A DNA stretch of 50,622 nucleotides, taken from contig JAWPGT010000121.1 in the NCBI GenBank assembly GCA_034638255.1, forward strand, positions 1-50,622, written 5' to 3'. The position numbers were made by a program, and so were the translations under genes. Below, piece by piece: positions 1 through 50,622 of the stretch (the stretch's first letter is position 1; the number at the start of each line of letters is the position of its first letter). Under the pieces are notes generated by a model. It saw only the letters and a program-made list of their open reading frames with translations, ran no database searches and had not been told where the DNA came from. This stretch comes from Coprinus comatus (taxonomy: Eukaryota; Basidiomycota; Agaricomycetes; Agaricales; Agaricaceae).

Positions 1-4
1 CCCA

Positions 5-1362
5 CTAATAACTGGCCTCCAACAATTCCAAGCTCTCCGTCGTAACCATTCCAATAAACTCGTTTTCTCCCATGTCACAACTATTCTCTGCAGAGCCACT
101 AAAGGCACCTTGGCTAAGAAACGGAAATTCAAGCACATCAGTAGTAGTTGAAGTGTCCTTGTATACCTTGAGAATCTCGCGAATGTAATTCAGAGTGGAT
201 TCCATCGCTCGTAAAGTTTCCATAATTGGATAATTGTGGTGCTGGATATCAACCACAGACTCTGCACCTATTAATACTCCCTCGCTTTCCATTCCTCCCA
301 ACAATGAAGGTTGTGAATCAAAAGCGTTGCTATCGCCATGGGATATTTTGGTGCTCCCACTGGTAGTTGGTTGAACATTTATATTCCTGGGAGGAGCTTG
401 AATTGGCCTTGCCGAATACCAGACAGGTGCTTTCCGAGTTCCTCGAGTAGTAGCAGTAGATCGAGTTCGACGACCTGTGGAAGTCGTAACAGTTAGAGTA
501 TTGTGTAGAAGGTTGCTAAGAATACGCTTGGATACTTTACATAACCCAATAACTTCAACATCAATTTCTATAACTAAATCTTCACTCCTGACTTTTGAGG
601 CCAATGCATCACCTGTACAGAAAAAAGTTGAGGTGCGGGTCTCTTCTGACCTACACAAGCGAGCCTGATATTTTGACTTGAGTCGGATTCACCATCACCA
701 TTGTATTCTGATTCATCTTCATCAGGTTCAACTTTGACAAAAAATGAGAACTGCGTCAGAATGAGAGAAATGTGAAAGATGACAAACGTGATAATATTGG
801 TGTCGGTCTCTTTTTTCTTCCTCCGCGAGCATTCCCATATTCCATTCTATCAACACCCTTTCCTTTTGAGGTCACAGCAACCAGGATCGCCATCGCCATA
901 TTTGTAGTAATATGAGCCTGAGCAGACCACAGTGGCAATCCAACATGACTAACACGAACACCACTTCCTCTAGGAGGAACAAGTTTCGCAAAATACTCAT
1001 ACTCCTTTTCCTCCAATCCCAATTTCTCCATGATCACCCTCTTTCTGAAAGCTTTCGTACGTGAACAACTATGGTGTGTTACAACACATAATTGACATCG
1101 TATACTTCTACGATCGCACTCAACTCTATAGCCTGGTTAGATAGTACATGACTCGCAAATCTAGGGAAATAAAAAATAAAACAAAATTCAATGACAGCAT
1201 CGGAAAAGAGGGTGTCAGAAATTTCACTTACATATTCCGGATCTCCGTTATTCAACCCCTTCAACCACGCCTTAGAACTCTTTTGGAACTTGGAATCCAT
1301 ACGCCCAAACCGGTAACCTCTGTCCATACTTCTTGTTGCGAGCCGTATCAAGCTCATCAAAA
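5..1362 (-). pseudogene. Family A copy A0 (Zn2Cys6-like protein), broken
   Basis: The three blocks of family A are recognisable on the minus strand. The end of the N-terminal exon lies at about 1238-1362 (FGRMDSKFQKSSKAWLKGLN..). The Cys-rich exon starts after an acceptor at about 1160 (ICESC..). The acidic and Ser/Thr-rich tail ends at a stop at 5. Compared with A2 the start exon is missing upstream of about 1340. A CAA to TAA change gives a stop just after the first two cysteines (about 1132-1140). The frame changes in the tail near 600-640, where the CVGQKRP.. reading and the TGDALASKVRSEDL reading lie in different frames. The same tail frameshift is seen in A4 at 39990-41490, so the two copies share a broken ancestor. 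Function of the family is unknown; the cysteine spacing suggests DNA binding. Certainly a paralogue of the other A copies; very probably not functional. Confidence 0.65.
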
Positions 1363-1738
1363 GAACAGGCAAATAAACGATCCTTGTTTGCACTAAGGAG
1401 TTCTTCTTTCCAGAACCTATCTGTGTCCAACATATCCTATCACCGTGACACAATTCATATGTCCATTAAAAAGAGGAAAAAATCAAGTCTGAAAAGCGCA
1501 CACACCTTTTGTAAGAAGCTTGAAACACCACCAGTAAGATCTTCGAGCACTTCACAACTTACAAGTCTGTCCACCATTCAAAAACGAATAATTTCCATGT
1601 AGTTTTGCGTAAGCCTTTTCAATGAGTAGAACCTAGGTCTCTCCTAAAGATCCTGAACGGGAAAAATATCAGGGTTATCAAATATTTGTGTAACTCGATG
1701 AACATCCACAGGAGTAAATGGATCTTCAGAACGTCGAA

Positions 1739-2018
1739 TTATCCCATACAAGCATCAATTCTTATCATTTTCGAGGTCGAAATCGATATCACTACATTTG
1801 TATACAACAAGGATTAATTAGTATTTGGATAGAAAAGATACAAGAGAAAGATAGGGAAAGCACGCACCGGAATTTTCGGTTCTTCGAACGACAATCTTTA
1901 TTAATTCTTTCAACCTTTTTGTAGAATCATCAATTGCCTTCTTCAGCTCTGATGTGACCAACAACCCAGGCTGTTGTTGTGCAAACGATACCATATGTAG
2001 AGTAGTTGCTGTAGCCAT
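1739..2018 (-). CDS. Possible small two-exon ORF, unknown
   Basis: An ATG at 2018 opens a 50-codon reading with a helical, charged middle (ELKKAIDDSTKRLKELIKIV). It reaches a plausible donor GTGCGT at 1867, and an acceptor TAG at about 1792-1794 leads to a short second exon that stops at 1739-1741. The 76-nt intron has a normal length for this window. Alternative splicing would read a different, acidic C-terminus and continue further downstream. I recognise no family, and I see no other copy in the window although most of the surroundings are repeated. It may be a remnant of a larger gene. Confidence 0.2.
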
Positions 2019-2037
2019 CGATTAGTGGTTGTGGTTC

Positions 2038-2530
2038 CACTGTAAGGAATACAACTGAGTTATGAGCACAACCTTTTATGGGGCTGTTCGTTGTGATGAC
2101 AGTATGTTTTGACGATCAAACCAAACCTTTAGTAAGAGCCTGAAGCGCTACAGCTTACATAGCGAGATTAACTTCCCAATTGTCGTCAGCATACATAGAG
2201 CACATCGGAAAAAAAAAACATTTTGTCTGGGAGTGAACCATGATAAGACGGTGTAAAAGCGAAGCCCCGAGTTTGGGAATCTCGGATATGAAGACAAAGC
2301 CTTCAGGCGATAAATTATGAACCAGTAGAGTCGTGACAGGGTAGTAACGAAGAGCAAGACATGTGGATGCAGTAGGAAGATAACAAGCACAGATAGAGTG
2401 AAGCATACTAATAAATGTTGGGAATAGAGGGTTGTCATTGACATAACGACACATGGGCACTAGTCAATTGATCAGCTATTAAGAAACAGTAGAGCAATAA
2501 TCATCATGTCGAGATGCGTGGTAATAGCAT
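2038..2530. repeat. Dispersed repeat block, also at 47053-47570
   Basis: This stretch is closely similar, in the same orientation, to 47053-47570. On the minus strand both copies give hydrophobic readings beginning M.MCRYV(N/D)DNPLFP (2155-2460 and 47167-47493). The two readings diverge by frameshifts, so they look like remains of a membrane-protein gene and not a live gene. No family recognised. Confidence 0.5.
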
Positions 2531-4200
2531 ATTCTAATTCATCTTCATCTTCAGACTCAGATTCGCCTTCTTTTGAATGAGAATAAGAACTGTGTCAAAA
2601 GGAGAGAGATGTGAATCTGACGGACTTGATAATATTTGTGCTGGTCTCATTTCGTTCTCCACGACCATTCCCACTTCCACTCCCATTATCATATCCCAAG
2701 AAAGAGAGAGAAAAACCGAGAACCAGAACACGGGGGATTACACCAAGCCCTTTTGGCATTAACAGGTACTATCGATTGTTAAACATTCCATTAGAACTCT
2801 GAGAAATCCTCGAAGTCAAAATCAAAAGAGAAGCAATGTTGAAGCAATCTAAGATGAAAGACCGAACAAAGAAACTGCAACTACGGCGTGCGCAGCGCAT
2901 ACATGCACCACATATTCCAATAGGATTCAAGTAATACCCGTTGAAAGATCATTGACTCGACTTCCTTATGACTCCTCTATACAACGTGGAAACAGAAAGC
3001 GAAACTCGTGGCGATGGTCACTGCGGAAAGAGATGCCTTAAGGGTTGGAGAATAGCGTGACATGTTGAGCGGGGTTATTGTTGGATGAATGATGTTCGGG
3101 ATCTTCAAATATTCCAGTATCGATGACACTTTTAATGCTACAGATGTCTTTATGTGGTTCTAGTGCATTATCAATATAGCTGAATATAAAAGATAGGCTT
3201 GTGACATACCAGTGCTCCATATTTTCCTATATTAAACCTTCGACAAATGTCTTGTGAAGTCAGGAATCGATAGAATGTCATGCAGACAATACGTATGACG
3301 CGAAACAAATTCAATATGCCGGGCATGGAGCACTTGCGAATTTCTCATTAAAGTCATCGACCATTGTGGCTGGCCTTTGTGTTATCACCACCGTACTATG
3401 ACAGGATACAGGAAAGGTAGTAGAGGTGGAGCTTGAAAAGGTATGCTGATGTTGTGTTGAGTACATACACGTACTGTATAAACGGCATGACTCACAATAA
3501 TACTAGTCCTTCCTAACCACAATGCATGCATCATCTACTACGCCATCCAGATATCCAAACGATAGCATACACGACCTGTCCAAGTACGGTTCCAATGTGC
3601 ATCCTATGCTTGGAAGCCACGGCAAGTACGGGAGTATTCAATGCTCAAACAAGCGAAAGTGCCGAGAGACGCGAGACTAGCAGCAAAGAGACGTGTGGAT
3701 TCCAGAGAAAGGCCAAATCTATGTCAGAAAAGGACAGACAGCGCAGATTGAGTGAAGCAGAGGATAAAGTGTTGGGAAGTGAGTGAGGTTTTGGCTATGA
3801 CGTGATGTGATGGACTAAAATAGAACGATGGCCAGAAATTAGAATGTTGAGTGAAATACACTTGTTATGCTCGAACTGTACCTCATGATTTTGATTTCAA
3901 GTCAAATCTCTACTTCTCTAAACCCCCCACAAAAATGCACTGAATATCAACAAGACGTCTAGGTATTGTTCCAATTTATGTTGATGATGTTCTCTCTGCC
4001 AGAGTCACCATATACATCACAACCTAAGTCATATTGTTTTCCTTGAAGTATCCAAGAACACCGAGCGACACAATAGTTTTTAAGATATGCCACCATGACT
4101 TGATCGCACCATCCTCCTCCCCAACTCAAACCACTTGGGCTCAGACATTTACGCAAGAAGCCAACCACTCGAATTCAGACTTTAGGAAAGAATACGATTG
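2530..4200. repeat. Array repeat with family A fragments, second copy at 47570-49660
   Basis: The block starts with a fragment of family A (minus, about 2540-2760, the basic-to-acidic linker). It continues with the A upstream flank (about 2700-2960), then a D-like stretch. It matches 47570-49660 in order and orientation, for example around 3526 and 49205 (GCATGCATCATCTAC..). The plus-strand reading 3526-3786 is shared in part with 49209-49481 but frameshifts between the copies, so I do not call it a gene. From 3790 to 4200 I see nothing coding. Confidence 0.5.
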
Positions 4201-4351
4201 TTAATGTTACAAAATGACAGAAACACACCATGATATTACAATCAACCCTTCTATTCTTTTTTTCTTGTCCCACTTGCGCACACTACTTTCGCTCAACAAT
4301 CTCATTATCCGCTACCATATGCTCATCAATTCTCCGAACCTTGAGGACTAT

Positions 4352-6126
4352 TTATGAACTACATTGGTATCCAATAACCTCCAGTTCTCCATCGTCACCA
4401 TCGTTCCAGTCAGCACATTTTGCTCCCATGTTCTGATTATTTTCTGCAAATCCATTAAGAGACGAAGGTTCAACTAAGTTGGTAGTTGAAGCGTTCACGG
4501 ATACCTCGAAACCCTCGCGAATATCATTTTCAAAGTTACTTCCATCACTCATAATGTTTCAATAATTTGTTTCATAGGAGTAGCGATGCTAGTACCAGAG
4601 GGACCAACTTGAACTACCCGACCAACCCCAGACACTGCACATTTTGATGCTCCTATCCCATCCATTTCTACCAACAACATTGAAGGTTTTGAAGCAGGTT
4701 ATTCAAGTTTGCTATTGTTGGCGCTCCTAGTTAGTTGAACATTTATATTCCCGAGGCGACCTTGAATCATTCCTAACAAATGCTTTCTGAGTTCCTCGAG
4801 TAGTCGTTGGGGTCTAAGACCATGAACAGAGAAAGTCGTGGTAGTCCAAGTATTACATTGAAAGCTACGATTTCGTTTGTATTCTCTGCAAGATCCGATG
4901 GCTTGGATGTCGGATTCTGTGACGAATCTTCAGTCCTGATGTTTGACGTTGATGCGTCACCAGCACCGATAAAGGGTTGCTTCTGACCTATACAATGCAA
5001 TCTTTTGATTTTCTTTATCAGAGGCGGATTCACCATCATTTTCGTCTCGTGTTCTAGTTCATCTTCCTTTGATTCAGCTTCCATCTCGGATTCGGATTCA
5101 ACTTTGAAAACTAGAATGAGACCCAAAATCAGGATCAGATCCGGAGACTGTGTCAGAAGGAGAGAAATGCTAGTGCGAAGCTGACGAACTTGATAAGGTG
5201 TTGGTCTCTTTTTTTTTCGTCTTCCACGACTATTTCCATTCCCATATTCCTTTCAGTACCTTTTCCTGTCCTCTTGGGTCTCTTCCTTGTCAAAACGGAA
5301 GTCAGAGGATTCGCAACCGGGCCCACCACCTTCATAGCAATAAGAGTAGACTGCAGTCGCAATCCAACACCGGTCCTAGTCTCAGTCCCGGCCACCTGTC
5401 CCGGAATCCTCATAAATACCAGTACCAACATGGCCATCAGAAACACCACTTCCTCTAGGAGGAACAAGTTTCACATAGTAATCATACTCCATTTCCTCCA
5501 ACATCAATTTCTCCATAATCATTCGCTTTCGAAAAGCATTTGTACATGAACAAACACGATATCTTTCATCACATAATTGACATCGTATACCCTTACAATC
5601 ACATCCAATTCTAGAAACCTGGTTGAATTATACATAATTCGCAAATCTAGAAACCAAGAAAACAAAAATTGAGTATGTGACAAGATGTGTAAGGCAAATT
5701 GCTCGCTTGGATGTAACTCACATATTCCGGACCTCCTTTATTCAACCCCTTCAACCATATTCTAGCACTCTTCTGAAACATAGAATCTATATATCCAAAG
5801 GGACTCCTATAAAGTTTAAAAAACTCGGTCCAAACATCAGACACTAAATCTCGACTTCGGCTCTCACTACTGTCAGTGTCAAGTTGATCCGCTTCAGACT
5901 CGCCATCCATGGCTTCCTGAATATTCGAATGAGCCACAACGTGTAGATGAACAGGAAAAAGGACATGTGAAGGAGGTGAAAGTGAAAGTGTGGCGGTAGG
6001 TGGTAAGTGACATCCGTTCATTAGTTGAGTTAGATTAATTTTGTAGGTGTAGTAAATAAGACATAGGGATAGACTGTATCTATGAATAACGAAGGCGAAG
6101 GCGAAGACAATACTGTGAGCGAACAA
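4352..6126 (-). pseudogene. Family A copy A1, best-preserved N-terminus
   Basis: A1 gives the longest uninterrupted N-terminal exon of the family, about 5715-6020. It reads through QEAMDGESEADQLDTDSSES, then VWTEFFKLYRSPFG and FQKSARIWLKGLNKGGPEYV up to a donor near 5720. The Cys-rich exon begins after TCTAG at about 5655 (ICELC..) but meets a stop within twelve codons. The basic linker (5153-5467, rich in KKRPKRTGK) and the tail (4773-5126, starting with acidic ESE repeats) are both readable. Later parts near 4352-4760 are frameshifted. The copy is therefore a pseudogene. The N-terminal reading is useful because A2 and A4 have lost about 13-20 nt in this exon and change frame there. Confidence 0.6.
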
Positions 6127-6296
6127 CCAAGAGACAAGAACGGTGACGGACGCTGCGGAGGGAAAGGGAGAGGGAGAGAAGGAGAGAGAAGCTCAGAGCC
6201 AAAACACTGCGGATGATACCAAGTCCTTTCGGACAGGTACTGCCACGGAGAGATCCTGCAGGTCAAAACCCAAGAAGCGTGCAACCTAAGAAAAAC

Positions 6297-6640
6297 GAAA
6301 CAAAGCAATTGTAACTGCGCAGCGGAGACATGCACCACATTCCAGGAGGAATAAACTTTCTTGAAGCGATATCCGATGTTGTTGGCCACATGTTCTGAAC
6401 GAGCCAGCGTAGATCAGGTGAAGCAGAGCGTAGCAGTTGCTGGTTGAGGGGAGAGAAGTCGTCCTTGTATGACGTGATGTTGACGTAATGTCAAAGCGGC
6501 ACTCGAAGTACAGAAACGCACTGACCAGGTCCAATCACGTTGACCGAACTAGGCTCCTTCATCACTGCTAAAGCTCTCTTTCACTGATTGGAAGCACATC
6601 AAATCATCCGTCACCACTTACATCAACCTTTCGGGGTGAG
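6297..6640. repeat. Segment D remnant upstream of C1
   Basis: This block lies between A1 and C1 and recurs almost base for base at about 21478-21780. It begins with the conserved A flank GCAATTGTAACTGCGCAGCG and then gives minus-strand hydrophobic readings (6286-6534) that are interrupted. Related but more diverged material lies at 16500-17330 and 41510-44640. No function can be read from it. Confidence 0.45.
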
Positions 6641-8210
6641 TTCATGCTGCATTTACTCAATCTAATGGCTGAACAGAATCCATATGTTCAGTTGTGTGTT
6701 TTTGTACAACGACTGACCATATCTTAACGGCCCATGGAGTAGAGGTTATGCAAGAGATTCACCTCATACAAATTAACTCCCAAGAACTACGGAACTTTGG
6801 CCACTGAGTACATGATACAAGCCATCGCTGAAAACATCATCACCCCTCCTCAACAATACACACCCCCAATCACAATCACTTTCGACGAAATTTGCACCAG
6901 ATCACTGTCCATGCTGCTCACAGTAATGTCGCTTATCGGAAGAAGGGGCTGGGATTGACTAGAGTCGAGGCGTTACAGACCTTGGAACTGGGGAAATGAG
7001 ATAGAGGCTCCAGGAATCGACACATATTATTATCCGGTGAGTTGTTTCTCGTTCGACTGTGTAGTACAGTACTCCCAAAGCTCACTCTCGCTCTCAGCCA
7101 ACAACATCACTTCAAATTTATGTTGCAATCAGAGCTAGAATTGTGTTTCATGAACCTATGCTTCAAGCAAGTGAATTGCCAAGGTTATTATGGTGAACAA
7201 AAGGACCAGTAATATTTATCTTGTAAGTTCTTTCTTTCCTTATTCCACACCATCGATCATCTTCACGTTCTTTGATAAACATTTTTCATCTACAGGAACC
7301 TCCAGGAAACCTCCTAAACTCGTGAAAAAGATACGTACGTTCTCAATCCTACTACAGAAAATAGATGTATCTGTATCTTTTGTATATTCGGTTTTGTGGC
7401 ATTGTCTATGATAAATCACAGAGATTATTGGCTGTCTCTTTTGACATTGTAGAGATCAATAATGTCATTTCGACAGAGGAGTAAAATTGGTCTATGTATG
7501 CTTGAAAACGAGGTGAGTTTTACGTTTTTTCTTCTTTCATTTCTTCTTTCCTTTTCCCTCTTTTTCATATTCCATTTCCTGAAACGCATACCCATCTGAC
7601 ATCGTTTTAAAGTAACTCATTTCAATACTTAATGCGTACCACGATCTTTGATCGAATCGAGTGTCACTGACATTGATTATATCCCGCCAACTTCTACGCC
7701 CTTCGACGACCCTCGTACCAAGAGTTCCGATACAGTACAAGACCATCTTCATCATCACGCTCTTCCTCAACTTTTGAATCAAACGGATTCAACTTCCTAT
7801 TAGGAATCCAGTTTGGAGTGTTCCTTCATGTTGGTTGACCTAATTTAAGCTACGTATCACCCAATTTCGCTTATATTCCTGACTGTGGTATTCAACAATG
7901 TCTCTTTCGCTGAGGGCCACAGGTACGACTCTTTTCATAACTTTAATTTCAATACACTGACGTCTCATCGTACTCACAAGGATTCCCTCAATAGTGATCT
8001 ATGGCAACAACAAACGAGAAACAGCGCAACTGGAGTACTGTGTATCTTTGATACAAATCACGCCGCTATTATATTCATGGTGCAACCTTGTAGTAGCCAG
8101 ATGTACTTTGTTACGTTAATGAATATGGTTGCAGAGAAGAGGTTTCAAAGAGAGAAACAAGGACTATGTTGGTGTGTGAGACGGATACCATAAGTATGTA
8201 GAAGGTATAT
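6640..8210 (+). pseudogene. Segment C copy C1, decayed plus-strand gene?
   Basis: Four copies of this block exist: C1 here, C2 at 17450-18370, C3 at 21790-23350 and C4 at 44640-46090. Intron-like boundaries are present (GTAAGT near 7221, TCTACAG near 7293-7299, GAAAACGAG/GTGAG near 7507-7516). The longest meaningful exon is the one best seen in C4. Relative to C4, C1 has lost bases around AAAATAGATGTATC (about 7358) and its reading ends at a stop soon after. A later plus-strand reading with VTDIDYIPPTSTPFDDP (about 7666-7800) may be a C-terminal exon. The minus-strand 81-aa reading at 7537-7782 is also conserved in C3, but the two copies are near-identical DNA, so this proves little. Function unknown. 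Confidence 0.35.
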
Positions 8211-8259
8211 TCCATCTCTATCGATTTAGTACAATACCTTTTTCTACGACTCCTGTTTC

Positions 8260-9147
8260 ATTCCTTGTTTCCTTAACTTTCCAATGATAAGTATACCATC
8301 TCAACTCTTTGAGGGCTCAAACATGTATTGCTTTAGTGTTAAAGACAATCACATATACTAGCATCGAACTTTCCTGCAATCAAGAGTAGGAAGAATATTT
8401 TATGTCACCCCTAATATTTCCGGAAAATCACCGGATTGCAATACCATGTTTTCGTTACACGGAGTCTGTTCCAACACTAGTGGTTAAGCCTAAGGACCAG
8501 TCAACTCTTCGGCATGATAATCTGTAGACAGGGATGGAGTCGATGGAGTTCTTTGTAGATCTTGTACTGCAGAGGACAAGGCTTGGTTTACGGTCCCAAG
8601 ACCAACGCCATCTGATTGTGAGGAGGGAATGATAACGTGTGAATCTTGACTGGTGGATGTCTCGTTGGGAAGAGGTGATGTGGGCCGACTGGATGTGGAA
8701 GTTGAAATCACATTCGTGGCTGATGGGATAACTGGCCTAGCAGGCACAACTAAAATGCTATTAGATGAATGTTGTTCGAAATCTTGCGATGATGAAAGAA
8801 CCGGTGAGACTGGATTTCGAGCGCCAACACCCGGTGTGGTGGTTGTTTCGTGAAAGTTGTTGGATTACAAGGGAGATGGTGACAAGGGTGTAGTAGATTC
8901 AGGTAGTGCTTCAGTAGAGTGTATTGATGGAGTGACTTGGCCAGTTATTTCATCGTGTAAGTCTGTTTCATGACATTTGTTGGATTGCAGGGAAGTTGAT
9001 GGGGAAATGATAGGATTCGGTGTAGTGGCCATAGGTAGATCCTCAGTAGTGTGTGTTGCTGAAACGATTTGGCCAGTGTCTTCGACTATTAGATATATTA
9101 CGAGAGGAGATAAACTTGCAACATACCAGAAGTGGATATATGCTCTT
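8260..9147 (-). pseudogene. Truncated duplicate of the DUF6535 gene 3' end
   Basis: This is an extra copy of the last exon of family B with its 3' flank, lying directly downstream of gene B1. The minus-strand reading 8490-8747 (SSRPTSPLPNETSTSQDSHV..) is the Ser/Thr/Pro-rich tail. Further upstream the tail continues in other frames to about 9090. It stops abruptly at about 9147, at a point matching the start of the tail intron in B1 (near 9960). There the sequence jumps into the B1 3' flank (ATTCCTTGTTTCCTTAAC, present at both 8260 and 9163). So 8260-9147 and 9163-9980 form a head-to-tail duplication. It has no membrane domain and is almost certainly non-functional. Confidence 0.6.
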
Positions 9148-9416
9148 TTTTCCTATTTTCATTCCTTGTTTCCTTAACTTTCCAATGATAAATATATCAT
9201 CTCGATTCCTTGAGGAATCAACATGTATTCGTTTACTGTTGGAGATAATTATATATATTGGTGACTAACTTTTCTCCGATCATTACTGACGACTACAAGC
9301 GTTCAAAGAATACTTCGTATCACCCGCTCATTCTGACAATTTAAATATTTCCAGAAAACATCCAGATTGCAATACAATAATGTTGTAGATTCAGTCCCAA
9401 CTTCCAAGACTAGTGG

Positions 9417-12230
9417 TTAAGCCTGAGGACTGGTTATCTCTTCAGCACAATAATGTGTAGAGTCTGAAGAAGTACTTTGTATATCTTGTACCAATGCAGA
9501 TGGCAAGGCTTGGTTTACAGTCCCGAGTCCAACGCCGTCTGGTTGTGAGGAGGGAGTGATAACGCTTGAATCTTGACTGGTGGATGTCTCGTTGGAAAAA
9601 GGGGGTGTGGGTTGACTGGATGCGGAAGTTTCAATCGTGTTCGTGGCTGGTGGGATTTCCGGCCTAGCAGACACGACTGAAATGCTATTGGATGAATGTT
9701 GTTTGAAATCTTGCGATGATGAAAGAACACGTGAAACTGGATTTTGAGCACCAACGCCCAATGCCGTAGCTGTTTCATGGTATTTGTTGGATTGCAGGAG
9801 AGTTGACGAGGAAGGTGTAGTAGATGTAGGTAGCACTTCAGTAGAGTGTATTGCTGAGGCGACTTGGCTAGTTGTTTCAGTGCGTAAGCCTTTGACTTTG
9901 AAGAAGCCATTAGATATATTACAGCAAGAGATAAACTTGCGGCATACCAGAAGTCGATATATGTTCTATGCTTCCTGATCTTTCGCCACCAGACACAACA
10001 ACCTCATGTATGCCCCATACCTCCTTCAATCCCATGTTAAAGTTGTGTATCACGGTCCATACAGATTGGAGATCTTCTTCATGACCAGGTCTAGGCAGTG
10101 TGGGTGGAATAGTGAAATGATCGGCGTGCAGGACAGAATATGTTGAGGACGAGTGTCGAATGTATTCTTGGGCAGCAGACAGTATTGCGTTGAGGGCTTT
10201 TTCAATCGAAGGGAGTATCATGGGTAGCTTATATGAGCGTTGTAGGATGTGTTTAGTATAGAGGAAAATGCCATCCAATGATTCTTCTTTGCCAATGAGG
10301 CACTTCGAGGCAAGGTCTTCTATGATTTTGAGGAAGGGTTTTGTATGGACTGAGGAGTAATGGTAGTCAGAGAGAGAGATAGCAGAGTACATGAGAAGAC
10401 GAACCAGAGCGAATAAAGCATTCATCACATTCCACAAGCAGCCCTCCAAGTAATTCTGCAGCATCTCTGTAGTGCACAGGGTCCACATAACGAAAGACCT
10501 TGTTGAATATTCGGACCAAGCATTGACACTTATGATCTGAGCTGAGTTTTTCCCGGAGTTTCTCGCAGAGATGATGTATGTGAGGAAGTAATAGAGTGGT
10601 TGGACACTTGCACAGTTCTTCCAAAATAGGAATTGTCTCATGCCCATGCCAAGAGTCTTGATCAATCACATGACAGGCAACAGCAACAGCATTCTCTGGA
10701 GTAACCCACGTATTCTCAGAACTCCTCAAGCTAGTCGCAATATCTTCTAAGAGATCTAGTGCAAATATTACTAAAGGAGTATATATAACATATATAAACT
10801 TTACCTGTTCGAGAATCACGATCCATATCGCCAATGGATTTCTCCAAAGCCGAAATATCTGACAAAGGTGCCACAGGACGTTTCAGTGAGACAGGTGACC
10901 TATTCCATTCTACTGTTGCGTCAATCGCTGCCTTCACACGAATCTTCTGGATAATTTCAGTGTCACTGTGGTTATTCTCTCCTTCAAATGATGTCAACAA
11001 GGCTTGCTCCTCCCAATTCCACTCGAGATCGGCAGGTGTATCCTTGTTCTTCAACTTCATCCGTGTCCCATCACAAGAAGCAAATACCATGCAAGAGTAT
11101 GCATCCAGGGCAACCGTAGTCACCTGTCTGTACTCGCATGATATCCACAATAATGATTGATTAATTGTTTCCACAGCCCCTGCTTTGTCTTTCCACCTTT
11201 TCATACCATTTGTATCATAGTCCATCCAGTTACCAATACCGTTCAATGTGTTCCAGAAGTCCAATTTTATGTTCAATAGTGGCAGATTGGTGATAAGGAA
11301 AAGCTTTTGGATGATTAAATGAAAAATCCATGATTGCGGGGACCGATATGGACAAAGCACAGGTCGAGGAAGGGCCTGGTCGTGTGCACAAGTTGGTTTC
11401 CCTACAAGGAAGAGAAATTGACAGGTTGGGAGAACAGTGGTACAGACAATAAATCCACCACATAGGGCGACAAGGAACGTCACAGGTCCAGAGGCAAGTG
11501 ACTTTGATTCCCATTGTGAGACCATGAACCCAACGAAGAAGAGACCAAGTGCAATCAGTAGGAAGAGTGGTAGCATATTGAGGATGATCAAGACACCCCA
11601 TGTCCGGAGACTCTCATGGCGTTGATGTTGCAGTAGGAGGTCATCTTTGTTCGATACACCTGTGATGTTCCTACCAAACTCTCGCAGCCATTGTAGGCAC
11701 AGAATCCCTCCCAGAACCGCAACAAGACTGAGTGCAAGGCTGACAGAGTACAGCACATTGATACGCTGATGATAGATGGAAGGTATTGTTGTTGGGTTGA
11801 GATTGATAGTGAGATTTGCTTGTGGGTTAGATTGGTTGTTGAGTTGTAGGACAATTGTTCGTAGTAAAAGTACTGTCATCTCTGAGGGATCTCCCTGTAT
11901 CGTCTTGGCGGCTTCAAGGGTAAAAGCCGTGACAATTGCGGAAAAGAGACCGGCCTATAACATATCATCAGAAACATCTTTTACAACACGGAGCTACTCA
12001 CAAAGATTAGAAGATTGTGTAACTCTTCCTTCCAAATGTCATATGTCTCCTTTGTTAATTGTTCGGCTTTTTTGTTTAAATATTCCCATCGTTTTGCGTC
12101 CGCTTCTTCATCAATAACCTTCAAGTTCTAAGTGCAAACACATCTTAGTATACCATCTTATTTCCTTGAATACAACAATACTTACTGGGTCTATTCCTTC
12201 AAACGCTACGTTCCTGGTGTCAGTAAACAT
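9417..12230 (-). CDS. DUF6535 family membrane protein (B1)
   Basis: Five exons can be placed: 12230-12186, 12127-12002, 11954-10805, 10755-9948 and 9895-9417. The start is chosen at 12230 because the next residues (RNVAFEGIDP) are conserved in copy B2. Residues about 20-240 match the basidiomycete DUF6535 domain. Charged KRWEYLNKKAEQLTKETYD is followed by four hydrophobic segments at about 58-76, 123-146, 176-202 and 213-240, with CLQWLREFGRN between the second and third. A soluble helical region follows, then a Ser/Thr/Pro-rich tail ending at 9417. Role unknown; probably an integral membrane protein. One oddity: exon 10755-9948 changes frame by one near 10455. A 46-nt intron (GTCTTTCG..CTGCAG, about 10454-10499) would cure it. 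Without that intron the gene is frameshifted. B1 lies downstream of A1 and C1 in the repeated cassette. Confidence 0.7.
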
Positions 12231-12750
12231 GGTAGTAAGATTGTGAATACAAGAAACTGATTTTGTCAGTACATTGACCTAGAATGAAAGAAATCACTAC
12301 ATACCCTACGATGGCGAGGCATAATAGAGAGATTGGCAATGTTATCTTCAGGATTGAATGTTGTACGAGATTTAGAAGGTCGTGGAATCGGTAAGAGCAG
12401 TATTTGATGAGGACAAAGCCTGTGGGCATCGCCTTTGTCTAAAAATACCCACTCAAATTTATAGAATTTATTTCAGTAATATTCGATTCTAAGGGAACAT
12501 ACATAATGAACACATTGAGCACCCAAATTCAACATGTTAATCGTCTAGTTTTTCTTCATACTATTACCCTCCACAAACCCACTTTTGTCAGACAAGAGAG
12601 GATTTTATCTCTTGAGAGTTGGGAAAAAATCACAACGGTAGTAAAGGGTGGGATCTATAGAGGCTATATAGTTGCAATCCAAATATTTGGTTGAGTACTG
12701 ACTTTAAGTAGTTTGTGAATCTCAGCATGTCAAGGATTGGCGCACGATCC
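12231..12750. other. Gap upstream of B1
   Basis: This is the presumed promoter side of B1. A minus-strand reading (12220-12429) runs into the first exon and has a hydrophobic centre. An upstream exon with MPRHRR before a GTATGT donor (about 12300-12325) is conserved with B2 (MPRHRM, about 38150-38175), so a longer N-terminus or a spliced leader is possible. Nothing else coding seen. Confidence 0.3.
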
Positions 12751-13640
12751 ATTAAACATCCAACCCTAAACTTCCATAGTCATTCGTTTCCTTAAAGAAT
12801 TTGCACGTGAACAAAGACGATGTTTTTCAACATATGATTGATATTGTATACGTTTACGATAGGGAGAGAGAAGCTGAGAACCAAAATACTGAGTCTTTTC
12901 AGACCAGCGCTGCCATCTGTTCATTAGAACCCCAGAGAGATACTCGAGTCAAAGTCCAAAGAGTGCGCATATTCTTCTGAATGTCCTAAATACATGGCCA
13001 TTCTTCCGTACGATACGACAAAGAAAACAGAACTTATGGAGATAGTGGTTGTGGAAAGAGTTGGAGAATAAGGTCACATGTATAGTATATACTATATACG
13101 CCTCGACTTCTCATTAAAGCCATCCACCATCAAGGCCTGGACAGACTACAAGTCTTCATCGTACGTCAATCACCATTGTGGTACGACAGGATACAGGAAA
13201 TGTAGTAGAGGTAGAGAGTGAAAGGGTATTCTGGTATTGCATTAAGAATGTGCGCTAGACCTTCTTCACCTCACTGTATTCATGCACGACCAGAGTGACT
13301 GCATATATGGCCGGTTTAAGTGAGAGACGCTCTGGTTTATAACAGATATGGGAATGAGGAAAATAACGCCAAAACTGCTTTACACTTCTAGTTTTGCATA
13401 CTATGCTTGGAAAGATATATCCTGAGCTTGGAGACCAAGCCCCAAGAATGTGTGGGAATGTTCATACAACAATGGTGAACCTGTAGAGAGACGGACAGGC
13501 TGGTATCCAAGAATTAAGGGAAAGACTAGGAACAGATATCCAGAGCAAATTGAGGGAAGCAGAGAGACGGTCGTCGTTGGTCAACTTGTACAACGCGATT
13601 GGTTGATGAACATCTTTGAAGTTTTGTGTGTATCCTGATC
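12750..13640 (-). pseudogene. Small family A remnant and flanking junk
   Basis: About 12775-12860 resembles the Cys-rich exon of family A, including TTTGCACGTGAACAAAGACG and the sequence coding the last cysteines. It joins directly to the A upstream flank (GGGAGAGAGAAGCTGAGAACC, 12860-12990). The middle of the gene is therefore deleted. From 13000 to 13640 I find only short unsupported readings, some shared with 3160-3480 and 48900-49170 (TATGACAGGATACAGGAAA..). Confidence 0.4.
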
Positions 13641-13688
13641 TTGAAATTGTGAGTTGAACATGCTCTTCTACATCAGATATTATCGTGT

Positions 13689-14081
13689 TCAGAGTTTTGG
13701 AAGAAAGAGTGTATGAAGGTTGGGTGTTCTATGGCATGTCAACAGGCCAACAATTGGGATATGGTAGATGTAGTTGATAGAAAGCGCCAATGTGTAGGGG
13801 AGGGATTCTGGAATGTCATGGAGAGTGTCCAAGTTGATGAGAGAAAACTGATCGTAATCGAAGACATGCTCGAGCTGAAGCTCTAAAGCAGAAGCCTTCA
13901 GAGGACCATGTGTATAATCGATCGCCGAGTTAATCGTGCCATGAACAAAATATGCTGAATGAGACACTGTCATAATATTGGTGGCGAGAACCAAATGAAG
14001 ACGAGTGATGTTATGTCCGAGTACACAGAGGTGACCTGAGATACTTGAGCGGGTATGACTCCCGAGTTTTCCGAAGATCAT
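13689..14081 (-). CDS. Uncharacterised ORF fragment, possibly F-box/LRR-like
   Basis: This is an open reading of 130 codons on the minus strand with alternating hydrophobic and polar stretches (LCVLGHNITRLHLVLATNI; SLINLDTLHDIPESL; HRTPNLHTLFLPKL). The spacing recalls the leucine-rich segments after the F-box in basidiomycete F-box proteins, but no F-box is visible and no full repeat unit is clear. It is not repeated elsewhere in the window, unlike its neighbours. It may be a remnant of a longer gene. Confidence 0.25.
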   Translation of the reverse strand: MIFGKLGSHTRSSISGHLCVLGHNITRLHLVLATNIMTVSHSAYFVHGTINSAIDYTHGPLKASALELQLEHVFDYDQFSLINLDTLHDIPESLPYTLALSINYIYHIPIVGLLTCHRTPNLHTLFLPKL

Positions 14082-14597
14082 TTGAAGCTGAGTTGAAGGG
14101 ACGGGGCTTGAGATTGGTAGAATGTACTGTGTGGGAAGAGTCGAGTGCGCTGTGATGATGATGATGTCACCATTTCATATATCTGTGTTCTCTAAAATTC
14201 GACCAAAAGTTGTAACTACCCGTTCATACATGGCGGCTATGGATCTCGAGAAAGATACGCCCATGCGCTATAATTTCAAATTAAAAGGCTGTTCTCCACG
14301 CTTGAATAAATGTTAACGTTCCTTATCTGATGGAATTATTACACTGCAGTCAATATCACTCTTTTTCGCCTTAATGTGGAAACGTGCAGCCAACATCGAT
14401 AGGGTGATTGGCAGTGCTCCAGTCGTTAGTCCTATCACCGAAATGCAAAGTAAACGATGACGAAAATATATTACATACATTAATATTACAATTAACCTTC
14501 TTTTTTTCCTTATCTGATGCAGAACACACTACCTTCGTTTGCCACATACTCGTTATCATCCGAACCTCGGCGATTATTTATGAGCCACTTCCCCTGA

Positions 14598-16278
14598 TAA
14601 TTAGTGCAATAAAGCCCAACTCTCCAGTCTCTCGTTCATCGTAGCCATTCCAATCAACTCGTTTGCTCCCATGTTGTGATTATTCTCCACAAATCCGTTA
14701 CACGAACCTTGAGCGGACAAAGGTTCAAGTATGTCAGTAGTTGAAGTGTTCATGGGTACCTGGAGACTCTCGCGAATGTCATCCAAAGTTGATTCCATCG
14801 CTCGTAAAGTTTCCATAACTTGTTTCTCAAGTTCCTGGAGAGTATTAATACCAGGTCCAGAGGGACCAGATTGAACCTGCAGATCAACCTTTGACTCTGC
14901 GAATTGTAGTGCCTCCATGTCTCCCAATAAACGTTGTGAAGCAGAATTTTCAAGTTTGCCATTGTCATGAGGTATTTCGGCGCTCCCATTGGTAGTTTGT
15001 GCAACATTTACATTCCCGAGACAGTCTTGAATCATCCTTGCTGAATGCAAGACAGGTGCTTTCCGAGTTCCTCGAGTAGTTGTAGGTCGAGGTCGATGAC
15101 CTTGAGTAGTGTAAGTCGTGATAGTCGGAGTATTGTGTTGAAGGTTTCTACGAATACGTTTGGATGCTCTATGACGCCCGATGACTTCAATATCGGCTTC
15201 TGTGATTAAATCTTCACTCCTGACTAAGATTTTTGAATTTGATGGGTCGCCGGAATGGATGGGATTTTGAGGAGTAGGTTGTTGATTTTCTTTACGAGAG
15301 TCGGATTCACCATCATTGTCGTATTCTAATTCTAATTCATCTTCATCTTCAACTTCTTCGGATTCACCTTTTGAACGAGAATGAGAATTATATCAAGAGG
15401 GAAATGTGAATCTCACGGACTGAATAATATTCGTGTTGCTTTCATTCTTCGTCTTCCACTTCCACTTCCATTCCCATATACATTTCTATCAATATCCTGT
15501 CCTTTCCTCCTAGGTCTCTTCTTCGTCAAAGGTAAATTTGAATCTTTAGAGATCGGGATTGCCACCGCCGTAGGAGACCGTAGTCGCAATCCAACTCGCT
15601 CCAGCTGAACCCTAAAATTCCAATGAATCCCAGCACCAGCGTGACTAACATGGATCCCACTTCCTCTTGGAGGAACAAGTTTCACAAGATAATCATATTC
15701 CTTTTCCTCCAATCCCAATTTCTCCATGATCACTCGCTTTCTGAAAGCTTTCGTACGTGAACAACTACGGTGTGTTACAACACATAATTGACATCGTATA
15801 CTTTTACGATCACACACAACTCTATAACCTGGTTGGATCGTGCATGACTCGCAAATCTAGAAAAACAAAAATAAAATAAAATTTAGTAACAACGTCGTAG
15901 AAGAGTGTCAGAAATATTCACTTACATATTCCGGATCTCCTTTATTCAACCCCTTCAACCACGCCTTAGAACTCTTTTGAAACTTGGAATCCATACGCCC
16001 AAAACGGTAACCTCTGTCCAAATATCTGACACTAAAACTCGATTTCGAGCCTCACTGTTGTCAATGTCAAGTTGATACACTGACTGGTCACTACTTGCAG
16101 CTTTAGAGTCGTCAACCATGGCTTCATGAACACTCGAATCAGCTGCAACTGGTGGATGAATAAAATCAAGGACAGATGGAGGAGGAAGAATAAGTGGTAG
16201 TGACATCCTATCCTCCCCATTGGTCGATTTAGATTGATTCGTGGGAGTTGTAGTAGACAAGAGATAGGCCAGACCCAT
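14598..16278 (-). CDS. Family A copy A2: Zn2Cys6-like protein, least damaged
   Basis: An N-terminal exon (start at 16278 or 16206, NSEARNRVLVSDIWTE..) ends near 15926 at EYV with a GTAAGT donor. After CTAG at 15857 comes ICESC, and the six cysteines are spaced C-x2-C-x9-C-x6-C-x2-C-x6-C. That is close to the fungal Zn2Cys6 cluster but with a long first loop. A basic RTKAFRKR stretch, then EEKEYDYLVKLVPPRGSG and a Lys/Arg-rich linker follow to about 15413. After a small intron an acidic tail (ESEEVEDEDELELEYD) leads to a long Ser/Thr-rich C-terminus ending near 14598, with a predicted helix METLRAMESTLDDIRESL. A sequence-specific DNA-binding role is inferred from the cysteines only. Two doubts remain. 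Compared with A1 the N-terminal exon has lost 13-20 nt near 16015-16030 and changes frame. The acidic-tail intron does not join cleanly with canonical sites. Confidence 0.5.
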
Positions 16279-16289
16279 GAATGACGATG

Positions 16290-17450
16290 GCGAAGGAGAG
16301 GACGATAAAACTGAGCGAACGAGCCAGAGCTGAGGAACGTGATGGATACTGCAGAGAGAAAGAGAAAGAGAGGGAGAATGAGGTTGATTATATCAAGTCA
16401 TTTCGGACCGGTACTAGAACCTCAAGAGATCCTCAAACTCTCAAGAAGAAAAAAATCAAACAAAGCAATTGTGACTGCGCAGCGGAGGAGTGTGCCACGT
16501 TTCAGTAGGATTAAACTTTCTTGAAACGTTATTGACCACATGTTCTGAACAACCTAAATATCTGTTGACTCCTCTGTACATTGTGGCAAAGGAACAAGAA
16601 ACTCACGGCCACGTTGTCTGTAGAAAGAGTCGTATGTATCAAGACTGCGAGATCAAGGATTCAGGACCACAGTTCCTCGTTAAAGTCAGATAGGCGACAG
16701 TCTAAGGTCGCCATCGTAGTTAGGTGTTTGTGGAGAAGAATGACAATCTCTTCAACAGTGACCAATCGATCACTGATGATTATAGGCTGAGTAGAGGGTG
16801 AAAAGGTAAGCTGTTGTGTTGAGTAAACACGTTGACATGACATGACTCACACTCGTCCTTCCTAATCACAAGGTATCCATCCACAATCCACAAGAGATCT
16901 GAGTGACTCCATGACCAATCTAAGCCAAGCTCCGGTCGGGGACAGACACGGGAATGGTGAAGAGGGCGCCAAGGGTACATTTGAGCTTCTGACCTATGTC
17001 CTCTGAGCAGTATAAATCTGAAGACGCGTGTGGGAATTGTCCAAGGGAGTGACTCCAAAAGTATGGTTCTGTAGAGAGACTGGCATGCTCATAACTAAGA
17101 GCTCAGGACGAACATAGCAGCACAGGTCGACTGAAGTAGAGCGTAGCAGGGAGAGAAGACATCCTTGTATGACGTGATAACTTGGTGAACAGTGACGTAA
17201 TGCCACCAATCACCTCTATGATGAACAACCTCAAAGAGACACAAAACTCGAATGAAGGCTTCAAATAGACTGAAAGTGCAGAAACGCACAGACCAGGTCC
17301 AATCACGTTGACCTAACTTGACTCCTTCAATGGCAAATTACGCCACACTCAAGATCATTGCCCAAGCTCTCCTTCATTCATTAAAATTCATTTCCATGAT
17401 TTTGGTCATACTATACTTTTACTCCATCTGATTGCTGAACAAAATCTACA
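16290..17450. repeat. Segment D, copy next to A2 (intact reference)
   Basis: The A upstream flank (GCAATTGTGACTGCGCAGCGGAG at 16465) is followed by a block with minus-strand hydrophobic readings at 16661-16843, 16780-17058 and 17095-17306 in three frames. The same order is found in the fourth cassette, but split there: 41510-41976 matches the left part and 44340-44640 the right part. This copy therefore serves as the empty site for the 2.4-kb insertion at 41977-44339. The hydrophobic readings suggest a decayed membrane-protein gene. I could not assign a family. Confidence 0.45.
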
Positions 17451-18370
17451 TGTTCAGGTGTGTATGCTTGTTTGTGTGTTGTATTCCTTCGTCTCATATG
17501 AATTAACATCGCAGAAACGTTAGACGGGACAAGCAGAAGTGGATATATGTAGTTCAACGTTGAAATGAATATTGACAACATCATCACCCCTCCACAACAA
17601 CATACCTCTCGATCACAATCCCTTTCAACACTAGTTCTTTGTCCATGTGCTGTTCACACTATTGTCCCTTATCAGGAGGTTTAACTTGAGTCGAGTTATT
17701 TCACACCATAAAACTGGGAAATAAGATGATGGATGCTACAAGAATCGATGGAAATATGAACACATGTTATTATGGTGAGTTGTTTCTTGTCTCATTCAAC
17801 TGTGTACCCCCAACCAACAACATTGCTTCGAATCCCTGGAGACCGTGCTTCTCACTGAACCTACGCTTTGCCAAGGTTATATTGGTTTCTATCTTGTGAG
17901 CTTTTCTCACCTTGTTCTATACCATAGATCATCTTCACGTACATTAATAACACGTTGCATCTACAGGAACCTCTTAAACTCGTGAAAAGGTTACGAATAA
18001 GTACGTTCTCGATTCTACAACGGAAAATGGATGATGAAGAGATTTGGGTTTATCTTTTGTATGTTCCATTTTGTGCCATTGTATCACACAGATCGTTGTC
18101 CGTCTTTTTCGACGTGATACTAGAATTGTAAAGACTGATAAATGATAATGTTGCGTCAATAGAGAAGTCCGAAGCTGGTCTATATGTATGCTTGAAAACG
18201 AGGTGAGTTTACGTTTTTGTCATTTCTTGTTTCCTTTTTCCTCGTTTACATATTCCATTTCCTGAAACGCATATCCATTCTGACCTCATTTTAAAGTAAT
18301 TCATTTCAATACCCCCAATCTTTCATCGAGTGAATTGAGTATCACAAACTCGATAACCATAACGAACTAG
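17450..18370 (+). pseudogene. Segment C copy C2, degenerate
   Basis: C2 shows the same landmarks as C4: CATCTACAGGAACCTCTTAAACTCGTG near 17959, GATGAAGAGATTTGGG near 18033, and CTTGAAAACGAGGTGAG near 18192. The reading between them is interrupted and the start region has lost its ATG context. Remains of the block that codes DIDYIPPTSTP in C1 are not readable. Non-functional. Confidence 0.35.
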
Positions 18371-20100
18371 CCGGGTTCACCCTGCCATGACTCTTGGAAT
18401 CTGCTTCGATCGATTTTCTATGATTAAGTAGGGTTTAGAACTAGGATTAATGGGTGTAGAGGAGTTATTTTTGACAGAATTATGGTTCAAATGGAAACCT
18501 TGAGATGATGTCCAATTTCCTAACAAGTTTTGTTTCGGTTGGTTGACGCAGCTCGGACGGTTGTTTCTTTCCGTAGTGCTGGGTAGAATATGGGGCATAC
18601 GTCACTAGAGGTTATAATCTTGCGACGTACCACAGGTCCCGTATGATTCTCATTTTCCTCTATTTTTCCTAATCCTCCACCACATGTCACAACATCCATG
18701 TGCATTTACACGCCACTCTCTCTTGCTAGAGTCCTCAACCCATATAGCTCACACATGGACCACGAATAAATCAGACTTGAAGTGGTCAGAGGAAAGGTAG
18801 CACAGAAATCTTGTGTTCGAACTATTATTATATCCACAAAATTCCAATCAACTACATTGTGTAAATGACAATGAGACTCACGAAGAAGGAAGAAAGTGCT
18901 CTCAAGAGTTGGACACAGTGAACGAGATGACATTGTCATCAATTCTCCACTACTATACATGTGTCGCTATACAGCAAAATGGTATTCGGAATAGCCTAAT
19001 CCGACAATGCTTGGACCTTCCATGAACACATTGTCAACGATCAAGATATAACATTCGCTGGAAGTGTAGTGGTGAGAAATTGTATTGTTAAGATTCCTAA
19101 AAGAAATAGGAATATTGAAAGCGAGACGAGTACAGACTCATGGGGATTGATTAGAGCTCGGCCGTGAGGTGTATTCCATAGCCACGTAATGTTCCGTGAG
19201 ATTGACACAGTTAGGTTCAAGCGCTTTGTTCCATGGTATGGTTGTGAATCTTAATATGTCCGAATAGGTATAACAGTCGAGGCGTGTGCTTTTTTTAGGG
19301 TCAACACCATCAGATGAAGATGTTTTGTTAAGCTGGCCAGATCCACTGCGGTATTGGATCTGGCGTTGCATTCAAATTTATCGCTGATGAATTGAAATTT
19401 TATCTTCTATATAAGTAATAGCAGAGTTCGCATTAGGTGAATGAAGTTGGGAATCTTAGGAGGACAAGGGTAGAATGGACAAAATTGGGTTCCAGCATTG
19501 AGTACATTTCTTCTGTTAATTACTTTGAAACAACCTTTCCAGTGTATTTCTTATGCAGTTCTGTGAGATATATGTGGGAAACAATGAACTTGCGACATAC
19601 CAGAAGTCCCTGGATGTTCCATGTTTTCCTCCATTTTCCTGATCCTTGATCAGTTGTTGAGTATATACCCATACTGCATAGACGATATGATTCACCATAT
19701 CTCTAACCCACACCCCATGCCTGGATATCTTAAAATTGGGATACGAAGACAGTGTGTGGGAATGTTCAAAGCTGAGTTAAATGTGAACCGGCAGAGAGAG
19801 GCATGGCGGGCTGGTAGCCCAGAGTTAGCAGTAAAGACACGTGGATTCAGGAGCAAGATAGTCAGTACAAGATACCACGATGCTAACTTATGTAGGTTGA
19901 GGGCGTCATTACGTAAATGACGTCATCCCATTCTCCAATGGTCAGCACATTGAGGAAGAAACGTAGGCTAACATTACTGAGGATATAAAGCACACTGGCC
20001 ATCGTGAAATCATAAATATCATTTGGAACACAGTGTATAATGAGGATAAACCCGAGACGGCATTCACTCGTCCTTGCTGAATACCCAACCGATGACTTCG
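18370..20100. other. Gap with short unsupported readings
   Basis: The small minus-strand readings at 18377-18598, 18520-18705, 18706-18960, 19138-19371 and 19883-20134 do not connect by clear introns and match no family I know. The reading 19883-20134 contains a hydrophobic stretch ending in an LTIGEWDDVI-like sequence, reminiscent of segment D. I see no RNA gene here. Confidence 0.3.
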
Positions 20101-21407
20101 GTAACCTTGAGGAGTAGTGGACTACCTTGAACAAATGAAATTGTAGTAGTAGGAGTGCTACGCTGAAGGATATTATGAATTCGTTTGGATACTCTGCGAG
20201 ACCCGATGACTTGCAACATCGGCTTCTGTGATTAAATCCCCACTCCTAATTTTTGAGGCTGATAAGTCATCCGCATGAATAATGTTTTGGGGAGCGGGTC
20301 TCTTCCAAATGGAAGGTAAGCTTATCTTTTATTTTTTATATCAGAGTCAAATCCATCATCACACCCTCATATTCTGATTCACCTTCATTTTCTGTTGACT
20401 CAACTTCCATTTTGGCTTTGGGTGTGGCTTTGGAACGGTAATATGAACTGTGTCACAATGAGAGAAATGTGAAGGCTGACGAACTTGATTTGATCATACG
20501 GGTGTCGGCCTCTTTTTTCTTCCTCCACAACCATTCTCACTTCCATTTCCATTTAACCATTCCCTTTCCTTTCCTCTTGGATCTATTCCTCGTCGAAACT
20601 AAAGTCTGATAACCGGGCTTGCCATCGCCACGGTGGTGTTCCGACTTGACTAACACGAATACCACTTCCTCTTGGAGAAACACTTTTCACAAGATAATCA
20701 TACTCTGTTTCCTCCAACCCCAATTTCTCCATAATCACTCGCGTTCTGAAGGCTTTCGTAGGTGAGCAAATGCGTCATGTTGCGACACATAAGAGACACC
20801 GTATAGGTTTACAATCACATCGAACTCTGGATCGTACATGACTCGCAAATCTAGACATATAAATAAAACAAAATTCAGTGATAACGTCGGAAAGGAGCGT
20901 GCCAGGATGGATCACCTTTATTTAATCCCTTCAACCACATCCTAGTACTCTTTTGAAACCTAGAATCCATACATCCAAAAGGATGTCTATACAGTTTAAA
21001 AATGCCGTCAAAACATCCGACACTAAAACTTGGTCTCGAGTTTCACGGCTGTCAATGTCACGTTGATACACGGACTGATCACTGCTTGTAGCTTCAGGCT
21101 CGTCATCCAAGGCTTCCTGAATATTCGAGTCAACTGTGAGTGGTGGATGAACAGGAACAAGGTCACGTGAAGAAGGACGAAATGGGAGTGTGGAGATAGG
21201 TGGTAGTAACATCCTATCATTGTTTAGATTGATTTGGAGGTGTAATATGCGATAGGTAGGCCGGATCCATGAGCAACGAAGACGGAGAGAATAGGGCTGA
21301 TCGAACGAGCAAGATGCAAGGGAAGTGAAGGACGCTGCAGAGTAAAAGAGAGGGAGAGAAAGAGAGGGAGCAGCTGAGAACCAACACGACGGATTATACC
21401 AAGTCAT
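20100..21407 (-). pseudogene. Family A copy A3, broken
   Basis: The N-terminal exon reads from about 21220 (LVPVHPPLTVDSNIQEALDD..SSDQSVYQRDIDSRETRDQVLVSDV) but changes frame before the conserved FKLYRSPFG block. The Cys-rich exon after ATCTAG (about 20855) has lost several codons after ICESC and stops early. The linker and tail (about 20100-20700) retain only short matches. A3 stands just before C3 and B2 in the third cassette. Confidence 0.55.
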
Positions 21408-21477
21408 TTCGGATCAGTACTAGAACCTCAGGGAGATCCTCAAAGTCTCAACGCAAACTAAGAAGAAAAACCAAAAA

Positions 21478-23610
21478 AAAGCAATTGTAACTGCGCAGCG
21501 GAGACATGCACCACGTTCCAGGAGGAATAAACTTTCTTGAAGTGATATCCGATGTTGTTGACCACATGTTCTGAACGAGCCAGCGTAGATCGAGTGAAGC
21601 AGAGCGTAGCAGTTGCTGGTTGAGGGGAAAGAAGTCGTTGACGTAATGTCACCAACTGCAAAGTACAGAAACGCACTGACCAGGTCCAATCACGTTGACC
21701 GAACCAGGCTCCTTCATCACTGCTAAAGCTCTCTTTCACTGATTGGAAGCACATTAAATCATCCGTCGCCACCTACATCAACCTTTCGGGGTGAGTTCAT
21801 GCTGTATTTACTCAATCTAATGGCTGAACAAAATCCATATGTTCAGTTGTGTGTTTTTGTACAGTGACTGACCATATCTTAACGGCCCATGGAGTAGAGG
21901 TTATGCAAGAGATTCACCTCATACAAATTAACTCCCAAGAACTACGGAACTTTGGCCACTGAGTACATGATACAAGCCATCGCTGAAAACATCATCACCC
22001 CTCCTCAACAATACACACCCCCAATCACAATCACTTTCGACGAAATTTGCACCAGCTCACTGTCCATGCTGCTCACAGTAATGTCGCTTATCGGAAGAAG
22101 GGGCTGGGATTGACTAGAGTCGAGGCGTTACAGACCTTGGAACTGGGGAAATGAGATAGAGGCTCCAGGAATCGACACATGTTATTATCTGGTGAGTTCG
22201 ACTGCGTACTCCCAAAGCTCACTCTCGCTCTCAGCCAATAACATCACTTCAAATTTATGTTGCAATCACAGCTAGCATCGTGTTTCATGAACCTATGCTT
22301 CAAGCAAGTGAATTGTCAAGGTTATTATGGTGAACAAAAGGACCAGTAATATTTATCTTGTAAGTTTCTTCTTACCTTGTTCTACACCATCGATCATCTT
22401 CACGTACTTTGATAAACATTTTTCATCTACAGGAACCTCCAGGAAACCCCTAAACTCGTGAAAAAGATACGTACGTTCTCAATCCTACTACAGAAAATAG
22501 ATGTATCTGTATCTTTTGTATATTCGGTTTTGTGGCATCGTCTATGATAGACCACAGAGATTGTTGGCTGTCTCTCTTGACACTGCAGAGATCGATAATG
22601 TCATTTCGACAGAGGAGTGAAATTGGTCTGTATGTACCCTTGAAAACGAGGTGAGTTTTACGTTTTTTCTTCTTTCATTTCTTCTTTCCTTTTCCCTCTT
22701 TTTCATATTCCATTTCCTGAAACGCATACCCATCTGACATCGTTTTAAAGTAACTCATTTCAATACTTAATGCGTACCACGATCTTTGATCGAATCGAGT
22801 GTCACTGACATTGATTATATCCCGCCAACTTCTACGCCCTTCGACGACCCTCGTACCAAGAGTTGCGATACAGTACAAGACCATCTTCATCATCACGCTC
22901 TTCCTCAACTTTCGAATCAAACGGATTCAACTTCCTATTAGGAATCCAGTTTGGAGTGTTCCTTCATGTTGGTTGACCTAATTTAAGCTATGTATCGCCC
23001 AGTTTCGCTTATATTCCTGACTGTGGTATTCAACAATGTCTCTTTCGCTGAGGGCCACAGGTACGACTCCTTTCATAACTTTAATTTCAATACACTGACG
23101 TCTCATCGTACTCACAAGGATTCCCTCAATAGTGATCTATGGCAACAACAAACGAGAAACAGCGCAACTGGAGTACTGTGTATCTTTCATACAAATCACC
23201 CCGCTATTATAATTTGTGGTGCAACCTTATAGTAGAAAGATGTACTTGGTTACACTAATGAATACGTTTGCAGAGAAGAGGTTTCAAAGCGGGAAACAAG
23301 GACCATGTCGGTGTGTGAGACGGATACGATAAGTATGTAGAACATATATTCCATCTCTATCGGTTTAGTACAATACCTTTTTCAGCGACTCCTGTTTCAT
23401 TCCTTGTTTCCTTAACTTTCCAATGATAAGTATACCATCTCAACTCTTTGAGGGCTCAAACATGTATTGCTTTAGTGTTAAAGACAATCACATATACTAG
23501 CATCGAACTTTCCTGCAATCAAGAGTAGGAAGAATATTTTATGCCACCCCTAATATTTCCGGAAAATCACCAGATCGCAATACCATGTTTTCGTTACACG
23601 AATTCTGTTC
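21478..23610 (+). pseudogene. Segments D and C, copy C3 (near-identical to 6297-8480)
   Basis: Base by base this stretch follows 6297-8480 with only scattered substitutions and a few small indels, for example a deletion in the D part near 21640 and a missing GTTTCTCGTTC-type stretch near 22197. The coding traces are the same as in C1, with the same deletion relative to C4. The block therefore duplicated after C1/C3 had already decayed. Confidence 0.5.
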
Positions 23611-23622
23611 CAACACGAGTGG

Positions 23623-25527
23623 TTAAGCCTGAGGACCGGTCAGCTCTTCGGCATGACAATCTGTAGATAGAGATGGAGTCGATGGAGTACTTTGTAGATC
23701 TTGTACCGCAGAGGGCAATGCTTGGTTTACGATCCCAAGTCCAACGCCGTCTGGTTGTGAGGAGGGTGTAATAACGTGTGAGTCTGGACTGGTGGATGTC
23801 TCGTTGGGAAGAGGTGATGTAGGTTGACCGGGTGCGGAGATTGAAATCAGATTCGTGGCTAGTGGGATTTCTGGGCTAGCAGGCACGACTGAAACACTAT
23901 TAGATGAATGTTGTTCGAAATCTTGCGATGATGAGAGAACGGGTGAAACTGGATTTTGAGCACCAACGCCCAATGTCGTAGCTGTTTCGTGAATGTTGTT
24001 GGATTGCAAAGGAGCTGGCGAAGAGGGTGTAGTGGATGTGAGAAGAGCTTCAATAGAGTGCATTGTCGGAGTGACTTGGCCAGTTGTCTCATTGTGTAAG
24101 CCTGTTTCATGAAATTTGTTAGATTGCAGGGCAGTTGACAGGGAAATGATAGGATGCGGTGTAGTGGCCATAGGTAGATTCTCAGTAATGTGTGTTGCTG
24201 AAACGATTTGGCCAGTGTGTTCAACTTTGAGTAGACTATTAGATATATTACGAGAGGAGATAAACTTGCAACGTACCAGAGGTGGATATATGCTCTGCTT
24301 TTCCAGATCCTTCACCACCAGACTCAACAGCCTCATGAATTTTCCATCCCTCCTTCAATCTCACGTTGAAGTTGTCTATCAAAGCCCATACAGACCTCAA
24401 GTCTTCATGATGGCCAGGTTTAGGCAGTGTGTGTGGAATGGTGAAGCGTCTTGGTTGCAGGACAGAAAATATTGAGGGCGAGTGTTGAAGGTGTTCTTCT
24501 GCAGCAGAGAGTATTGCGTTGAGGGTTGTTTCGATGGAAGGGAGTATACTGGATAGCCCCCATGAGTGTTGTAGGATGTGTTTGGTGTAGCGAAATATGC
24601 CATCCAATGATCTTTCTTTGCCAATGAGACGCTTCGAGGCAAGGTTTTCTATGATTTTGAGGAACCGGTCTGCATCGTCTGAGGAGTAATGGTGGTCAGA
24701 GAGAGATGGCAGAGTAGATGAGAAGACGAACACCAGTTAATAAAGCATTCATCACATTCCACAAGCAGCCTGCCAAGTGTTGGTGCAACATCTTTGTAGT
24801 GCACAAAGTCCACAGAAGGAAAGACATCGTTGAATATCCAGACCAAGTCTTCACACCCATGCTCTGAGCTGAGTTTATCCTGGAGTTTGTTGCAGAGATG
24901 ACGTATGTGAGGAAGTGATCGAGTGGTTGGACGCTTGCACACCTCTTGCAAAATAGGACTTATCCCATCGTAACACCAAGGGTCTTGATCGATCACATGA
25001 CAGGCAACAGCAACGGCATTCTCTGCAGTGACCCACGTATTCTCAGAACTCCTCAAGCCAGTAGCAATGTCTACTAAGAGAGCTAGTGCAAATATTAGTA
25101 AAGGAATATATATATGGCATATAATAGACTTTACCTGTTCGAGAATCACGGTCCATATCACAAATGGATTTCTGCAAAGCCGAAATATCCGACAGAGGTA
25201 CAGGACGTCTCAACGAGACAGCTGACCTATTCCATTCCACCGTTGCATCAATCACTGCCTTTGCACGAATCTTTTGGATAATTTCAGTATGATTGAGGCT
25301 ATTCTCTCCTTCAAATAATGCCAATAAATCTTGCTCCTCCCAATTCCACTCGAGATCAGCAGATGTATCCTTCGCTTTCAACTTCATCCGTATCCCATGA
25401 CAAGAAGCAAATATCATGCAAGAGTACGCATCCAGGGCAACTGTAGTCACCTGTCTGTACTCACGCGATATCCACAACAATGATTGATGTATTGATTCCA
25501 CAGCCCCTGCTCTCTCTTTCCACCTTT
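23623..25527 (-). pseudogene. DUF6535 gene B2, 3' half (cut by the KDZ element)
   Basis: This is the part of B2 downstream of the transposon insertion. It begins, in minus direction, at the target duplication with KERAGAVESIHQSLLWISREY, matching the B1 residues after GMKRW. It continues to a GTAAAG donor near 25134, an exon from about 25080, and the Ser/Thr-rich tail ending at 23623. Besides the insertion there is a second lesion. A TC run at about 24697-24706 is one repeat shorter than in B1, which moves the following SLSDHHYSS.. block out of frame. The frame change seen in B1 near 10455 also occurs here (about 24770), but the CTGCAG that could serve as acceptor in B1 is altered. B2 is dead as a gene. 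Confidence 0.7.
25520..25527. repeat. Target site duplication, left (CCACCTTT)
   Basis: The eight bases CCACCTTT directly precede the left inverted repeat and are repeated at 37043-37050 directly after the right one. The paralogue B1 has a single CCACCTTTT at the matching place (near 11198), which is the expected empty site. Confidence 0.9.
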
Positions 25528-26458
25528 CACCTGTGGTTCCCACACGTGCCCTAGGATAGTAGGCGGTTTAGCGAGCCCTTTCCACCTACAAGATTAGGCA
25601 TTTTTAGTAGTTCTCCGGGATCGCAAATGGATTGCAATACCTCAATGTCTTAGACGTGGTCGCGTCTCTCCCTATAATTATATTATAATACAATGTATAT
25701 AGGTCTATCACTTCATTGCTCTATACAACTATGTTATAATCATGATCTTATATGTCACCCATCATGTGTATGTTTTCCTCACTCAGAATTTCAATCAAGG
25801 TTCGGGCTCCTCCTCATTGTACATACTACTCTGTAATATTAATCTTTTGGTCTTTCACACCTGTATATGTTGTAGCTATATGTTAGAATAGGAATTTATC
25901 TTATGCCTTGGGAAATATCATATGGTACTCAGTACGGTTGAATCCGGAACTCCGAGTCCCACGGTGGGCAATCTACATACATATTGTGATATGTGCTACT
26001 AATCACAACTTCGGACTCCTAAGCCTTATGAAAACAAACAATATGTTTTGCACAACACATACCATAGCTGGTAATTTTTCGCAATTAAACCCCGCCTGTG
26101 GTTCCTTAGAAACGACAAGCTTCCTCAATGTATATTTAGTACAGTCCTCGGAGTAAGGACATCTATCATTACGCCGTCTATTACTGATCGGATGTAGCTA
26201 TTTATAATAGTGTTTTTATTTTTATTCTTTCATTCTCCATTTTCTATGTTATATAATATTCACTTGCACTGATTCCTACTTGAGACATTAATAGTACAAG
26301 TAGCAATAGTAGTTATAGGTCATAAAGAGCTTCAAGTATCATGACCCGACCAGAGGGAGGAACTGATTGTCCCACTATCAACGGGCAGCAGATATATTTT
26401 AATTAAAGATTACATCCGCCTGTCAAGGTGGAACTAGTAACTACCTGTCAACGGGCTT
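25528..26458 (+). repeat. Left terminal inverted repeat of the KDZ element (931 bp)
   Basis: The reverse complement of 36112-37042 matches this stretch along its whole length with the coordinate sum constant at 62570, so there is no indel. An 82-codon reading (25908-26156) appears in both copies but has no sign of being a gene. The inner end carries three related motifs: ATCAACGGGC near 26379, CCTGTCAAGG near 26419 and CCTGTCAACGGGC near 26444. These are candidate transposase binding sites. Confidence 0.9.
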
Positions 26459-26631
26459 AGAACTCAGTGGTCACACGTCAGAATTTGAAAAGGAAGCGTA
26501 GGCGTGGTTACCTCTGCAGGATTTCCTGGCCATGTACTATTTTTAATTTATATCAGACATAAAGTTTAATCACTCAAAACGGTATTATTGGGTGCACAAC
26601 TACATTGAAGGAAAACACGATGAGAATAAAT

Positions 26632-28771
26632 CTACCTCACAGGAACTCTGCAACCATTGAGTCGAGTGCTTCGGCGAGTTTCCTCTGTAGGCGGAACGTT
26701 CTCTTTCAGACTTTTACGTGGTCGGGGCGGAAGTCGAATTTTCAAGCGAGTACTATTATTGTCCGATGAGAGGGTAGGCACCATGGGGGTGTCAGTGTCT
26801 GGGAGGACGGGAGCCCTCTCCGTGGGTGGTGCAACATTGGAGAGCGCCAGGAGGGCTGGATCAATGACATCATCGGTTATGAGATGTGTGGGTATGACGG
26901 ATTCAGAATTGTCAAAGGGTGGGGCAGCAATGGTATTTGGATCCATTGGAGTGGTCGAAGAAGCTTCATTAGTTCTGGCGAAGGGTAGAACTGTTGACAA
27001 CACATTGACAGGAGGGTGTTCAAGGTTGACAGCGGATGGGGGAGTGGGAATATTTGTTGTCATGTCAGCTACATCCGTGACGTTTGAGAGAGGAGGAATA
27101 TTGGGAGTATCAACAAAGTTGACATGATCAGTGGCATTGGGTGGCAAGCTCAAGACATTGTCGGGGGGATTGACATTGAAATTGGGATCATCATGTTCAG
27201 TGTTGCTGAGTTCAGAGTTGGAGACACCTTCAGCAGAATCGGCAGCCATGTCAATGTCGAGGGAGTTGGGGGCGTTGTCAGCGGGGTAGATGGGGGGATT
27301 AGGTTCATCAATGTCGGTGTCAGAATCACTGTTTACAAACTCCGAGGAGAGTTGCGGGCGGCTAGCAGGAGGGAACTGACGAATTGCCAATGCCACTTGA
27401 GTATTCTTGTCAGAACGTTCCTTACGAGGAACACCGATAACACCGCCATTCTGTCGGATCTCATGGATCTTCACTTTATGAGATTGAATTTGATCAGCTG
27501 TCATCACCTGCCAAAAACAAATTTTGGCATGTAATGCATCCTTCAACCGTTGCAAGTATTGGACGTTTGGAAGATGAGTAGGACTGGTGAAAGGGATATC
27601 AGTGGGCCACCCGACTAGCTGAACATGATACTTGATGACAATCCTGTCATCATAGTTATCATAGTTCATACGAACATCGTCTCTGCCCAATATAGCTTCT
27701 AAACATAATACTATAAGTATAGTCTAAAAATAATTGTGCAATACGTACGAAGGCCTTTGGTAATATAATCACGACATTGCTTTCGGAGAGTTTTATTGTT
27801 GATATGTTCAACTTCACCTATACAGGATTTAGAATAATGAATGAATGAAGATTAAAAGAATTTAACACTCACCTTGGCGTCGACTAGTTGAAAAGACTTC
27901 CATCCGAGCAGCTACCTCAACTGGATTGTACCCCAAAGATCCTTTCGTAAAACCTCGCAAATTCTCGGATTCAAAAAATGCAGGTGGAAAGGTATCGTGC
28001 ATATGTCCCCGTGCGACAGCCAATAGTGTCATAGCTCCAGTTCTTTTCCCCATGAATGATGCCTAAATTACTAGGTGTTAATAAAGTTGTCAGAATAAAT
28101 AAATAAAGACTTACTTCTTTTTCAAGACGAGCCACGGTACGATTAACATCCCGGGCAGCACTCCTGTTAGTCGGACGAGCTCCTTGTTGCTTGAGTTCAC
28201 GCCGAGCCATTGCAATTTGCAACACACGAGCTTCTTCTTCTGGTGCAAGAGGGCGGTGATTCCTATCAGAACGATCCTGGAAAACCATTGCTCGAAGCTC
28301 CTTTAGCTTGTAATTGTTCCCGCCAATGGTATCTTGAACAACATATTAGTTCCGATCGAGTGAAGACAATAGAAAACTTACTGAGTTCTGCAGCTTTTGC
28401 GGATACCTCAGCCTCAAGTACGCTCAGTTTCCTCTGACGCTTGAATGAGGACCCAAAAAGGACAGTGTTGAACACCTTTTTCTCATCGGCGGCATACTTC
28501 TTAGCAAGGTCTTGAATACGTTGTTCGTGCTCAGCCTGTAATTGAGCAACTTCATCATCAAGTGCAAGCTGGTTTGCTTTCCTTTTTTTTGCCTGAAGGG
28601 CTAGAGTCTTCTTCTCAGCATCACTTCGATAGATTTTCTTCCGAGAACGTTGAGGTTGTACAGGCTGCAGAGGGTTCCGTAATGCATACGTAGCATCTGA
28701 GATTGGTGGTGGTGAGATGTGAGAGCACGTGACGGTGTTGAGGTCCTACCTTGCTCTTCATCGTCGAACAT
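26632..28771 (-). CDS. KDZ-element cargo: 626-aa uncharacterised basidiomycete protein
   Basis: Six exons join without a break: 28771-28750, 28696-28382, 28332-28115, 28062-27873, 27817-27749 and 27698-26632, giving 1881 nt including the stop. The start MFDDEEQ is the only ATG that joins in frame. Residues about 8-112 are a charged coiled coil (Lys/Glu/Gln-rich). The middle reads HRPLAPEEEARVL, then GAMTLLAVARGHMHDTFPP. Residues about 281-335 hold the block NYDNYDDRIVIKYHVQLVGWP. I recognise this pattern from a large family of hypothetical proteins in mushroom genomes. The last 280 residues are Pro/Ser/Thr-rich and disordered and end in a basic RLPPRPRKSLK..RRSTRLNG stretch, a likely nuclear signal. 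Function unknown; a role in transposition or chromatin is inference. Intact, unlike the transposase. Confidence 0.75.
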
Positions 28772-29138
28772 TCTTTCTGTACTCCAAGGAGGCGAGTATT
28801 TGGTGCTCTCAGTTGGTATGTTTATATATCGTCCCTCTGTGTATTTCTTTTTTCAAAATTGATAACAGGGATAAAGCATAAACAAATGTAATATCCGCCA
28901 TGTAATGTCACTTCAAGACGCCGTGCATTAGAAAGAAAAAGAAGCCCTTCCTCTAACTCTAATTTCTGGCAGGTGTAACCATGATATATCGCCGTCCATT
29001 CTTTCTTCCTTCCCCCCATCATGAAATCTTGCACCGACAAGGTTGAAACCGCCAGTTGTTCAGGTGAGCAAAGTTGTTCAACATTTGCAACAATTTTCTG
29101 ATACAACTTATGCAGCACAACCAGAGTCCCTCACCACC
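28772..29138. promoter_or_regulatory. Shared divergent promoter region of the two cargo genes
   Basis: The 626-aa gene starts leftwards at 28771 and the RNase H1-like gene rightwards at 29139 (or 29043). The 367 bases between them must hold both promoters. I see no certain TATA box or named operator. A minus-strand reading at 28822-29118 crosses it but is probably chance. Confidence 0.35.
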
Positions 29139-30495
29139 ATGGAGGCTATCTACTCTGATGCTCAAAATTCTCTTTTTGACTCTGACCTCCCACGTTATCC
29201 TTTCTACCGTGCTCTCTCTGGACCCGCTTCCAGTTTTAATAGCCAGCCTAGTTGGCTGGTACGCCCTTTAGGCCCTAATCCACGTGTTGGTTGGACCACG
29301 GCCATGGATGAGTGTCAATGTGAATGCGCTCCTGTGGTATATGTTGTTTTTTCCGGCAAAATGATAGGAATCCATGTTGAGTGGTGAGTATATTCATTCC
29401 ATTTTTACTATCAACATTTTCTAATCAATACTTAGGGACAAAATCAAGTTCATTAAGCAGCATATACCATCTCCTCGATTCAAGGGCTATCATGCTATGG
29501 AGGATGCTGAGTTTGCATTCGCTCAGGCCAAGTACTTCAACCTGATTGGCGAATCTATACCTGATGATTGGAAAAACCATCATCTCGTCATTCCTACACT
29601 CACCAGATGCAAATTGGATAGCAAGAAGAAGGCAAAATATAGTACAAAGCATTCTGAATCCACTACTCCGGACAACTCGCACGCGCTTTCCAATCCGATT
29701 GCTCCGCCACCAGTTTTCCCATTGTCACCCGCGCCCCGAAAAACATCCAGACCTCGTAAGGTAGTCACACCTCCACTGTCCTCCCCTGAAGTTACCCCGC
29801 TTCCTTCTGTAGATAAAAAACCGAGTTCTGTCGACATTTTTAGTTTGCGCGCGCTTGCTTCTGGAACTACACTTGACAAGAGTACCGCAGAACTGCTTGC
29901 TAAGCGAAATCAGTCTCCTCTTCTTGATGAAAAGGTCTCTATCATGGCTGATCAGGCTGATAACCACTACCATATTGTATGTGTGGGCCGTTATCCTGGT
30001 GTGTATCATGGTCGGTAAGTTTCATTTTCCTCCTTTCCGCCTTCCTCCCTCATTCGTTGGTTCTTTTGGTAGTCGCACTGCCCAATTGAATATGGGAAGT
30101 AGTCCTGATGGACAAATCATCAAAGCCGGTTCTACAAGGAGCACTGCAAACATGTTGTTTGTAGAACTTTTCATGGATGGAAAGATTATTTCAACCTCCC
30201 CTACCCCCTCGGTTCTTCAATCCCCGCCTATGTATGAGATCTCAGTTCCCATCATCCCATCCAAGGATCAGTCCTGGTGGGTCATTCCGTCTGGTCCTCG
30301 AGTCGGACTCTGCTATGACAGGTATGTGTGTGCTTATCCAAAAAAGACCAAATTAGACTAATGGTTTCTTGAAGGCAAATTGCAAATGTTATTGCTGGGT
30401 CCGCAAATATTGATGGAATGGTGAAGTGTCCGACTTTCGAGGAAGCCTGTTCCATTTTCGTAACAATGTATATGACTGGTGGGATTACTATGTAG
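29139..30495 (+). CDS. KDZ-element cargo: triple RNase H1 N-terminal-like domain protein
   Basis: Four exons, 29139-29383, 29436-30014, 30073-30321 and 30375-30495, join in frame to 397 aa. An in-frame ATG-equivalent further upstream (29043) would add 32 residues. Three modules share the pattern of the RNase H1 N-terminal hybrid-binding domain, an aromatic-V start followed by a G..G turn. They are VYVVFSGKMIGIHVEW (about 67-82, followed by FKGYHAMEDAE), YHIVCVGRYPGVYHGR (about 260-275) and WWVIPSGPRVGLCYDR (about 343-358, followed by KCPTFEEA). Each module is interrupted by an intron after the second base of its last codon, the same place each time. Modules 1 and 2 are separated by a Pro/Ser/Thr-rich linker (about 140-200). 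No catalytic RNase H domain follows. Binding of RNA-DNA hybrid or double-stranded RNA is known for the family; its role in a transposon is inference. Confidence 0.7.
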
Positions 30496-30585
30496 CATGT
30501 ATGATCGTGGTATAGCAGTGTATGTGCATGTGCAATTGAATATGGTTTCGGGCCCTTGAGGCAATTTTGGTATTTTTGAAAATGT

Positions 30586-30719
30586 TCAGAATTTTTAATT
30601 TAACAATCAACCCGATTGACGGAAGAAGTCAGAATTTTTAATTTAACAATCAACCCGATTGACGGAAGAAGTCAGAATTTTTAATTTAACAATCAACCCG
30701 ATTGACGGAAGAAGTCAGA
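30586..30719 (+). repeat. 43-bp tandem repeat, three copies
   Basis: The unit TCAGAATTTTTAATTTAACA.. starts at 30586, 30629 and 30672, followed by a partial TCAGA at 30715. The three copies are identical. Each contains CAACCCGATTGACGG, which resembles the GTCAACGGGC motif of the inverted repeats. It follows the stop of the RNase H1-like gene by 91 bases. Confidence 0.9.
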
Positions 30720-31780
30720 TCTTCAAGATTTAATTGAGCTTAAATGACTCGGGATCTTTTTCTAGCCATATCAGGCAATCCCTGACATGGGCGGGATCCC
30801 GACTCTGTCCCGCTCTCAGATATCTCTCCCCTTGTAACATGCCAATAATTTGGTATTATTCTAGACTCTTATGCTAGAATATACTGGAATACATTAGATA
30901 CAACACTGATGGGCTCTATACTGACACTGTCTCAGTGTGAAGGACAGTATAATTGAACTATCACCCGGGTTACACCTGTAATATATCAGTACAAGTAATG
31001 GCCGGAGAGCCCAGTAAAAAATTGAATTACATTTAAATAGACTGAAACATACCAAGTATACACTCCCGCCCCAATGGATAAGATGACTTTAGTATAAAAT
31101 AAAATCGACATTTATATTCAAAGTCTACTTATATGTGAAATTATACAGTCAGTTCTTTGAACCATGCCATGAGTTTGTGCTCTAAGGTGTTTAAATAATC
31201 ATATCTTTTGAATTTAAATAGTCATCCATGAGTAGAATGAAATATGAAAAATGGTTACATTGCTGAACCGAAAGCCCTTCTTGGTACCAACTGTACTTGT
31301 GTACACATTACGGGCCTCGTTGTGTGTACCTTCCAATATATTGATGATCGGGTACTATGTTGGCCAAGATTTATATAAATCTGGTGTATATCATGCATTT
31401 AACGGTAAGTGCTTAAAGCGATCATCCAGCAATCGTTTGACAAAATATTTCTATATGTTTGTGACATAGCATTACTTATGTTCAAATATATTTATCAAGT
31501 CTGTTTGTGTCATTGACACAATAATTGTACTCCCACGACTTATTATTGAATAACCGTATGGTTTAATGTTAAGAAATAGCTACATTCAGGAAAACTTGAC
31601 CCAAGGTGACCGTACACAAAATATTCATTTATTTACAGCATTATACAGAGACAAACACTTGTTTTTCCATTCCACTATATTTCACAGACTCTGAGAGTAA
31701 AGGGCGATTTGGTTGGTGAGTATATATAAGACGCAGACCGGGTCATTTGTAGTGTTAAGAATATCACAAAAAGGGCCCAT
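30720..31780. other. Non-coding stretch inside the KDZ element
   Basis: AT-rich sequence between the tandem repeat and the transposase. The only reading of note (31251-31469) lacks support and has no recognisable family. Presumably this holds the transposase promoter and untranslated leader. Confidence 0.4.
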
Positions 31781-31789
31781 TATCGGTAT

Positions 31790-34700
31790 ATGAGTTCTCG
31801 GTGGTGGCCGTGGGAAGATATCAAAGATCAACGTGTCGCGTCGTACTTTGTTTATCAACTCTCCTATACTACACAACCTTATCATATGGGCAAAGCTCCG
31901 CTAGGAAAAAGGTTCAAACTTGCTAAGGGCTTTCGTACATGGAGACATGTTGGTCATTCCAACCACAGTGGAACTGTTGTCTATGGCCATCAAAAGGCTC
32001 AAGTCCACTCGCGTTCCACAGAGAAGGACTAAACCATTCCTCCTGTAAGATATTTATCCTTTATATTTCACCTCCCCTATTAACAATACTAATAGACTCC
32101 AAACCTTTGGAGCATGGAGAAGAATACCCTGAAGACAGTAATATGGCAGACATTGATGATGTTATGAGTGGTCGTGATCAAGTACCACTCAGTAATGCGG
32201 GTGGAGAACTTTTTGACATCATCTCTGAAGAGTTACGGGCCAATGGGTGGGTTTACTCAACATATAATACAATCTAGCTCTTAACTAATGAATGACAGAC
32301 AACCTCGTCAAGATACCAGAGATAGGCGAGACCGTATCATACGGCGGAATGAAGGTTTCAAGAATCAAATCCCCCATATGACCGACAGTTACCTTAAATG
32401 GAGCCAAACCAACTCGCATAAGGATCAGGAGGCCTCAAAAACATATTATGAATGGGACGGAAATGCTCTACCCGAAGATATTCAAAGTACGTATGACATT
32501 CTTGTCATTGATACATATTGTGAGTTTCAGCTCCAAAATACTCTGTTTCTGACTTATCTAATTATTTCATAGGGTTGGAAGTCAAGTCGATTCCTCTTCA
32601 CAAAGGCGACTACAGTATCGCAACAAGTCTCATATCGCAAGGGTTAATACCTTGTTCTCCCTACCACCCTACAGTTGCCATCACCATCCGAGCCTTAGAA
32701 TCTTTTCGAGTATTCTCACTACGTTGTCCACAATTCACAATACAAATGTACATCAAGTCAATTGCTGACTTACACCAGGTATGTATTTATTACATTCGAA
32801 CAATTTTTTTGGCCTCATTGGGAGGTTAGAAACCATATAAATCATACCTTACCAAGCAAACTTCAATATGCTTCGATGTCTACTTAGCTATCCTCGAGGA
32901 GATCGATAATCGCTTACACAAGGCACTAGCTAGAGATGCACCACATAGCCGATTGAAACGTGCTTGCCCGGCTTGCACTTATGTAGTAGAAGGAGAACCG
33001 GACATCGTTTCAGCATCCTTTTCACAATGGATGGGAATAATGCATTGAAACGCATGCCTAAACGGGAGTCGCTTGGGGAGAGAACAATTGGGGCAATAAA
33101 TGAATTACCTGATGATCGGACTGGGAATTATGACTACTACATTGATACCAAGGAGGTCAATAGATGGTTGCCTAGTAAAAAGAACTCTCATGCTGCCAGA
33201 AACACGCATAATGGAGAAGAGACTATGACCAAAGTCCGTTAATTATTTTCTTTTTATTTCACCATTACTGATCTTTATTACATAGGATGAAGACAGTCCT
33301 TGCTCCGAAAAATGGAAGAACATGTCTGAAAAGGCCACCGCAAAAGCATTTGGGATGTTTGAAGAGACGGGGGTATTTGTGGCAGTGTGCCGGCATGGTT
33401 TCATTCTGGTATATACTGACATGATTCGGAGTGGCGAAGGGTAAGATTCTTCTATTTATCATCAATATCTATACATTCTAATCATTCTATATACTAGTAC
33501 TCAATACCCGCTTGCTGTTGTCAACACTCTTATGGATACATTCGGTAGGAAATTGGGAGGAGGTTACGACATAGGATGTCGGTTCAAAACATCATTAGCA
33601 AAAAGTGAACTTGGGACTCGTGCTCGCGAGCTTGAGTACACTTCTCTCATTGGCGCTTTTCATGGACATGCCCATAATCGGCAGTGTCAACTTTCTTTTC
33701 TTACAACATATACTGAGGGTCTGGGTTTAAGTGATTTAGAAGGCTGTGAACGTCTATTTTCCCGATCAAATGAACTTGCATCAACAACGCGACATTGCAG
33801 TACCTTCCATCGGCACCAACGAATTACCAGCTATTTCAAACATTTAGATGAAACCGACACATATGAGTCACTTAGTGAGTCACCGTACATAATCTTAATT
33901 CCTGTTGAACTAAGTGACTTTACAAAGGCAAATATCTTGTTACCAACCATAAACAAGCCCTCGACCTCCTAGCTGATAAGCCTGCTTTTGAAAAAGCTAA
34001 ACACAGCATGGGACTTGAGGATGATTCGGTATTTAAGAAGTGGCTTGATGAAGAACGCGAATATCTGGCAACGCGTGGTGTGGAATCATTACAAGAAACT
34101 TGGGAAATGGAATACTTACGACATCTAAAGGACCTGAACAATGCACAGTATGTTTTATTTCTTTTCATATATATACATAATAAATAACATGGAATTATAG
34201 GAACAAGCTTGCTTCTACAAAGAAATGGTTCATTGAAACGCCCACTGAGCCATCCGACATTAACACTGCTTCTATTACTGCAAAGCTGGAACGAGAACGC
34301 AGGCATGCTCTTGAACTCGAGACATCAAGCATGAATCGTGTTCAAGAACTAGAGGTTAAATTGGGTATCACAAAGAGATGGGAGGAGGGTGGCGAGAAGT
34401 GGAACCAGGTATCTGAGCTGATAGCAACTCGCGATTATCGGCTGAAGCTTGGGAAGCTGGAGCAATTAGTTGTGGCGCGTATATTTGAGCTTGGGCGAAT
34501 GAATGGATCACAAAAGGGTACACAAAATTTTTATCATAATAAAACACATTAACATATATATAATAGGCTATAAATTGCGACAACAAGTCGCTAAGGCACT
34601 CCAAGCTCGATCTAAGGCTGTAAAGACAGCCCTGAAAGAGTATAACAATGCTGCAAAGCGTCTCGTTCCACCCCGACCCTGCTTAGAATGGCATCAGGTT

Positions 34701-35234
34701 GTCGAATATGCGTTCCTATCAGAGTTTGAGCTACTCGCTAATTGTTCTGATGATATCCGGCAAAAATCATGGGCCCAACCAGCGGCACGACTACTGATGG
34801 ACCAGTTCTTCAAGATGGAACGAGCACAGGAAGAAATAGTCCGTGTGGAAGTGGAAACGACCCGATTTCTTACTTATATGCGTGATGAAGAAGCGTTCCT
34901 TGACGTGATGGAGGAACGTCTTTCGATTACAAACCCTCCTCTTGCCCACCAGATTCACCTCCGAAATCAAAGATTAAAACTCGTCAATCAGCAACATATA
35001 ACTGTACTCGAAGCAGCTGGACTTCTGTCATCTCCTGGCCAAGCTGTCACCCACGTTGCAGGCGATTTAAAGTCAACTTTGAGCAATCAACCAACCTTGC
35101 CACTTCACAAACCTCTCCCTCTCACTTCGGAAGACCAGCATGCACAAGAGGAACTTGAAGATGAAGAGGCCGATGAAGAACTATGTCACGATCTTGAGTC
35201 TATCCTTACTATGTCAGAGGAGGTTGTAATATGA
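31790..35234 (+). pseudogene. KDZ transposase (CxC1-like), one frameshift
   Basis: Exons: 32096-32246, 32299-32519, 32573-32778, 32857-33233, 33286-33440, 33498-33874, 33928-34147, 34201-34517 and 34567-35234. Except for 32857-33233, which has 377 nt where 378 are needed, all junctions keep phase. Family landmarks in order: HMTDSYLKW; ISQGLIPCSPYHPTVAITIR; ACPACTYVVEGEP; FTMDGNN; EKWKNMSEKATA; CRHGFILVYTDMIRSGE; GGGYDIGC; FHGHAHNRQCQL; LSDLEGCERLFSRSN; VVARIFEL; PPRPCLEWHQVVEYAFL; acidic C-terminus. The putative DDE residues are Asp at 33030, Asp at 33568 and Glu at 33739 or 33748. The frameshift at 33001-33008 falls just before the first Asp. The first exon (31790-32044) does not join in phase, so the N-terminus is uncertain. 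Role of the family: cut-and-paste transposition in the nucleus. This copy is probably inactive unless the frameshift is an assembly error. Confidence 0.85.
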
Positions 35235-35329
35235 GCAGTCTGATGTGTTCCCTAAGCTATCCTTAATCACTGTTGCTATTGACTTTTGCTCTTATGTTTT
35301 CTGTTTACTCGTGTACTTATTTGTAGCCC

Positions 35330-35581
35330 TTGCAGTGTTGTTATCATATCTTGTGTACTGATCTGTTTTGGGAGTCCGTGATGCCATCACCTGAGAATCT
35401 GAGATCTTGGTGTCAGCACCCTGACCCTGATATACGTCAAAAATTGACGATCACATCAATCTTATATATCGCAAGTGAACTTGAACAAACGACAGGATAC
35501 TATGTACATCTACGATGTGTAATGACCCGCAAAGGTAACGACCAGTCCCTCCTTAAAATCTCCACCAAATCTCAAGAATAA
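35330..35581 (+). other. Region after the transposase, weak plus-strand reading
   Basis: A reading of 83 codons with an internal ATG at about 35381 follows the transposase stop by some 95 bases. It has no introns, no recognisable family and no paralogue here. It may be 3' untranslated sequence. Confidence 0.2.
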
Positions 35582-35586
35582 ATACT

Positions 35587-35922
35587 TCAATGATAGCGAG
35601 TGGGATAACTTGGCTGTGTAGTATTCCTAATATATAAAAAATACGAATGTTATACATTTCTTGAGACCGCAGATAACAAGGAACATACGCGTTTGTAGAG
35701 GGATTGATAGTATCCTTCATAACAGTTGACTTAACAAAGAGATCTATAAGCACAGATATATCCCCATCTACAAAGGACAACGTGGCTGGAGAAGTAGGGA
35801 CTTCTGTTGAGTAGATCTTTATTAGTATAATTAAATGGAAAACAAATAAACAATCACTTACGTGGAGGCGTTGATTGAGATTGAACCGACTGAGTTGAAA
35901 AGATCAGGCAACCTGACGACAT
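35587..35922 (-). CDS. Possible 71-aa three-exon protein next to the right TIR
   Basis: Exons 35922-35862, 35803-35689 and 35626-35587 total 216 nt and stay in frame from ATG to TGA. They use GTAAGT and GTATGT donors and CAG and TAG acceptors with introns of 58 and 62 nt, the normal size here. The protein begins MSSGCLIFSTQSVQSQSTPP and has a helical middle (DISVLIDLFVKSTVMKD). No family recognised. It sits on the opposite strand to the transposase, about 190 bases inside the right inverted repeat. The clean phase joining supports it, but its small size keeps the call weak. Confidence 0.35.
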
Positions 35923-36111
35923 TGTAGGGAGGGGAATAATGGAGGTCCTGAAGCCTGAAGTCCCGTTTGATTCTTATACAACAATGAACATAATTCGTGA
36001 GAATGTCAGAATTAAGGAAGCTTCAATGTATAAGCATTGCTCCATGGAAGCCGGAGAGTGGAGTAGAGCGTGGCCTTGAAGGATTTCAAGAGCCCGTTGA
36101 CAGGTAGTTAA

Positions 36112-37042
36112 AAGCCCGTTGACAGGTAGTTACTAGTTCCACCTTGACAGGCGGATGTAATCTTTAATTAAAATATATCTGCTGCCCGTTGATAGTGGGA
36201 CAATCAGTTCCTCCCTCTGGTCGGGTCATGATACTTGAAGCTCTTTATGACCTATAACTACTATTGCTACTTGTACTATTAATGTCTCAAGTAGGAATCA
36301 GTGCAAGTGAATATTATATAACATAGAAAATGGAGAATGAAAGAATAAAAATAAAAACACTATTATAAATAGCTACATCCGATCAGTAATAGACGGCGTA
36401 ATGATAGATGTCCTTACTCCGAGGACTGTACTAAATATACATTGAGGAAGCTTGTCGTTTCTAAGGAACCACAGGCGGGGTTTAATTGCGAAAAATTACC
36501 AGCTATGGTATGTGTTGTGCAAAACATATTGTTTGTTTTCATAAGGCTTAGGAGTCCGAAGTTGTGATTAGTAGCACATATCACAATATGTATGTAGATT
36601 GCCCACCGTGGGACTCGGAGTTCCGGATTCAACCGTACTGAGTACCATATGATATTTCCCAAGGCATAAGATAAATTCCTATTCTAACATATAGCTACAA
36701 CATATACAGGTGTGAAAGACCAAAAGATTAATATTACAGAGTAGTATGTACAATGAGGAGGAGCCCGAACCTTGATTGAAATTCTGAGTGAGGAAAACAT
36801 ACACATGATGGGTGACATATAAGATCATGATTATAACATAGTTGTATAGAGCAATGAAGTGATAGACCTATATACATTGTATTATAATATAATTATAGGG
36901 AGAGACACGACCACGTCTAAGACATTGAGGTATTGCAATCCATTTGCGATCCCGGAGAACTACTAAAAATGCCTAATCTTGTAGGTGGAAAGGGCTCGCT
37001 AAACCGCCTACTATCCTAGGGCACGTGTGGGAACCACAGGTG
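36112..37042 (-). repeat. Right terminal inverted repeat of the KDZ element (931 bp)
   Basis: This is the mirror copy of 25528-26458. At its inner edge the 20-21 bp motif AGCCCGTTGACAGGTAGTTA occurs twice in tandem (36091-36110 and 36113 onward), while the left end has it only once. The extra copy lies outside the 931-bp match. Confidence 0.9.
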
Positions 37043-37050
37043 CCACCTTT
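37043..37050. repeat. Target site duplication, right (CCACCTTT)
   Basis: Second copy of the 8-bp duplication, directly following the right inverted repeat; it continues into TCACACC of gene B2. Confidence 0.9.
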
Positions 37051-38075
37051 TCACACCATTCGTATCATATTCCAACCAACTGCTGATGCCCTTCAATGTG
37101 TTCCAGAAGTCCGATTTCATCTTCAATAGCAGCAGATTGATGGTAAGGAAAAGCTTTTGGATGATTAAATGAAAAAGCCATGATTGAGGTGATCGGTATG
37201 GACAAAGGACGGGTCGAGGGTTGTTTGCACCAGTTGATTTTCCTACAAAGAAGAGGAACTGGCAGGTCGGGAGGACTGTGGTACAGACAATAAATCCACC
37301 AGATAGAGCAACAAGGAACGTCACAGGTCCAGAGGCAAGTGACTTTGATTCCCATTGCGAGACCATGAACCCAACGAAGAAGAGACCAAGCGCAATCAGT
37401 AGGAAAAGTGGTAACATATTGAGGATGATCAAAACACCCCACTTCCGGAGACTCTCATGACGTTGATGTTGTAGAAATAGGTCATCTTTATTCGATACAC
37501 CTGTGATATTCCTACTAAACTCTTGCAGCCATTGTAGACACAGAATCCCTCCCAGAACCGAAACAAGACTAAGCGCAAGGCTGACGGAGAATAACACGTT
37601 GATGCGCTGGGAGGAGATGGAAGGCGTCATTTCTGGGTTGAGGGGAATAGGAATATTTGCTTGTGGATTGGATTGATTATTTAGTTGCAGGATGATTGTT
37701 CGTAGTAAAAGTACTGTCATCTCTGCTGGATCGCCCTGGATCGTCCTGGCGGCTTCAATGGTAAAAGCAGTGAGAATTGCCGAAAAGAGACCAGCCTGTA
37801 AAAGATTATCATGAGTATATTGTACAATCCCAGAGTCAATGCTGCTTACAAAAATGAGAAGATTATTCAATCCTTTTGTCCAACTCTCGTATGTTTCCTT
37901 TGTCAAAGACTCTGCCTTCCTGTTCAGCCCTTCCCATCGTTTCGTGTCCGCATCCTCATCCACAACCTTCAAATTCTAAGCATACATATATTAGTGTTTA
38001 TAACATGATTCTCCAATGAGCTTGACTTACCGGATCTATACCTTCAAACGCTACATTCCTACCATCAGCAATCAT
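37043..38075 (-). pseudogene. DUF6535 gene B2, 5' half (cut by the KDZ element)
   Basis: The start is at 38075 (M.ADGRNVAFEGIDP, exon 38075-38031), followed by NLKVVDEDADTKRWEGLNRK from about 37976, an intron near 37800-37853, and the DUF6535 membrane domain to GVKRW at the insertion point. This half has no lesion I can see: all four hydrophobic segments are in frame and closely follow B1. A transcript from here would read a few residues (HLWFPHVP) into the transposon end and stop. A truncated membrane protein of about 320 residues could therefore still be made. Confidence 0.7.
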
Positions 38076-39980
38076 ATTTATCGAATAAAAGGAAACTAGA
38101 CAGTGGTGTGGTCAGGACATTCATTCTAATTCAAGGCAATTACTACAACGTACCATACGATGGCGAGGCATAACAAAGACGTTCGCTGTTATTCAAGCAA
38201 GGTGGAATCAAAAGTTCAAGATGGGGGCGGTTAGAGAGCACTAGCAACATCAATATTCAGTCTTCTCTTATGTAGTAACACACCAGTTTGAATACGTACA
38301 GATCTAGATGTTCAGCGTCTACCAGTAAATCTAGAATGCATTCTCTGGAAAGACATCTATGAATATAGATACATAGTAATGGTTCCAATATTGGTGGGCT
38401 CCACTGTGCGAGATTGCTGGAATGAGTGGATCAGATTTTCTTCAACCATTGTTGCTATTCGGGTCAGACACCCATGCGTTGATTTAGAAACACTCAGTGT
38501 GCGCTTAGCACGACAAGGCTGATAGCCAATCATTGCTCGAGCATATGTTCAGAAGCATCATAGTACTTACCAGGAGACGCCATTGGGGCCATAGTAGATA
38601 CATATCAATCATTCAATGTTCAAACGTTCAACAGCAACTGTCACAAAAATTACACACACACAACCTTATACATGCTGCAGGATACAGTAGTCTTCATTGG
38701 AATACCTGGTACACGTGCCTCGGACTACCAGATAGTAGTCGGTGTTCCAAACCACTCTCCAATCAGTATGGGGGATATCGATCTTCGGCGTGTAGCTTCC
38801 TTAACCGGGTAACCCAGTGTGTGTCATTTGACATGGGAATCATTTAAATTTACGCGATCCTTCTTACATTTCCAGGTTAAACGCAACTGGGATAATCTGG
38901 GATGAGTTTTCACATCATCACCAAACTCAAGTTAGATCTTTCTGTATGAAACTAAACCAACCAGCCTTGACTCTTACCAATGGGCTTTCTTACAGGTCCA
39001 AAAAGACAGTCAGCGCCAGGTCAGCGCCCATGGGGTGAAGCAGAAGAGTCGTCTTTGGTTATGACGTGATGAGTTGATGCATCAACAACAGGACTAAAAT
39101 AGATCAACTTGAATGGTCACAACATCGAGGAAGAAACTCGACATGTAGGCACTGAAAATCTAGAAGCGCGCTGACCAGTTTATGAGGTTCCTCCATTGGC
39201 ATTTTATTACGATAAGACCCTAAAACCAAGTAGTGAGGATCTGTGGCCACATTGTTCCCCAACACCAACAACAAAGATCACGTTTTGGAACAAAATCTGG
39301 AACTGTTGCTACCTGAAGTTTCTGAGAGATGGAAACACTGACAAGAGTATAAAGCACGTCCTTTTCATTTCTATTTTACGACTCTTTCAGTAGATTGGCC
39401 GTGTATGGTTTGGGTAACATTCCTCAGTGTGATCGGTGGATATATTTGAACTATAGTCTATTACTGTTTCAGTGGTCTCTATTCCCCCTTTCTCTTTTTG
39501 TTGCCACTCCATAGTGTAGTACGCTTACTATACTCGTGCTACTCAAGTGGTACCTCCATCACACTATGCTCCTCCCAAATCCCAAATCCAACCCTTCAGG
39601 CCTCAAACATTTATCCAACAAGCCAACCACAATACACATAGTTTTCCTAGACTCGTAATGGCATTATACACTCGTGAGCGTAGTTGAGACAGGTCATATT
39701 GTCGGAGATAGAGCCACCCCGAAAATTACTCAAGGGTTATAATATTCCGAGGCGAAGTCTGTGGATTTATTTGCAGTGGCCGAGGCAAGACAGAAACAGA
39801 GCATACATTAACAACTTTAGGAACCATAGAATTTTAGGAAAAATTACGAATGTTGATACAAAATGACGAAAGTACACTGTGATATTACAATCAGCCTTCT
39901 TTCCTTTTCTTTCTTGTCCAAGTACACGTTACTTTTGCTCGACAATCTCATCATCCACTACCATATACTCATCACCATCC
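38076..39980. other. Gap between B2 and A4
   Basis: It contains the likely promoter side of B2 with the conserved MPRHRM / GTACGT upstream exon near 38150-38175. Past about 38250 there are only short readings (38533-38847, 39196-39393, 39684-39866). The part near 39000-39180 resembles segment D. From about 39860 the sequence is the 3' flank of family A (compare 4200-4340). No gene supported. Confidence 0.35.
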
Positions 39981-39989
39981 GAACCCCAC

Positions 39990-41488
39990 TAATCACTGGC
40001 CTCCAACAATTCCAAGCTCTCCGTCGTAACCATTCCAATAAACTCGTTTTCTCCCATGTCACAACTATTCTCTGCAGAGCCACTAAAGGCACCTTGGCTA
40101 AGAAACGGAGATTCAAGCACATCAGTAGTAGTTGAAGTGTCCTTGTATACCTTGAGACCTCAGACTCTTGCGAATGTAATTCAGAGTGGATTCAATCGCT
40201 CGTGAAGTTTCCATAATTGTATAATTGTGGTGCTGGATATCAACCACAGACTCTGCACCTATTAATACTCCCTCGCTTTCCATTCCTCCCAACAATGAAG
40301 GTTGTGAATCAAAATCGTTGCTATCGTTATAGATATTTCGGCACTCCCACTGGTAGTTGGTTGAACATTTATATTCCTGAGGGGCTTGAATCTCCCTTGT
40401 CAAATAACAGAAAGGTGTTTTCCGAGTTCCTCGAGTAGTAGTAGTAGATCGAGTTCGACGACCTGTGGAAGTCGTAACAGTTAGAGTATTGTGTAGAAGG
40501 TTGCTAAGAATACGCTTGGATACTCTACATAACCCAATAACTTCAACATCAATTTCTATAACTAAATCTTCACTCCTGACTTTTGAGGTCAATGCATCAC
40601 CTGTATGGAAAAAAGCTGAGGTGCGGGTCTCTTCTGACCTACACAAGCGAGCCTGATATTTTGACTTGAGACATATTCACCATCACCATTGTATTCTAAT
40701 TCATCTTCATCAGGTTCAACTTTGACAAAAAAAAAAATGACAACTGCGTCAGAATGAGAGAAATGTGAAAGATGACGAACGTGATAATATTGGTGTCGGT
40801 CTCTTTTTTCTCCCTCCGTGACCATTCCCATATTCCATTCTATCAACACCCTTTCCTTTTGAGGTCACAGCAACCAGGATCGCCATCGCCATATTTGTAG
40901 TAATATGAGCCTGAACAGACCACGGCGGCAATCCAACATGACTAACACAAACACCACTTCCTCTAGGAGGAACGAGTTTCACAAAATAATCATACTCCTT
41001 TTCCTCCAATCCCAATTTCTCCATGATCACCCTCTTTCTGAAAGCTTTCGTACGTGAACAACTATGGTGTGTTACAACACATAATTGACATCGTATACTT
41101 CTACAATCGCACTCAACTCTATAGCCTGGTTGGATAGTACATGATTCGCAAATCTAGAAAAATAAAAATAAAACAAAATTCAATGACAGCATCGGAAAGA
41201 GCGTGTCAGAAATTTCACTTACATATTCCGGATCTCCGTTATTCAACCTTTTCAACCACGCCTTAGAACTCTTTTGGAACTTGGAATCCATACGTAACCT
41301 CTGTCCAAATATCCCGAAACTCGATTTCGAATCTCACTGTTGTCAATGTCAAGTTGGTACAGTGACTGGTCACTACTTGCAGCTTTAGAGTCGTCAACCA
41401 TGGCTTCCAGAACACTCGAATCCGCTGCGATTGGTGGATGAACAGGATCAAGGACAGGTGAAGGTGAAGGAATAAGTGGTAGTGACAT
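39990..41488 (-). pseudogene. Family A copy A4, close relative of A0
   Basis: The N-terminal exon begins near 41488 (MSLPLIPSPSPVLDPVHPP..EAMVDDSKAASSDQSLYQLDID) and changes frame near 41300, where A1 has FFKLYRSPFG. The Cys-rich exon after ATCTAG (41156) is open here, ICESCTIQPGYRVECDC.., unlike in A0. The linker 40749-41030 is intact. The acidic tail EPDEDELEYNGDGEY is followed by a frame change near 40610, identical in position to A0. A further indel in the tail near 40155 gives an early end (RSQGIQGHFNYY). So A4 is less damaged than A0 but not intact. Confidence 0.55.
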
Positions 41489-41509
41489 CCTATCCTTCCC
41501 ATTGGTGTC

Positions 41510-41976
41510 TGCAGAAAGAGTTTTGTACGCGTTGGGGCTGCGAGATCAAGGATTCAGGACCACAATTTCTCGTTAAAGCCAGATAGGTGACAGTCATGTC
41601 TTCATCGTAGTTAGGTGTTGAATGATCACTGATGATTATAGGTTGGGTAGAAGGTGAAAAGGTAAGCTGTCATGTTGAGGATATACATTGAGATGATGTG
41701 CTCACATGAGTCCTTCCTAACCATACGGTATCTATCGACAATGTGCCAGAGACCTGAATGACTACATGCACGACCAGCCTAAGCCAAGCTCCGGTTGAAC
41801 ATGGACATAGGAATGGTGAAGAGGACGCCGAGGGTACATTTGAGCTTCTGATCTGAGCCTGAAGAGCAGTATAAATCCGAAGTTGTCCAAGCAATGACTG
41901 CACAAGTACGGTTCTGTAGAGAGACTGGCAGGCTGGTAACCAAGAGCTCATGAGGAAGATAGCCAGCACAGATCAA
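41510..41976. repeat. Segment D, left part in the fourth cassette
   Basis: Matches about 16610-17120 in sequence and order (AGATCAAGGATTCAGGACCACA..). It is cut at 41976 by the insertion with inverted ends. Confidence 0.5.
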
Positions 41977-44339
41977 GTCCCCGACTCAGCGAAGCTAGAG
42001 GAGGGTTCTGTTTGCAGCAAACGTGCCCTTCCACCTGCATACACTTCCCATCAGATGGTTCCTGATGGAACTTTGTAGAATATCATAGAACGTTATAGAA
42101 AATTCGCGAATGATCTAAAAAAAGACAGTTTAGACGGGTCGAGACCGGTTTAACCTCCTGGGTATTCCTTGTGTCACGTGAAGTGTCTTGTGCATACCCT
42201 AAATTTAACTAGAGGCTGCCTTTGGCCGCATGCACCTCGCGATTAGAAATTTTTTTATAATAACGCTTTTGTTGTTTGATTCTCTTAAAATTATAGTATG
42301 CTATCTAATCTGTTCTCCTTTTTTCGCTTCTGGTAGTTGATTGTTTTTGTTGTCTGCCACATTTCTTTTTTGTACACTTTTCTTCATTGCTTGTTTTCCT
42401 TTCTTATTGTTACTGTTTGACTCCATCTTGCCTTTGCTATAGTTTTCGTTTTCTGTTTTTTTTTTTTTGTTAGTAATATATTTGTTATGATATTTGTAGA
42501 AATTACCTTTGACATTCATAATTTGAGGACCATGGATCAGATTGTTTGTGACATTTACATGGTATGAAATATTCATTATTTCTGGTTATTGTGAAATGTT
42601 GGATACCAAAGTGGCTTCTACAATTGCACCATTCAGTTTTTCATGCCAGAGTTTTGGATCCAGTTGTTCATATTTGTAAGGGGACCTTCCTCACCGACCC
42701 TTACACCAACACACTGACTACCGACCAATCCTCTGATGTTCCAACTTCCATCAGAACACCTCCCAACTTTGTGCTTTCATGACTTGCCCCCTCACATGAC
42801 TCATCCCCCATTGTTCCCATTGTCCATGTTACAACATCCCTCTGGACAATAGCTGGCATCTCTGTTCATATAGTAGTATATATTGTGTGTAGCCTATGCG
42901 AGTGAATCCCCAACTCTTTCTCTTTGGATTCCTCACTAGGTATGTTGTATCTGCTCTGTAATATGTTTCTGATCAAATATAACTTTGGATTCCTTGCTAG
43001 TTGTCAGGCCGCTTGTCACCAACCTGAGTCGCCCTTACAATATTGATCTTCTTCTGTGTTACTATTGTAGCTGTGTTTGAATATGTTCATGGGAATAATG
43101 TCATGTTTTTGAATTGTTGTTCAGAATGTTTCTTTGTATTTTTCCTCTACCAACCAGTTCTCATTTGTTACAGATTTTGTGCATTTTTCTTCTTCATTAT
43201 TGGATGCATTCTACAATTTGGTTAATTATAATATTTTTTTTTCATTTAAGAATTGTACTTTTAACTGAAATACTGGTGCAGATAGACATATTCCATAAGG
43301 GTCACTGTCTTTCTCCAGCAAGTAGCAATGGTCTTCAGTTTTTGTGATAGATGTGCATATAGTTTGGATATGTACTATCATTTGACTCCAGTGATTGTAG
43401 AAATGAGGAAATTGGACTCCTTGAACTTCCTTGGGACCACCCCCAAGGAGCTCCAAGGAGCCTGAATGAAATGCAATGAAACCTATGAACTTGATTAGTC
43501 ATTTATGGCATTTACCAATCAATCACATTGTGGTTGTGTTAGCCATCATATTGGTGATAATTGAGGATGTTATTTGCTGTTATTTAATGGATGACATCCC
43601 ATAGGATTTAGAAAATCAAATCTATCTTCAAACTTTGTTTTTTCGGATACTTCCGAAATTTGGTTTAGATTTCTAAACCATAGACACAATGTTTGTTAAT
43701 TTTTATAAATAATGTAACATCCATATTTGGTAGATCATCCATTGATGTGAACCATGAGAACAGCAGGAGCTGGAGAAATAATGCACTTGGGTCTAATACT
43801 ACTATCATTTGTACACTTGAGTCTTGATTCTTCATCATAGACAGGTATAATAATGATTTTGAAGACCTTGAAGATCTTCTACAAATACAACAGCTTCAGC
43901 AGAACCAACTTATTGCCTTGGAAGGAGAAGTTGCAATGACGGGTTATACCCACTTGCCAAACTCAAGGGCCACAGCTTAATACAGAGCCTTTGGACTATA
44001 TGCACTCTTGGAAGATGAGTTTTCATAGGTATGCATTGGTACTAAGCAGGTACGAAGTGTCTGTACAGTCACATGACATCTCGGAGATTCAAATTTAAAG
44101 TTTGAGGATGGCTTTTGACACAAAAAACATTTAGAAATGGGGCGACGAGGCCTCCTCTAGATTAAAGTTTAGAAATGGGTATATTTTGTTATGTAAAATC
44201 CAAGTAACTATATATGGAATACGGAACAATCAGCATGTCATGGAATTAAAGTTTGAGGACAATATTTGCATTTCTAAATCCTACAGGATGTCATCCAATA
44301 CTTGTATATATTTGCATGCATCAAAGTGAGTCGGGGACT
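41977..44339. mobile_element. Candidate 2.4-kb non-autonomous DNA element
   Basis: The ends are inverted: AGTCCCCGACTCA at 41976-41988 and TGAGTCGGGGACT at 44327-44339. A second inverted pair, CTAGAGGAGG (about 41995) and CCTCCTCTAG (about 44151), lies further in. The sequence interrupts segment D, which is continuous at 17100-17140. Inside I find AT-rich, low-complexity DNA, a Lys/Asn-rich minus-strand reading (42301-42576) of doubtful meaning, and no transposase. A clean target duplication is not visible; the flanks share only GCACAG. The superfamily cannot be assigned. Confidence 0.5.
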
Positions 44340-44640
44340 GGCGCACAGCGCCGCTACGATGAAGTAGAGCGTAGCAGGGAGAGAATTCGTCCGTGATGGG
44401 ATGATGAACAGTGACGTAATGCCAAACACTTCCTCTATGACGAACAACTTCTCAGAGACACAAAACCCGAATGGAGGCTTCAAATTCGCTGAAAGTGAAG
44501 AAGTGCACAGACCAGGTCCAATCATGCTGTCCAAACTAGGCTCCTTCAATGGCAAATCACGCCCCAGTCAAGGTCACTGCCCAAGCTCTTGGATTTTGGT
44601 CATGCCATACTTTTGCCCAATCTGAGTGCTGAACAAAACC
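44340..44640. repeat. Segment D, right part in the fourth cassette
   Basis: Continues the D block after the insertion; matches about 17130-17440, including GAAGTAGAGCGTAGCAGGGAGAG. The minus-strand reading MIGPGLCTSSLSANLKPPFG (to about 44522) parallels MIGPGLCVSALSVYLKPSFE at 17306, showing the shared hydrophobic ORF. Confidence 0.45.
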
Positions 44641-46300
44641 CACATGTTCAGGTGTGTGTGTTAACGTTGTATGCTGTCCTCATATGAATTAGTATCGCAG
44701 AAACGCCAGACTTTGGTCGCTGCACCCCGACCAGAGAGGGACAACCAGAAGCCGAATGCATGATATATGTAGGCCAACGTTGAAAACGTATATTGACAAC
44801 ATTGTCACCCTTCCACGACAACACACGTCTCGAACACAATCACTTTCAACATCAGTTCTTTGTCCATGGCGCTGCTCAGTGCTCACACTATTGTCCCTTA
44901 TCAGGAGGGGCTGCGTTTAACAAGAGTCGAGGTGTTACACACCTTAGAGCTGGGGAAATAAGATAGAAGCTACAGGAATCGATATCTTATTATGGTGAGT
45001 TGTTTCTTGTCTCGTTCAACTGCGTACTTCCAAAGCTCATTGTCAACCAACAAACAACATTACTTCGAATGCCTGGAGGTAAGACGGTGCTTCACACTGA
45101 ACCTACGCTTTTCCAACGCTATCATAGTGAATGGAAGGACAAGTATCATATTGGTTTTATCTTCCGAGTTCTTTCTCACCTTGTTCTATATCATAGATCA
45201 TCTTCACGTGTATTGATAGCACTTCACATCTACAGGAACCTCTTAAGCTCGTGAAAAGGTTACGGTTACGTATGTTCTTAATTCTACAACAGAAAATGGG
45301 TGACTCGGATGAAGAGATTTGGGTTCATCTTTTGTATGTTCGGTTTTGTTCCATTGTCTATGATAAATCACAGAGATCATTGACTGTCTCTTTTCACGTG
45401 TGTACAGGAGCTGTAGAGATCGATAATGTTATGACAGAGGAGTGGAGTTGGTCTGTGTGTACCCTTGAAAACGAGGTGAGTTTTACTTTTTTTTTTTTTA
45501 TTTCTTCTTACCCGTTTCCTCTTTACATATTCCATTTGCTAAAACACGTACTCATTCTGACATCGTTTTAAAGAATTTCGATACCACCAATCTTTGATCG
45601 ACTGACTTGAATATCACGGACACTCAATATATGCCACCCACTTCTACACCTAACGACCCCCTGACAACCCTTGTATCAAGAGTTCCGAATTCAAATATTA
45701 TGGTACAAACCATCGACTTCTTCTTCATCAACAGGATCCCCCTCAGATTTCGAAGTAACCGTTCAACAATCTAATTTGGAGTGTTTACATTGGTTGGAAT
45801 CCTAATCCAAATCTATGTACTTCCTAGTTTTCGCTCCTGTTTCGGACACTGGTATTCCACAATACCACTTTCGCTGAAAGCCATGGGTATCACTCCTTTC
45901 AACCTATTCTTCAACCCCTCAATTTTAATTTCCATACACACTGACGTCTCATTGTACTGAAAAGGAATTCGTTCAATAGTGATCTATGGCAACAGCAAAC
46001 AAGAAACAGCTTAACCGGAGTACTGTGAACCTTTGATCCAACTCACGCCACTATTTAGATATGTGCTAATTCTTGGGTGGTATAAGGATGTACCTTTACG
46101 ACGTTAATGAATGTGTTTGCACATATAGGTATGGGTGTGCACTGTGAGCATGCTGCACCATAGGGTGAAGAGATTTCAGAGAACGAAACCAGGATGGGAA
46201 GTCCATGCCGGATGCGATAAGGGTATGGAGCATACGTAAATACCATCTCTATCGATTTAATACAATACACCTTACGTATTGACCTCATGAACAAAGCTTT
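44640..46300 (+). CDS. Segment C copy C4, best-preserved unknown ORF
   Basis: One exon is convincing: 45236-45475. It opens after TCTACAG and closes at ACGAG/GTGAG, reading EPLKLVKRLRLRMFLILQQK, then DSDEEIWVHLLYVRFCSIVY and ending WSWSVCTLENE. It is mixed alpha/beta in character with no family I recognise. An upstream reading (about 45069-45153, MPGGKTVLHTEPTLFQRYHS..) is probably another exon, but the donor seen in C1 (CTTGTAAGT) is changed to CTTCCGAGT here, so the join is lost. The later part (45600-45790) loosely parallels the C1 block with PPTSTP. Compared with C1-C3 this copy has no deletion in the main exon. It may be a gene that lost splicing, or a pseudogene. Confidence 0.35.
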
Positions 46301-46499
46301 TTACAACCCCTATTTCCTTAAATTTCCAATGGTAACTATATCTTCTCGACTCTTTGAGGACTCAAATATGTATTCGCTTAGTGTTAAAGACAATCACATA
46401 TATTAGTGTCGAACTTTCCTATGATCAAGAGTTGGAAGAATATTTTGTGTCACCCTAACGTTTCCAGAAAATCACTAGATTGCAATACTGTAATTTTGT

Positions 46500-46895
46500 G
46501 ACGCGGATTCTGTTTCCAACACTAGTGGTTAAGCCTGAGAATCGGTCAACTCTTTGATATGATAATGTGTAGACAGAGATAAAGTTGATGGAGTGCTTTC
46601 TTGATCTTGTCCCGACGCAGAGGGCAAGGCTTGGTTTACTGTCCAAAGCCCAGCGACGTCTAGTTGCGAGGAGTGAGTAATAACGTGTAAATCCTGACTG
46701 GTGGATCTCTCGTTGGGAAGAGGTGATGTGGGCCAACTGGAAGCGGAAGTTGAAATCACATTCATGGCTGGTGGGATTTCTGGCCCAGCAGGCACGACTG
46801 AAACACTATTGGGTGAATGTTCTTCGAAATCCTGCAATGATGAAAGAACAGGTGAAGCTGGATTTCGAGTGCCATCGAGACATACTATAGTTTAC
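46500..46895 (-). pseudogene. DUF6535 gene fragment B4 (tail only)
   Basis: Only the Ser/Thr-rich tail remains: DFEEHSPNSVSVVPAGPEIPPAMN onward, stopping at 46529 in the frame shown, with the 3' flank down to about 46300. The match to B1, B2 and the 8260 copy ends near 46880, where unrelated sequence begins (46895-47050, nothing recognised). It marks where a full B gene would stand in the fourth cassette. Confidence 0.6.
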
Positions 46896-47052
46896 CAATA
46901 GTAGACCAATGCTAGTGTTTGTTTTGTACCAGGTACACCGGTATGGAGTACCTTGGGAATGATTGTGGTGGAATAGGAAAGAACCGTATTGAGCATGCAC
47001 CCACAGTGCTTCAAACAAGTTGTTGGACCAAAGTTTTTCCGCGCCAATCACA

Positions 47053-47570
47053 CTTTTGATTCCACTGTGAGGAATACAGCTGAGTTACGAGTACAACCTT
47101 TTATGTATCCAGAAGGGCCCGCTATTCGTTGTGATGACAGCATGTTTTGACGCTCAAACTAAACCCTTAGTAAGAGCCCAAATCAGTACACAGCGAGATC
47201 AGCTTCCCAATTGTCTTCAGCATACGTAGAGTCCACATGAAAAAAAAACATTTTTTCTGGCAGTAAACCATGATAAGACAGTGTAAAAGTAAAGCCCTGA
47301 AGTTTGGAATCTCGGATATGAAGATAAAGCCTTCAGGCGATAAATTATGAACTAGTAGAGAGTCATAACAGGCTAGTAACGATGAGGAAGACATGTGGAT
47401 GCAGTAGGAAGATAACAGACACAGATCGAGTGAAGCGTACCAATAAACGTTGGGGAATAGAGGGTTGTCATCGACGTAACGACACATGGACACCAGTCAA
47501 TTGATCAGCTATTCCGAAACATCAGAGTAATAATCACTATGTCGAGAATATAAATGCTTGGTAATCACAT
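47053..47570. repeat. Second copy of the 2038-2530 block
   Basis: Same order and orientation as 2038-2530. From here to the right edge the window repeats its own first 5.6 kb (minus A0), at an offset of about 45 kb. Confidence 0.5.
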
Positions 47571-47573
47571 ATT

Positions 47574-48310
47574 CTAATTCGTCGTCGGACTCGGATTCAC
47601 CTTCCCTTGAATGAGGATAAGAACTGTGTCAGAAGGAGAGAGATGTGAATCTGACGAACTTGATAACATTTGTGCTGGTTTTCGTTCTCTATGACCATTT
47701 CCATTTCCACTTCCATTACCATATCCCTTCCTATCAACCCTTTCCCCTTCCTCTTGGATAGTCTTCGTCAAAACTGATGACGGAACTTTAGCAACCAGGC
47801 TCGCCACCTTTGTGGTAATGCGAGCAGACCACGGCGGGTATCCAACTTGTCCCAGCTGAACACTAGGGTTGAATTGTGCATAATTCACAAATCTAGAAAA
47901 TCATGGCAAGAATACAAAAAAATACGTCAGCGTCAGAATAGAGCGTGTCAAGCCATCAGTACTTGCATTTTCTGGATCTCCTTGATTCAAGCCATGCAGC
48001 CACATCGTACCAATTCTTTGAAACTTAGAATCCAATGTCCATACGTCCGAAAGATGTCTACAAAGTTTAAAAAAACTCTAAATCCCGATTTCGATTCTTA
48101 CTACTGTTAGAGTCAAGCAAATTGGACAACGGGGTCACTACTTACGGCTTCAGACTCGTCATCCATGACTTCCTGGACATTCGAGTCAGGTGCGACTGGT
48201 GAACGAGGGGGAAGTGGAAGTGTGATGATAGGTGGCAGTTGGTTGATTTAGATTGATTTGTAGGAAATGAGATAGGCTGTATCCATGAATGGTGAAGATG
48301 AAGATAACAG
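47574..48310 (-). pseudogene. Family A copy A5, internally deleted
   Basis: The linker (47574-47888: basic ERKPAQMLSSSSDSHLSPSD preceded by GKGYGNGSGNGNG) joins to a short Cys-exon remnant at 47880 that has lost its cysteines. The N-terminal exon near 47960-48230 is read in several frames (a trace of LNQGDPENA at about 47970). Copy 2530-2760 is the corresponding fragment at the left edge but is even shorter. Confidence 0.45.
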
Positions 48311-49645
48311 AACTATGAGCGAATAAGCGAGGTGCAAGGGAAGAGAAAGACGCTATACAAAGAAAGAGAGAGAAAGGCCAAGAACCAGAACACGGGGGAT
48401 TTTATCAGCATTAACAGGTACTATCGATCGTTGAACATTCCCTTAGAACCTCTGAGAAATCCTCGAAGTCAAAACCAAAAGAGAAGCACCATTGAAGCGA
48501 TCCAAGAAGAAAAACCGAACAAAAGAAACTGCAACTGCAGCATGCGCAGCGCATACATACACCACATATTCCAACAGGATTCAAGTAATACCAGTTGAAA
48601 TATCATCGACCTGACTTCTTTATGACTCCTCTGTACAATGGAAAAAGAAAAAGAGATTTGTGGTGATGGTCAACTGGCGGAAAGAGATGTCTTGTAGCTT
48701 GGAGAACGGGGTCAATGTTGAGCGAGGTTATTATAGGTTGAATGATGTTCGGGATCTGGAAATATTGAATTATTCCAGTATCAATGACATTTTTAATGCT
48801 ACGGATGTCTTTATGTAGTTCTAGTACATTATCAATATAGGTGAATACAAAAGATAGGCTTGTGACGTACCAGTGCTCCGTGTTTTCCTCTATTTTTCCA
48901 GCCCCTTCACACTTTTCTCAACATCACCGTGTAAACCTCATATCGTGCGCCTCGGTCAATGTCTTGTGAAGCCGGGGATCGATAGAACTTCATGCAGAGA
49001 ATACGCATGACGCAAAGCGCGACAAATCCAATATGCCAGGCACGGAGCACTTGTGAATTTGGCTGGCCTTTGTTTTATCACCATCGCAGTATGACAGGAT
49101 ACGGACGTAGAGCTTGAAAAGGTATGCCGATGTTACATTGAGTAGATACACGTACTGTATAAATGACATGACTCAGTAATATTAGTCCTTCCTAACCACA
49201 ATGCATGCATGCATCATCTACCACGTCATCCAGATGCCCAAATGATAGCATATACGACCTGTCCAAGTACGTTTCCAATGTGCATCCTATACTTGGAAGC
49301 CACTGCAAGTACGGGAGTGTTGAACGCCCAAACAAGTGAAAGTGCCGAGAGACGGGGTAGACTACTAGCCAAGAGACGTGTGGATTCCAAAGGAAGGCCA
49401 AATCTGCGTCAGAAAAAGACAGCCAGCGCAGATCAAGTGAACCAGAGGACTAGAGAGAGAGAGAGAGAGTTTTGGCTATGACGTAATGTGTCAACACCCT
49501 GGAGAGTGGACTAAAATAGAACGATGGTCAGAGTGTCGACTGTACCTCATGATTTTGATTTAAAGTCAAATCTCTACTTCTCTAAACACCTCACAAAATG
49601 CATTGAATATCAACACAAAGTATAGGTATTAGGTATTATTCCAAT
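48310..49645. repeat. Second copy of the 2700-3960 block
   Basis: Contains the A upstream flank (48350-48600) and the block around 49205 shared with 3526. A GA run (GAGAGAGAGAGAGAG, about 49453-49467) is longer here than in the left copy. The short readings on both strands are not conserved in frame between copies. No gene supported. Confidence 0.5.
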
Positions 49646-50622
49646 TACGTTGATGACGTTCTCTCTGCCAGAGCCAGCATGACATCTACCAACAACACTG
49701 AAGGTTTTGAAGTAGGGTATTCAAGTTTGCTATTGTCGGCGCTCCTAGTTGGTTGACCATTTATATTCCCAGGATGGCCTTGAATCCTTGCTGAGTGCCC
49801 AACCGATGCTTTCTGAGCTCCTCGAGTGGTAGTCGGTTGAGGTTTACCATGGATAGATGAAGTCCAAGACTCCAAGTATTACATTGAAAGATACAATTTC
49901 ATTTGGATTCTCTGCAAGACCGGTGACTGGGACGTCAGATTCTCTGACGAAATCTTCATTCTTGATGTTTGACGTTGATGCGTCACCAGCATGTATAAAG
50001 CAGGTCGCTTCTGACCTATACAATGCAACCCAATCTTTTGATTTTCTTTATCAGAGCCAGGTTCACCATCCATCATTGTCGTCTCATGTTCTAATTCACC
50101 TTCCTTTGACTCAGCTTTTATCTCAGATTCGGATTCCACTTTTGAACCAGAATGAAAACCAAAATGAGGATCAGATCCGGAGGAGAGAAATGCCGGTGTG
50201 AAGTTAACGAACCTGATAAGGTGTCTCTTGTTTCGTCTTCCACGACTATTCCCATTCCCATATTCCTTTCTATCAGTACCTTTCCCTTTCCTCTTCGGTC
50301 TCTTCCTCGTCAAAACTAAAGTCGGAGGCTTCGCAACCGGGCTCGCCACCTTCATAGTAATAAGGGTAGACTGCAGTCGCAATCTACACCAGTTCTAGTC
50401 TCAGTCCCAGACACCTGTCCGGAATCCTCATGAATACCAGTACCAACGTGGCCATCACAAACACCACTTCCTCTAGGAGGAACAAGTTCATGAGATAATC
50501 ATACTCCATTTCCTCCAAGCTCAATTTCTCCATGATCATTCACTTTCTAAAAGCATTTGTACGTGAACAAACATGATATCTTTCATCACATAATTGACAT
50601 TGTATACTCTTACGATTACATC
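49645..50622 (-). pseudogene. Family A copy A6, cut by the window edge
   Basis: The tail (49645-49875, STSKPSVLLVDVM.. and HSARIQGHPGNINGQP) and the acidic stretch with linker (49879-50382: KKRPKRKGKGTDRKEYGNG..) are readable, parallel to A1 at 4660-5470. The Cys-rich exon lies at the right edge and its end is outside the window. The frames of tail and linker differ, and the tail is shortened by a deletion near 49680 relative to A1. Probably broken, but the N-terminal half is not visible. Confidence 0.5.

Follow-up and report, generated by a model that had tools for sequence, protein, structure and literature searches.

A recently inserted KDZ transposon of Coprinus comatus with a recurrent three-gene arrangement

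An 11,515-bp insertion lies within the 50,622-nucleotide stretch of Coprinus comatus DNA analyzed here (contig JAWPGT010000121.1, positions 1 to 50,622; hereafter the window). A preliminary description made from the sequence alone had taken it for a complete, recently inserted KDZ transposon, a name reportedly given by Iyer et al. in 2014, carrying extra genes as unrelated cargo. The locus thus raises the question of whether the genes that accompany the transposase are passengers or parts of the transposon itself. The insertion, designated E1, and its site comprise the following features:

25528-37042: KDZ DNA transposon, window copy E1, 11,515 bp, bounded by inverted repeats and an 8-bp duplication
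25520-25527, no strand: left target-site duplication, CCACCTTT, from sequence comparison
37043-37050, no strand: right target-site duplication, CCACCTTT, from sequence comparison
25528-26464, + strand: left terminal inverted repeat, 937 bp, first letters CACCTGTGGTTCCCAC
36106-37042, - strand: right terminal inverted repeat, 937 bp
10601-11783, + strand: paralogous sequence with an empty site, 86.8% identity through the junction
37043-37975, - strand: right-hand segment of the host gene split by the insertion, DUF6535 family (PF20153, E=1.5e-45)

Aligning 25528-26458 with the reverse complement of 36112-37042, as the preliminary description had suggested, gave the single mismatch that it had counted by eye over 931 positions (repeat position 136), and the repeats extend further, to 937 bp with three mismatches (positions 136, 932 and 933). 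The 8-bp duplication is perfect on both sides of the element, as had been read. When the flanks of E1 are joined with a single copy of the duplication, they align across the junction with window 10601-11783 (86.8% identity over 1190 bp), the empty site that had been noticed in a paralogous gene, and also with two further paralogs, at 88.4% over 1207 bp on contig C91 and, more weakly, at 72.4% over 756 bp on C50. E1 is a KDZ-superfamily DNA transposon, recently inserted and exactly bounded as originally proposed, and the gene that it interrupts belongs to the DUF6535 family.

Within these borders we modeled three genes, with splice sites picked by eye:

26632-28771, - strand: gene A, 626 aa; exons 28771-28750, 28696-28382, 28332-28115, 28062-27873, 27817-27749, 27698-26632
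28772-29138, no strand: 367-bp stretch between the divergent A and B start codons
29139-30495, + strand: gene B, 397 aa; exons 29139-29383, 29436-30014, 30073-30321, 30375-30495
30586-30719, no strand: 43-bp unit present three times between gene B and the transposase, from a repeat search
31886-32029, + strand: probable transposase N-terminal coding stretch, start MGKAPLGKRFKLAKGFRTWRHV, conserved in the related elements E4 and E6
32143-35234, + strand: KDZ transposase gene; exons 32143-32246, 32299-32486, 32573-32778, 32830-33233, 33286-33440, 33498-33874, 33928-34147, 34201-34517, 34567-35234

The KDZ identity is borne out by the domain PF18758, which Pfam detects in the window at 33286-33441 (E=1.3e-16) and at 33445-33969 (E=9.9e-44), and which covers 217 of 217 profile positions in the transposase of the related copy E2 (2.1e-72). 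Using the whole inverted repeat as a query for other copies, a search that the preliminary description had also proposed, we obtained 15 matches in the genome and four more full-length insertions with E1-type ends (E2 to E5), belonging to E1's own family and to a sister family whose members are E4, E5 and E6. E1 shares 99.4-99.8% identity with E2 and E3 in long aligned pieces; E2 lacks 86 bp at the 43-bp repeat stretch, E3 carries inserts, one of them within gene A, and the sister copies hold inserts with direct terminal repeats. Repeat ends at unrelated boundaries would have spoken against a transposon; in this genome, all five complete elements have CACCTG...CAGGTG ends with the duplications directly outside, perfect in E1, E2 (TCATAGCT), E3 (GTGCATTT) and E4 (ACAGCGCG) and matching at seven of eight positions in E5, and for three one-sided matches (C91, C50 and C4, the C50 match with altered first bases) no right end was found. 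Terminal inverted repeats with 8-bp duplications are ends of the Zisupton/Dileera type, and the 937-bp repeats set E1 apart from Kyakuja, which has 7-bp duplications and CA..TG ends without inverted repeats. The letters CA..TG themselves are shared with Kyakuja. Pfam detected no CxC family at E<=1 in the 880-aa E2 protein, taken without its N-terminal exon, and no TET/JBP domain in gene A, gene B or the transposase, so that E1 does not classify as a TET+ KDZ element; none of the 17 genomic matches to PF12851 lies within 15 kb of any gene-A locus found.

The transposase of E1 carries a one-base frame shift in exon 32830-33233, ahead of most of the catalytic domain, at a place where those of E2, E3, E4 and E5 are unshifted. 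Given this one-base departure from four relatives, E1 is structurally complete yet, as assembled, probably not autonomous, and it would depend on a transposase supplied from elsewhere; "complete" thus holds for its structure but not for its transposase frame. It is somewhat unlikely that the shift is an assembly error and E1 autonomous, a reading consistent with a length difference of just one base, with the open frames of A and B and with the near-identity of the inverted repeats, but one for which the sequence bears no mark of error.

The product of gene A has an acidic, proline-rich C-terminal region and a basic tail, and matches no Pfam family; its signature reads M.Y.NY...LVGWP...PRK.RSDK. 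Its best PDB match, to DMC1 chains (E=0.16, 48 residues only), was taken as chance, and Pfam matches among seven gene A members (0.033-0.064), each in a single member, were discarded. The interval between the A and B start codons is a candidate shared promoter region. The product of gene B is probably built of three repeats, each split at the same place by a phase-2 intron. The first repeat scores above the curated Pfam cut-off of 21 for PF01693, the RNase H1 N-terminal domain, both in E1 (23.8-24.0 bits) and in E4 (23.5 bits); the cut-off is not reached by repeats 2 and 3 of these two elements, by the third repeats of C24, C102 and C8, or by a repeat of C101 (15.6 bits). In RNase H1, this domain binds RNA-DNA hybrids and double-stranded RNA. 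Pfam found no RNase H catalytic domain in gene B, and the solved RNase H1 N-terminal domain 3bsu was matched at E=0.3 with B alone and at 0.14 with a repeat profile. A PDB match to a designed PPR repeat protein (7.2e-5) was discarded, as no single stretch of it was significant. No homolog of B reached E<=0.01 among 2671 candidates in a large protein database that is presumed to be poor in fungal proteins. An exon-by-exon PF01693 search of the genome gave four matches, none of them at E1 to E6, the probable reason being that the domain is interrupted there by an intron. One of the four matches, at C2:273097 with 25.2 bits, has a KDZ locus (C2:276253-277036) about 3.1 kb downstream of it on the same strand, which places it at the position expected of a gene B.

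Genes A and B are common to E2 through E6, and their association with KDZ genes extends well beyond these elements. In a genome survey for gene A, 70 of 96 candidates were scored, so that all gene-A counts are lower bounds (at least 31 loci in the genome). A KDZ locus lies within 15 kb at 24 of the 31 loci found, compared with about 0.04 per locus expected under uniform placement, a null that is generous for repeat-rich DNA, and in 23 of these 24 pairs the KDZ gene is upstream of and divergent to gene A. Gene B stood between A and KDZ at all 11 B loci found by direct search, and in nine loci chosen for having both A and KDZ, the gap held B-like sequence on the transposase strand (clear in six, weak in three). 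The B repeat of C102 as a query gave five matches at four loci (C102, C24, C57 and the newly found C19), all inside A-KDZ gaps and on the transposase strand. The distances of A and of the transposase correlate across 11 elements (Mantel r=0.83, P=0.0002), and in a tree of 24 KDZ genes of this genome, which divides into two deep clades, all 13 A-bearing genes fall within clade II, where nine of 22 loci have no gene A within 15 kb, six of the nine being away from contig ends. Nei-Gojobori dN/dS against E6 (bootstrap 95%) is 0.25 for both gene A (0.19-0.31) and gene B (0.19-0.33), and 0.07 for the E2 transposase against E4 and against E5, both near synonymous saturation. The results show that A and B are under purifying selection and that the three genes form a stable unit, with A pointing leftwards and B and the transposase rightwards. 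Because this order is kept in many related elements of the genome, A and B resemble functional components of the transposon more than passenger genes.

The original view of the extra genes as unrelated cargo is therefore not supported: capture as cargo was discarded on the grounds of recurrence, selection and arrangement. That A and B are host passengers, captured once in the lineage and of no benefit to the element, is very improbable; although neither has a known transposition domain, and acquired genes such as TET/JBP do occur in KDZ and other fungal DNA transposons (PMC12730594), such passengers fit poorly with the purifying selection on both genes, with their nearly constant orientation and placement beside KDZ, and with a divergence of A that tracks that of the transposase. 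Even less credible is a composite, in which A and B belong to a different repeat and the KDZ transposon lies next to it or inside it. The inserts with direct terminal repeats in sister copies and the seven of 31 gene-A loci found without KDZ within 15 kb could be read this way, but in each of the five bounded elements a single inverted-repeat pair encloses all three genes, and E1 has no pair of at least 40 bp in 23000-40000 besides its terminal one.

From the observed ends and duplications, the empty site, the relatives, and the order of the genes and the selection on them, we consider it highly likely that E1 is a KDZ transposon with a three-gene unit in which A and B serve the element, and which has lost its transposase frame. 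As for the working that we infer, the transposase would, judging from its superfamily, cut at the long inverted repeats and paste the element into staggered 8-bp target sites, and A and B would act for the element itself. The conserved, basic-tailed product of A would most likely be a second transposition protein or a nuclear DNA-binding protein. B, given its RNase H1 N-terminal-type domain, would most likely bind RNA-DNA hybrids or double-stranded RNA, and might do so either to protect the element against RNA silencing or to work on an intermediate of transposition. That B acts in escape from RNA silencing, not in transposition chemistry, is possible without being the likelier case: PF01693 is also the family of caulimovirus viroplasmin (PMC4289320), the caulimovirus protein P6/TAV is described as RNase H1-like and as suppressing RNA silencing (PMC3836500, PMC7102451), and TET/JBP, the other known KDZ accessory gene, is thought to counter silencing by DNA methylation (PMC12730594), but hybrid binding is equally compatible with a role in transposition. 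B shares with RNase H1 and viroplasmin the domain of its first repeat, and differs from both in its probable three repeats, in having no RNase H catalytic domain in Pfam and in sitting within a DNA transposon.

Among known elements, KDZ1, KDZ2 and KDZ3 of Cryptococcus neoformans resemble E1 in their KDZ transposase, size (about 9-11 kb), inverted repeats (241, 139 and 169 bp) and target duplications (8 bp for KDZ1, 4-8 bp for KDZ2 and KDZ3); they differ in their shorter repeats and in a CxC1 domain in the transposase, of which none was detected in the E2 protein, and the available part of that report mentions no A- or B-like genes (PMC12810828). The Kyakuja, Dileera and Zisupton families with TET/JBP likewise belong to the KDZ superfamily and hold an accessory gene inside the element, though a different one from those of E1; Dileera and Zisupton share its 8-bp duplications, unlike Kyakuja (PMC12730594). 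In Pleurotus ostreatus, KDZ-type transposons are also multicopy (36 reported), but the intact ones are all reported with a CxC2-coding region ahead (PMC7641404). Only one paper in the available literature pointed to a combination of A, B and KDZ: the 12.2-kb Helitron helpo1.3 of P. ostreatus (PC15, scaffold 1, 3742549-3754728) contains 10.7 kb of extra DNA with capD, capE and capF, in which inverted repeats flank capD and capF, capE has PF01693, and capF, with an RNase H-like fold, is called a putative transposase (PMC4289320). In contrast to E1, these genes are reported there as Helitron-captured, with no copies outside Helitrons. Judging by its description, that 2014 paper may have seen such an element and read it as captured genes. 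A reading that joins all these points remains doubtful as a whole: one deep KDZ lineage would practice RNA-directed counter-defence, with B as a triplicated RNase H1-type shield binding hybrids or double-stranded RNA and A as an obligate transposition partner, other KDZ lineages would use TET/JBP against DNA methylation, and capD-capE-capF would be the same three-gene transposon.

In the available literature, KDZ elements consist of a transposase, joined in some lineages by TET/JBP. The lineage described here has two further conserved and selected genes in a fixed order, which makes them candidate transposition partners or anti-silencing factors, one of them with a domain of the RNA-DNA hybrid-binding type. 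The published case of gene capture by a Helitron (PMC4289320) may accordingly need correcting, and many uncharacterised fungal proteins could become recognisable as transposon genes.

The preliminary description placed a complete KDZ transposon between exact borders in the window. Comparison of its ends and of the related loci bore this out for borders and structure, and its transposase carries the KDZ domain PF18758. Over the 931 positions compared, the two inverted repeat arms differ by one mismatch, at repeat position 136, as had been counted by eye; the repeats reach 937 bp, with two added mismatches at positions 932 and 933. The 8-bp target duplication, CCACCTTT, is indeed present on both sides of the element, and the empty site recognized in a paralog within the window (10601-11783) was recovered, the joined flanks with one duplication copy aligning through the junction (86.8% over 1190 bp). 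The joined flanks also align through the junction of a second empty-site paralog on contig C91 of the same assembly (88.4% over 1207 bp) and of a third, weaker one on C50 (72.4% over 756 bp). The right-hand flank codes for a DUF6535 protein (PF20153, E=1.5e-45), indicating that the insertion interrupted a member of this family; two reading frames of the left-hand flank gave no match when run against Pfam.

Using the inverted repeat as a query against the assembly that contains the window (134 contigs, 35.7 Mb), we obtained 15 matches, among which lie the elements listed here.

Elements with common ends, and genes of the window copy
Window 25528-37042: E1, 11,515 bp, inverted repeats and target duplication
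Window 26632..28771, minus strand: gene A of E1, 626 aa
Window 29139..30495, plus strand: gene B of E1, 397 aa
Window 32143..35234, plus strand: transposase gene of E1
Contig C3: E2, 17,843 bp, further copy, same family as E1
Contig C80: E3, 28,007 bp, further copy, same family as E1
Contig C69: E4, sister family
Contig C57: E5, sister family

All five elements start with CACCTG and finish with CAGGTG, and each is flanked by an 8-bp duplication of its own, perfect in four and matching at 7 of 8 positions in the fifth, so that the borders are fixed beyond the single site first noticed. E2 and E3 are 99.4-99.8% identical to E1 in long aligned pieces, and their added length comes from inserts, each framed by a pair of near-identical direct repeats that measure 381 bp in E2 and 578 and 317 bp in E3. 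Judged by these direct repeats, the inserts are most likely LTR retrotransposons, and these candidates probably arrived later than the KDZ insertions. In the sister family, the ends are ~82% identical to those of E1, and stretches in the transposase, A and B are 73-78% identical. For one-sided repeat matches on C91, C50 and C4, the right end was not found. The C91 match belongs to a related element, E6, whose first 130 bp are 94% identical and which retains A and B, followed by a KDZ fragment at the contig end; host-gene paralogs also lie on C91. On C50, the first 12 bp of the repeat end are altered, no partner was found, and sequence common to E4, E5 and E6 follows; this locus is a mosaic. 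A 43-bp unit occurs three times at window 30586-30719, between B and the transposase gene, and E2 lacks 86 bp there, so the unit number differs among copies.

We compared the coding state of the copies using gene models predicted from sequence, with all splice sites of A, B and the transposase picked by eye. In E1, genes A and B are both open, and the transposase frame is shifted inside exon 32830-33233, a shift absent from E2, E3, E4 and E5; if the frameshift is real, E1 would need transposase in trans. In E2, A and B are open and the transposase is open over 880 codons, counted from an internal start codon; an insert lies between the transposase and the right end, and ~248 bp are absent from or beside the right repeat. 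The E3 models stop early (A at 76 aa, B at 192 aa, transposase at 517 aa); one insert lies within exon 2 of gene A, and two splice sites of the E1/E2 transposase model were not found at the 517-aa break. These distinct defects show that every copy has been altered in its own way, though all are young. A probable N-terminal transposase exon (MGKAPLGKRFKLAKGF..., from 31886), modelled apart from the next exon, is kept in E4 and E6.

For gene A, no relative was accepted from Pfam or PDB. Its conserved core, with 37 invariant columns among seven aligned members, includes the signatures ALRNP, RTGA..RGH.ND, M.Y.NY...LVGWP, C.W..MT and PRK.RSDK, and the protein further shows a basic tail and a region rich in proline and acidic residues. 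Gene B matches PF01693, the RNase H1 N-terminal domain (4.6e-5, 24 bits; curated cut-off 21), and its first repeat alone scores 23.8 bits in E1 and 23.5 in E4; we take this repeat to be a genuine member. Two more stretches are similar to it in pattern without matching PF01693, and a phase-2 intron lies ~16 residues into each of the three repeats, a pattern that speaks for a single unit having been triplicated, repeats 2 and 3 being probable diverged copies of the first. Against 177,635 PDB sequences, the single match of the B repeat profile at E<=1 was RNase H1 3bsu (0.14), which B alone matched at 0.3.

Genome-wide, gene A gave at least 86 exon matches at no fewer than 31 loci, a lower bound with 70 of 96 candidates scored, and the KDZ domain gave 86 exon matches at 49 loci. 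A KDZ locus lies within 15 kb of gene A at 24 of the 31 loci, against ~0.04 per locus expected under uniform placement, and at 23 of these 24, A and its nearest transposase are on opposite strands, with A on the upstream side; at the sole exception (C19), A likewise sits upstream of a different KDZ fragment, at ~4.3 kb. For the other seven gene-A loci, the 15-kb range holds no KDZ locus, and five of these sit on contigs where the KDZ search found nothing. Gene B gave 33 matches, which group into 11 loci, each situated between A and KDZ. We inspected nine A-KDZ loci, four of them already among these 11, and found B-like sequence on the transposase strand of the gap, clear in six (C24, C101, C102, C40, C8, C54) and weak in C12, C11 and C96 (best E 0.057, 0.004 and 0.004). 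As the B profiles were partly trained on C24, C101, C102 and C8, the independent strong cases are C40 and C54; with E1's B alone as query, the six clear loci score 8e-24 to 0.006. The C102 B repeat gave five matches at four loci (C102 itself, C24, C57 and C19, a newly found B locus), each one in an A-KDZ gap and on the strand of the transposase. PF01693 itself matched the genome four times. One match, C2:273097, shares its strand with a KDZ locus (to C2:277036) and lies upstream of it by ~3.1 kb, the expected place of gene B; the gene-A search (70 of 96 candidates scored) gave no match at C2:273097-277036. Another, in two pieces at C1:498728-498909, may mark the RNase H1 gene of the host itself.

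We built a tree from 33 KDZ domains of the genome (13 of the 24 loci with A, 20 of the 25 without); rooted at the midpoint, it falls into two deep clades with a long branch between them (support 1.000). One clade holds all 13 loci with A together with nine loci lacking it, and the other consists of 11 loci lacking A (Fisher P=0.0016). At three of these nine (C17, C68, C103), the contig ends just 2.1-6.1 kb from the KDZ gene, a distance to be compared with the 4-6.5 kb at which A usually starts; the remaining six are not so near a contig end. In a Mantel test with 5000 permutations, on alignments anchored to a single query, distances for A and the transposase correlate across 11 elements (r=0.83, P=0.0002). 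From this correlation and the clade pattern, the two genes seem to have been long inherited together. The genome gave 17 TET/JBP matches (PF12851; three under cut-off), all more than 15 kb from any gene-A locus; on C24, ~7 kb separates one of them from a KDZ gene that belongs to the clade without A (C24:257066 and C24:264450).

Both accessory genes bear the mark of purifying selection: in codon comparisons with E6, dN/dS is 0.25 for A (0.19-0.31, 597 codons) and 0.25 for B (0.19-0.33, 384 codons). Comparisons with E4/E5 gave 0.145-0.248, but near saturation. For the transposase of E2, dN/dS is 0.07 against E4 and against E5; against E6, just 31 codons are comparable, so no value is given.

Among known elements, KDZ1 of Cryptococcus neoformans, whose movement has been seen, is described as ~11 kb long with 241-bp inverted repeats, 8-bp duplications and a CxC1 domain in its transposase (PMC12810828); in the E1 family, no CxC domain was found over the 880 codons of the E2 transposase, and no TET/JBP in A, B or the transposase. 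According to Kojima 2025, Kyakuja has 7-bp duplications without inverted repeats, and Zisupton and Dileera have 8-bp duplications (PMC12730594); set against these by described ends rather than transposase sequence, E1 agrees with Zisupton/Dileera and not with Kyakuja. The arrangement may have been sighted before. A 2014 paper describes one copy of the helpo1.3 Helitron in Pleurotus ostreatus that, at 12.2 kb, exceeds its siblings by 10.7 kb. This copy bears capD, capE, which has PF01693, and capF, a putative transposase with an RNase H-like fold; inverted repeats lie around capD and capF, and the paper proposes capture by the Helitron (PMC4289320). Because size, gene number, PF01693 in capE and inverted repeats all fit, we think, comparing by description, that capD-capE-capF is an A-B-KDZ element that inserted into the Helitron. 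Against this, the authors report that copies of the three genes occur nowhere but in Helitrons (PMC4289320), and intact KDZ elements of P. ostreatus are described as all having a CxC2 region ahead (PMC7641404).

For the A-B-KDZ element, superfamily and 8-bp duplications point to cut-and-paste transposition, in which the KDZ transposase would act at the long inverted repeats. Judging from its domain, B may bind RNA-DNA hybrid or double-stranded RNA and might serve in anti-silencing or else as part of transposition; A is a putative partner protein. It follows from selection and arrangement that A and B work for the element.
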